64,000 nt of DNA from Ailanthus altissimus (Eukaryota; Streptophyta; Magnoliopsida; Sapindales; Simaroubaceae). This document shows positions 1 to 64,000 of this stretch, one piece after another. The notes under the pieces are model-generated. The model was not told where the DNA came from. It searched no databases and saw only the letters and a list, made by a program, of their open reading frames with translations. Every line of letters begins with the position of its first letter. Position 1 is the first letter of the stretch. The DNA is taken from positions 9,377,001 through 9,441,000 of the forward strand of contig OX327697.1 in assembly GCA_946807835.1 (NCBI GenBank), written 5' to 3'. A program made the translations under genes and the position numbers.

Positions 1-1000
1 GCACATATTCAGATGTAAACTTTCTATAATCTAGGTCAAACTAAAAGTCTGACTCCGTGTGTCTTCTCATTTGTAAGTTATTTTCTCCATACTTGAGAAA
101 CTTATTCTTTGTATCCTCAAGGTACCTTAAGATATGTTTGACTACCAACAAGTGGCGGTCACCTGAATCAGACTGAACTCGGCTTGTAACTCTTATAGCC
201 AAACTGATCTCAGGTCTCAAACACATCATAGCATACAATAATTTCTAGAAAGCTGATGTATCTGATGCGTCAGACACTCTAACTTTCTCATCTTTCATTT
301 GAAGAAATACTCTCCTCGAAAGATGAACAACAGGTCCAAAAGATATGTTAACTATCTCATAGTTAATAAACTGTACCCTTTTAGATGCTATTGATGTGAA
401 ATGATTTGGAAGAGTCCTATCAACTTCCTAGCTCTATCTCTATAAAGTTTTATACCTAGTATAAAATAAGCCTCTCCTAAATCTTTTATGGAGAAATTTT
501 TACGAGTCTCTTCTGACTTATTATAACATATTGTCATCATTCCAATGACCAATATGTTATCAACATAGAGCATTAAGAAGACTATCATGCTTTCACTGAC
601 CTTTCATGTACACTGGACCAGAAGTCTGGCTGGACATAAAACCTTCAGGCTATTCCATGAATTTCTCTTACTCGAGGTATTTATTCTGAAACACCTTTCT
701 TACATCCATTTACCAAACTTTAAAGTCATAATATGCTGTAAGAGCCAATAGCATTCTAATTGACTTTAGCATCAATATGGTCAAAAGGTTTCCTCTAAAT
801 TGATCACAAATCAATAAATATTACCTTTCTAGAACCAATATAGGTCCTAGAAGGTCTTTACCTTCCTTCTGGCTTCCACTACCTCTTCTAAACCCTTTAC
901 AACCAATGAGAATAATTCCCACAGGTAGCTTTACCCAAGTCCCAGACTTGATTCTGATGCATATAGTCAATGTTGTTTTCATGGCTTCTTGTCGTTTCCC
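1..1000 (-). pseudogene. Copia-A reverse transcriptase / RNase H remnant (Ty1/copia)
   Basis: Degraded C-terminal half of a Ty1/copia polyprotein, cut by the left window edge. On the minus strand 388-588 reads VFLMLYVDNILVIG, the copia RT active-site block, but with YVDN instead of the catalytic YVDD, followed by the usual KDLGEA stretch. Bases 41-238 read MYAMMCLRPEISLAIRVTSR, the stretch that links RT to RNase H in copia elements. Several frame changes separate the pieces, so no protein can be made. The element runs right to left: its integrase lies at about 1090-1900 and its 5' LTR at 3780-5889. Family assignment is firm; the limits are approximate. Confidence 0.85.
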
Positions 1001-2330
1001 GAATCGATGTCTGACATAATCTTCTTGTAGGTCAAGGATGATTTGCTTCTACCGAAAAAACTCCAAGTTCACCTTTAGGTATCAAACATACCTTAAAGGT
1101 GACCTAGACATCCTTTCCAACCCATTTGGAGATGTGCTAAAAGGTCACTACTTAATTGAGCATATGTTCCCATCCTTGGTTCATTGATTTCTAGATTGAC
1201 TTCACCAAGTTCAATCTTTCTATGATTCCCACGATCCATGAGAAACTCTTCCTCTAGAATAGTGGTATATCAAGAAACAAACACACTTTGTTTCTCTTAA
1301 TCATAGAACTAGTATCTTATTGGAATTCATAGAATACACAATGAACCTATACTTATACCTCTTAGGTGCTGTTTATCCTGCTAAGTAACTCTTACAAAAT
1401 AAGATACCCTGCTGCGTAACTCTTACGTAAGCAGGACAACCCCAAGTCTTAATTAATTTAAAATATGGCTTCCTTCCTTTCTGTATCATATACGGAATGA
1501 AAGGAACAGCTTCTGATGGAACTCTACTTAATAAGCAGCTATATTTGGAGCAGATTCTCAAAGATATAAATTGGTAACACTCACCATCAATCGGACCGTC
1601 TCTAATAAAGTCTAATTCCTCCTTTCCTAAACATCATTATGTTAATGAATACCCAGAAGACTTCAGTGAGTGAGAATCTCATTCTCCTTAAACAAACGAA
1701 AAACTTGATATTAATGTACTCACTACCTCAATCTAATCGAAGAGATGTAATGTACATTCTAGTATGTTTAGTCATCTCTGTGAATACATTATTCATAAAC
1801 TGGTTAAATCTTTTTAGTCAGATAAAGAATCCAACCATCCTTAACCAGACGGATAAGTGTCTTACACCTATATGACCTAACTTACATGACATAGCTCTGT
1901 ATCATTTAAGGATTCCGATCTATAGACATTTCTAATTGTATATAATGTCCATTTATTAATTGACACTTAACTAATAAAATATACATATTATGCAATACAA
2001 CTGTTGTATTACATACAAGAAGTAATTCAAGCTGCCCAACAACTTGGACCTGTAAGAAATCACCATTTTATACTCTTAACATTACTTCTACAAGCTGTTG
2101 CATTCTAGTCTCTCTCAATCCCTATAACATATTACAGATATAAGAGGGACGTGCGGTATCTCATACCCAGCTTAAGCCCGCATAATATGCCATAGAAATG
2201 TCTATATGTGTCATACACAAACCTGTAAGAGTCTTCCTGACAATTATAAGGATTCTAGGGTAGAGGTATATCCAATACTCAACCTTACTGTAGTGGAAAC
2301 ACTTTTTACCTACACGCTCTCTTATTGATC
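1001..2330 (-). pseudogene. Copia-A integrase and gag zinc-knuckle remnant
   Basis: Upstream part of the same minus-strand copia polyprotein, read only in short pieces. 1373-1561 contains TWGCPAYVRV, a hallmark just after the copia integrase core. 1851-1880 reads LGHIGVRHLS, the GAG-pre-integrase motif, followed by LVKDGW. 2290-2304 reads KCFHY, a decayed start of the gag zinc knuckle in which the second cysteine has become tyrosine. The order agrees with a copia element (gag, protease, integrase, then RT). The stretch lines up with 51080-51720 of Copia-B, which is the same family on the other strand. Protease was not recognised. Many stops and frame changes make this a dead copy. Confidence 0.7.
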
Positions 2331-2839
2331 TTTGGATAAATGTTACCTCTGAGGATTTATCCTAGATATCTGCCTCATCTTCTTCTCCTCACATATCTGG
2401 TCTCACCAGATACACATAAAGTAAAAGATAAAGCACCCTAAATAAAAAGGGACACACTCTCTTTATTCAATTCTCTAAGAGAGGGGTTATCAGAAATACC
2501 TTACGGCAAACTCTGATCAACAATGAATCCAAATTTTTTTGAATCTAGAACATTTCTGAGATTCATTCGCCGGGCAGAGTAATTCCTAATACCCTAGAGT
2601 TGGATTATATCAACTATGCACACCAACTAGTTCATTGTGGCCATTAGACTTGATAGGCCAAAATAACAGGAGATGTAAGCGGAATAGTTATTAAATCGCT
2701 AATAGTACGTTTTAAATCATGGGTATACTAATTATACATTTTTTATTTAAAACGCCATTCCACTGCTTTACATAATCCCGATAATCTCTCGAATGGGAAG
2801 ACGATAGTTTAAACTTTTTGAACTATACAGCGGAAGTAA

Positions 2840-3215
2840 ATTCCATTGAAATTTACTCAGGCCTCACGCTGTAGCAATATTGGCCTTTGTAAACCCAACA
2901 TGTAGACAAAAATTGTTAATTGCATCTCATGTAATTCTTACCACTTGATCCTGAATACACTTTATCCTCACGCTGTAGCAATATTGGGTAAGTGTATTTC
3001 AGATTAACTTATCAATAATCAAATATATGCTACCGATACTACTCTCACGCTGTAGCAATATTGGAAAATACTTTCACATATATTTGCCTCATCTTATGTT
3101 TAACTGGTATAGTCCAAGCCCAACCGACCAAGTCCATCAATCTGTAACAATATTGGAAAAAGGCCGACGTGACTTGTCTAATACCGTTTTGACAAGACAT
3201 ATCAGAATAAAACAT
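2840..3215 (-). other. Array of four stem-loops with conserved loop (Copia-A leader)
   Basis: The 18-nt sequence AATATTGCTACAGCGTGA (minus strand) occurs at 2864-2881, 2968-2985 and 3045-3062, with a degraded copy at 3141-3154. Sequences on either side of each copy differ between copies but are complementary to each other. The clearest case is 2951-2967 with 2986-3002, about 15 of 17 positions paired. 3020-3044 with 3063-3086 also pair. The conserved part is therefore the loop of a long hairpin with a variable stem. The same loop recurs on the plus strand in Copia-B at 50231-50520. Function is unknown; packaging or dimerisation of genomic RNA is an inference. Confidence 0.75.
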
Positions 3216-3764
3216 TATCTCATAATGTAATATTCTTCAATCTGATTAAGAGAGATTTTTGTTTCAAACTTAGGTCTCCATTCTCTTAGGGAATGGTGAT
3301 TCTCAATTAATTAATTTTTCTATGTAAGCACAACTAACCCACAAATAGGGCTCCCATTGTGGTTACCAACACAAAAAAATTAATCCTGATTTATAATGCA
3401 GACCGATAACTCTTATCACTGCATCTCATAAACCCCAATTTATAATATAGACTGATAACTTTTATCATTACATCTCATAAATTTACACATGCAAAATTAA
3501 TTTTGAAAGACTGTTTAAAAATACTATTAAAAAATATTGTAGCTGTGAACAATAAAAAGTGTTGTTCATGTGCTACTATTTAAGTGAACAGTACACTGCC
3601 GCAGCGCAGGGAAGTCGAACCCCTAGCGTTGTGGCGCCAGCCCGCTGGCCTTGCAGCGCCCAGTGCACATCCATAGGCATACTCGCTTCAACACTTGAAA
3701 CACGTTGTTTGCATTGGGTCTTTTATATCCATTCACTCAAACAACACCCAAATATATCCTAAAT

Positions 3765-3777
3765 GGTTCGGATACCA
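3765..3777 (-). other. Copia-A primer binding site (initiator tRNA-Met)
   Basis: On the minus strand TGGTATCCGAACC begins two bases inside the LTR edge. It matches the usual plant copia site complementary to the 3' end of initiator tRNA-Met (TGGTATCAGAGC) with a few changes. It fixes the LTR border at 3780 and the direction of the element. Confidence 0.75.
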
Positions 3778-3779
3778 TT

Positions 3780-4341
3780 TGTTGGCGGGGAGTAAATATA
3801 TGTGGGTGTATGCATGTGTTATTGTGTTTATTGCCTAAATACGTATCATATACAAATTTAAATGCGGCGGAAGCGTAAAATATACAATAAACACAATAAT
3901 TAAATATATTAATCACATTAATATATTAGTAAGGTTGAGAACTCACCTCAATGTGTAACGTTATACACGTATTTTTTTCAGAGTCCTCATGGAGACCAAT
4001 TAGCTAGCAGTTCTAGTCACCAACACGGTAGGCTTGGTGAACTAGAATAGCAGCCTTATATGCAGCACTGAGTTTAACTTTTAAACCCCAAAATGGTCAG
4101 TGTGTATTTTTATCATTTTCTCCAAAAAGATAAGAAATGGAGAATTTGAAGTAATCCACCATTACTTCAATTGGAAGCATAAAAAAAAATGAAACAATTT
4201 TATTTTTCATTTATTTTTCTTCTTCCTTCCTTTCTTTCTTCTCCATTTCTCTTCTCATTTTCCTTCTCCATTTTGGTTTGTTTTCTCTCGGTCAAAAGCA
4301 AAAATACACACTCACTCTTTTTTCTAATTCTCATCTCTCTC

Positions 4342-4378
<37 letters not shown>

Positions 4379-5889
4379 ATAATATAAATAGGTGCCAACT
4401 ATATGGCACCCAAAATAAAATATTAATATATATATAATATCATACAATAAAATATTATATAATAATATATTATAATGAGAGATATTTTAATTATTTAACT
4501 ATTAAATAATCAAAGTGTGAAATAACCATTTTGTCCCTCATGAAAAGTTGCCAAGTCTACCCCTAATGGGTCCCACCAAACCCGCACTTAGGTAAACTCA
4601 ACTGAGGGTCCACAATGCACCACGTGTCATTATACAATTAATAAATAACAATTATTAATTAATTTTTATATTTAACACTTAAATACAGATAGGTACGTAT
4701 TCCCGTGGTTCTGCTGAATATTGCTGCATTAAACATTTTAATCTGACACGCTGCCCCAATGCACAACGAGTACACTCCATATCGCGGGACTCCCTAGGTC
4801 CTACGCCTGATTTGTCACATGAAACTATTCCTATGAGTCTGTGAGTAATGCCCCATGCACACGTCACGGATATACAAATCAGTGCGTTAAACCATGCAAG
4901 CTGAGGTTACAACGCATACGTATAGTCCTTCTGTCAAGATATCTTGGATGTGTGGGGATATAAATTATCACCATCAAATCTCCTAGTGCTCATCCATATC
5001 TTATCTCTAGACTTGTATCTCATTGAACAATATGCGCAAACTCCTTTGCATATTGTTCCACCCTGGCGGAACTCTTTCCCGGGATTAATGCTTGTGGCCA
5101 CAAGACTTTTTGAGATATAATATCAAAGCATCTGGATATCAAACTCCCTATACGAGCTGACGGATCTTATATATGTACACATCAAACTCCATAAGCATCG
5201 GACCATACCCAGCGGTTACACCATGAAAGGTCTGTGACATGTGTGAAACTAAAGTATGGTGGATCACTTACAAGTCCACCATGACACTCAGGTCAAAGGA
5301 CCATGTATACTACTCAACTCGAGAAGACCCTCCATTGATGGCTTATATAGGATGTCTATTGGAGGCCATCGTGAGTCTGTCTCATATCCAGTCCTAACTG
5401 GATACCCATATGTCAATACGAGCTCCAAGCTTACGGTCGGCTAGGAACGACCATCTATACCCTATAGATATGACATATGTTAATCTATATATAAAGGTAT
5501 CCACCGACTGACCTGCATCGGCAGAAATAGATCAGGGATAATTATTCGAGAACATACTTGCGCAATTGGCATTTTCTGGCACCCGATTGCAACTCTTACA
5601 ACTATACAGTTACTAGTATATTCTCAGGTCTATGTCCTATTACAGACAAGACTCCAACCCTTGGAACTGCCGAGTATTATAACTAACTAACACTTAGTTG
5701 TGCTAACTATGAACCCTTATCTAAACTTCTTTAGATCTGATATGAACTCTTTCAGATCTACAATGTCTGTAACGTTACATTGCATAGTACCATATAAATT
5801 GGTATTAGCAATTTAATAGGAATGTACACTTGTATAAATACACAAGTATATGTACATTCAGGGATGACACGTAAACACCGTCCTTAACA
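3780..5889 (-). mobile_element. Copia-A 5' LTR (2.1 kb)
   Basis: On the minus strand the LTR starts TGTTAAGGACGG and ends CCCCGCCAACA, giving TGTT...AACA termini and a length of 2110 bp. It is homologous over its length to the solo LTR 45004-47208 and, in opposite orientation, to 44052-48073. The block at 4750-4920 versus 46020-46190 is especially clear. A (TA)n microsatellite lies at 4345-4374. No target duplication can be tested because the other end of the element is outside the window. The base immediately to the right starts a related LTR fragment in the opposite orientation. Confidence 0.85.
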
Positions 5890-7390
5890 GGTATTCAGTT
5901 AGGACTAGATACTAAACTAACTCAATGAAGTCTTTCAATAGATATCCCATGAATCTTCCAATTGAGGGTCTTCTTGAGTTGAGTAGTATTCGTGGTCCAT
6001 TAACCTAAGCATCCCACGGTGGGCTTGTGAGTGATCTCCACCATACTTAAGTTCCACACATGTTAGAGACCTTTCATGGCTGACCATTGGGTGTCGTTGG
6101 ATATGGTCAAATGCTCATTAAGTTTGGTGTGTGAAGATATAAGATTCGTCGGTTTATATGGGTGAGTTGAATATCCTAATGCTCCAAGATTGTATTCTAG
6201 AAAATCTTGTGGCCACAACCATATTAACCTAGAAAAGTGTTTCCTGAGAGATAAATAATATCGTAAAAGTGTTTGTGGTTACTGTTTATGGAATACGAAT
6301 CTATGAGATAAGTTTACGGTTGAGCAATAAGGGACTTGATGGTTTTGATCTATCTTTCCGCTCTTCTAAGATATAAATGATGGAGGGATTGTACAAATAT
6401 GCATTAACTTTAACTTGTATGGCTCAACTCACCGTTTTATTTTATCCATAACGCGTGTGTGTAGGGCATCGGTTATGAACTTACGAAAGAGTTCCGTGAG
6501 ATAAAATGGGTGTGAACCTAAATAGTCTCGCTATATAAAGTGTATTCGTTGAGCACTGAGGTAACGCACTGGATTGAATTGTTTGATTTGGAAAGTTTTT
6601 GAAAAATACAAATTTATTTTAAGATCTCTCAGAAAGTAAATAGAGTTTAAGTATTAAATCTAAAATTATACCAACTAAGACTTGATACGTTAATCTATGA
6701 AGTGCATGCTACATAACGTGCTATTAACTTGTAATGGCACAATGCATAGCATTAATAGATACAACTACGATTTAAATAAAATAATAATTAATTTTTTTAA
6801 GAGATAAAAATTTAGCCATTCATTTAATTAAAGTAAACAATTGAAATTTGTTAAATGTTTATTGGCTAAAAGCAAAATGTATTGAAGTCTTTAATTTGAA
6901 ACGTATTTGGCCAATCTTTTCTTTCCATTGAAACTATTATTATTTATTGTTTAATTTATTTTTAAACTAAACAAAAACAGAGAAAGAAAGAAACAATTTG
7001 TTGTATTCAAATTTGGACAGCATGCTATTCTTAAAGAGCAGGTGGCATGTTTTTCATCTATTGAATGCCACCAATTTACTCTGAACAAATGCCACTCATT
7101 TTATTTCAATTCGGTAAGGAGGATGTGGTTATTTTTTAAAAGGATTACAAATCAACTACAGCCACTACTTATTCACTTATTTGGCCATTAAATTCTCTTT
7201 GACACTAGGCAAAATCTATAATAGCTACGAGCAACAAAATAAGGCTTTGTCATGCTTTTCTATGGCATTTTGCTTGTTTTTAATTGGATCAATTGGTGGC
7301 TTCATCAGCTATATAAATGGCCAAAACAAATTGTGAGGGTGTGCAATTTTTGATACAGAAATTTAAGAAGTTAAGTTTTTTATTTGAAAT
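5890..7390 (+). mobile_element. Partial Copia-A/B-type LTR, plus strand
   Basis: Starting directly after the Copia-A LTR, this stretch is homologous to the LTR of Copia-B (44484-44990 and 47212-47700) and to the reverse complement of the Copia-A LTR. The match at 5990-6100, with the CACGGTGG and GAGACCTTTCATGG blocks, is easy to see. The 5' third of the LTR is missing. Similarity fades past about 7300, so the right limit is approximate. No coding sequence. Confidence 0.7.
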
Positions 7391-7566
7391 AAATAACTTT
7401 AGGACGAGAGACCAAAAACAATTATTTCTTCTAATTCTTCGAGAATGTAAAGTTACCATTTTAGCATGAGAAAGCCTATCATGTCTTCAATTAGAATTGT
7501 TCAAGTATGCTTTAAGGGTGAGTCTCTCTAACACATTAGCGTAATGAGATTGAAGTGTTATTTATT
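7391..7566. other. Short unassigned AT-rich spacer
   Basis: Nothing recognisable. It may be the last decayed part of the LTR fragment to its left. No open frame of interest. Confidence 0.4.
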
Positions 7567-8753
7567 TTGAACCAGTGGATTTCCACTACTCAAATCCAAT
7601 GGTTTAAACTTCCGACTGCATGACACAGTCGAAAGTACAATAACTTGACCCACAAATAAGATATAAGAATTAAAAACCATTACAAAAAAAATAGATTTTT
7701 TTTAATTTGCTGATCATGGTTACGAGCCTATTAATGCAAATTTACAAATAAAATTATCAATACTTGATAATGATTATTCTATTTACAGGTTTTATATTGT
7801 AATTTTTAATTTTATCTTTTTAGTAAGACATACACGTTAAACATTGATTTAAATGTTTAATTTTATATTTGTAAGTATTTATAGATACAATATTTGTTAT
7901 TTACTAATTTGATATTAACATAAACATGATACATTGGATTTATAAAGTCAATTGCTCCATTTTTATAGTTTAGCATAAATTTATGAATTTTCATCTTAAT
8001 TTTTTGTTATTTACAAGTATTAATTTTGTTATAATTTTATTTTTAATGTTGGATATATAAGTTTAATATTATTTTATAAATTTTATGTTAAAATTATAAA
8101 TTTAGCTCCGTTTACAAATATAGTATTGTCATTTATAAGTTTATGACTAACTTACATGTGTTGCATTATATTTACAAGTCTTATATTTAGTTTATAAAAT
8201 TATATTTATTTTTTACATTTTAATTATAATTCATTTTCTCATTTAAATTTATCTTTTTTTATAGATATTATGTTTTTCTTACAAATATTGCATTATAATT
8301 TTATTTTTTTAATGTGCAAATTACACATGAATGTCCAATTACAAGTTATATGTTATAACCACGAGTCTTGTGTCCTTTTATATTGGAAGGTAAAAGGATG
8401 ACTGAACCCTTAAAATTTGGAAAAAAGGACACAAATATGTTTATAGTTTCAAAAAAGACATAAACTCTTATCAAGTAAAATATTTTATTTGTTTAGATAA
8501 TTAAAACTATAAAATAATTAATTCATATCTAAATTACATAACTTTTAATATTTCTAATGATAACTAACTAAATAAAAATAATATAATATAAAATTTATAT
8601 CGTCATTGTTTGTCATTATCATTGTTGACCGATCAACTAATACTTAATTAGTTCATCTGAGATATTTTCAAACCCTAATTTGAAGGATCTACATGATGAT
8701 AAGGTCGGTTTTGCTATAGAAGTAACAAAAGAGAAAGAAATAGATGAAGAAAG
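7567..8753 (+). repeat. Segmental duplication, copy 1, non-LTR part
   Basis: Closely matches 32046-32849 and 34253-34570 with scattered substitutions. Sequence content is AT-rich and non-coding, apart from two adjacent hairpins at its left end (7572-7636). It runs without a break into a truncated Copia-C LTR, as copy 2 does into the complete Copia-C. The target DNA of Copia-C was therefore duplicated together with at least part of the element. A short inverted repeat (GTCCTTTT / AAAAGGAC) at about 8367-8432 marks the position where copy 2 is rearranged. Confidence 0.75.
7572..7636. other. Two adjacent hairpins (copy 1)
   Basis: Hairpin 1: arms 7572-7582 and 7592-7602, 10 of 11 paired, 9-nt loop. 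Hairpin 2: arms 7608-7618 and 7626-7636, 7-nt loop. Compared with the copy at 32088-32116, hairpin 2 has changed both members of a base pair (GGCTG/CAGCC there, GACTG/CAGTC here), so pairing is kept at that position. Confidence 0.65.
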
Positions 8754-10054
8754 TGTTAGACAATTTATGTTATTTTAAGCCCTTAAAGCATGTGTAATAA
8801 CATTTTATTAGATTAATAAAATTTATTCATACATATAATTGAGTATACATTGATGAGCCCATATTTATAAAGTATGTGATCTATGTATTAGTCATATGAT
8901 GCTAATACAGAGGGTATAGATCACAAGTTCTTTATAAATTAAATCATGTTCACAACTATTAATGAAAAATAGCATTTTATTATGTAAGGTTGTAGTTTTT
9001 CTACTTCTTATAGCGGATGATTTATCTTGATCATCGAAGTAGAGACTTCGAGTAGAGAAACTAATGTGTATGATACATTGAACATGACTATAGTGAATTT
9101 CAATTTGGTTAACTAAATGTCGTATATCTTAATTCACAAAAGCTTTAATAAGCTTGATTGATCTTAATCTTGAGCAGGTAATGAACTTACATTCATGCAT
9201 TGTATCTTTTGAGTTATCACGAAGTGAGAACTACATAAACGATCAAAACCTCGATAGCTTGGAGATATAATTTCATGGGTCATAGGAACATATATTTGCA
9301 AGATGAAATCTAATAATTAATGTCCACCTAAGATGTTTGCAGTACTTAATCATTAGAATCTGTGACCACAGTTTATTCAATAAAATTATTTATTGAATAA
9401 TAATATTTATTTATAAATTTGTTTACAAATATAAATATATTAAAAGTGATCATTAGAGCATTAAGTGACTTAGGGACAAATAAGTAATTAAAAAGGCAAG
9501 ACATTTTTGCAAGGCCTAGCTTTAATTATGGACATCAATTATTGGGTCAATTAAGTGATTATTGTTGGTCTAAAGATCAAGCCTAATTTAATTAAAATGA
9601 ATTTTAATTAAATGAGTTTTTTTTTATAACACGGGTTACTAGAGTATAGCCCTTGGCTTTTAGTGGAATAGCTTGGGGTTAACTTAGAAGAATTGATGTA
9701 TTATGAGATAATAAGGACTAGGCCTTTTAAGTTGGAGCTAGGAAGCTTATGGTTCTTGCAGTCTCTCTACTAGCCCAAATCCTAATCAAACTCTAATTTC
9801 TTAATCCTAATCAAACTCTAAATACTCAATGGAGATCTCTATATATATGAGAGGTATGTAATAAGAAAAGCGACAATAACCATTCAGAGAAAAAAATTCT
9901 TTTACGTATTCTTACGTGAAAAAAGAATTTAGTTAATACCATTCTCTCAGATTTGGGTATTAGTGGTTCTAGAGAATAAGAAAGATCCACGTGCCCACAC
10001 GGGTTGAGTTTGAAGATTGAGGATAATAGAGAAGATTGTAGCCATTGAATTCAA
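8754..10054 (+). mobile_element. Truncated Copia-C LTR
   Basis: Begins TGTTAGACAATTTATG and is closely similar to the LTRs at 34571-35993 and 41318-42740. Its 5' flank (AGATGAAGAAAG) is identical to the flank of the complete Copia-C at 34559-34570. It breaks off at about 10054, roughly 120 bp before the expected LTR end, directly against an AT-rich array. No internal element sequence follows. Confidence 0.85.
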
Positions 10055-10580
10055 ATTACGTTAAATGTTATAATTTGAAATCTAATTTTAATACCAATTA
10101 CGTTAAAACGTTATAATTCCAAATCTAATTTTATTTTCTATTACGTAATGTCATAATTCTAATTTTTATTTTAAATTCAATTTCAATTACGTTAAATGTT
10201 ATAATTCCAAATCCAATTTTGATTCTAGTTACATTAAATGTTATAATTCTAATTCTAATTTCAACTTTAATTACGTTAAATATTATAATTCCAATTTCAA
10301 TTTTGATTTTAATTACGTTAAATGTTATAATTTCAGTTTTAATTTCGACTTCAATTACGTTAATGTTATAATTTTAATTATAATTTCGATTTTAATTACA
10401 TCAAATGTTATAATTGCGTATCCAATTTCAATTACAATTATGTTAAATGTTATAATTCTAATTCCAATTTTAATTTTAGTTTTAATTATATTAAAATTTA
10501 TAATTACAATGGCAATTACATTAAATGTTATAATTTAATTTGAATTTCAATTCTAATTTAATTACATTAAATATTATAAT
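10055..10580 (+). repeat. AT-rich tandem array, forward orientation
   Basis: Repeats of a core close to AATTACGTTAAATGTTATAA separated by runs of hexamers such as AATTCC, AATTTT and AATTTC. This is the reverse complement of the arrays at 14820-15390, 29046-31830 and 62031-64000. Not coding. Confidence 0.85.
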
Positions 10581-11099
10581 TTAAAAATAAATTTTTTTAT
10601 TTGTTATATATTTTAGAAATTAGAATTGAAAAGTTAAGATAGACCAATAAATACCTTAAAATTTATAAAATATCCAAAATATAAATAAACTATAAAACAA
10701 AGGCTAAAACTAACCAAAAACCTCAATTTAACCCAATATGAAAAGATTTTTTTATATAAAAAAAGGCCAAACCATAAAAAAAAAAAATTGTACCAATTCA
10801 GGACATAGGTCTATTATAGGGGTTAATTAGGTATAATATTTTTATCTTCTAAACTTAATATTTGTTAGTTTAAATTAAGATTATTTGACTTTTTATGTGC
10901 TTTTTTATTATTTTGTAAGTTTGGAGTCAATGAAGTAAATATAGATAAAAATCTAAAGGAAATAAGGAAAAATATCAAAATTAATACAATAACTATGAAC
11001 TGTAATTCGTGATCAATAACTTGACTACAGTGCTAGCTAACAAATCTAATTGGCCCAATAAAGGCTATGTACGAAATTGAGGTGTAAGTATATGTATGT
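10581..11099. other. AT-rich spacer
   Basis: No gene. The part 10620-10750 resembles 55310-55440, which also follows a forward AT array, so it is the normal right flank of that repeat family. Confidence 0.5.
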
Positions 11100-12808
11100 C
11101 CATACTTATACGGAAATTAGTTTTAACTTTTTACACTTTTTACCAAATAAAGTGTGAGTATATCCCTACTTTTAAGGATTGAATAGATGAAGATTATCAT
11201 ATTTAACCCATCATATTATCCTAAAGCTATCTTATTTTCCCTTAGAGCAGTATTGCAGTCTCCATTACAAACAACATAGTTTGGTGGATGAAATTTTACC
11301 CATTATACACCAATATGTACCATGTGTTCCCACTATTTGTACTTTTCACTAACAAAGTATTTTCATATCCTCACTTCTAAATTTTTTGCGTATTGTCAGT
11401 TATCATTAAAAAAATATTACATATTATAAGGGAATGATATTTTATGGGTGTCATAATTAACTATAGTTATTATATAAAAATATATTTTAAAAACAAATTA
11501 CAAACAACTTTATATGTGTTGTATCCCACTTAACATACTATGTATTTTCACTAACAAAGTGTTTGCAAATCTCCATATCTAAAAATTTTAAGCATTGTCA
11601 ATTATTAAGGGTGGGCATTATTCCCGTTCTTGACCCAACCCATCCTAAAATTTCAAAATGATAACATTAAACATAACTGAATTTAAATTTGAATTAATAA
11701 CATTTAATGTGATTAAAATCAAAATAAGATTTAAAATTATAATATTTATTGCAATTAAAATAAAAATTGAAATTGAAATTATAATATTTAATGTATATTA
11801 TTATGTTACTTTTCACTAACAAAATGTTTGTATATCCCCATATTTTAGATGTGGGGATATACAAACACTTTCTAAAAATTTTGTACATTGTCAGTTATCA
11901 TTTAAAGAATATTACATAATATAAGGGATGATATTTTATAGGTATCCTAATTAATTATGGTTAGTATAATTTTTTTTTAAAAAACGAATTACAAATAATT
12001 TTATCTACGTTGTATCTCACTTGACGTACCACATATTCCCACTATTTACTTTTTTTACCAACAAAGTTTTTGCATATCCTCACTTCTAAAAGTTCTGCGC
12101 ATTGTCAATTATCATTAAAATAATGTTACATATTATAAGGGGATGATATTTTATAAGTATCCTTATTAACTAGGTTATTATATATTGCTTTAAGACAAAC
12201 ATAATAACAAACAACTCCATGTATATTGTATCCTACTTAATATACCACATGTTCTCATTATTTGTACTTTTCACCAATAATGTATTTGTATATCCCCACT
12301 TTTAAAAATTTTGTGCATTGTTAGTTATTATTTAAAAAATATTATATATTATAAAGGGATGATATTTTATGAATTTTCTAATTAACCATGGTTATTATAT
12401 ATATATTTAAAAAAGAATTACAAATATCATTATATATGTTGTATCATATTTAACATACCACATGTTCTCACTATTTGTACTTTTTACCAACAAAGTTTTT
12501 GTAGGTCTGCACTTCTAAATTTTTTGCATGTTGTCAATTATCATTTAAAAAATGTTACATAATATAAGAATGATATTTTATAGGAGTTCTAATTAACCAT
12601 GGTTATTACATATATATATATTTTTTAAAAGAATTACAGACAACTTCATGTTCGTTGTATCTCACTTAACGTACCACGTGTTCCAACTATTTTTCACTTT
12701 TTACCAACAAAGTATTTGTATATCCTAATTTCTAAAAATTTTACGCTTTGTCAATTATCATTCAAAAATGTTTACATCTTTTAAGGAAATGATATTTCAT
12801 TCGTGTCC
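11100..12808 (+). repeat. ~215-bp tandem repeats
   Basis: The block GATATTTTATRGGTGTCC recurs at 11436, 11930, 12145, 12361, 12572 and 12791, a period of 211 to 219 bp, with one larger interval containing a small AT array (about 11640-11800). Each unit also holds a segment like CCCACTTAACATACTATG, TGTTCTCAC or its variants, and ACCAACAAAGT. The 22-bp minisatellite of 57745-61545 resembles part of this unit. No genes; 11694-11888 on the minus strand is an accidental frame. Confidence 0.85.
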
Positions 12809-14071
12809 TGGTGTATGCTATAGTAGTTAAGCATAAACGCCCGATATTGTATCAAGTAATGTAGGATTTTAAGTCCAGATATTATTTTTATAGGGACTAT
12901 GTGATCTAATTCTATCAATCAAGTATAAAATTATATCTACTTAACTTTTATTCAAAAAAATCAAAATAAAAATTGAATCTAATTAAACTAACACTATCAA
13001 AGTAAACTAAAACTACTCAAAAATAAGCGAAGATATAAATTCATCAATTGATAATAATCTAGGGTTTAGACTTATTCTCTAATATTTCATTGGATTCATT
13101 AACCTTTTTAGTTAATCTCTTAATACAAATTGATTAGCTTAGACATTAATCTCATCACAACTCTCTATCGATAGTCAAGTGACTATATTACGCATTCTAA
13201 CAACTACCTATATGTCTATGACAATCAGAATAGAATATAATTCATTAAGATCAAATCTAAATCAAACTAGACATGCCATCTAGGTATATTTCTATTATAC
13301 ATAAAACTCATAATTATTACCCTATGATCATGCATCAAACTACCATAGGCTAAACACATGAATTCCTTTGTCAAGTTCATCATGATTCCTCAATCATTCA
13401 TAATATTGCCCAAATATAATGAAATTATTAAATAAAATATATAATGAATCAATTACATGTATTAAGTTCATAAACTAAGAAAGTAAAAAAAATTCAACTG
13501 TATATTAGGTTCAAAAGTCTAACCCTAAAAATAAAAACTTAAGTCATGGTGAAATAAAAATCTCTAGAGCTTATCAAGAATAACATCATAAAAAATCATA
13601 GAAAATTAAAAAGATAAAGAGTTGAAGAGATAAAACTAATTTTTCTACAGTCTTTAATCTTCTAGTCTTCTTGATCCTCCAAAAATTGTTCTTTCTTTCT
13701 CTCTCTTATTCTCTCTCATCTTGATTCTTAAAATAGGCTTTTTGATATTCTATTTTATAGGTTTTATGTCTCCAATTTAGGGTAAAATATTAAATATAAG
13801 TCAGATTAGGATTACTATTCACAAACACTGTTCACGAGTTACAATTCACTCGTACTGTAGCTCATTACTGTAGCAATCTATTATAGTAGGATAGTATAGT
13901 AATTTAATTTTTTTTGCTTATTTTTATTAGACTTTTATCCCTATTTGCTCAATTGACTCAAAACCTATAAAATAAAAATAAAATATATTAAAAAGGCCAA
14001 ATAATCATAATTTCAGCAAACAAATATTAACCTTAAAAAATGAAAATATTAGACTTAATTAACTCATATCA
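12809..14071 (-). mobile_element. Solo gypsy-type LTR
   Basis: 1263 bp. On the minus strand it begins TGATATGAGTTAATTAAG and ends with a U5-like region finishing ...GCATACACCA. It interrupts a ~215-bp repeat unit: the text before it ends GTGTCC and the text after it resumes TAATTAACTATGG. The flanking pentamers TGTCC (12804-12808) and TGCTC (14072-14076) look like a mutated 5-bp target duplication. No internal region is present, so this is a solo LTR left by recombination. Superfamily is inferred from the U5 style only. Confidence 0.6.
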
Positions 14072-14819
14072 TGCTCTAATTAACTATGGTTATTATATTT
14101 TTTTTTTATACAAAAATTACAAACAACTTAATGTATGTTGTATCCCACTTGTATAAATAGAATCAATTGTTTAAGGATTTCTCACTAACTGTATTTTGCA
14201 TATATCCCCACTATAACTTGCCTCAATAGATGAAAGTAAAGATATTATCATAATTTAGTCTATTTTCCTAAGGTGTGGGTGCGCAATGACGTCTTGATGT
14301 ATTTTCCTACTTGTTTGGATGATGCTCCTAATATTTGTACGTTTCACCAATTAAAGGTGCTAGTATATTTCTACTTATAGATAATTGAATATTTGTATAA
14401 TTAATTAATCTTAATAAGTTAGAATAATATATAATTATGAATTGACTATTTGTATCTATTAATTATTAATTTGAATAAAATATTTTAGATATTTAACAAT
14501 TGTTTCAAATTATTATTTGTGTTTAATTTTTTCTATTTTCTCTTAAAATGATTTCAATTAGTCTATTACAATTATATATTACACCAATTATGAAAAACTA
14601 TTAAAATACTCGAATCTAATTTAATTCTATCTTGTCTAGTCTTAATTAATCTGATCAAATCATTCTCTTTAATATGGATTAACATGTTCAATAAATTATA
14701 CCAAATATTATTTTTTAAATAAATAATATATTATTAAAATGAGAAGTATGTCATATACAACCATGACCATGAGTGGTTATTCTGAAAGGTAAAATAAAAT
14801 ATATTTAATATAACAAGAA
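14072..14819 (+). repeat. End of the ~215-bp repeat block and AT-rich spacer
   Basis: 14072-14170 continues the repeat unit interrupted by the solo LTR, including its GTATGTTGTATCCCACTT segment. From about 14210 to 14819 I see only AT-rich unassigned sequence. Confidence 0.6.
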
Positions 14820-15390
14820 TTTGAATTTTAAACTTAATAGAATTGAAATTAGATTAGAATTATAAAATTTAATAGAATTAAAATTAAAATTATAACATTT
14901 AATGCAATTAAAATTAGAATTGGATTTGGAATTATAAAATGTAATGTAATTGAAATTGCAACTATGAAATGCAATATAATTGAAATTAAAATTAGAATCG
15001 AAATTAGAATTATAATATTAAATGAAATTAGAATTGCAAATACAAAATTTTATGTAATCAAAATTGGAATTGAATTTAAAATTAAAATTATTAAGAGAAT
15101 TGAAATTGGAATTATAACATTTAACGTAATTAAAATTGAAATTATATTTAAATTTATAATATTTAACGCAATTAAAATTGAAAATGGATTTGAAATTATA
15201 ATATTTAACGTAATTAAAATCAAAATTAGAATTAGAATTATAACATTAATGTAATTGAATTGAAATTAGAATCGAAATTATAACATTTAACGTAATTGAA
15301 ATTGAACTTAAATTTTGAATTGTAACATTAAACGAAATTAGAATTATAATATTAAATGTAATTAAATCTAGAATAGAAATTGAAATTAAA
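14820..15390 (+). repeat. AT-rich tandem array, reverse orientation
   Basis: Core ATAACATTTAACGTAATT with intervening hexamers of the RAAATT type. The unit length is mostly a multiple of six, so one frame stays open across 14964-15254. That frame encodes only a repetitive Ile/Lys/Glu peptide and is not treated as a gene. Confidence 0.85.
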
Positions 15391-15704
15391 ATTTTGCACC
15401 TCTCGCTCACAAATATAAGAAGGTATTCTCACTTTTTATATATTACGAGTTTACATTTATCTACATCCGAAATATAATATAATATAAGAGATGATATTTT
15501 ATGAGTGTCCTAAATAACCATGATTAATATAAAGTACCTAAAAAAAAAAAATACATCCACAACCTATTGTATGTAAGATGCGTTCTCCCTTTTTACACTT
15601 CTCACCCACAAATATAAGAGGGTGTTTCCACTTTTTCATAAATTATAGGCTTGTATTTATCTGCACAATAAATGTAACATAACAATAGGGATGATATTTT
15701 ATGG
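15391..15704 (+). repeat. ~200-bp repeats, left part (interrupted by the gypsy element)
   Basis: Two units with GATATTTTATGRGTGTC at 15493 and 15693. They are relatives of the ~215-bp repeat. The second unit is split by the gypsy insertion and resumes at 27693. Confidence 0.75.
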
Positions 15705-15709
15705 GTGTC

Positions 15710-17143
15710 TGATGAACACTTAAAATTACACATTTAATAAGAGTTTTACATGATTGTTTTGTATTACTAGTATATTTAATTTTCTTAACTTAAGTATGTT
15801 TATAATATTGTACTTAATTATCTTTTAACTATTTTGTGGCAGGTTCGGTAAAATGGGCATAACTTTCTACTTAAAGATCCAATTGAGGTGATTTTTGATC
15901 ATGTGCAGAGCTAACTCAATGGGCTAACATATTGGATTTCACAAAGTATTGGAAATTCAAGTGTTTAGAGGGTGAAAAATGGCCTAGAACAGAATTGATC
16001 TGCAGTACATGCCCAGTTTGAACAGTTATCAGTATTTGGCCCATAACTATAGAAATACGTATCTAATACGTATGAGATCACTCAATTTGGAAAGATAAGA
16101 GACTTATCTACAACTTGTATGTTTTGAGTGACAGCTAATTCGGATCACATCAATTCCAAATTGGATAATCAAGTGGGTGCCCAAGTGATAATGAATGCAA
16201 ATTATTTTGCCACCATTCTTGACTTTCATCAACCAAGTGGTTCCCTCCAAATTTGTCTCGATTTATCCATGTTTTTCTATAAATAGGTGGCTTTTTTATG
16301 CCTAAAGGATGTAATTAGAAAGTTAGAATTTAGTTCAAAATACTTTTCCTTTGTATCCATTTCCTTGTACTATTATTTCTCTTGTTTACTATTAAGTCAT
16401 CTTATTTCTTCTTCCATTTCTTTTCTTTTCATTTAGTTTTATTATGTCCAAATAATTTTTTTTAAGCTAAGGTAAAAGGGTGAAGCTCTTGGCAAGGTAA
16501 TAAGATATGTTTAATATTTATTCATGAATTTAATGCTTCATTTTTAAGTTATGCAAAATATATATGATGTATTTATTTTATTTGTAGAATTAATACCCTT
16601 TCTTCTAAAGTGGTGATTCTTGATTTATTATTGACAAACTTAATACTTGGCACAATAAATTCTTGAAACCATTTACAAGATTTGGTTTATATAACCTTTC
16701 TTGTAAAGTGGGAGTCTTGATTTATTGTAGACAAATATAAAGATTGGCATAATAAATACTTGAACCCATTTATAAGATTTGGTGTATAATAATTGAAAGA
16801 AATAAATACTAATCAATATATAAATGATGATGAACTTTAATTGCTATATTTTTCGGTTGGAACCTTCTTTGTGTGAGGATTCCAATTGAGTTATAGAAAA
16901 AAAAATTAAATATATTCTTACTTCTTATGCCAAGAGTGAATCCCTATAACCTTAGCTTTTTATTTGAATTGGTTAATTGAAATAATATTTGCAAATATCT
17001 TATACTGTATTAATTATCTTAAAAGTGTTTATAATTTGGAATTTTAATTCTACTTCCCTGTGGATCGACCCCGTTCTCATCGGGTTATTTATTACTTCGA
17101 CAATCCTGAACTTGGAAATAACTTCTATATTCTGGACGTGTTA
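15710..17143 (+). mobile_element. Gypsy 5' LTR
   Basis: 1434 bp, starts TGATGAACACTT and ends GTGTTA (the 3' LTR ends GTGTCA). Pairs with 26253-27687. A part of this LTR is also present inverted at 32853-33436. TATAAATAGG at about 16278 is a plausible core promoter, with transcription starting shortly downstream. Confidence 0.93.
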
Positions 17144-17149
17144 AGTTTT

Positions 17150-17167
17150 TGGCGCCATTGCCGGGGA
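17150..17167 (+). other. Gypsy primer binding site (tRNA-Asp)
   Basis: TGGCGCCATTGCCGGGGA, six bases after the LTR. It is complementary, with at most one mismatch, to the 3' end of plant tRNA-Asp, the primer typical of Athila/Tat-type elements. Confidence 0.85.
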
Positions 17168-17217
17168 CATAACGTTAATATTTTGTTTTATTGTTATTTG
17201 TTTGTTTATTTTATTTT

Positions 17218-17520
17218 CATGGAAGGCTGAGCCTCATACTCGTTATTTATTATTCGTTTTTTTATTTTTATTTTTATTTTTTATTTTTTATTTTCATGAA
17301 AGGCCGAGCCTCCTAACGTACTTTATTTATTATTCTATTTTTATTTTCGCGGAAGGCTGAGCCTCCTACTCTTTATTTCGTTTATTTATTATTTTTTTAC
17401 TTTTTATTTTCGTTTTTTTTAATTTTCATAGAAGGCCGAGCCTCCTAACGTACTTTACTTTATTTATTATTCACCTTTTATTTTCGCTTTTTATTTTAAT
17501 GGAAGGCTAAGCCTCCTACT
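17218..17520 (+). repeat. Five-copy hairpin repeat in the gypsy leader
   Basis: GGAAGGCTGAGCCTC or a close variant occurs at about 17221, 17300, 17351, 17430 and 17501, separated by T-rich runs. Each copy folds as AGGCT/AGCCT. Copies 2 and 4 share GCCGAGCCTCCTAACGTACT, while 1, 3 and 5 share CTRAGCCTC.TACT, so the array grew as a two-unit block. It lies between the primer site and the gag start at 17631. Role unknown. Confidence 0.8.
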
Positions 17521-17630
17521 ATTTATTTATATATTTTATTTACTTGTGTGTAATATTTTATTTTATTTACCTGTGCTTAATATTTTATTTGTATTATTTA
17601 TTGTTATTGTATTTTGTTTTATTTCTTTTT

Positions 17631-19331
17631 ATGAGCGGTTGGTTTCGAGATCCTAATTCTCATCGTTTAGTAAAAGGTAATTTCGAAACTTCCTTTGATA
17701 ATTTGTTAGATTCTCCTTCATCTTCTCATTCTTGACCAAATAACACCATGAGCGAAAATCAAATTGAGGGACTCATAGACCCAGGGGACAATCAGTCCCA
17801 ACATAATGACCATAACTGACCTAGGACACTTAGAGACTATATGAACCCTACACGAACCGGTGCACCATCTTGTTTAATTTTTCCACCGGATGCAACGCAT
17901 TTTAATTTTAAGTCAGGCATTATCCAACTTTTACCCACTTTTCATGGCTTAGATGCAGAGAACCCTTATCTACATCTAAGAGAATTTGAAGAAGTGTGTA
18001 ACACGTATAATGATCAAAATTGTAGCATGAACACAATTCGACTTAAGCTTTTCCCTTTTTCTTTAAAAGATAAAGTTAAAACATGGCTACAAAACCTTAG
18101 GCCATGATCCATTTCTTTATGGGATAAGATGCAACAACAATTCCTGAAAAAGTTTTTTCCCTCCCATAGAACAAATTCTTTCAAAAGACAAATCACCACT
18201 TTTGCCCAAAAACCAGGAGAGACCCTTTACCAATGTTGGGAAAGGTATAAAGAATTACTTAATACCTGTCCCCATCATGGTTTTAAAACATGGAGAGTAG
18301 TCTCAAATTTCTATGAGAGCTTAACACCTCAAGTTAGGCAAATGGTAGAAATGATGTGTAATGGAACATTTGAGAAAAAAGACCCAGAAGAGGCAATGAA
18401 CTATCTTGACTTACTAGCAGAAAATGCTCAAAATTGGGACACTGCTAGTACCTGTGAGGCACCTAACAAAAATCAAACCACTACATCTAGTGGGGGTATT
18501 TATCATCTTAAGGAAGACCATGACCTTCAAGCCAAATTAGCATCCCTTGCTAGAAAAGTCGAAACCTTAGAAATGAAAAAGAGTGGTCAAATAAAATCTG
18601 TTCAAGAAATTGTGTGTCACATTTGTGAAACCCATGATCACTCTACCAATGATTGCCCAACTTTGCCTGCATTTAGGGAATGTCTCCATGAACAAGCCAA
18701 TGTTCTAAACACGTTCAAATGGTCAAACAATAACCCATATTCATAAAACTATAATCTTGGATGGCGAAATCACCCAAATTTTAGTTGGAGGAATGACACT
18801 CAACCACAGGCCTCGCAACCACATTTCCAACCACACCAAAATTTTCAAAACCATCAAGGTTATGCACCATATGTCCCACCTCCTAGGAAAAATCTTGAAG
18901 AAACTTTGCATACGTTCATTGAAAAGTAAGAGTCTGTTAATTCTCAAAATGCTTAAACATTTGCTGATTTGAAAGATACTCTTGCTAAATTTGCATCTGC
19001 ACTGAACATTCATGAGAAAGGAAAATTTCCTTCTCAACCACAGCCAAACCCCAAAGGACAACATAACACAAATGTATGTAGTTCAGGAAACCAACACATG
19101 GATCAAGTTAAAGCAGTTATCACTCTTCGGAGTGGTAAAATTGTTGAAAAAGAAATTCCTAAACCTCATGAGGGCGATGAATCAATCTCTAAGGGTAAGG
19201 AAAGTGTTGAACCTACACTTAATGAAGAAAACACTAAACCCTCACCTCCACCCCCATTTCCTCATGCATTACGTAATACTAAGAAGATGAATCACAATCC
19301 TGAAATTTTTGAAATCTTCAAATAGGTAAAA
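17631..19331 (+). pseudogene. Gypsy gag (capsid/nucleocapsid), interrupted by stops
   Basis: Structural protein of the gypsy element. The likely start is ATG 17631 (MSGWFRDPNSH), in frame with everything that follows to integrase. The retrotransposon gag domain is clear at about 17850-18430 (NPYLHLREFEEVC, LFPFSLKDKVKTWL, and after one stop FFPSHRTNSFKRQI and GETLYQCWERYKELL). A CHIC-type zinc knuckle (CHICETHDHSTNDCP) lies at 18618-18662. A Pro/Gln/Asn-rich tail follows, with YNLGWRNHPNFSW at 18750-18790. The frame stays open apart from nonsense codons at about 17733, 17817, 18105, 18744, 18927, 18954 and 19323. These have the form expected from CAA, CAG, CGA or TGG changed by a transition, with 18744 least certain. 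No frameshift is needed. Confidence 0.88.
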
Positions 19332-19385
19332 GTTAATATTCCTTTACTGGATGCTATTAAACAGGTTCCATCTTATGCAAAATTT

Positions 19386-20216
19386 TTGAAAGACTTATGC
19401 ACAGTAAAAAGAAAACTGAATGTGAAAAAGAAAGTATTTTTAGCTGAACAAGTAAGTGCCATTCTTCAGAATAATAATTCTTTGAAATATAAAGACCCTG
19501 GTTGTCCTACAATTTCATGTATTATTGGAAGTCATAAAATTGAACAAGCCTTACTTGATCTTGGTGCTAGTGTGAATTTATTGCCGTATTCAGTTTATCA
19601 GCAGCTCAATCTCAGGGAGTTAAAATCAACATCTGTAACTCTTTTACTTGCCGATAGATCAATAAAAGTACCAAGAGAGACAATGGAGGATGTCTTAGTT
19701 CAAGTTGATAAATTCATATATCCTGTGGATTTTATCGTCTTGGACACAGAACCTGTCAAAGGATGTAATCCGATACCTGTTATTTTAGGTCGTCCATTTT
19801 TAGCAACTTCTAACACTTTGATTAATTGCAGGAATGGAGTAATGAAGCTTTCATTTGAAAACATGACACTTAAACTCAATGTTTTTAATATGTGTAAGCA
19901 ACCATATGAAGAGGAGGATGAAAGTGAAGAAGGTGACATGATTGAAATTATTGTGGAGGATCATATTCAAAAAGGGAGTTCTACCGATCCCTTAGAAATA
20001 TGTTTAATAAATTCATTTGAGTCAAATATACAATTAGATCCTGAAATATCTGACATATGTTCTTTACTTGACTGTGCACAGGTGATTGAAAATAAAAGAT
20101 GGAAACTAAAGTTTGAAGAATTGGGAGAAAATGAGGATAAAAAGAACGAAATTTCAAAGTTGGAGTTAAAACCTCTGCCTGAAGGACTAAAATATGCATT
20201 TCTTGAAGAGAAATAA
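19386..20216 (+). pseudogene. Gypsy aspartic protease region
   Basis: Continues in the gag frame. The protease active site reads ALLDLGASVNLLP, with D-L-G-A at 19557-19568, the form usual in Athila-type elements, where Leu replaces the Ser/Thr of classical DSG/DTG. The flap and second half follow (DFIVLDTEP, then VILGRPFLATSNTLI at about 19780-19825), ending in an acidic linker rich in Glu/Asp that connects to reverse transcriptase. The stop at 20214-20216 is TAA in the position of a likely CAA. Without it, protease and RT form a single polyprotein. Confidence 0.87.
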
Positions 20217-20225
20217 ACTTACCCC

Positions 20226-21100
20226 GTGGTAATCGCTTCTACACTCACAAGTGAACAAGAAGATAAGTTGATTAAATTATTGAAAATGCATAAAAATGCA
20301 ATTAGGTGGACTTTAAAAGACATAAATGGTATTAATCCTTTGATTTGCACACATAGAATACACCTAAAGGATAATGCCAAAACTTCCCAACAACCTCAAA
20401 GGAGATTAAATCCACATATGAAAGAGGTAGTGAGAGCTGAGGTTCTCAAATTACTTGAAGTAGGAATCATCTATCCGATCTCAGATAGTAAGTGGGTAAG
20501 TCCTACTCAAGTAGTACCAAAAAAATCTAGAATCACAGTTATTGAAAATAAAAAAAGTGAGTTAATACCAACTCGAGTCTCATCTAGTTGGAGGATGTGC
20601 ATAGATTATAGAAAATTGAACTTGGCTACTAGAAAAGACCATTTTTCTTTACCATTCCTTGATCAGATTATAGAAAGAGTAACAGGACATCCCTACTATT
20701 GCTTTCTAGATGGTTACTCTGGCTATTATCAAATTCCTATAGCACTAGAGGACCAAGAAAAGACTACATTCACATGTCCTTTTGGAACCTTTGCTTTTAG
20801 AAGAATGCCCTTTGGACTTTGTAATACCCCAGCAACATTTCAGAGATGTATGTTAAGCATTTTTAGTGACATGATTGAGCATTATTTAGAAGTTTTCATG
20901 GATGATTTAACTGTGTTTGAAAATTCTTTTGATAATTGTCTTGAAAACTTAGAAAATGTCTTAAAAAGATGTGAAGAAAAGAGTCTTGTATTGAACTGAA
21001 AAAAATGTCATTACATGGTTACTTCTGGAATTATTTTGGGACATATAGTATCTTCTAAAGGAATTGAAGTGGATAAGGCAAAAGTTGAACTCATTACACA
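20226..21100 (+). pseudogene. Gypsy reverse transcriptase
   Basis: Ty3/gypsy RT in the same frame as gag. Recognisable blocks in order are SKWVSPTQVVPKKS, SSWRMCIDYRKLNLAT, FSLPFLDQIIERV, CFLDGYSGYYQIPI, TFTCPFGTFAFRRMPFGL and the catalytic F-M-D-D at 20895-20906. All three catalytic aspartates (the one in FLDGYSGY and the pair in FMDD) are still present. One stop, TGA at 20997-20999, sits where TGG (Trp) is expected. The connection domain ([14 protein letters not shown], then [18 protein letters not shown]) follows from 21015. The FMDD form and the protease type point to the Athila/Tat side of plant gypsy elements. Confidence 0.92.
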
Positions 21101-21917
21101 TTTGCCTCCACCAAAAACAGTCAGAGAAGTCCGATCCTTTTTAGGACATGCTGGATTCTATAAGAGGTTCATAAAAAACTTTAGTGCTATATCTAAACCT
21201 CTTTGTAACCTCTTAGCAAAAGATGTATCATTTAAGTGGACTCAAGAGTGTCAAAATTTGTTTGAAAAATTAATTGGCCTCTTAATATCTGCTCCTATCA
21301 TACAATCTCCTGACTGGTCTTTACCTTTTGAGCTCATGTGTGATGCTAGTAACTATGCAGTTGGTGCTGTATTAGGACAAAGAAAGGAAGGTAAATCCTA
21401 TGTAATTTATTACGCAAGTAGAACTTTAAACAGTGCACAAATGAATTACACAACAACTGAAAAAGAACTACTTGCTGTAATATTTGCATTAGACAAATTT
21501 CGTTCTTACTTAATTGGTTCTTCAACTATTGTATTTACTGATCATGCTGCTGTAAGGTACTTAATGTCAAAACAGGATGCAAAACCAAGACTGATTCGAT
21601 GGATTCTATTGCTTCAAGAATTTATTATCACTATCAAGGATAAGAAGGGAGCTGAGAATGTTATTGCAGATCACTTATCAAGACTCACACCAGATTCATC
21701 AACAGAAATAACACCTATTAATGATTCTTTTCTCGATGAATTTTTATTTTCTACTGTTACAATGCCCTGGTATGCTAATATTGTTAATTTTCTTGTAATA
21801 GGAGAAATGCCACCTCAATGGAATGCTCAAGACAAAAGAAAATTTTTAACGGAGGTGAGAAAGTTTTATTGGGATGATCCTTATCTATTTAAATATTATC
21901 GTGATCAAATATTTTGA
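21100..21917 (+). pseudogene. Gypsy RNase H domain and linker
   Basis: RNase H part of the polyprotein, fused to RT. It shows [49 protein letters not shown] and [11 protein letters not shown], so the acidic residues of the active site are in place. After it comes the tether [19 protein letters not shown] that leads to integrase in this group. The only interruption is TGA at 21915-21917, where CGA (Arg) would continue the frame. I see no second, archaeal-type RNase H, which is found in some Tat elements. Confidence 0.88.
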
Positions 21918-23064
21918 AGATGCATACCCGACAATGAGGTAAATAAAGTTATTGAATTTTGTCATTCTGAAGCATGTGGGGGACATTTCTCATCAAAGAA
22001 AACAGCTGCAAAAATCTTGCAGTGTGGATTTTATTGGCCCACTTTATTTAAAGATACACATGCATTTTGTATAACTTGTGAAAATTGTCAAAAGTTGGGA
22101 TCAATTTCAAAACGAAACATGATGCCTTTGAACCCCATTCTTGTTATTGAAATCTTTGATTGTTGGGGGATAGATTTCATGGGACCATTTCCGTTATCAT
22201 TTGGATTTACGTATATCTTAGTTGCAGTAGATTATGTCTCAAAATGGATTGAGGCTATTCCATGTCGAAATAATGACCATAAAACAGTCATGAAATTTTT
22301 GAAAGAAAATATCTTAAGTCGATTTGGAATCCCTCGAGCCATTATAAGTGATGGGGGTAAGCATTTATGTAATAGACCATTTGAAACATTGGTAAAAAAA
22401 ATATGGTATTACTCATAAAGTTGCCACCCCTTATCATCCTCAGACAAGTGGACAAGTTGAATTAGCAAATAGGGAGATAAAACAAATTTTAGAAAAAACT
22501 GTAAACCCAAATCGCAAAGATTGGTCTTTAAGACTAATTGATGCACTGTGGCTTATCGAACTGCTTTTAAAACTTCATTGGGTATGTCTCCCTATAGGAT
22601 AGTTTATGGAAAACCTTGTAACTTACCTGTGAAACTTGAGCATAAAGCCTACTGGGCTATTAAAACTTTCAATGAAAATCTTGATTCTGCTGGACACATA
22701 CGTAAATTACAAATAAATGAACTTGAAGAATTGAGAAATGATGCATATGAGAATTCAAAAATTCATAAAGCTAAAATTAAAGCCTTTCATGATACAAAAA
22801 ATTCAGAGAAAAACATTTGACATTGGTTAGAAGGTTTTGCTTGATAATTCTCGACTTCACATATTCCCTGAAAAATTAAGATCAAGATGGAGTGGCCCTT
22901 TTATTGTGAAACATGTGTACCCTTATGGAACAATTGACATTGAAAATCCTAGAAATGGGAATGTGTTTAAGGTAAATGGGCAAAGACTCAAGCCGTTTCT
23001 AGAAAATCAAGCTTTTCATGAAGAATTTACGTTCCTATCGGATCCTTGTTACGAGACCAATTAA
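21918..23064 (+). pseudogene. Gypsy integrase
   Basis: Integrase with an HHCC zinc domain (HSEACGGH, then ITCENCQK at about 22070-22093), the DDE core and a C-terminal domain ending [11 protein letters not shown]. Catalytic residues are visible: Asp 22173-22175 (GIDFMGPFP), Asp 22350-22352 (IISDGG) and Glu 22459-22461 (QVELANREI), with the expected 35-residue spacing. It is damaged by an extra A in the A-run at about 22392-22399. A missing base near 22545 (DALW to AYRT) restores the frame. A third shift near 22815 precedes the C-terminal part, which also holds a stop near 22830. There is no chromodomain, as expected for Athila/Tat. Confidence 0.9.
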
Positions 23065-23278
23065 TCTTTGTTTTATATATTTTCATATTTATATATATTT
23101 ATTCTTCTTCTAACATTTTTTTTTTACTTGCAGGTTAATTTAGTAGTTTTGTTAAAGTTTTGTTTTGCACCCCGGTTAAGTGGCGGATAACGGTACTCCG
23201 TGATATTTCAAATCGGTTTTGTCAGTTTTCCATAATTACTGATATCTTCTCTTCTTTCCCCTTTTCTAAAAAAAAAAA
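23065..23278 (+). promoter_or_regulatory. Intergenic region with 3' splice acceptor
   Basis: A pyrimidine tract ending TTTTTTTTTACTTGCAG at 23117-23133, followed by GTTAATT, is a strong plant-style 3' splice acceptor. It lies between pol and the next ORF, the place where Athila-type elements splice to express an env-like ORF. A splice donor was not identified. TTATATATATTTATT at about 23087 could alternatively serve as a TATA box. Splicing is inferred, not shown. Confidence 0.45.
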
Positions 23279-23971
23279 ATGGATGACATTCTAAAAAATT
23301 TAAAAAAACGTTTTCCCTCATTGCCTCAAAATTCCTTAAAGAAAATTTACCAAGCAAGATGTGAAAGATTAAGGTTATTAATGATTATGAATATACCTGT
23401 AGATTTACGTTGGTTAATTGAAGCCAAAGTTATATTGACAGGTGAATTTTCAGACTCATTAATTTTCTACATGCCTGGCTTAGGTAAAAGCTCTTTTTAA
23501 AAAAAACGAAGAGCAAAACGATTAAATGTTTGTTACAAGTGTGCACACACGACTTGCAACACGCATTGCCGCACTTTAGGAATGGTGTCTGTAAATCGCG
23601 AAGATAAAATTAGGTTCATTAAGGATGGCCTGAGTAAGGAGTCTTTAAATAATATTTTATCGACTCTTGAGACGCATCCTAGTGGATATGTGCATATTGC
23701 AATTCATAAATTATGAGACATATTCCTAAAAGAACATGAGTGGTACAGACTCGGGAATCTGACTTTAAAAGACCCTGTTTGCCAATTTATAAGAAAATTG
23801 GATGGGAAGCCTATCCCCGACCCATAGAGAGCGTTTAAGTCGTTACTGAACGTAAAATCAGAGGAAGATGTGAGCCACAATCACAACTACTTGTATATAT
23901 TTACTATAGCTGTTATTTTTAAATGTTTCATTTCAAACTCAAACGTCTTTTCAATAATCAACCACATATAA
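23279..23971 (+). pseudogene. Cysteine-rich basic ORF in the env position (unknown function)
   Basis: 230 codons in one frame from ATG 23279 to TAA 23969-23971, broken by TAA at codon 74, TGA at codon 146 and TAG at codon 183. All three can arise from CAA, CGA and CAG by C-to-T, and the last could also be the true end. Residues 75-82 are a basic cluster (KKRRAKRL), directly followed by C85-x2-C88-x4-C93-x3-C97 with nearby His90 and His96, a likely zinc site. Next comes REDKIRFIKDGLSKE. If read to codon 230, residues 204-214 are hydrophobic. I do not recognise a family. The layout, a basic cluster just before a cysteine motif in a small protein, recalls the cysteine-rich nucleic-acid-binding proteins of carlaviruses, but the cysteine spacing differs, so this is analogy only. 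Confidence 0.5.
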
Positions 23972-23984
23972 TCCTTTTTGAAAA

Positions 23985-24119
23985 TTTTGCATTTTAAGCC
24001 GACAACCCATGTGACTTTTTCAGCTAACAAATTGAAAATTGGTAAAAGGTGTTGAATCTTGTATTTCAAGCCAATAGCCATGTGATTTAACTTTTCAATA
24101 CCTTTTGGCTCTATAAATA
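23985..24119 (+). promoter_or_regulatory. Putative LOG promoter: direct repeat, CCAAT and TATA box
   Basis: TATAAATA at 24112-24119 lies 66 bases before the LOG start codon, and CCAAT at 24071-24075 lies about 40 bases upstream of it. Upstream, 23985-24020 and 24057-24095 form an imperfect direct repeat about 72 bp apart (shared text of the type TTTTAAGCC..CCATGTGA). A start site near 24145 would give a leader of about 40 nt. This suggests transcription of the LOG ORF independent of the LTR; no expression evidence is available. Confidence 0.55.
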
Positions 24120-24184
24120 CATTGCATTATTTTTGCATCTTTGTACAAACTCAAAATCATTCAAGAGAGAGGGTGAGTGTAATC

Positions 24185-24838
24185 ATGGAAGGATCATCAA
24201 CTCGTAAATTCATAAAAATTTGTGTCTTTTGTGGATCTAGCCCTGGAAAAACTAGTGAGTTTATAGAAGCAGCAGAAACCCTTGGTAAGATGTTAGCTGA
24301 GCGCAATATTCATTTAGTATATAGGGGAGGTAGTATTGGATTAATGGGACGTATGGCAACCGCTGCACAAAATAATGGCAGTCGAGTTTTGGGTATCATA
24401 CCAAAAGCTCTAGCTGTTGGAGACATTGTAGGAAAAACAATTGGGGATGAGTTACAGGTATAATCAATGCATGAACGAATTTCTTTTATGCTTCGTAATG
24501 TTGATGCCTTCATAGCTCTACTTGGAGGTTTCGGAACATTGGAGGAAATTTTTCAAATTGTTTCATGGGCACAATTGCAAATCCATAAAAAACTAATTAG
24601 TTTGTTAAATGTTAATGGTTTTTATAATGAGTTGTTATCTTTTCTTGACTATGCAGTGGAAAAATAATTCGTCTCATCTGCAGCATGACAGATCCTCATT
24701 TCTGCTTCAACTGTTGATCAGTTACTCGATGAACTACAAGCTTTTACACCTCTATCTGATCCAACAATGAGTCAGATAGATTGGTATACTGATAACAGTG
24801 AAAAGAAACGCATGATAGATTTGACGCTTCGTCTGTAA
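24185..24838 (+). pseudogene. LOG-type cytokinin riboside 5'-monophosphate phosphoribohydrolase, intron-less, carried by the gypsy element
   Basis: LOG enzymes release active cytokinin bases from their nucleotides in the cytosol. This ORF has 217 codons, the normal length for plant LOG proteins. It shows KICVFCGSS (residues 11-19), YRGGSIGLMG (46-55), VLGIIPKAL (68-76), MHERISFM with R98 (95-102), and GGFGTLEE with E121 (114-121), then WAQLQIHKK and [10 protein letters not shown]98 and E121 correspond to the catalytic pair of the family. It is broken by TAA at codon 93, TAA at codon 161 and TGA at codon 168. Two key positions are altered: R47 where Gly is normal and L113 where the Pro of PGGxGT is normal. 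All five changes can be single C-to-T or G-to-A steps. Plant LOG genes have several introns and this has none, so it was probably captured through RNA. It sits between pol and the 3' LTR with its own TATA box and AATAAA. Confidence 0.88.
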
Positions 24839-24983
24839 CCTATCTATTTCTATGTATTTTTAAGCTTTTTTGTGTGGCTTGTTTTATTTTTTTTGTGTGG
24901 CTTGTTTTATTTTGTTGCAAGTTTAATTTCCAATAAAAGATGTTTCAGGTGATATCTTCTATATTTTACTCTTTCTATATTTT
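24839..24983 (+). terminator. LOG 3' UTR with poly(A) signal
   Basis: AATAAA at 24932-24937, about 95 bases after the LOG stop codon, preceded by a T-rich region. The stretch TGTGTGGCTTGTTTTATTTT is present twice in a row (about 24871-24914). It fits a plant cleavage/polyadenylation region for a separate LOG transcript. Confidence 0.5.
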
Positions 24984-25020
24984 GACATTGAGGACAATGT
25001 CTCAATCTGGTTGGGGGGAG
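24984..25020 (+). other. Hairpin plus internal polypurine-like tract
   Basis: GACATTG-AGGA-CAATGTC (24984-25001) is a perfect 7-bp hairpin, followed by TTGGGGGGAGG at 25011. The G-run is almost the same as the real polypurine tract before the 3' LTR. From memory, an ATTGAGGACAAT element followed by a G-run is common in plant Athila/Tat elements. It may be a second plus-strand priming site. Confidence 0.5.
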
Positions 25021-26242
25021 GATAGTTGATATATAATGTTAGTGTTAATTATTTTATTTTGTTGTTGTTATCACTTTGTTATGTAAAAAAAAACAATTAT
25101 CATGAATGGCGTGAGTAAAATGTTCATTTATGTATTCTTGAGACGCATTCTAGTTATAGAATGCCAGAGTAAAGAGTACATTATAAACTTTTGAAACACA
25201 TTCTAATTGGTTTATTTTTAATGCATTTTATGTATAATTGTTTGTTGCTTAAGTTTTTGGTAACTCTTGCGTAAATAAATTTGCTTTACTATCGATATAT
25301 GATTTCAAAATTGTTTAGTTTAAATCACTTTCTCTATTTAGGTTACTAAAGAATAACTTCTGAAATTCTTTCTTGAGAACAATACTAACCCTTGTGGTAA
25401 GATGGATGATTCAATATATATAGCTAAGAGAATTTCCATGTTTAAGTATACATATTATTTTCTAAACTCGCATATCTTTTGTGAGTGAGTGGAGAGATTT
25501 GAGATAACAGCTTACGAACTTTTATTGATCTTTTGAAATGGTTAATTTTTATTTAGAATGACATTATTTGGGATGATGAATGATTTGGTTGCTTAGCTGA
25601 AGGATAAAAAAAAATGGAAAAGTATTATGGTGATAAATTGCTCTTATTTTGTAATGATTCCTTATGTCTTTCAAAAAAGAAAAAAAATGAGTAAAAAAAA
25701 AATTAAAAAAAAAGAAAGAAAAGAAGTCAATTCAGTTCAATAAAGTCTTCATTCAATTTTAGAAGACTAAAGTTATTAGGAAGCAATCTTATCACCGAAT
25801 TCTATATTCGTAAGATTCGCATTAAATAATTAAAGTCTTGAAGCTGGCATTTGGCAATAATGGTTTGACTCTAAATATTTGATTTTTCTATCTTTGGATC
25901 AATGTTAGTTTGTCTATCTGTCCTTAAATATAACTTTTTCTTGAGCGATTATCTGTTTTCCAACTCCATGAGTGAAATCCTAAGTCATTAAACAAGTTAT
26001 TCACCTGTAAGGATATGGAGTTGAGGCTTTTACTTGAAATATTTTTAAGGCTATATATGTTGTGGTTTGTGGTAAGAAGGCTTTGGCTTAATTCACACAT
26101 ACACAAAAATATTTTTGGAAGTTATGATTGAAATAATCTTTTATAGCGATTGTGATTTTAAAACTAACGTTTTGTTTAAAATATTTAGGTAGTGTTCAAA
26201 TTTTATTTATGCTCGAATTGCTAGGGACTAGCAATAATCCAG
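25021..26242 (+). other. 3' untranslated region of the gypsy element
   Basis: About 1.2 kb without a credible coding frame on either strand. It contains an A-rich run (about 25672-25727) and otherwise ordinary AT-rich sequence. The 25924-26106 minus-strand frame shows nothing recognisable. Confidence 0.6.
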
Positions 26243-26252
26243 TTGGGGGGTG
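26243..26252 (+). other. Gypsy polypurine tract
   Basis: TTGGGGGGTG directly before the 3' LTR (TGATGAAC). This is the expected primer site for plus-strand DNA synthesis. Confidence 0.8.
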
Positions 26253-27687
26253 TGATGAACACTTGAAATTACACATTTAATAAGAGTTTTACATGATTGT
26301 TTTGTATTACTAGTGTATTTAATTTTCTTAACTTAAGTATGTTTATAATATTGTACTTAATTATCTTTTAACTGTTTTATGGCAGGTTCGGTAAAATGGG
26401 CATAACTTTCTACTTAAAGATCCAATTGAGGTCATTCTTGATCCTGTGCAGAGCTAGCTCAATGGGATAACATATTGTATTTCATAAAGTATTGGAAATT
26501 CGAGTGTTTAGAGGGTAAAAAATGGCCTAGAACAGAATTGATCTGCAGTACAGGCCCAGTTTGAACAGTTATCAGTATTTGGCCCATAACTATAGAAATA
26601 CGTATCTAATACGTACGAGATCACTCAATTTGGAAAGATAAGAGACTTATCTACAACTTTTATGTTTTGAGTGACAGCTAATTCGGATCACATCAATTCC
26701 AAATTGGATAATCAAGTGGGTGCCTAAGTGATAATGAATGCAAATTATTTTGCCACCATTCTTGACTTTCATCAACCAAGTGGTTCCCTCCAAATTTGTC
26801 TCGATTTATCTATGTTTTTCTATAAATAAGTGGCTTGTTTATGCCTAAAGGATGTAATTAGAAAGTTAGAATTTAGTTCAAAATACTTTTCCTTTGTATC
26901 CATTTCCTTGTACTATTATTTCTCTTGTTTACTATTAAGTCATCTTATTTCTTCTTCCATTTCTTTTCTTTTCATTTAGTTTTATTATGTCCAAATAATT
27001 TTGTTTAAGCTAAGGTGAAAGGGTGAAGCTCTTGGCAAGGTAATAAGATATGTTTAATATTTATTCATGAATTTAATGCTTTATTTTTAAGTTATGCAAA
27101 ATATATATGATGTATTTATTTTGTTTGTAGAATTAATATCCTTTCTTCTAAAGTGGTGATTTTTGATTTATTATTAACAAACTTAATACTTGGCACAATA
27201 AATTCTTGAAACCATTTACAAGATTTGGTTTATATAACTTTTCTTGTAAAGTGGGAGTCTTGATTTATTGTAGACAAATATAAAGATTGACATAATAATT
27301 ACTTGAACCCATTTATAAGATTTGGTGTATAATAATTGAAAGAAATAAATACTAATCAATATATAAATGATGATGAACTTTAATTGCTATATTTTTCGGT
27401 TGGAACCTCCTTTGTGTGAGGATTCCAATTGAGTTATAGAAAAAAAAAATTAAATATATTCTTACTTCTTATGCCAAGAGTGAATCCCTATAACCTTAGC
27501 TTTTTATTTGAATTGATTAATTGAAATAATATTTGCAAACATCTTATACTGCATTAATTATCTTAAAAGTGTTTATAATTTGGAATTTTAATTCTACTTC
27601 CCTGTGGATCGACTCCGTTCTCATCGGGTTATTTGTTATTTCGACAATCCTGCACTTGGGAATAACTTCTATATTCTGGACGTGTCA
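26253..27687 (+). mobile_element. Gypsy 3' LTR
   Basis: 1435 bp, TGATGAACACTT...GACGTGTCA, about 97% identical by eye to 15710-17143. It is followed by the target duplication GTGTC and then the continuation of the interrupted ~200-bp repeat (TTAAATAACC). Confidence 0.93.
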
Positions 27688-27692
27688 GTGTC

Positions 27693-29045
27693 TTAAATAA
27701 CCATAATTAATATAAAGTACCTAAAATATAAAATACATCTACAACCTATTATATATTATATCCCACTTAATGTAGCACATGTTCTTACTTTTAACCTCTC
27801 TCATCTATAAATATAAAAGAGTGTTTTCACTTTTTTTTATTTATTTATAAATTACGAGTTTACATTTATCTACACAAAAAATGTAACATAACATAAAGGA
27901 TAATATTTATGGATGTCCTAAATAATAATAATTAATATAAAGCACTTAACTAAATTTAAAAAAAATAATTACATTCATAACCTATTATATGTTATATTCT
28001 ACTAAATGTGTAGGATGTGTTTTCACTTTTTACATCTCTCACAAAAAATATAAGTTGGTATTCTCACTTTTTTATAAATTAAGAGTTTGTATTTATCTGT
28101 ACCAAAAATATAATATAATACAAAGTATGATATTTTATAAGTATCTTAAAATTATGATTAATATAAAATACTTCAAATAATAAAAAAATACATCCATAAC
28201 TTGTATATTTTATTCCACTTAATATAACACGTAATTTTATTTTTTGCATATCTCACCCACAAATATGCAAGAATATCCCCCATAAACAATTGGCGAGTTA
28301 TTAGTTATCCTTCAAAAATTTGTTCATATTATAAGTGGATTATATATTATAGGTGTCTTAAATAACTTTTGTTAATATAAATTACCCAAAAACGAATAGA
28401 TTTACAAACAATGCCCCATGTAACTCGAATCCCACTTAGGCATAACACATGTTCTGACTATTTGCGCTTTGAATTTGAAAATCATCGCAGTCATAATCGA
28501 ATGATTTTGGCTGAATAAACTATTATCATATCTCACCATAAACGTCCATGTACAAATGAGAAAAGGTTAAAACATCTTCCCGAACTAAATTTTTGAAACT
28601 TAATGAATAAGTCCCAATTTGTAAACGACAATTTATGAATTATAAAACTTATGTCAAATGTTATTAAAATTTCACAGAAAATTATTTGGGATACCAACAA
28701 AAGTGTTTGCATATTCTTATTTCTACAAACTTTGCACATTATTAGTTATCATTAAAAAAATATTTCATAATATACGAAGATGATATTTTATGAGTGTTCT
28801 AATTAATTATGGTTATTATATATATTTTTTTAAAAAATAATTATAAATAAATTCATATATGTTGTATCTCACTTAACGTACCAAGTGTTCTCACTATTTA
28901 CACTTTTTAGTAACAAAGTACTTTTATTTTCCCACTTTTAAATAATTTGCACGTCGTCAGTTATTATTAAAAAAATGTTACATAATATAATAGGATGATA
29001 TTTTATGGGTGTCCTATTTAACTATGATTATTATATATTTTATCA
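27693..29045 (+). repeat. ~200-bp and ~215-bp repeat units
   Basis: Continuation of the repeat family split by the gypsy insertion. GATATTTTAT-like blocks occur near 27902, 28129, 28341 and 28778-28998. The first units are the 'TAAATAACC..AATATAAAGTACC' subtype and the later ones the 'AATTAACTATGGTTATTAT' subtype. About 28440-28680 is less repetitive and holds no recognisable gene. Confidence 0.75.
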
Positions 29046-31830
29046 AATAAAGAGAGTTTAACGTAATTAAAATTGAAATTAAATTTATAATTAGAATTAT
29101 TTAACATAATTAAAATTGAAATGAATTAACTTAATTAAATTTAGAATTGAATTTAAAATTAAAATTAAAATTATAATATTTAAGGTAAGTGAAATTGAAT
29201 TTAAAATTAGAATTGAAATTATAATATTTAACATGAGTGAAATGAATTTAAAAATTAGAATTGAAATTATAACATTGAATGTAATTGAAACTGAAATTAG
29301 ATTTAGAATTATAACATTTAACATAATTAAAATTTAAATTAGATTTGGAATTGGAATTATTTAACGTGATTAGAATTAAAATTGAAATTATTTAACGTAA
29401 TTAAAATTAGAATTAGAATTTAAATTATAACATTTAATATAATTAAAATTGAATTTAAAATTAGATTTAGAATTATAACATTTAACGTAACTAAATTAAA
29501 TTTAAAATTATAATTATAATTATAATATTTAACGTAATTAAAAATTAATATTGGAGTTGGAATTATAATATTTAACGTAATTAAAAATAAAATTAGATTT
29601 GGAATTGATTATTTAACGTAATTAAAATTAAAACTGGATTTGGATTTGGAATTCTTTGATGTAATTAAAATTGAAATTGAATTTAGAATTAGAATTATAA
29701 CATTTAACGTAATAAAAATTGAAATTAGATTTGTAATTATAACATTTAACATAATTGAATATTTGTATAGGGAATTGAAATTAAAACATTTAACATAATG
29801 AATTTAAAATTAGAATTGGAATTTTAATATTTAATGTAATTGAAATTGAAATTGAATTTTGAATTCAAAATTATAATATTTAACGTAATTAAAATTAGAT
29901 TTGAAATTATACAATTTAACATTATTAAAATTAAAATTCGATTTCAAATTATAACATTTAATGTAATTAAATTTAAAAATAGAATTGAAATTGTAACATT
30001 TAATGTAATTGAAATTGAAATTAGAATTATAAAATTTAACGTAATTGAGAATTGAAATTAAAATTATAACATTTAACGTAATTGAAATTAAAATCGAATT
30101 TCAAATTGGAATTATTTAATGTAATTAAAATTGAATTATTAATTGAAATTCTAAAATTTAATGTAATTGCATTTGAAATTTAAATTATTTAACGTAATTA
30201 AATTCAAATTGAAATTATAATATTTAACATAATTGAAATTTAAATTAGAATTAGAACTATAACATTTAACGCAATTTAAATTGAAATTGAAATTGAATTT
30301 AAAATTGGATTTAGAATTATAACATTTAACTAATTAAAATCGAAATTGGAATTTGAATATAACATTTAATGTTATTAAATTTAGATTTAGAATATTAACA
30401 TTTAACATAATTGAAACTGAAATTAGAATTATAACATTTAACGTAAATTAAATAAAATTTTGATTAAGAATTATAACATATATTTAATTAAAATTATAAC
30501 ATTTAACATAATTGATATTGAAATTAGAACATTTGGAATTATAATATTTAACGTAATTTAAATTTAATTTGAAATTAGATTTAGAATTTTAACGTAATTA
30601 AAATTATAATTGAAATTATAATATTTAACGTAATTGAAATTAAAATTAGAATTATAACATTTAATATAATTGAAATTAGATTTAGAATTTAAGGTAATTG
30701 AAATATAAATTAGAATTATAATAATTAACGTAATTGAAAGTGAAAGTGAAATTGAAACTGAAATTGAAATTATAATATTTAACGTAATTAATATCAAAAT
30801 TTGATTTGAAATTATAACCTTTAACGTAATTGAAATTAGAATTAGAATTATAACATTTAATGTAATTAAAATTGGATTTGCAATTATAACATGAAACGTA
30901 ATTAAAATTAAAATTGAAATTGAAATTATAACATTAATGTAATTGAAATTGAAATTAGATTTACAACTATAATATTTAATGTAATTAAAATTAAAATATT
31001 AAAATATAATATTTATCGTAATTAAAATTTAAATCTGATTTAGAATTATAAATTTTAACGAAATTTAAATTTAAATTGAAATTAGAATTGACATTATAAT
31101 ATTTAACGTAATTAAAAGTTAAATTGGAATTAGAATTATTTAATGTTATTAAAATTGAAATTGATATTGGAATTATAATATTTAACGTAATCAAATTTGA
31201 AATTTGAGATTGGAATGATAACATTTAATGTAATTGGAATTGAATTAAAAATTTGATTTGAAATTTTAACATTTAACGTAATTAGAATTAAATTAAAAAT
31301 TTGATTTGAAATTTTAACATTTAAAGTAATTGAAATTGTAATTGAATTTAGATTATAATATTTAAAGTAATTAAAATTATAATATTTAACGTAATTGAAA
31401 TTAAAATTAGTTTTAAAATTATAACATTTAACGTAATTGAAATTAAAATTAGTTTCAAAATTATAACATTTAACGTAATTGAAATTAATTTAAAATTAGA
31501 ATTAAAATTATAATGTTTAACATAATTTAAATTTAAATTTAATTTATAATATTTAACATAATTAAAATTGTAATTGCAATTATAACATTTAACGTTATTA
31601 AAATTGAAATTGAAATTGGAATTATAACGTCTAACGTAATTGAAATTAAATTTAAATTTAAAATTATAATATTTAACTTAATTTAAATAAATTAGAATTA
31701 TAACATGTAATTCAAATTTAAATGGAATTTAAAATAATAACATTTAATATAATTAAAATTAGAACTAAAATTATATCATTTAATGTAATTAAAATAGAAA
31801 CTAGATTCAAAATTATAACATTTAACCCTT
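29046..31830 (+). repeat. AT-rich tandem array, reverse orientation (2.8 kb)
   Basis: The longest complete array of the family: core TAACATTTAACGTAATT with a variable number of RAAATT hexamers. Frames on both strands (for example 29840-30055, and 30564-30797 on the minus strand) stay open because most units are multiples of six; their peptides are low-complexity Ile/Asn/Lys/Glu. Confidence 0.9.
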
Positions 31831-32045
31831 CTGTGTATTTAGTTTTTATTTTAATGAAATTTAAAAAATAAAAATATATATTGCTTGATATTATTTCCAT
31901 ATTTAAGAGAATAGCTTATTTTGACAATTTTGTAATATAACATAATTTTGAAAGTTAACAAGATATGAGAGGGCGGCATGTAGTATTTGCCTTCCATTCC
32001 TTTCTTTATCTTGACATTCGGTAGCCAATTTTAACTGCAATTGAT
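31831..32045. other. Spacer between AT array and duplication copy 2
   Basis: No gene or repeat recognised. Confidence 0.4.
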
Positions 32046-32849
32046 TTTGGACCATTGGATTTCCACTACTCAAATCCAATGGCTTAGACTTCCGGCTGCA
32101 TGGCTCAGCCGGAAGTACCATAACTTGACCCACAAATAAGATATAAGAATTAAAAACCATTATAAAAAAAAATGAGATTTTTTTTTTTAATTTGCTAATC
32201 ATGGTTATGAGCCTGTTAATGCAAATTTACAAATAAAATTATCAATACTTGATAATGATTATTCTATTTACAGGTTTTATATTGTAATTTTTAATTTTAT
32301 CCTTTTAGTAAGACATACACGTTAAACATTGATTTAAATGTTTAATTTTATATTTGTAAGTATTTATAGATACAATATTTATTATTTACTAATTTGATAT
32401 TAACATAAACATGATACATTGGATTTATAAAGTCAATTGCTCAATTTTTATAGTTTAGCATAAATTTATGAATTTTCATCCTAAATTTTTGTTATTTACA
32501 AGTATTAATTTTGTTATAATTTTATTTTTAATGTTGGATATACAAGTTTAATATTAATTTATAAATTTTATGTTAAAATTGTAAATTTAGCTCCGTTTAC
32601 AAATATAGTATTGTCATTTATAAGTTTATGACTAACTTACATGTGTTGCATTATATTTACAAGTCTTATATTTAGTTTATAAAATTAATCTTTATTTTTT
32701 ACATTTTAATTATAATTTATTTTCTCATTTAAATATATCTTTTTTTTATATAGATATTATGTTTTTCTTACAGATATTGCATTATAATTTTATTTTTTAA
32801 TGTTAAAATTACATATGAATGTCCACTTACAAGTTATATGTTATAAACA
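32046..32849 (+). repeat. Segmental duplication, copy 2, left part
   Basis: Matches 7567-8360 closely and is collinear until about 32849, where a 1.4-kb rearranged insert begins. Non-coding. Includes the two hairpins at 32052-32116. Confidence 0.8.
32052..32116. other. Two adjacent perfect hairpins (copy 2)
   Basis: Hairpin 1: CCATTGGATTT (32052-32062) pairs with 32072-32082, 11 of 11, 9-nt loop. Hairpin 2: ACTTCCGGCTG (32088-32098) pairs with 32106-32116, 11 of 11, 7-nt loop. The second is notably GC-rich for this region. Confidence 0.8.
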
Positions 32850-32852
32850 TGA

Positions 32853-33436
32853 ACATGCCACTTATTTATAAAAAAATATAGATAAATTAAAATAAATGAA
32901 AAGAGAACCACTTGGATGATAAAAGTCAAGAAAGGTAGCAATTATTTGCATTGATTATCATTAACGCACACACTTGATTGTCTAATTTGGAATTGATGTG
33001 GTCTGAATTACCTGTCACTCGAAAACTAAAATTGTAGATAAGTTTTTTATCTTTTGAAATTGAGTTTTCTCATACGTATTAGATACGTATTTCTATACTT
33101 ATGGGCAAATACTGATGACAGTTTGGACTGGGTTTATACTGCAGATTAGTTTTGTTTTAGACCATTTTTACTCTCTAAACATTCGAATTTTAAATGTCGT
33201 ATGAAATACAATATGTTAATCCATTAAATCAGCTTTTCACAGGATCAAGAATTATTTCAATTGGATTCCTAAGTAGAAAGTTATGCCAATTTTACCAAAC
33301 CTATGTAAAATAGTTAAATGCTAATTAGAGACAATATTATAAACATACTTAAGTTAGAGGGGTTAAAGACACTAATAATACAAAAAAAAATATGATGTAA
33401 AATCTTTATTAAATGTGTAATTTCAAGTGTTCATCA
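32853..33436 (-). mobile_element. Inverted fragment of a gypsy LTR
   Basis: The reverse complement is homologous to the first ~580 bp of the gypsy LTR (15710 onward) and ends at its true terminus TGATGAACA (33428-33436). Blocks such as CAGTTTGGACTGGG and ATACGTATTAGATACGTATTT are shared. It is more diverged than the two LTRs of the complete element, so it comes from an older insertion. Confidence 0.85.
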
Positions 33437-33639
33437 ACTCTTATATCTTTAATTTATCAAATTATTTAATTTTAAGCATTTTTAATTCTATAATTTAACT
33501 TATCCTTTAAATTAGCCTAGATAAAGTTAAGTTGCCAACACCGTAGTACTTAGTATTAATTTAAGATCCAATCCTTGATTGATGATACTCACTTATCATT
33601 GTAGTACTTGATCACAACCTGTGCATTTGTGATTTCAAT
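33437..33639. other. AT-rich spacer
   Basis: Flank of the inverted LTR fragment; contains a local repeat of GTAGTACTT (33545 and 33603). No gene. Confidence 0.4.
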
Positions 33640-34200
33640 TCACGAACAAATATAAATTAATTTAAACTGAACCTTACACAATTGAATTATAATTTCAATT
33701 TTCTAAGTTTAATTATTTGATGTATCACATGAATATAAATTAATTGAATTAAACCTTGCGCAATTGAATTATAATTTAAATTATTGAATTGAATAATTTG
33801 ATTTATCACATGAATATAAATTAATTCAAATTGAACCTTGAGCAATTGACTTATAATTTTAATTTATTCAATTGAATTATTTAATTTATCACATGAATAT
33901 AAATTATTTCAAATTGAACCTTGTACAGTTGAATTATAATTTTAAATTAATCAATTTAATTATTTGATTTATTACATGAATATAAATTAATTCAAATTGA
34001 ATCTTGCACAATTGAATTTTAATTTATTATATCACAGTTTAATTATAATTCAATTTATAATTCAATTTACTCAATTTTATTAATTAATTTATCATATGAA
34101 TATAAATTAATTGAAATTGAATATTGCAGAATTGAAATTGAATCTTGCACAATTAAATTTTAATTGATTGTATAGCAATTTAAATTTAAATTTACATAAA
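33640..34200 (+). repeat. ~82-bp tandem repeat
   Basis: About six units containing CATGAATATAAATTAATT, TTGAACCTTGCACAATTGAA and an AT-rich remainder. Starts of the CATGAATATAAA block at 33728, 33810, 33892, 33974 and 34094 give spacings of 82, 82, 82 and 120. Confidence 0.85.
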
Positions 34201-34252
34201 TGATTGAACCCAAATTTTAAGGGTTCAATCATCTTTTTACCTTCCAACATAA

Positions 34253-34570
34253 AAGGACATAAATATTTTTATAGTTTCAAAAAAGACATAAACTCTTATC
34301 AAGCAAAATATTTTATTTGTTTAGATAGCTAAAAATATAAAATAATTAATTCATATCTAAATTAAATAACTTTTAATATTTCTAATGATAACTAACAAAT
34401 TAAAAATAAAATTTATATAATCATTGTTTGTCATTATTGTCGTTGACAGATCAACTAATACTTAATTAGTTCATCTGAGATATTTTTAACCCTAATTTGA
34501 AGGATATACATGATGATAAGGTCGGTTTTACTATAGGAGTAACAAAAAAGAAAGAAATAGATGAAGAAAG
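34253..34570 (+). repeat. Segmental duplication, copy 2, right part
   Basis: Matches 8424-8753 and leads into Copia-C. Just before it, 34205-34252 matches 8367-8420 of copy 1 in inverted orientation, so a segment here was flipped relative to copy 1. Confidence 0.75.
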
Positions 34571-35993
34571 TGTTAGACAATTTATGTTATTTTATGTCCT
34601 TAAAGCATGTGTAATAACATTTTATTAGATTAATAAAGTTTATTCATACATATAATTGAGCATACATTGATGAGCCCATATTTATAAAGTAGGTGATCTA
34701 TGTATTAGGCATATGATACTAATAAAGATGGTATAGATCACAAGGTCTTTATAAATTAAATCATATTCACAACCATGAATGAAAAATGGTATTTCATTAT
34801 GTAAGATTATAGTTTTTCTGCTTCTTATAGTGTATGATTTATCTTGATCATCGAAGTAGAGACTTCGAGTAGAGAAACTAATGTATATAATATATTGAAC
34901 AAGACTACAGTGAATTTCGATCTAGTTAACTAAATGTCGTAAATCTTAATTCACAAAAACTTTAATAAGCTTAATTGATCTTAATTCTGAACAGATAATG
35001 AACTTATATTCATGCATTGTATATTTTGAGTTATCACAGAGTGAGATCTACATAAACGGTCAAAACCTTAATAGTTTGGAGATATAATTTTATAGGTCGT
35101 AGGAACATATATTTGCAAGATGAAATTTAATAATTAATGTCCACCTAAGATGTTTGCAGTACTTGATCATTAGAATCTGTGACCACCGTTTATTCAATAA
35201 ATTATTTATTGAATAATAATATTTATTTGTAAATTCGTTTACAAATATAGATATATTAAAAGTGATCATTAGAGTATTTAGTGACTTATGGGCAAATAAG
35301 TAATTAAAGAGGCAAGACATTTTTGCAAGACCTAACTTTAATTATGAACATCAATTAGAGAGTCAATTAAGTGGTTATTGTTGGTCTAAAGATCAAGCCC
35401 AATTTAATTAAAAGAAGTTTTAATTAAATGAGTTTTTATTTTATAACATGGGTTACTAGAGTACAGCCCTTAGCTTTTAATGGAATAGCCTGTGGTTAAC
35501 TTAGAAGAATTGGTGTATTATAAGATAATAAAGATTAGGCCTTTTAAGTTGGAACTAGGAAGCCTATGGGTATTGCAGTCCCTCTACTAGCTTAAATCTT
35601 AATCAAACTTTAATTTTCTAATCCTAATCAAATTCTAAATTTCCAAGGGAGATCCTTATATATATGGGACGTATGTAATAAGAAAAGCGACAATACCATT
35701 CAGAGAAAAGAATTCTTTTACGTATTCTTATGTGAAAAAAGAATTTAGTTAATATCATTCTCTCGGATTTGGGTATTAATGGTTTTAGAGATTAAAAAAG
35801 ATCCACGCGCCCACCTGCGTTGAGTTTGAAGATTAAGAATAATAGAGAAAATTGCAGCCATTCAATTCAAGATCTAACATAGCGAGGAATTGAAGTAATT
35901 TTCTATCTCTATAAATATAATTATGAACAAGACGATCTGGCTTCCACTGCATTTATTTTATAAATAAATAATTTTTATTTACCAATCCTAACA
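34571..35993 (+). mobile_element. Copia-C 5' LTR
   Basis: TGTTAGACAATTT...ACCAATCCTAACA, 1423 bp, the same length as the 3' LTR. A truncated third copy is at 8754-10054. Confidence 0.92.
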
Positions 35994-35995
35994 AC

Positions 35996-36007
35996 TGGTA
36001 TTAGAGC
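35996..36007 (+). other. Copia-C primer binding site (initiator tRNA-Met)
   Basis: TGGTATTAGAGC, two bases after the LTR; one mismatch to the standard TGGTATCAGAGC. Confidence 0.9.
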
Positions 36008-37743
36008 TGCCTTATTTCATATTACATGTATAATTTATTTTTATGTGTGGTAGCAATTGTTTATTTGGCACCAATTGCATATTGAATCTATATTTGTTAT
36101 TTTTATTAATTATGTGATGAATAATTGTGCTCATAATAATTCATGATTAAGTTAATTTTCGGTGATTCTTTAAATTTTTTTTTTGTAAATCAATTAAATG
36201 ACTTGAGATTTTTTATTTGTAATCTAAAGAATTTATTTTTTATTACTTTGTTGTAATTAAAAAAAAAGAAAAAAAAAGGAAGAAAAAAAGGTAAAAAAAA
36301 GGAGAAACAATAGGAGCGGCCTAAGTGAGAGGAGATTAATAGAGTTCATCTAAAAATTCTCACATAAGCCCCTCCTTGTTATAAATAATTTTTATTTAGG
36401 TCAAGAAGTTTTCATTCTGTATAAAAAAAACTCTTAAAAGTTTGTTAGTCGTGCCAATAGGCCATAATAGAATTTTTTATTTCACTCAGCCCCTCCAAGA
36501 CTTAGGTAATCATAATTTGGCTAGAGAACTTTGAAAAATTTACGAATAGGTTCCAAGTTTGATCCAAATGTGTTTTGGACTAATTTTAGGTATTTACAAA
36601 TTCAAAGTTAGCTCAAACTTCTTTTAATTTTGGTTCAATTTTATAAAATTAAATTTGGGCTATTTTATTAAAATTATTAGGTCTAAAAATATTTTTTATT
36701 TAAATTTTTTTTAAAGGACCAAAGAAATTTTAAAGTCTAAGATAAGCCTAATTTATTTTTAAAATAAGTGGACCAAAGAAAATTAAGAGGCCCAAAATCT
36801 AAGCCCATAAAAGGAGACAAGTAAGAAGATGTAACATTATAAAAGAGCTCAAATTGACTAAAAAGAAGACTTTGAAGAATTTAGGCTTAGTTTTTAATAT
36901 TTTTCTTCTTAAGAAAAGCCATGAATTATGAGTTATTTATTTATCTAGTTAATTAATTGGATAAATAACATGTCATATAGATTAAGGGTGCCACATTCAC
37001 ATGTCCATGCATAAAATATATCATATTGTATAACATTAATATTCTAATGAGATTAGGATAAGATTATTGTCATATTTTAATATTATATTAATTTATTATT
37101 TGACGTGGCCTTATTAATTATTTTATGAAAATAAAATTAGATATTAATAAGTAGAATGTCATTTTATAAATTAATTAAAAACTCTAAGAATTAAAATATT
37201 GAGTGAGAGAGGACTTTAGGCATAAAGCCCACGGCCTCCATTATTAATCCTATAGTAAGGTAGATTAATGCTTTGCCTCAAATTTCGTGAGCTTCCTACG
37301 GAGGGTATTAATCAGAACTAGTTACTAGATAGGATTTCCCTAAAGGATAAGATCCAATATAGGACTCATGCAAAATTGACCACCCTACGGTGGCTTTTTT
37401 AATTGAGAAATATAAATGATTGAAATAATGGTTGTACACTCAACTTAGGTTGATTGATATCCTCCCTACGAAGTTCTTGTCAATTAAATCTAAGGGATAA
37501 AGAATCGGTAGTTTATTATTATTTAATATGAGATATCGAGATAATAATAATAAATTAGTATGGTACTAGTTTGATTTATGACGGATATGACCACCCTACG
37601 GAGGCATATTCTGAATGAAAATTAGATTACCGATGTATAATGTAGTTAAAGAGTTCTACATAAATGCATTTCATGTATTCATGCAAAAGTAACATATGTT
37701 TTCAGATAATGTATGCTCATGTATGAATTTATTTTTCAGAATC
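36008..37743 (+). other. Copia-C 5' leader
   Basis: 1.7-kb untranslated leader. 36250-36310 is a purine-rich A/G run. 37265-37625 holds the stem-loop array listed separately. No coding frame. Confidence 0.75.
37265..37625 (+). other. Array of stem-loops with conserved CCTACGG apex (Copia-C leader)
   Basis: Four occurrences of a CCTACGGAGG-type apex at about 37293-37304, 37380-37394, 37461-37474 and 37590-37604. The flanks are different in each but partly self-complementary. Two clear cases are ACCACC/GGTGGC at 37379-37394, with a longer AT extension, and GGATATGACCACC pairing with GGAGGCATATTC at 37583-37609. Same architecture as in Copia-A/B but with an unrelated apex sequence. Confidence 0.6.
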
Positions 37744-38361
37744 ATGTCTTCATTCAACCCATTAGCATCTATCCTTAACCAAGACAAGTTAACTGAGAAT
37801 AATTATGTAGATTGGGAAAGGAACTTAGATGTTGTACTCACAGTTGAAAAGCACAAATATGTCTTGACTGATAAATGCACTCAAATACCTAATGAAAATG
37901 CACCCCAAAATGAAATAGATGCTTATAATAGTCAATTGACTAAGAGCCCATCTTTATCTTTTGGTCTCAATCTTAGAGGAAAGAGTAGTAAGAAGAATAG
38001 GAATAAGCTAAAGAAAGCATCTAATTCAGAGTTTGTGCAAATTCATAAAAAGGTAGTAAGGCTCAAAAGAAATTGTTTCCAATGTGGCATTAAAGGGCAT
38101 AGGAAGAGAAACTGTCATTTAGTTAAGTTTTCAATAACTAAAAGGATAGCTTCATCTTTTGGTAAAAGAATTTTCATTGAGACATACTTAGTGGTTGATT
38201 CTACTGATTCCTGGATAGTAGATTATGGTGTCACTAATCATATTTCCAACTCATTACAAGGGTTCCAGGAAACTAGACAACTTAATGAATGGGAGATTGG
38301 TCTAAGGCTAGAAAATGGCGTAACTGTTGCAGCCAAGGCAGTGGGAGTTTTTTTAACTTAA
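37744..38361 (+). pseudogene. Copia-C gag with protease start (internally deleted)
   Basis: Starts at ATG 37744 (MSSFNPLASILNQDKLTENN), a typical copia gag N-terminus, rather than at the upstream in-frame ATG 37696. Residues 1-75 match the gag start, then the frame jumps directly to a basic region (RGKSSKKNRNKLKKAS) and the zinc knuckle C-x2-C-x4-H-x4-C at 38074-38115 (CFQCGIKGHRKRNC). Most of the middle of gag is missing. The protease follows in frame, but its catalytic triad reads D-Y-G (38221-38229) in DSWIVDYGVTNHI where D-S-G or D-T-G is needed. The frame ends at TAA 38359 after a run of T; pol continues in a different frame. Non-functional. Confidence 0.85.
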
Positions 38362-39776
38362 TTTTGATGATTTTAGGACATTAGTATTAGATGATTATTT
38401 GTTAGTATCAGAACTCAAACATAATTTGATTTTAGTTAGTTATTTGAATAAATTTGGTTATTCTATTATTTTTGACTCAACTATGGTGATCAAAAGAAAT
38501 AAGTCGTTTATATGTTCCGGTACACTAGTTAACAATCTATACTGCATATCCTAAAATCAACTCACTACATGACACAGAATTGAATAATGAATCTAATCAC
38601 CATAAGAGGATTAAAGTGACTCCCACTAATCAAACGTATTTATGACATCTACGTCTTGGTCATATTAGTCTAGATAAGATCCAAAGACTGGTCAAAGATA
38701 GACCTTTGAGTTTATTAGATATTAAACCATTACCAGTCTGTGAATCTTGTATAGAAGGTAAAATGACCAGAAGACCCTTTAATGCTAAAGGTAATAGAGC
38801 TATTGAAACGTTAGAATTAGTGCACTTTGACGTGTGTGGGCCCATGAGCACACAAGCTAGAGGAGGTTATGAATATTTCATCACTTTCATTGATAATTAT
38901 TCTAAATTCGATTATGTGTACCTAATGCATCACAAGTCTGAGGCGTTTGATAAATTCAAAGAGTTTCAGGCAGAAATGGAAAGGCAATTTGAAAAACACA
39001 TAAAGGCATTTCGATCTGATCGAGGTGGCGAATACCTCTATAGTGAGTTTAGGACCTATTTGTTAAACAATGAGATATTATCCCAACTGACTGCACTAGG
39101 GTCACCCCAGTAAAATGGTGTAGTAGAAAGGAGAAATAAAACTCTTCTTGAAATGGTGAGGTCAATGATGAGTTATTCAACTTTACTTATCTCGTTCTAG
39201 GGTTATGCCTTAGAAACAATCATGTATCTTTTTAACTTAATTCCATCTAAGTCAGTCCCTAAAACACCTCTGGAAATGTGGATAGGACATAAACCAAGTT
39301 TACGTCATATACATATATGGGGTTGTCCAGCATATGTGCTAAAAAGGAAGACAAACAAGTTAGAATCTAAGTCAAAAGTTTATCTGTTTGTTGGCTATCC
39401 TAAAGGAACAAAAGGAAGTCTTTTCTATAATTCTTAAGATAAGAAAGTATTAGTTAGCACTAATGCAATCTCTCTTGAAGAAGATCATATGAAAGACTTC
39501 AAGCCTAGGAGTAAGATAATTCTTGATGAGTTATATGAGAACTTTAATATTATGTTTGATAGAGTCAATGAGTTAATTCTCAATTCAGATCATAATAACC
39601 AACTAGAGTTAGTTACAGAACAACAACCACCAGTACTCCGTCAAAGTGAGAGGATTATTAGACGTCCAACTAAGTACATGTTAATTGGAGAGTCATTTCA
39701 GGCAGTCTCTAATGAGCATGAACTAGATCCCACTAGTTATGATGAAGTAGTGGTTGATAAAGATACAAACCATTGA
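38362..39776 (+). pseudogene. Copia-C integrase region
   Basis: After protease remnants (LVSELKHNLILVSYLNKFGY at about 38400-38460) come the GAG-pre-integrase motif (LRLGHISLDKIQRLV, then CESCIEGKMTRRPF) and the integrase core. Catalytic residues visible are Asp in LVHFDVCGPM (about 38829), Asp in AFRSDRGGEY (about 39020) and Glu in GVVERRNKTLLEM (about 39127). IWGCPAYVLKRKTNKLESKS and VGYPKGTKG follow. From 38706 on, everything to 41303 is one reading frame broken only by stops, among them 39111 (TAA for probable CAA) and the TAG at about 39198 (probable TGG). The C-terminal linker (39489-39776) is variable and acidic, as usual. Confidence 0.88.
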
Positions 39777-41303
39777 CATAAAGCTGTGACATCAGAAATG
39801 GATTCCATGTATTCTAATAAAGTCTAGGAACTTATAGAGAAACCTGAAGGGATAAAACTCATAGGGTGTAAATGGGTCTATAAGAGAAAGAGAAGGGTAG
39901 ATGGGAATATGAAAACCTTCAAAGTTAGGCTTATTGCTAAAGGGTACACTTAGAAAGAATGTATCGATTATGAGGAGACTTTTTTGTCGGTAGCCATGCT
40001 TAAGTCTATTAGAATTCTCTTATCTATTGCAGCAAATCTTGATTATAAAATTTGGCAAATGGATGTCAAGGCTGCCTTTCTTAATGGCAATCTTGAAGAA
40101 AGTATCTATATGACACAACCAGATGGTTTTATAGCTATAGACCAAGAGCATATGGTTTGTAAACTACACAAATCTATCTATGGGCTTAAACAAGCATCTA
40201 GATCATGGAACATCAGATTTGATTAGGCAATCAAATAATTTAGTTTTGATTAAAATCCTAATGAGCCTTGTGTTTACAAAAAGATAGATAGACAGTTGGT
40301 GGTTTTTCTTGTCCTGTATGTAGATGATTTACTACTCATTGAAAATGATGTAGGAGCATTATCATCAGTTAAAATTTGGTTATCTAACCAATTTGATATG
40401 AAGGACTTAGGTGAAGCTAGTTACATTCTTAGAATTAAGCTATTACGATATCGTAAAAATAGGATGTTAGCTTTATCTCAAGCTACATATATAGACAAAA
40501 TTCTGGTTAGGTTTACTATGCATAAATCCAAAAAGAAATCACTTCCTTTTAGACATGGAATTGATCTATCCAAGAATCAGTGTCCCAAAACTCCTGAAAA
40601 GATAGATCACATGAGAGGAATTCCTTATGCATCAGCAGTAGGAAGTCTAATGTATGCAATGCTATATACTAGACCAGATATTTGTTATGTAGTCGACATG
40701 GTCAGCAGATATCAATCTAATCCAGGACCAGAACACTGGATTGCAGTAAAGCATATATTCAAGTACCTTCGGAGAACGAAAGATTATATGCTCTTGTATT
40801 CTAGTGAGGATCTTATACATATTGGCTATACAGATTCCGATTTCTAATCAGATAAGGATGCCCGAAGATCTACCTCAGGATATGTGTTTGCTTTAGGTGG
40901 TGAGGCTATTAGTTGGAGGAGTGTAAAGCAATCATGCATTGCAGACTCTACCATGGAAGCTGAATATGTAGCTGCGTCAAAAGCTACAAAAGAGGCTGTA
41001 TGGCTCCACAAGTTCCTTATGGAACTTGAAGTTGTACCTAGTGTTAAGATGCCCATTGTTATTTATTATGATAATAGCGGAGCTGTAGCACAATCTAAGG
41101 AACCAAGATACCACAAAAAAGGAAAACACATTGAGAGAAAATACCATTTGGTATGGGAGCTAGTGCAAAATGGTGAAGTTATGGTATCCAAGATTGCATC
41201 AGTAGAAAATCTAGTGGATCCATTCACTAAATCATTGCCAACAAAGTGTTTTGAAACTCATATATATGATATGGGAGTTCGACAGATGCCCGACATACTT
41301 TAG
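39777..41303 (+). pseudogene. Copia-C reverse transcriptase and RNase H
   Basis: Copia RT with GCKWVYKRKRRVDGN, then after a stop QMDVKAAFLNGNLEE (first catalytic Asp), SIYGLKQASRSWN and the intact active site Y-V-D-D at 40317-40328, followed by KDLGEASYILRIKL. RNase H follows with [45 protein letters not shown] and a C-terminal DPFTKSLP. It is in frame with integrase. Stops near 39774, 39826, 39952, 40224, 40236, 40251 and 40845 mostly stand where Trp or Gln codons are expected. The terminal TAG (41301-41303) overlaps the start of the polypurine tract. Confidence 0.9.
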
Positions 41304-41316
41304 GGCAAGTGAGAGA
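41302..41316 (+). other. Copia-C polypurine tract
   Basis: AGGGCAAGTGAGAGA immediately before the 3' LTR (TGTTAGAC at 41318). Confidence 0.75.
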
Positions 41317-41317
41317 T

Positions 41318-42740
41318 TGTTAGACAATTTATGTTATTTTATGCCCTTAAAGCATGTGTAATAATATTTTATTAGATTAATAAAGTTTATTCATACATAT
41401 AATTGAGCATACATTGATGAACCTAATTTATAAAGCATGTGATCTATGTATTAGGCATATGATGCTAATACAGAGGGTATAGATCACAAGTTCTTTATAA
41501 ATTAAATCATGTTCACAACCATTAATGAAAAATGGTATTTCATTATGTAAGGTTGTAGTTTTTTTTGCTTCTTATAGTGGATGATTTACCTTGATCATCG
41601 AAGTAGAGACTTCGAGTAGAGAAACTAATGTATATGATACATTGAACATGACTACAGTGAATTTCGATCTGGTTAACTAAATGTCGTAGATCTTAATTCA
41701 CAAAAGCTTTACTAAGCTTGATTGATCTTAATTTTGAACAGGTAATGAACTTATATTCATGCCTTGTATCTTTTGAGTTATCACGGAGTGAGATTTACAT
41801 AAACGGTCAAAACCTCGATAGTTTGGAGATATAATTTCATGGGTCGTAGGAACATATATTTACAAGATGGAATCTAATAATTAATGTCCACCTAAGATGT
41901 TTGCAATACTTAATCATTAGAATCTGTGGCCACAGTTTATTCAATAAATTATTTATTGAATATAATATTTATTTGTAAATTTATTTACAAATATAGATAT
42001 ATTAAAAGTGATCACTAAAGCATTCAGTGAATTAGGGGCAAATAAGTAATTAATGAGGTAAGACATTTTTACAAGGCCTAGCTTTAATTATGGATATTAA
42101 TTAGATGGTCAATTAAGTGGTTATTATTGGTCTAAAGATCAAGCCTAATTTAATTAAATAGAGTTTTAATTAAATAGGCTTTTATTTTATAACATGGGTT
42201 ACTAGAGTACAGCCCTTGGCTTTTAGTGGAATGGTTTGGGGTTAACTTAGAAGAATTGGTGTATTATGAGATAATAAGAACTATGCCTTTTAAGTTGGAG
42301 CTAGGAAGTCTGTGGGTCTTGTAGTCCCTCGACTAGCTCAAATCCTAATCAAACTCTAATTTTCTAATCCTAATCAAATTTTAAATACTTAAGGGAGATC
42401 CCTATATATATGAAAGGTATTTAATAAGAAAAGCGACAATAAACATTCAAAGAAAAAAATCTTTTACGTATTCTTACGTAGATAAAGAATTTAGTTAATG
42501 CTATTCTCTCAAATTTGAGTATTAGTAGTTTTAGAGATTAAGAAAAATTCACACGCCCAAATGTATTGAGTTTGAAGATTAATGATAGTAGAGAAGATTG
42601 CAGCCATTCAATTCAAGATTTGACATAGTAAAAAATTGAGATAATCTTTTATCCCTATACATATAATTATGAATAAGACGATTTGACTTTTACTATATTT
42701 ATTTTTATAAACAAAATATTTTTATTTACCAATTTCAACA
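41318..42740 (+). mobile_element. Copia-C 3' LTR
   Basis: 1423 bp, TGTTAGACAATTT...ACCAATTTCAACA. Followed by AAAAG, the probable target duplicate. Confidence 0.92.
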
Positions 42741-44051
42741 AAAAGATGGTGATCATTATAGTACCACCCTCTAATAACACCGCATTATGATGCACAACCA
42801 CCATAACCCCAATTGCCAACGATGATATACAATATATAGAGTCAAAATTAAAATATATGATAAAAAAATTAAAAATAAAATAACAACACAAGTGGGAGAA
42901 AATAAATAACGAGAATGTAGAGAAAGAAATTGAGATTATTTAGAAGTTAATCTTAATTTATTTAACCAGTCGACAAACTGAATTTACCTTTTGTTGGGTT
43001 AAGTGTGCACTATATTAAATTTTCCTATTTAGTTATTGTCGAATTAAGATATTTTCTGTTGTATTAAGTGTGTATACAATTTTTTAATTATTATTTAAAA
43101 TAAAAATATAAAAACTCGATTACTCTAATATGATATCAAACCTTTAATTTTTTTAATATAAAGTTTAATTTAAATTCTTTGAGTACAAATAGTGCGGAGC
43201 AAATGATTTCATCCAGTGGTCCCCAATACTTACATTACTCATCTTAAAACATGTTTATTTGGTTCGTTAAGAAGTTAACTAAATTTCTAAAATACTTAAA
43301 TTTCTTAAAATACTAATATTGTGGACGGGGAATTTCATCCAAAAGGTCCAAATTAACTCGAATATTTATATCCTGATTTTGATTATAGTATCAATTAAAG
43401 TATGATATTAGTAATTGTCAAGTTTAAAATTGTGTTAGGCTTTTTAAGTGCCCGCAAAATTACACCTATATTAGCTAGAATTCAAGTAACATCTATAACC
43501 CTTTTGTTTTTCATTAAATGTAGAAAGGGGCAGAGGCATATCTCTACATTCATGAAACACTTTTGTTTTATTAGAGATACATAACACAATTTTGGTCAGT
43601 CATATATATTTGAAAAATTATTAAAATAATAAATTAATTAAATAAAATTAAGAAAATTAGAAGAAAAAAAGTAGTTGGTCACTACCACCAACCATCAGCA
43701 ACTGCTTTGATGATTGTTAGACAATCAGACTCTACAAAGATACCACTAAACCCAAATTTTCATGATCACAGAATGTTGTAACTATTTTCGACAATAGAAC
43801 AATGAAGGAGTGTTGAACTCGAGAGAAGAGTAATGATCAATTTAATGTTGCCATCAAACGACAAAGCGTTGTGGTGCACTGTTGATCTATTTTGTATATA
43901 TGGCAGTGTAGCCTAGAGCATCACCGTTTAGTGGCCACATTATAGTAGTCTGTTATTTTTCTCTCCTTGCTTGATATTCTTTTAGTGTTTTGTTGATAAA
44001 ATTAATTCCATTATTTAGTAGATCGTAAAATTTAAAGTCTGATAATATATT
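42741..44051. other. Unassigned AT-rich region
   Basis: 1.3 kb with no convincing gene or repeat. 43402-43584 (+) is a 60-codon frame without recognisable features. 43660-43960 is somewhat less AT-rich but shows no coding signal I can support. Confidence 0.5.
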
Positions 44052-47000
44052 TGTGTAAAAGATAGTGTTTACGTATCATTTCAATTATTTTATAAATATT
44101 TATTTATTTAATATTTATATAATGAATATTTTTATTAAATCTGTAATTATTATTTATATGGTAATAAGCTTGTAATTTTTCAGACATTATAAATTTAAAG
44201 AAGATTAGTTTAGTGCTAAGAATTAACAATGCTAAGAGTTAGAACTTTGTCTAAAATAGGGATAAAGACATATGAATATACTAATAATGATATAGTTGTA
44301 AGGAGTTACAAATGGTGCTAAGAAATATCATTATGCAATATATTCTTGGAAACATCGTTCCTAATCTATGGTTGCGGAATATAAGACAATCAATATTCCT
44401 TCTTGATTAGAATGTGTTTATCTCTGGATTGTTCAAATGGTAGGTCTTAGCACATTGTGGCCTTAGCAGAAGCTTTTATAGGTAGATAGGTATTAAGTAA
44501 GGATTGAGTGTTGAACAAACTCACGAAGACCTTTAATAAACATCCCATAGAGCCGTCAATGGAGGGTTTTCTTGAGTTGAATAGTATTTATAGTCCTTTG
44601 ACCTGAGCACTGTGGTGAACTTGTGAGTGATCCACTATACTTTGATTCTATGCATTGTCAAAGACTTTTCATGATCTGATCTTTGAGTGTCATTAAGTAT
44701 TGGCTGATACTCATGGAGTCCAATGTATGTAGATATGGATCCACCGGCTCATATGGGTAAGTTGTATATTCTGATGCTTCAAGATTGTATTTCAGGAAGT
44801 CTTATGGCCATAAGCAAAAATCTAAAAAAAAAGTTTTCCGTAGAATTAGACAATATCGCAAAACAGTTGCAAATATTGTTTAAAAAAATACAAGTTTAAA
44901 GATAAGTTCACAATTGAGCATGTAGAGATTTAACGGTGATAATCTATATCTCTGCTCTTCTAAGATATGGGTAATGGTGAGATTATACGGATATGGCTAA
45001 CTTTGTTGGGTTATGGGTTGTATTACAAAAAAAACTTAGGGTGCTTGCATGTGGGTTGTGTTCATCATACAAACAATATACATATCTCATACATACATGT
45101 GCACAGCGGAAGATTAAATATAATGAACACAGAAAATAACATTTGATTAAACTGAAATTCAAAATTGAGAAATATCACCAATGAAGCCTTTGGATTAATT
45201 TTCTTTAAAGTCCACCATGAAATGAATCTTTGATCAATTCTAGCAATCAACAAGGGTGGGTTTGATTGTCTAGAATGGCAGCATCTTAATCCAGCATATA
45301 TGTTTAACTCTTAAACATTTTTCAAAGTTAAACAATTTAACTTAATCAAATTTGTTTTTCCTTTTATTCAACTCTTGAATAAATAAAACAAATCTTGTTT
45401 TTAGTTATTACATTTAGTAACCATTTATCTAGTTTGTTTTGTTGTTCTAACACTTAAAACACAAAACAAACAATTTCAATTTCTCAAATTGAATTGGCTC
45501 CCAAAATGCAAAACCTAAAATCTAAAACCAATTTCAAAAATCTTTTTTTGATTTTCAATTTCATTTCACTTTATATACTAATGCATAAATTCCAAACTAA
45601 TTTGAATTTCATTTGCATTTCATTTGACTTAACCTAACCTTAGTTAACATTTAACCATAGTTAGATTATTTTAACTTAACCTTTAAGTTAATAAATATTT
45701 AATTAATTTAACCATAGTTAACTAACTTAACCATGGTTAGGTTAACCTTTACTTAACCATTAAGTAAAATTAACTAACTTAACCTTATGGTTAACTTTTA
45801 ACCTTAGTTAAGTTAAATCATTTATTTAACAACTAAACAAATAAATATTTATTTTAATTATTTAACAATTAAATAATCATAAAGTGAAATTACTTTTATA
45901 TCCTTACTCGGTTACCAAGTTAACCTAAAGTGGGTCCCACCATTTAACCATATACTTTAGTTAACGTAACCTTAGTAATTGCTGAATTATACTGTATTGA
46001 ACAATTCAATACGGTACACTGCCCAAGTGCTCAAAGAGTACATTTCATATTGGGACTCTCTAGGTCTACACCTGATTTGTCAAATGGAACTATTCCATTA
46101 ATCCGTAATTGATGCCCCACGCACACGTTACGAATATTACAAATCAGCGTGTCAGACCATACAAGTTGAGGTCATAACGTATACGTATAATCCTTCCATC
46201 ATTTATACCCTGGATGTGCGGGGATATAGATCAGCACCATCAAATCCCCATTTGCTCATCCAATAATCTTATCTCCAGATTCGTATCTCGATAAACAATA
46301 TACGCAAACATTTTTGCTATATTGTTTAACCCTGTGGGAAACTCTTTTCCCGGGTTTATGCTTGTGGCCACAAGACTTTATGAAATACAATCTCGGAGCA
46401 TCGGATATACAACTTACCTACGTAAGCTGAAGGATCCCATATCTACGCACACCGGACTCCATGAGCATCGGACCATACCCAGCGACACATAGCGGTCAGA
46501 CCATGAAAGGTCTCTGACATATGTGGAACCAAAGCATGATGGATCACTCACAAGACCACCGTGGCGCTCAGGTCAAAGGACCACGATTACTACTCAACTC
46601 GAGAGGACCTTCCTTTGACGGTTTCATAGGATATCTATTGGGGTCCTCATAAGTCTGTTCAGTATCCAGTCCTAACTGGATACCCGCATGTCTATACAAG
46701 CTCTAAGCTCATAGTCAGTTAAGAACAACCATCTGAACAAGTCAGATATAGACATACACTAATCTATATATTGTGAATTCACCGATAGACCGGCATTGAT
46801 GATCATAGATCAGGAACATTATATTTGAGACATACTTACATAATGATATTTCTTAGCTCCTATTGCAACTCTTTGCAACTATATCATTACAAGTATACTC
46901 TCAGGTCTTTGTCCCATTATAGACAAGGTTCTAAATATTTAGACCTCGCTGACTCTTATAAACTGATAACTATTAACAGTGCTAACTATTAGCATTTATA

Positions 47001-48073
47001 ACTCTCAACTTTGATAACTATTAGTTCTGATCTAAACTCCTTTAGATCAGATCTGAACTCTTTCAGATCAAACAATATCTGTAATGTTACAAGCATTCTA
47101 CCATATTAATATGATATTAACAATCCTTATTCGAAATGTTTATTGTATAAATATTAACAATTAATATTCATACAATATTGGAATGGCACGTGAGCACCAG
47201 CTCCAACAAACTTTAGCTTGTATGGTTTAATATTCCATTCTATAATATCCATAACGTGCGTGTGGGGCATCTTTCAAGGACTTGCGAAAGAGTTTCATAA
47301 GACAAACGAATGTGAACTTAGGGAGTCTCATAATATGAAATATACTCATTGAGCACTAGGGTAACGGATTGGGTCAAATTGTTCGATCCGAGAAGATTTT
47401 GAAAAATAGGATTTGTGTTAGGGTCTCTTAGAAAAATGGGTAACATACTTTACAAATGTTGCAAATAGTCCTCTTTTGCATAAAAAAAAAGGGATTTTGA
47501 TATATGGCATCCATGTATGGTTATTTGTGAGACAAATGGCACATACATGAAAAACACATGTGACAAATGTCACTTATGCAAATGGTTTGTATGAGATGGA
47601 GGGTGACACTTGTCAATCATGTAATGAATGAATGATAACTTTGAAAGTTATTCATTTAAGTTCCTATTTTGGCCATGTATATAAACCATACTTTGAAATT
47701 GTTTCAAAAGAGCCCTTATCTTCATTATTTGAAAAAGAGAAAAAAAATACTTTGTTCAAGTGTTGAACAAGAACAAAATCTTACTAAAAGTTTGAAGAAC
47801 AGCTATCGTTCTAGCTCTGTAATTCCACTAGATTGCTACGAACTAGGATTGTTTGCGATTACACTTTTGTGTGAGCTTTGGGATTAATTGTTCATGAAGT
47901 TCTTTAAAGGTATGATTTTGATTTTCTTTAGCATTTGATTTCATAGTTTGAGTACGTTTATTGATTAATTATGTATAATTCTGCTACATATTATGTGTTA
48001 GACATGTATTTTGAAATTAATCAACATGTATATAATCATATGCGTGCACCCTTAATGTATGTTTGTGTGTTGT
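44052..48073 (+). mobile_element. Copia-B 5' LTR, split by a nested solo LTR
   Basis: Plus-strand LTR of the same family as Copia-A: 44052-45003 and 47209-48073, about 1.8 kb without the insert. The start near TGTGTAAAAGATAGTGTTTACG corresponds to the Copia-A LTR start. The right end near 48073 is set by similarity to the Copia-A LTR end and is approximate; a decayed primer site (TAGGTATAATTGAG) follows. It is clearly older and more diverged than the LTR inserted into it. Confidence 0.7.
45004..47208 (-). mobile_element. Solo LTR of the Copia-A family
   Basis: 2205 bp with 6-bp inverted termini (TGTTGG...CCAACA) and a perfect 5-bp target duplication AACTT (44999-45003 and 47209-47213). Homologous throughout to the Copia-A LTR 3780-5889 in the same orientation. 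It has no internal region and was therefore formed by LTR-LTR recombination. It lies inside the Copia-B LTR, an older member of its own superfamily, in opposite orientation. Confidence 0.92.
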
Positions 48074-48471
48074 TCTAGGTATAATTGAGTGTTCTGAGTT
48101 GATTGGGATGCCCAAGAATAGTTGTAATAGCATTTTCAAGTGTTGATAATGTAGAACCAAGTCACTATTCGAACTGGCACTAGGGCTGTAAATGCATTTC
48201 ATTGCAGCGTTTACAAAAATTGGATGAAAGTTGTAGCGATACATGGTTTGGTGCTAGGTTTTTTTGTGTTTTTCATTACAGTGATGGTTGCATAGCGTTG
48301 CAGTAATGGTTGCATAGTGTTGCAGTGCTAAAGGTATTGACCTTAGCACTGCAGTGGTAGGGACGCAGCATCGCAGCGCTTAAAGTATAATTGACGTTGC
48401 ATCGATGACACCTTATTACCGTAGTGGTGAAGGTACTACCTTAGCGTTGCAGCAGTGTGTGTCTAGCACTA

Positions 48472-49911
48472 TGATAAGGGCATATTTGTTATTTATTGTT
48501 TTACATTTTTATTTTGATATTTGATTATTTTATGAGAATAATTGGCTATTTATATGCATTATTGTTCATTTATAGGGTTTAGACTAAAAAAGCTAAAAAA
48601 TTAGAGTAAAGACATGGAATAAGCAAAAACTAAGGACTAAAATGTAAAATATTCAAAATTTGGAAATTTTGCTCTAGCGATACATGGGTTTTCGCTCTAG
48701 TGCTAATACTCGAGACAAAATAAGAAAGAGAGAAATAAGACCAGTTCAAGTCGCAAAGTTTTGCCTTAATGAAATTTGGCTACTACCCTAATGAAAAGCT
48801 AGCGCCCAGGCTCTATATGTCCATCACTCCAATGATCCTGGCATATAAGCATAGCGCTCCAACGACAGCACATTTTTGCCTCAGTGATCGCGCAAGTTCT
48901 GACCCAACAAGAATTGAAGTTTTTAAGCTCAAATCTACCCCTATAAAACACCACTTATTCCCAGCTTTTAGGGAACACACCACTCAAGGCTATCTTTAGC
49001 CAAAAAAGTAATTAGCGCATAATTAGAATAATTTAGTGAGAGAATTTCAAGAGAAATATAAGAGATTACTGATAGATCTTTGGCGGGTCAACCAACTACA
49101 AATTGACGTCTATATTAATTTACTTTTGGTTGTATCCTGGTTATTTTATTTTTTAGCCATGATTCTCTTGTTAACATGAACTAATTTATTTTCTAAGATT
49201 ATTACTTGAACTCAGTATATGAGCTTAGTTATTATATCTTTTTAATATTTATTTGAACTAAATTCTCTATTATTCAAATTATGTTTTCTTAATGCTTCAT
49301 AATATCTTATCAATATTGTGATTGATTTGATAATACTTTGATAAACTCGAGAGAGGCATTATTATTTTTAGACCTAAATAACTTGATGCATGATTGTACA
49401 GTAATTTACAAGTTCAAATTTATGATAAAGATATACCTAATTGGCATGTATGGTTAATAAGACATGTTCTTAATGAATCTTAATTTATTGCAATTACTCT
49501 GATGATATAGGTATTTGATAAATTGAGATATACTTACTTGACTGTGAGAGGCTTATGAATACATTAGTGTCTTGACCAATAATAAGAATTGAAAAATATT
49601 AATATTAAATAGATTAATCTTTAGAAAACATATTGAAGGGTAATAATTAACCCTAGGCTTTCTCTATCTTGTTATCTTTTTAATTTACTTGAGTTGTGTC
49701 ATTTATTTTATGCACTTTTATTTTACTTAAATTAATTTTAATTTAAGATTTAATTTTTTTAAATAATTACAAGAAAGATATAATTTTAGTACTTGGTAGA
49801 AATAAAAATTATCTCTATGGGTTTGACACTCAACTTTTAAAAAGTCAATTTATTACTTGTTACGATAACGTATACTTGCGCTTAATTATGTGTTATAGAA
49901 ATATCGCATCA
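48472..49911 (+). mobile_element. Solo gypsy-type LTR nested in the Copia-B leader
   Basis: 1440 bp, starts TGATAAGGGCATATTTG and ends TATCGCATCA after a U5-like region (GGGTTTGACACTCAAC, then CTTGCGCTTAATT). Flanks CACTA (48467-48471) and CGCTA (49912-49916) are a target duplication with one changed base. Removing it joins two leader segments (CTAGCACTA and CAACAATGG) smoothly. Gypsy assignment is from the U5 style. Confidence 0.7.
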
Positions 49912-50214
49912 CGCTACAACAATGGACCCATTTCACTCCATTTTGCATTTTATGCATGTGAATTTATTTAATGCAATAATATAATTGTTATATAATTATT
50001 TTACAAATTGTAATAATTGTTTTGCGCTATTAAGCATAATGGAACCCTAATAGTAGGGTTAGTTGTGCTTGCGTAAAATAAATGCTTGATTATGAATCAT
50101 ATTCCAATGAGATGTGGATAAATTAAAAAATCTCTTTTAATCATATTAAAAATGTATATCATTATGAGATAATATTATACATGGTCTGACTTGTCAATAT
50201 GGTGTTAGACGGGT

Positions 50215-50540
50215 TATCTCGGTCTTTCTCAATATTGCTAAAGCGTGAGAGATTGGTCGGTGTGATTTGGACTATGTCGGTTAAATATGAGATAAGAAAA
50301 ATATAAGCAGAAGTATTATTCAATATTGCTAAAGTGTAAGGGTAGTATCAGTAACTTATATTTCATCATTGACAAGTTAGTTTGGAACATATTTATCGAA
50401 TATTGCTAACGCGTCAGGATAAAATGTGTTTAGAATCAAAAGTAAGAGTTGCATGAGATGCAATTAACAAGAGTTGTCTACCTTTTGGGTTTTACAAAGG
50501 CCAATATTGCTAAAGTGTAAGGCCGGTTTAGAATGTTGAA
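50215..50540 (+). other. Array of four stem-loops with conserved loop (Copia-B leader)
   Basis: Loop AATATTGCTAAAGYGTRA at 50231-50248, 50332-50349, 50399-50416 and 50503-50520. Flanks pair with each other copy by copy: ATATAAG...TATT with the 3' flank ending CTTATAT around copy 2; AACATATTTATC with GATAAAATGTGTT around copy 3; AAAGGCC with GGCC around copy 4. Same array as in Copia-A (2840-3215) on the opposite strand. Confidence 0.75.
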
Positions 50541-50879
50541 TGGGTCTACTTCTCACTTTAAAGTTTAAAATGTTTAAACTTTATTGTTCCCGTTTCAGAG
50601 AATAAGGGCATATGTAAAGCAGTGGGAGAGTGTTTTTAGATTGAAAACGTATACTAATTATATCCATGATTTAAACAGTTATTAATTAACAATTTTTGAG
50701 TTGGTTGAAGGCAATCTAGTAAGTCGCCATGTACTTAACATGATTTTCTATATCGATAAGTTGGAGACAATAGATATAACTTAGAACAATAGCTTGGGGA
50801 ATAGTTTAATCTCTAATGTTTGTTGAGGTCATTTGCATAGTTAATCATAAACTTTAATGTGAATGCGTTGACTCCCATA

Positions 50880-51180
50880 TATGCTAAGATGCACAATATA
50901 TTGAAGACAGCTCTAGAGAACATGAACAAAGGAGGTACAACTTTTTACATTTAGAGTGGTGCTTCATTTTCTTCCCCAAGGGCTTCTGGAAAGTCTAAAG
51001 GTAAGAAGAAAGAGAAGCAGACACCACATACGGGTCATCAGAGACAAGTCATAAGAAAAGAACAAAGGCAAAGGAAAATGTTTCCATTGTAGAGAAAACG
51101 GACACTGAAAGTGTAATTGTCCAGGTATCTTTCCATAGTCAAGAACAACCCCTCAAATATGTATTTACTTATTATAGACA
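50880..51180 (+). pseudogene. Copia-B gag C-terminus with zinc knuckle
   Basis: Remnant of gag. A Ser/Lys-rich stretch (SSPRASGKSKGKKK-like, about 50970-51015) precedes a zinc knuckle at 51072-51125 that reads GKCFHCRENGH, a TGA codon, then KCNCP. The C-x2-C-x4-H-x4-C spacing is kept. Most of gag upstream is unreadable. Family and position agree with Copia-A. Confidence 0.65.
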
Positions 51181-51589
51181 TTTTATTAGCATTTGATACT
51201 TGTATTGGCTAGGTATTAGATACCCCATATCCTTCTCACATTAGCAATATGTTGCAGGGTATATGGGAAGTTCGACAACTGTAGTGTAAGAAATAATGCT
51301 TTGTATTAGAAATGGTGATTTCCTACAGGTCAAAATAGTTAGACATTTTGAGTTGTTTCTCATTTGTGGTAGATCTTTAATGTTGTATAATTGTTATTTT
51401 ATGCCAAACATTATCAGATAAATTATATCCCTTCTTGTGTTAGACATTGAAGGTTATCATGTATTAATCAGAATCATTCCTTATACTTATATGATGCAGA
51501 TAATATTTTATTAGCTAAACGTTAGTTGATGAATGGTCGTTAGATTTTAGATACAACAAGAAATGTCTAAAATGCAAAGGTGAATACAG

Positions 51590-52440
51590 GTAGTAGTTTA
51601 GGAACTTTGAATAATATAGAATTATGGCATATGCGATTATGTTATATTGACGTGAGACATCTAGCCTATCAGGTTAGGGATAGTCATACATGATTTTACC
51701 ATAGAGCCCTATCTGGTTTATGAATCTTGTATTCAAGGGAAGATGATCAAATCTTTTTTTGTAGGTGTTGGACACCGTGCCATTAATTTATTGGAACTAG
51801 TATATAGTGATGTATGTAGCTCAATGAATCACACTACTATGGGTGGATTTCTATACTTTGTCATCTTTATCAATGATTTATCATAATAGGAACATGTATT
51901 TCTAATGAGACATAAGTCGAAAACCTTTAAAATGTTCAAAGACTTTTGACAGGAGGTAGAGAAACAAATTGATTTGTATATTAAATGTCTTCAATCAGAT
52001 TGAGGCTGTAAATACATGAGCGATGAATTCATAAATTATTTGAAGGAGAATGAGATTCTCATATCAGTTTTAGTCCTCTAGGTACTCCGAAACAAAATGA
52101 TATTTCAGAGAAATGGAATCAAACTTTATTAGATATGGTTAGATCAATGATGAGCTTCATCGATCTTCTAAAATATCTATAGGGTTATACTTTAAAAACT
52201 GCTACTCACTTATTGAATAGAGTTCCATCAAAAGTTATTCCTTCTACTTTGTATGAGATATGGACTAGTAGGAAACCAAGTCTTAAATATGTAAAAGTTA
52301 TGTAATAGGATAAAATTGGACCTAAGGGTACAAGTATCGGTTCATTGAATATCTCAAACATTCTATGGGATATTAGTTTTATGATTTAGAGGAACAGAAT
52401 ATGTTCATTGCTCGTAATGTCACTTTCCTAGAGAAATAGT
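51590..52440 (+). pseudogene. Copia-B integrase remnant
   Basis: The GAG-pre-integrase motif begins at 51620 (LWHMRLCYIDVRHL) and continues to YESCIQGKMIKS near 51719-51750. The core follows: INLLELVYSDVCSSM (catalytic Asp near 51810), GGFLYFVIFINDLS, HKSKTFKMFKDF, then CLQSD (second Asp near 52000) before a TGA where Arg is expected. The downstream Glu region is frame-shifted. At least seven stops or frame changes are present. Confidence 0.75.
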
Positions 52441-52649
52441 TTTGCATGGGCCGTGGGGATTATAGAAAGATTGAACTTGATGATATCAATCCAAAAATTT
52501 ATAAACTGATGATAAAGCCTCAAGCTCAATCAAGTAAGATACATTTGGCATACCTTCCATATAGGTCAGAAATGATGTCAAGGCTACCTGTAAGTTATGG
52601 TATAATACCTAAAAATGCTCTTTGAGGTTTTTTTAATTTAAGAAAAAGA

Positions 52650-52878
52650 TCCATTGACTTAGAGAGAGGCGTGTTGGATATCGATTTGGAAAAATGAAAA
52701 GAAGCCATGGATTCAAAATTAACTATATGCATGACAATTAAGTCTAAGACTTGGTTAAGCTTCCTGAAAAAATTGTTCCTATTGAAAGTAAATGGGTTTA
52801 CAAGTGAAAACGTGAGCTCGATGGAAAGGGAGAGACATTCAAAGCTCAATTGGTTACAAAAGGTTATGCTAAATGATC
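52650..52878 (+). pseudogene. Copia-B reverse transcriptase N-terminus, truncated
   Basis: The beginning of copia RT is readable around 52700-52870 (KIVPIESKWVYK, a stop, then KRELDGKGETFKAQLVTKGYA). The element then stops dead at about 52878 and continues as an AT-rich array, so the catalytic YVDD, RNase H and 3' LTR are lost. The open frame at 52707-52913 is out of phase with RT and meaningless. Confidence 0.8.
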
Positions 52879-53490
52879 TAGGATCAATTCTAATTCTAAT
52901 TTTAATTACATAAAATATTATAATTTTAATTTTAATTTCACTTACTTTAAATATTATAATTCAAATTTTAATTTTAATTTTAATTACGTTAAAATTATAA
53001 TTTCATTTCTAATTTAAATTTAAATTTAAATTAAATATTAAATATTATAATTCCAATTCCAATTCTAATTTTAATGACATAAAATAATATAATTTCAATT
53101 TCAATTTTAAGTACATTAAATGTTATAATTCTAATTTTAAATTTAATTTTAATTTCAGCTTCAATTACGTTAAACATTATAATTCCAATTCTAATTTTAA
53201 ACTTAATTTCAATTATGTTAAATGTTATAATTAATAATTTTAATTTTAATTTTAATTTCAATAATGTTAATATATTAATTTCATCAACATTAAATATTAT
53301 AATTTTAATTTCAATAATGTTAATATATTAATTTCATCAACATTAAATATTATAATTTTAATTTTAATTTCAATAACGTTAAATGCTATAATTCTAATTT
53401 CAATTTCAATTTTAATTACGTTAAATCTTATAATTCCAATTTCAGTTTCGTTAAATGTCATAATTCCAAATCTAATTTTAATTTGATATT
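52879..53490 (+). repeat. AT-rich tandem array, forward orientation
   Basis: Same family as 10055-10580, with AATTACGTTAAAYRTTATAATT cores and hexamer runs, abutting the broken Copia-B. Confidence 0.85.
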
Positions 53491-53506
53491 ATATAATTAG
53501 TTTATA

Positions 53507-54103
53507 TTTAAAAAAATATTTGAAAAAATAAATTAAATTAAATGATAAAAATTTAAAAAATTAATCTATAACTATCGTCAGAAACGGCGGCCGACTGGTG
53601 GCCAGATGGCATTTTTTGGCAATACTTCAACCATAAAAAATATCAAATTTTACATTATTAAACTATTTTTTACTTAATCTACACAATTGTGAGTCATTTT
53701 TTACTCAAAAAAAGATTGAAAAATGTCAAACGTAGTGATGGCCACCACCGCCGTCAAATGGTAGGGCGGTGACTTGCACCACCCCTACCTATGGACAGAT
53801 CGCCAATCTATCTATAGATAGAGGCGATGCAAGTCACCGTCCCATCATTTAATAGTTAATGACGAAGGTCGCCGCTTCTCACCACCACATTTGGCCATTT
53901 TTTAGTATGTTTCTTCTAAAAATGTCCCCACTATTGTGTAAATAAGAAAAAATAGACTATAATGACTTAAAAATATGATCTTTTTACGCTAGAGACTCGC
54001 CAAAAAATGACGCTAGTCGTCGTCTCCAATGATAGTTACATATTCTTTTTTTAATAATTTATCATTTAATTTAATTTTTTGTAAAAATATTTTTAAAAAT
54101 ATT
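53507..54103. mobile_element. Foldback / long-TIR MITE-like element (~600 bp)
   Basis: The left arm from 53507 and the right arm ending at 54103 are inverted repeats for more than 110 bp (shared features in order: TTTAAAAATATTT, TTAAATTAAATGATAA, AACTATCGTC or its equivalent, GCATTTTTTGGC). The middle is also inverted: GGGCGGTGACTTGCACC at about 53763 versus GATGCAAGTCACCGTCCC at about 53829. The whole element can fold into one long hairpin centred near 53810. It is GC-richer than its surroundings. No transposase. No clear target duplication was found, so the superfamily is open. Confidence 0.7.
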
Positions 54104-54294
54104 ACCAACTATACAATGACACGTGTTATTTTGTGCCACGTTTTTAATTTTAATTTAATTCTATGGTTAAATTACTTTTTTTATCTTTTCACCATTAAAA
54201 ATTATTAGAAAAATTTGGGTATTTTATCTCTCATTGGGATAAAGTTGTATTTATGCCTAAAATATTGGGGTAAATTTATTGTTATCCCTTAAAT
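54104..54294. other. Flank shared with 61850-62030
   Basis: Contains GTGCCACGT, then GGGTATTTTATCTCTC, ATAAAGTTGTA and CCTAAAATATTGG. The same ordered blocks occur at 61848-62025, there followed by an AT array in the opposite orientation. Non-coding. Confidence 0.6.
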
Positions 54295-55130
54295 CTTATA
54301 ATTCAGATTTCAATTTTAATTTCATTACGTTAAATGTTATAATTATAATTATAATTATAATTATAATTCTAAATTTAATTTCAATTTTAATTTCAATTAC
54401 ATCAAATGTTATAATTTGAATTCTAATTTTGATTTCAAATACATTAAATGATATATTTCAATTCTAATTTCAATTTCAATCTCAATTACGTTAAATCTTA
54501 TCATTCCAATTTTATTTTCAAATTCAATTTTAATTATGTTAAATGTTACAATTTTATTTTCAATTTTAATTAATTTAAATGTTATAATTTCAATAAGTTA
54601 ATTATTATAATTCAAAATTTAATTTTAATTACATTAAATATTAATATTCAATTTCAATTTTAAGTACATAAAATATTATAATTCTAATTACAATTTCAAT
54701 TTTAAGTACATAAAATATTATAATTCTAATTACAATTTCGATTTCAATTACATTAAATGTTATAATGCAAATTATAATTTCAATTTCAATTTCAATTATG
54801 TTAAATATCATAATTCCAATTCTAATTTCAATTTCGGTGACATTCAATATTATAATTGTAATTCCAATTTTGATTTCACTGACATTCAATGTTATAATTG
54901 TAATTTCGATTTCGATTTCAATTATTTTAAAGTTATAATTCTAAATTCTATTTCTATTACATTAAATATTATAATTTCAAACCCACTTTCAATTTCAAGT
55001 AAATAAATGTTATAATTCTAGTTCTATTTCTGATTCAAATTTTAATTACGTTAAATGTTATAATTTTAATTTTTATTTTAAATTAAATTTTAATAAAGTT
55101 AAATGTTATAATTAAAAGTCCAATTTAGAT
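54295..55130 (+). repeat. AT-rich tandem array, forward orientation
   Basis: Same family as 10055-10580. The open frame on the minus strand at 54641-54889 is a by-product of the six-base periodicity. Confidence 0.85.
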
Positions 55131-55619
55131 TTCAACAAATCTAAAATTGGAAGTTAGAAATATATTTTGGACTTGTTATATATTTTTTGCAACAAATTAG
55201 TAATTGGAAATTATAAATATATTCTTGAAAATTAGAAATTTGTTTGTGAATTATTTATTTTGGAAAATGAAAATTTGAATTTGTTATATATTTTTGAAAT
55301 TAAGAGTTGAAATGTTAAGATAGTTTAATAAATGCCTTGAAAAGTAAATATATATATATATATATCAAAAATATAAAAACACCCCCAAAAAAGTAAAGGT
55401 CAAAAGTTAAAAACAACCCAAAAATTTTAATTTAGCTTAATTAAAATATTTTGTTATATATTTTTAAATTTAATATAATTTAAATTTTATTTATAATTTA
55501 AATAAAAGTGGTTAATTGAATATTAATTATTCATTAACTTAGAACAATAATTACTATTTTAAGTATGAAGTTAAATAAAATTTACTAAGAAATTAAAGAT
55601 TAAATATAAAAATTTAAAT
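55131..55619. other. AT-rich spacer
   Basis: Partly homologous to 10590-10750 (right flank of the forward AT array); short (TA)n at about 55350. No gene. Confidence 0.5.
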
Positions 55620-55925
55620 TTAAATACCACATGATGTCCTGTGGTGGCGCCATATGGCGAGACTTTTTTATGTTAACCATGGCTATTTAGGACACATATA
55701 AAACATAATCCCTTTGTATTATATTATATTTTTTGTGAAATTAAATGTAAACTTGTAATTTATAAATAAGTGGGGACACCCTCTTATATTTATGGGTGAA
55801 AGGTACAAAAGTGAGAACACGTCCTACATTATATGATATACAATATATAATAAGTTGTGGATGTAAAAAGTGAAAGCAAGTTACATGATATAAGGAGAAG
55901 TTATTTTATGGGTGTCTTAAATAAG
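55620..55925 (-). repeat. ~200-bp repeat unit(s), inverted
   Basis: Minus-strand relatives of 15391-15704, with CACTTATTTATAAATTACAAG and CCTAAATAGCCATGG blocks. The end GTTATTTTATGGGTGTCTTAAATAA (55900-55924) is in plus orientation, so the block is rearranged. Confidence 0.55.
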
Positions 55926-56214
55926 GGATTAACTACAGTACAGTTGGTTGTGCCATACAGCTAACTGACGTTAGTTAAGGTGACCGGCAATCTTAGATAT
56001 TGCTTGTTATTTTGGTTTTTATCATAAAGGCATAAAATTATAATTATAAATTTTGACTCAATTAAGTCCAAACAAATTTTAAAAAGAAAATAATATTATT
56101 ATTATAATTGTTTTTGATAAATCAAAAATATTTTATATAAAAATTTGTTAACATAAATTAAATATTATTCTGATGATAATGACCAATAAAAAATAAAGAA
56201 AATATACATACAAA
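55926..56214. other. Spacer
   Basis: Unassigned AT-rich sequence, no gene. Confidence 0.4.
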
Positions 56215-56415
56215 AAAATTTTAATTTCAATTAAATTAAATGTTATAATTTCAAATTCAATTTATATTTCAATTATGTTAAATGTCATAATTTCAATTCC
56301 AATTTAAATTTTAATTACGTAAAATATTATAATTTCAAATCTAATTTCAAATACATTAAATGTTATAATTCAAATTTTAATTTTAATTATGTTAAATATT
56401 ATAATTTCAATTTTA
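56215..56415 (+). repeat. Short AT-rich tandem array, forward orientation
   Basis: Same core and hexamers as the other forward arrays. Confidence 0.8.
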
Positions 56416-56429
56416 ACATAACATAGTAA

Positions 56430-56718
56430 CATAGTAAAGTGAAAAGCATGACGAGAAATCTCAACCCAAGATGTTAGAATGTGCAAAATCAATGTGTGTC
56501 AGAGCTGCTACAATTGTTTCAACGAATTAAAGAAAATGCTGGATTAAGAGAAGGGGGTACTACGAGCCCTTCGCACAACGCATCTAACTAGTTTGCTTGG
56601 TTCACTAGTTCCACCGACTAGACCTTTAGAGTGATTCAGTCGATATAGGAGTGCGCTTGAAGCGGGGAGTGTGCTATCCTTATTGAGCTGGGCTATCCCC
56701 CATAAGGCCCCACCATCA
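56430..56718. other. Islet of normal base composition, possible organelle-derived insert
   Basis: About 290 bp with near 50% GC in places (for example GCGCTTGAAGCGGGGAGTG and CCCCATAAGGCCCCACCATC) between two AT arrays. No open frame of use. The text style resembles plant mitochondrial intergenic DNA, which suggests a nuclear insertion of organelle DNA, but I cannot name the source. Confidence 0.35.
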
Positions 56719-57505
56719 GGGTTTAATATAACTAAAATTAGAGTTAGAATTGGATTATAAAATGTAATGTAATTAAAATTACAATTATAAAATTTAATGT
56801 AATTAAAATTAAAATTAGAATTAGATTTAAAATTATAATATTTAACTTAAGTGAAATTGAATTTAAAAATAGAATTAGAATTATAAAATTTAATGTAAGT
56901 GAAGTTGAATTTAAAATTGAAATAGGAATTATTATATTTAACATAATTAAAATTGAAATGATAACATTTAACATAATTAAAAATAAAATTTGCTTTGAAA
57001 TGATAGAACTTAACGTAATTATAATTTAATTTTAAATTAGAATTAGAATTATAATATTTAACATAAGTAAAATTGAATTTAAAAATAAAATTAGAATTAT
57101 AACATTTAATGTAAGTGAAATTGAATTTAAAATTAGAATTGAAATTATAATAGTTATTTAAATGAAATTGAAATTAAAATTGAAATTGAAATTATAACAT
57201 TTAACGTAATTAAAATTGAAATTAGATTTGAAATTATAAAATTTAATATAATTGAAATTGAACTTAAAATTAGAATTAGAATTATAACATTTATAATAAG
57301 TGAAATAGAATTTAAAATTAGAATTGGAATTATAAAATTTAACGTAATTAAAATTAAAATGATAATATTTGGCATAATTGAATCTGAATTTAAAACTAGA
57401 ATTAAAATTATAACATTTAACGAAACTAAAATTAAAATTATAATTAGAATTATGACATTTAATATAATTAAATTTGAAATTATATTTAAAATAATAATAT
57501 TTAGC
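56719..57505 (+). repeat. AT-rich tandem array, reverse orientation
   Basis: TAACATTTAACRTAATT cores with RAAATT hexamers; opposite orientation to the array 300 bp to its left. Confidence 0.85.
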
Positions 57506-57744
57506 TTATGTTCCCACTCACTGTTGCATGTTGCATTTCACTTAACATACAATAGATAAATAGTGAGAACAAGTAGTATACTAAGTGAGAACATGATGTT
57601 ATTTGTAATTAAATTTTTTTAACATATATGAAAAGCATACGTATGTAGAATACTAATAAAATTAGAACACCAGAAATTAAATCACATATTTTCAACGGTA
57701 ATCAATAACGTGCTAAGAATATAAAAGTTTGGATAATAGCAAAT
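57506..57744. other. Transition region with scattered 22-bp units
   Basis: Single degraded units in both orientations (TGTTCCCACTCAC at 57510; GTGAGAACAAGTAGTATACTAA at 57562) before the dense array starts. Confidence 0.6.
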
Positions 57745-59807
57745 GATAGTAAAATATAGTATATTAAGTAGAAATATTTAGTATGCCAAGTGAGAACATT
57801 TAGTACATTTAGTACATTCAGCGAGAACAAGTAATATATTAAGTGGGAACACATAGTATATTAAGTGGGATCATTTAGTATGTTATGTGGGAACAAGTAG
57901 TATATTAAGTGGGAACACGTAGTATATTAAGTGAGAATATTTAGTATATTGAGTAGGAACACGTAGTATATTGAGTGGGAACAAGTAGTACATTAAATGG
58001 GAACAAGTAGTATATTAAGTAGGAACACGTAGTGTATTATGTGAGAACATTTAATATATTGAGTGGGAACAAGTATTATATTAAGTAGGAATACCTAGTA
58101 TATTGAGTGGGAACAAGTATTATATTAAGTAGGAATACTTAATATATTGAGTAAGAACATTTAATATATTGAGTGGGAACACGTAGTATATTGAGTGAGA
58201 ACATTTAGTATATTGAGTGGGAACACGTAATATATTGAGTGGGAACACGTAGTATATTGAGTGGAAACATTTAGTATATTAAGTGAAAACACGTAGTATA
58301 TTTTAGTGCGAACACATAGTATGTTGAGTAGGAATACATAGTATATTGAGTGGAAACACGTAGTATATTAAGTGAAAATACGTAGTATATTAAGTGGGAA
58401 CAAGTAGTATATTAAGTGGAAACAAGTAGTATATTAAGTGGGAACACGTAGTATATTAAGTGGGAACACGTAGTATATTAAGTGAGAATATTTAGTATAT
58501 TGAGTGAAAACACGTAATATATTGACTGAGAACACATAGTATATTAAGTGGGAACATTTAGTATATTAAGTGGGAACACGTAATATATTGAGTTGGAACA
58601 CGTAGTATATTGAGTGGGAACACGTAGTATATTAAGTGGCAATATGTAGTATATTGAGTGGGAACACGTAGTATATTAAGTGAGAACACGTAGTATATTG
58701 AGTGGGAACATGTAGTACACTGAGTGAGAACAAGTAATATATTCAGTGTAAACACGTAGTATATTGAGTGGGAACAAGTAGTATATTAAGTGGGAACATG
58801 TACTATATCAAGTGGGAACATTTAGTATATTAAGCGGGGACATGTAATATATTGAGTGGGAACATGTAGTATATTGAGTGGGAATACGTAGTATATTGAG
58901 TGAGAACACGTAATAGATTAATTGAAAACACGTAGTATATAAAGTGAAAACACGTAATATATTGAGTGGGAACACGTAGTATATAAAGTAGGAACACGTA
59001 TTATATTAAGTAAGAACATTTAGTATATTAAGTGGGAACAAGTAGTATATTAAGTAGGAACAAGTAGTATATTAAGTGGGAACACGTAATATATTAAGTG
59101 GGAACATTTAATATTTTGAGTGGGAACACGTAGTATATTGAGTGAGAATAATTGGTATATTAAATGGGAACATATAGTATATTGAGAGGGAACAAGTAGT
59201 ATATTGAGTGGGAACACGTAATGTATTAAGTGGGAACACGTAATATATAGAGTGGGAACACGTAGTATATTGAGTGGGAACAAGTAGTATATTAAGTAGA
59301 AACACGTAATGTATTAAGTGGGAACACGTAGTATATAGAGTGAGAGCACGTAGTATATTGAGTGGGAACAAGTAGTATATTAAGTGGAAACACGTAGTGT
59401 ATTAAGTGGGAATATTTAGCATATTGAGTGGGAACACGTAGTGTATTGAGTGGAAACAAGTAGTATATTGAGTGGGAACAAGTAGTATATTGAGTAGGAA
59501 CAAGTAGTATATTGAGTGGGAACACGTGGTGTATTAAGTGGGAACATTTAGTATATTGAGTGGGAACACGTAATATATTGAGTGGGAACAAGTAGTATAT
59601 TAAGTGGGAACAAGTAGTATATTGAGTGGGAACAAATAGTATATTAAGTGGGAACATTTAGTATATTGAGTAGGAACACATAATATATTGAATCGGAACA
59701 CGTAGTATATTAAGTGGGAATAAGTAGTATATTGAGTGTAAACACATAGTATATTAAGTAGGAACACGTAGTATCTTAAATGGGAACAAGTAGTATATTA
59801 AGTAGAA
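57745..59807 (+). repeat. 22-bp minisatellite, plus-oriented arm
   Basis: About 90 units of GTGGGAACACGTAG followed by TATATTAA or TATATTGA. The bases after GGGAACA vary among a few classes (CGT, TTT, AGT, TGT). ORFs over it translate to a repeating peptide and are not genes. Confidence 0.95.
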
Positions 59808-61545
59808 ATATACTACGTGTTTTCACTTAATATATTACGTTTTTTCACTTAATATACTACGTGTTCCCACTCAATATACTACATGTTCCCAACTAATATA
59901 CTACATGTTCCCATTCAATATATTACGTGTTCCCATTCAATATACTAAATATTACTACTTAATATAATACGTGTTCTCACTTAATATACTACTTCTTCCC
60001 ACTTAATATACTACGTGTTCCTATTCAATATAATACGTGTTCCCACCTAATATACTAAATGTTCTCGCTTAATTTACTACGTGTTCCCACTAAATATACT
60101 ACGTGTTCCGACTCAATATATTACGTGTTCCCACTTAATATACTAAATGTTCCCACTCAATATACTACGTGTTCTCACTCAATATACTACTTATTCCCAC
60201 TTAATATACTACGTGTTCCCATTCAATATATTACATGTTCCCACTCAATATACTAAATGTTCTCACTTAATATACTACTTATTCACACTTAACATACTAA
60301 ATGTTTCCACTTAATATACTATGTGTTTCCACTCAATATACTAAATGTTTCCACTTATTATACTACGTGTTTTTACATAATATACTACGTGTTCCCACTT
60401 AATATACAACATATTCTCACTTAATATATTACATGTTCCCATTTAATATACTAAATGTTCTCACACAATATACTACGTATTCCTACTTAATATATTAAAT
60501 GTTCCCACTTAATATACTACGTGTTCCCACTTAATATACTATGTGTTCCCACTCAATATACTAAATGTTGCTACTTATTATACTACGTGTTTTCACTCAA
60601 TATACTATGTATTCCCGTGTAATATACTACATGTTCCTACTCAATATAATATATGTCCCCACTTAATATAACACATGTTTCAACTTAATATATTACTTGT
60701 TCCCATTTAACATATTAAATATTCCCACTTAATATACTATGTGTTTCCACTCAATATACTAAATATTTTCACTTATTATACTACGTGTTTTCACTTAATA
60801 TACTAAATGTTTCTATTTAATATACTACGTGTTCCCACTTAATATATTACATGTTCCCACTTAATATATAAATGTTTCCACTTAATATACTACGTGTTCG
60901 TACTTAATATATTAAATATTTTCATTTAATATATTACGTGTTTACACTTAATATATTATGTGTTCCTACTCAATATGTTAAATGTTCTCACTTATTATAT
61001 TACGTGTTTCCACTCAATATACTAAATATTCTCACTTATTATATTATGTGTTCCCACTTAATATTCTAACTGTTCCCACTTAATATACTACGTGTTCTCA
61101 CTTAATATACTAAATATTCCTACTTAATATATTACGTGTTCCCACTTAATATATTAAATGTTCCCACTTAATATAATAAATGGGAACATTTAGTATATTG
61201 AGTGGGAACACATAGTATATTAAGTGGGAACATGTAGTATATTAAATGTTCCCACTTAATATACTACGTGTTCCCACTTAATATACTATATGTTCCCACT
61301 CAATATACTAAATGTTCTCATTTATTATATTACTTGTTCCAACTCAATATACTAAATCTTCCCACTTATTATACTACGTTTTTTCACTTAATATACTACA
61401 TATTCCTACTTAATATACTAATTGTTTCTACTTAATATACTAAATATTTTCATTGAATATGCAACATGTTCTTATTTAATATATTACGTATTCCCACTTA
61501 ATATACTAAGTATTCATACTTAATATATTATGTGTTTTCACTCAT
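59808..61545 (-). repeat. 22-bp minisatellite, minus-oriented arm
   Basis: About 79 units of the same repeat reverse-complemented (TTCCCACTTAATATACTACG). The switch of orientation at about 59808 is abrupt. A second, short island of plus orientation lies at about 61183-61240. The array ends at TGTGTTTTCACTCATAAAA near 61545. Confidence 0.95.
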
Positions 61546-62030
61546 AAAATTTTCATTTTTGTTATCGAAGTGTCGATAAAAAAATGTTTGCCAACCGATT
61601 GCCATTTTTACAACGGCGGTGGCAGGTTTTTTAATTATTAATTAATTAATTTTAAATATATTTATTATGATTATAAACCAGTTGCAGGATGACATATGTA
61701 ATTTGTAACTCTTCAATGTTTGACACGTGTTGCTTTGTTAAAAAATATTTATTTATTACCTTTTTAAAATTATATTAAATTAAATAAACGAATGATATTG
61801 CACCGTGTATTTAATGACAATGAATGAGTGAGATTGTGCCACGTGTCTAAGGTTAAATGACAAATAATGAAGGTATAATGATAATTGTCAATTAAAGATA
61901 ATATTTTCATCCAATTTGACGGCGAAGATTAACGGATATGGTAAACTTAGGTATTTTATCTCTAACTATGATAAAGTTGTAAATTAGCCTAAAATATTAG
62001 AGTAAATTTGACCTAATCCCTTATAATATT
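61546..62030. other. Spacer with partial homology to 53560-54290
   Basis: Contains GGCGGTGGCAGG and, at 61848-62025, the same flank as 54104-54294. No gene. Confidence 0.5.
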
Positions 62031-64000
62031 TAAATGAAAATCAAATCGGAATTAGAAATATAATATTTAACGTAATTCAAATTAAAAGCGTATTTAAAAT
62101 TGAAATTAGAATTATATTGTTTTATGTAATTAAAATTAAAATTAGAATTAGAATTATAACATTTAATATTTATTAAAATTGAAATTGAAATTGGAATTGG
62201 AATTATAACTTTAACATAATTGAAATTGACATTAGAATTAGAATTATAACATTTAACGTAATAGGAATTGAAATTGAATTATAATATTTTATGTAATTAA
62301 AATTAGAATTAAAATTTAATTTAGAATTATAACATTTAACATAATTAAAATTAAAAATTTCTTTTTTAACGTAATTGAAATTGAAATTAATTTAAATTAT
62401 AATATGTAAATAAAATTGAAATTGAAATTACAATTATAACATTTAATGTAATTAAAATTAAAATTATAACATTTAATGTAATTAAAATTAGAATTGTAAT
62501 TATAACATTTAACGTAATAGAAATTGAAATTGAAATTGAAATTGAAATTGAATTGTAATATTTTATGTAATTAAAATTAGAATTAAAATTGAAATTGAAA
62601 TTATAACATTTAACATAATTGAAATTAGAAATTTATTTTTTAACGTAAATGAAATTGAAATAATTTGAAATTGTAATATGTAAATGAAATTGAAATTAGA
62701 ATTATAACATTTAACGTAATTAAAATTGAAATTATAACATTTAATGTAATTAAAATTAGAATTATAACATTTAATGTAATTGAAATTGGAATTGTAATTA
62801 TAGCATTTAACGTAATAAAAATTGAAATTGAATTAAACTATTTTATGTAATAAAAATTAGAATTAAAATTAAAATTATAATTATAACATTTAACATAATT
62901 GAAAATAGAATTTTATTTTTTAACGTAATTGAAATTAAAATTAATTTAAAATTATAACATGCAAATGAAATTGAAATTGGAATTAAAATTATAACATTTA
63001 ACGTAATTAAAATTAAAATTATAACATTTAATGTAATTGAAATTTGAATTGTAATTATAATATTTAACGTAATTAAAATTGAAATTGAAATTAAAATTAT
63101 AACACTTAAGTAATTGAAATCAAAATTATAATTAAAATTATAACATTTAACGTGATTGTAATCGATATTGTAATTGAAATTATAATATTTAACGTAATTG
63201 AAATTGAAATTATAACATTTTAACATAATTGAAATTGTAACATTTAATATAATTCAAATTGAAATTAAAATTAAAATTGAAATTATAATATTTAACGTAA
63301 TTGAATTTGAAATTGGAATTGTATCATTTAACATAATTGAAATTAAATTTAGAATTGAAATTATAACATTTAACATATTTTAAAATCGAAATAAAAATTA
63401 TTTAACCTAATTAAAATTGGAATTAGAATTTCAATTATAATATTTAATGTACTTAGAATCGAAATTGATTTTGAAATTATAACATTTAACATAATAGGAA
63501 TTGAATTTAAAATTAGAATTGGAATTATAATCTTTAACAAAATTGGAATTGAAATTATATTTGAAATTATAACATTTAATCTAACTGAAACTAAAATTGG
63601 ATTGTAATTGTAACATTTAATAAAATTAAAATTAAAATTGGATTTCAAATGTAACATTTAATGTACTTAATGTAATTGAAATTTAATTTAAAGTTAAAAT
63701 TAAAATGATAACATTTAACGTACTTAAAATTGTAATTAGAATTGCATTTAGAATTACAACATTCAACGTACTTGGAATTAAAATTAAAATTATATTTAGA
63801 ATTATAAAATTTATGTAATTGGAATTGAAAATTGATTTGAAATATAACATTTAACGTAAATGAGATTAAAATTATAATTGGAATTATAATATTTAACGTA
63901 ATTAAAATTAAAATTAGAATCATAATATTTACATAATTGAAATTGAAATTAAAATTGAATTTGAGATTATAACATTTAATGTAATTACAATTGAAATTGG
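62031..64000 (+). repeat. AT-rich tandem array, reverse orientation, running off the right edge
   Basis: 2.0 kb of ATAACATTTAACGTAATT cores and RAAATT hexamers. 62700-62790 shows regular 30-bp units (18-nt core plus two hexamers). The long minus-strand frame 62843-63226 is a by-product of the periodicity. Confidence 0.9.

Follow-up and report, generated by a model that had tools for sequence, protein, structure and literature searches.

Does a plant retrotransposon carry an enzyme gene of the cytokinin pathway, and would such cargo serve the element? The question is raised by a 64,000-nucleotide stretch of Ailanthus altissimus DNA (contig OX327697.1, positions 9,377,001 to 9,441,000; hereafter the window), in which a sequence-only reading had placed a gypsy element carrying an intronless LONELY GUY (LOG) gene that could be expressed on its own. 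The reading we favour, with modest confidence, is that the window holds a dead copy of a plant-type gypsy element with a viral-type gene and a LOG gene as cargo, that this cargo is likely family-wide, and that the proteins of intact copies would help the element to spread.

The element and its two cargo frames

The gypsy element extends over 15710-27687 (11,978 bases) of an AT-rich window (27.7% G+C), and its parts are listed in Table 1. It shows the features of Ty3/gypsy retrotransposons, namely two LTRs, a 5-bp target duplication, a polypurine tract, and Pfam domains in the order protease, reverse transcriptase, RNase H and integrase. The bounding LTRs and the perfect 5-bp duplication, GTGTC on both sides, are as originally described, and the polypurine tract can be added to them. 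The 5' LTR starts with TG and ends with TA, the 3' LTR ends with CA, and the candidate primer-binding site is presumably tRNA-Asp-like. The gag-pol frame (18108-22418) contains seven stops, ending at 18746, 18929, 18956, 19325, 20216, 20999 and 21917, before the stop at 22418; those at 18929, 18956 and 19325 break the remaining gag and protease region. The stop ending at 19325, the only one compared with a relative, corresponds to a Q in the predicted Xanthoceras protein P0003. Past 22418, the integrase region breaks up into short frames that overlap and match no integrase domain. From the LTR pair (1432 aligned positions, 29 transitions, 10 transversions, K2P 0.028) and substitution rates of 1.3e-8 to 6e-9 per site per year, the insertion is about 1.1-2.3 million years old.

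We take the element to resemble the Athila lineage, in which Steinbauerova and co-workers reportedly placed, in 2011, two LOG-bearing elements with similarity to LOGL4. The Athila ORF-1 domain PF03078 had no match among the window frames scanned (24900-26250 and the gag stretch 18747-19325 lay outside the scan), an absence common in Athila, where the domain occurs in 16% of elements according to the accessible part of PMC6317226. Elsewhere in the window there are a partial related LTR on the minus strand (32825-33436, 79-81% identical to the element LTRs), a Ty1/copia remnant at 37696-41303 (integrase core E 1.4e-8, RVT_2 E 5.1e-12) and, among the matches listed, AT-rich minisatellite arrays in both orientations with a unit near 42 bases (10048-10584, 14853-15390, 29057-31826, 52886-53469, 54307-55113 and 56216-57503).

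Table 1 Features of the gypsy element and its cargo, in window positions.
Feature	Position	Strand	Basis
Target-site duplication GTGTC, left copy	15705..15709		Perfect 5-bp match to right copy
5' LTR	15710..17143	+	97% identity to 3' LTR; right edge judged visually from where the 3' LTR ends
Candidate primer-binding site TGGCGCCATTGCCGGGGA	17150..17167	+	Printed sequence
gag (Retrotrans_gag, PF03732, E 2.5e-11)	18108..18746	+	Pfam
Remaining gag and aspartic protease region, frame shared with 18108-18746	18747..20216	+	PF13650 E 1.8e-5 in 19326-20213
Reverse transcriptase (PF00078, E 3.4e-23)	20217..20999	+	Pfam
RNase H (PF17917, E 1.3e-37; PF17919, E 2.7e-33)	21000..21917	+	Pfam
Integrase (PF17921 and PF00665 in 21918-22415)	21918..23064	+	Pfam; open until 22418
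First cargo gene, 182-residue frame of viral nucleic-acid-binding type (PF05515)	23279..23827	+	Pfam; P0121 alignment
TATAAATA, candidate core promoter upstream of LOG	24112..24119	+	Sequence; shuffles
Second cargo gene, decayed LOG frame, 217 codons	24185..24838	+	Homology; Pfam; P0001 alignment
AATAAA, weak poly(A)-signal candidate	24932..24937	+	Sequence; shuffles
Polypurine tract region ending GTTGGGGGGTG, G-rich, adjoining the 3' LTR	26233..26252	+	Sequence
3' LTR	26253..27687	+	LTR alignment
Target-site duplication GTGTC, right copy	27688..27692		Perfect 5-bp match to left copy

Inside this LTR-bounded element, the proposed LOG homology is borne out: the best solved match of the frame is chain 2a33, an Arabidopsis LOG (residues 5-202 of 217, E 2.8e-60), and the PF03641 score, 117.5 bits, exceeds the cut-off of 27. 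Positions 24185-24835 can be aligned to the intact relative P0001 over its residues 1-217 at 89.9% identity, and as this alignment has no gaps or interruptions it supports a continuous, intronless coding frame, as had been claimed; plant LOG genes contain introns. What does not survive is the open frame. Three in-frame stops are present at 24461 (TAA), 24665 (TAA) and 24686 (TGA), the longest ORF with an ATG, GTG or TTG start has 113 residues, and the active-site motif reads LGGFGTLEE instead of PGGxGTxxE. The stops and the altered motif rule out an open functional LOG at this locus. The window copy is dead, its gag-pol being interrupted as well, and it no longer encodes a full-length LOG enzyme. 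What had been described may apply to the wider family, but it does not fit the window copy.

The flanking signals CCAAT (24071), TATAAATA (24112) and AATAAA (24932), which had been proposed as the gene's own promoter and poly(A) signal, were all found. TATAAATA occurs elsewhere on the plus strand of the element only at 16278 and 26821, once per LTR, and it fell within 200 bases 5' of the LOG ATG in 9 of 2000 dinucleotide shuffles (33 of 2000 for 342 bases). This TATA match above chance makes a putative internal promoter plausible. The poly(A) candidate is weaker: 87 of 2000 dinucleotide-shuffled versions of the 112 bases 3' of the LOG stop contained AATAAA too. CCAAT occurs 75 times on the plus strand of the window. 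Also 5' of the LOG ATG, TTTTTCAG (24016-24023) and GGGTGAGT (24171-24178) resemble, by eye, candidate splice acceptor and donor sites, and an exact tandem duplication of 23 bases lies 3' of the LOG stop (24866-24913).

Between the integrase and LOG sits another cargo frame, hereafter the partner, which the sequence-only reading had not mentioned. It aligns without gaps to all 182 residues of the intact protein P0121 (94.5% identity) and has premature stops at 23498 and 23714, so that neither cargo protein is encoded in full by the window copy. With X at the stops, it scores 31.4 bits for PF05515, passing the cut-off of 23, and 14.7 bits for Carla_C4, below the cut-off of 20.9. At E ≤ 0.001, 476 of 593 candidates are relatives of the partner (120 among the matches listed); P0121 and P0131 reach 31.7 and 33.8 bits for Viral_NABP (cut-off 23), and P0131 reaches 28.5 bits for Carla_C4 (cut-off 20.9). 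P0237 gave no Pfam match at E ≤ 0.001, although the relatives list assigns PF01623 to it. In an alignment of 13 chosen relatives, C85, C88, C93 and C97 are invariant or nearly so, behind a basic stretch.

The partner family thus resembles carlavirus-type cysteine-rich nucleic-acid-binding proteins (PF05515, PF01623) in that P0121 and P0131 score above the Pfam cut-offs, but the likeness is one of sequence and is partial, the PF05515 match in P0121 spanning only residues 39-125 of 182, and the function is putative. We claim no fold, because the predicted model is poor (pLDDT 52) and the partner profile matched no solved structure at E ≤ 0.1. Since it passes the Pfam cut-off, the partner is putatively a conserved cargo protein of viral nucleic-acid-binding type. 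Of the cysteine-rich proteins of mandariviruses, one is reported to act as a suppressor of local silencing and a second to trigger cell death (PMC12172455); by analogy, we infer that the partner may play a similar role.

Constraint and the adenine-binding position in related LOGs

At E ≤ 0.001, 1228 of 1494 candidates are LOG relatives, and the 120 best of these were listed; motif counts take 118 of them (P0002 and P0003 left out), and reduction of the 118 at 80% identity, with lengths of 195-260, gave 29 representatives. We call them element-type LOGs, a class assigned to most relatives by copy number, clade and similarity and not by visible LTRs. Broken copies are under-counted among them, as the source databases contain predicted ORFs.

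The positions equivalent to Arg99 and Glu122 of CgLOG, the proposed catalytic residues (PMC4979012), are well kept. Numbered as in P0242, a protein of AtLOG3 type, they are Arg102 and Glu125 (CgLOG residues matched by a constant offset of 3, not by alignment), and each is retained in 28 of the 29 representatives. The picture is different at residue 103, which corresponds to CgLOG Lys100, described as part of the adenine-binding site (PMC4979012). Lys is present there in all 33 host and all four bacterial LOGs, whereas 26 of the 29 element representatives have Met, Ile or Leu and three have Lys. Read by pattern in the 120 listed relatives, the position holds M in 56, I in 22, L in 20, K in nine and another residue in four, with nine not read, so that M, I or L stands in for the adenine-contact lysine in 98 of 120. 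The window LOG has Ile. The three representatives that keep Lys (P0047, P0064 and P0075) are the earliest to diverge within the element clade. Judged from sequence, the lysine replacement may indicate a changed specificity, or a changed or lost cytokinin activity.

Such a pattern leaves room for a repurposed hydrolase, in which phosphoribohydrolase chemistry would persist with a different base or nucleotide as its target, cytokinin being no longer the main product. We regard this alternative as tentative. It would account for a replaced lysine alongside a conserved catalytic Arg and Glu, and for the basal position of the Lys-keeping representatives. However, other adenine-site positions are retained (M99 in 26 of 29 and E124 in all 29 representatives), and the products of tested plant LOGs vary without a clear residue signature, as far as the accessible text of PMC11593424 goes.

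A second alternative is that LOG is a passive passenger, a processed copy acquired by chance and drifting neutrally. The decay of the window copy fits such cargo, with five premature stops in 399 cargo codons (three in LOG, two in the partner). From the LTR divergence, about 16.7 substitutions and 0.55 stops are expected since insertion (probability of five or more stops, 0.0003); given this excess, either the parent may already have been broken, and mobilised by the proteins of another element, or the LTRs may have been homogenised. In addition, 24 of the 118 listed relatives lack the intact active-site motif, the proline being replaced in 14 and even the loose pattern being absent in 10. Yet PGGxGTxxE is kept in the other 94, although the listed relatives are mostly 54-63% identical to the window frame, and many copies fall in one clade. 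The column entropy of element-type LOGs follows that of host LOGs (Spearman 0.43) and of bacterial LOGs (0.41) over 186 columns, and the 61 columns that do not vary among three bacterial rows (L003 omitted, being close to L002) average 0.57 bits in the elements, compared with 1.23 for the other 125. At the level of protein sequence, this shows site-specific constraint on element-type LOGs, which is no substitute for dN/dS since database ORFs are stop-free by nature. We therefore consider a neutral passenger improbable.

Copy number, context and origin of the element-type LOGs

Reevesia pubescens accounts for at least 46 of the 120 listed relatives, which include P0001 (90% identical to the window LOG); these 46 are distinct loci spread over 18 chromosome numbers. 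The 90%-identity clusters hold up to 52 members; other named sources among the listed matches are Populus, Xanthoceras, Diplodiscus and Paulownia. The sequence-only reading had itself raised a one-off neutral capture as the competing outcome. The protein data speak against this, because the relatives are many, dispersed in Reevesia, and mostly keep the catalytic residues.

Element context is seen only for the window, for P0003, in which LOG is fused to a gag-region piece (65.7% identical to window 19263-19367, E 5.5e-9), and probably for one contig of 8723 bases. That length is the longest contig value for both P0039 (LOG) and P0131 (partner), with ENA among the sources and the lists compared by eye, which suggests that the two genes share a contig. 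Chance matches of contig values do occur, since equal LOG and partner values of 734 and 905 bases are too short for both genes; matches at 1161, 1386 and 1558 bases were judged uninformative. Viral contigs searched with P0001, with the partner and LOG alignments, and with the reverse transcriptase and protease frames of the window yielded no plant element; the LOG alignment matched one locus (L005, 39% identical over residues 119-205). The 21 stretches matched in genome contigs gave four bacterial LOGs, used as outgroup only.

A LOG phylogeny, which had been suggested as a check, sets the element-type LOGs apart. In a tree of 67 rows picked by similarity (the window, 29 element representatives, 33 of the 120 listed host LOGs and four bacterial LOGs), in which host groups beyond LOG1/3 and LOG8 are under-sampled and long bacterial branches are flagged, the representatives and the window form a single clade (support 99/96), the host LOGs form another (99/98), and none of the 33 sampled host LOGs falls inside the element clade. 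This fits a single origin of the element-type sequences. The donor gene is not singled out, because AU tests reject neither a grouping with LOG1/3 (p 0.267) nor one with LOG8 (p 0.335). Relatives occur in rosids and also in Paulownia, an asterid, a spread that implies either an ancient origin or horizontal transfer. Two poplar proteins named LOGL10, P0041 and P0078, sit among the element-type LOGs in the listed relatives, so that some of the LOG genes annotated in plants may belong to transposons.

The least probable explanation, and one we regard as quite unlikely, is a lineage-specific expansion of host LOGs from which the window element recently captured one member: the few seen element contexts and the permissive AU tests are compatible with it, but the spread of loci over Reevesia chromosomes, the size of the clusters, the absence of sampled host LOGs from the element clade and the published element consensuses with a LOG-family domain (in the accessible part of PMC9289625) argue against it.

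The predicted model of P0001 (mean pLDDT 83, pTM 0.79; last 29 residues unreliable) has the LOG fold, lying 0.9 Å from 2a33 chain B with a target TM of 0.96. Element-type LOGs thus share fold and catalytic residues with AtLOG3 (2a33) and AtLOG8 (1ydh), but differ from them in forming a separate clade in the sampled tree, in the replaced adenine-contact lysine of 26 of 29 representatives, and in the intronless frame of the window.

Known systems and significance

The sequence-only reading had proposed a new type of retroelement cargo. LOG-carrying gypsy elements are in fact a known kind, because PMC9289625 reports a YgdH domain in gypsy consensus sequences of Citrus sinensis and C. clementina, and of Populus trichocarpa with a filter off; it links YgdH to LONELY GUY and cites Steinbauerova et al. 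2011 for an earlier report. These share with the window a gypsy element with a LOG-family domain, but the accessible part of that account is silent on position, any partner gene, conservation, phylogeny and residue changes, and the window copy is decayed. The same paper describes Phalaenopsis gypsy elements with AlkB, an m6A demethylase active in vitro, which are likewise plant gypsy elements with a host-type enzyme as an additional ORF, but differ in the enzyme, in their size (25 kbp) and in having no hormone link. A literature search of open-licence papers, made through search listings rather than whole texts, found no report of the viral-type partner or of the lysine change, and LOG, cytokinin, lysine decarboxylase and nucleic acid binding gave no match in the accessible part of PMC7264820. 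The idea of a hormone enzyme as cargo is thus strengthened by the wider relatives and made less new by the literature.

Many relatives of both cargo proteins are intact, which makes a family-wide cargo likely. Under the favoured reading, in which such cargo helps the element to spread, LOG would be expressed in intact copies either as part of the LTR transcript or through the internal TATA site. The enzyme would strip phosphoribose from cytokinin nucleotides or from a related N6-modified nucleotide, the latter being offered because most listed relatives have lost the lysine that contacts adenine. A local rise in free cytokinin would then promote division or a meristem identity in those cells through which new insertions pass to the offspring. 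The cysteine-rich partner, for its part, would be a nucleic-acid binder and may dampen silencing, an activity known from some cysteine-rich proteins of plant viruses. Both the hormone activity and the benefit to the element are what we infer from these data. A bolder form is possible, though we hold it doubtful: an old, widespread lineage would keep under selection a two-gene cassette for host manipulation, in which an anti-silencing viral-type protein is joined to a hydrolase derived from LOG, its adenine pocket remodelled, acting on cytokinin or another N6-modified nucleotide and favouring dividing, germline-forming cells.

Two specific, testable predictions follow from the conserved partner of viral type and from the altered adenine contact. 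If intact copies are active, a selfish DNA family would produce an enzyme of plant-hormone type in several flowering plants, poplar among them, and could distort LOG gene counts in genome papers, as the naming of P0041 and P0078 illustrates. If true, this would tie transposon biology to meristem growth and offer a test case for the manipulation of host development by retroelements.
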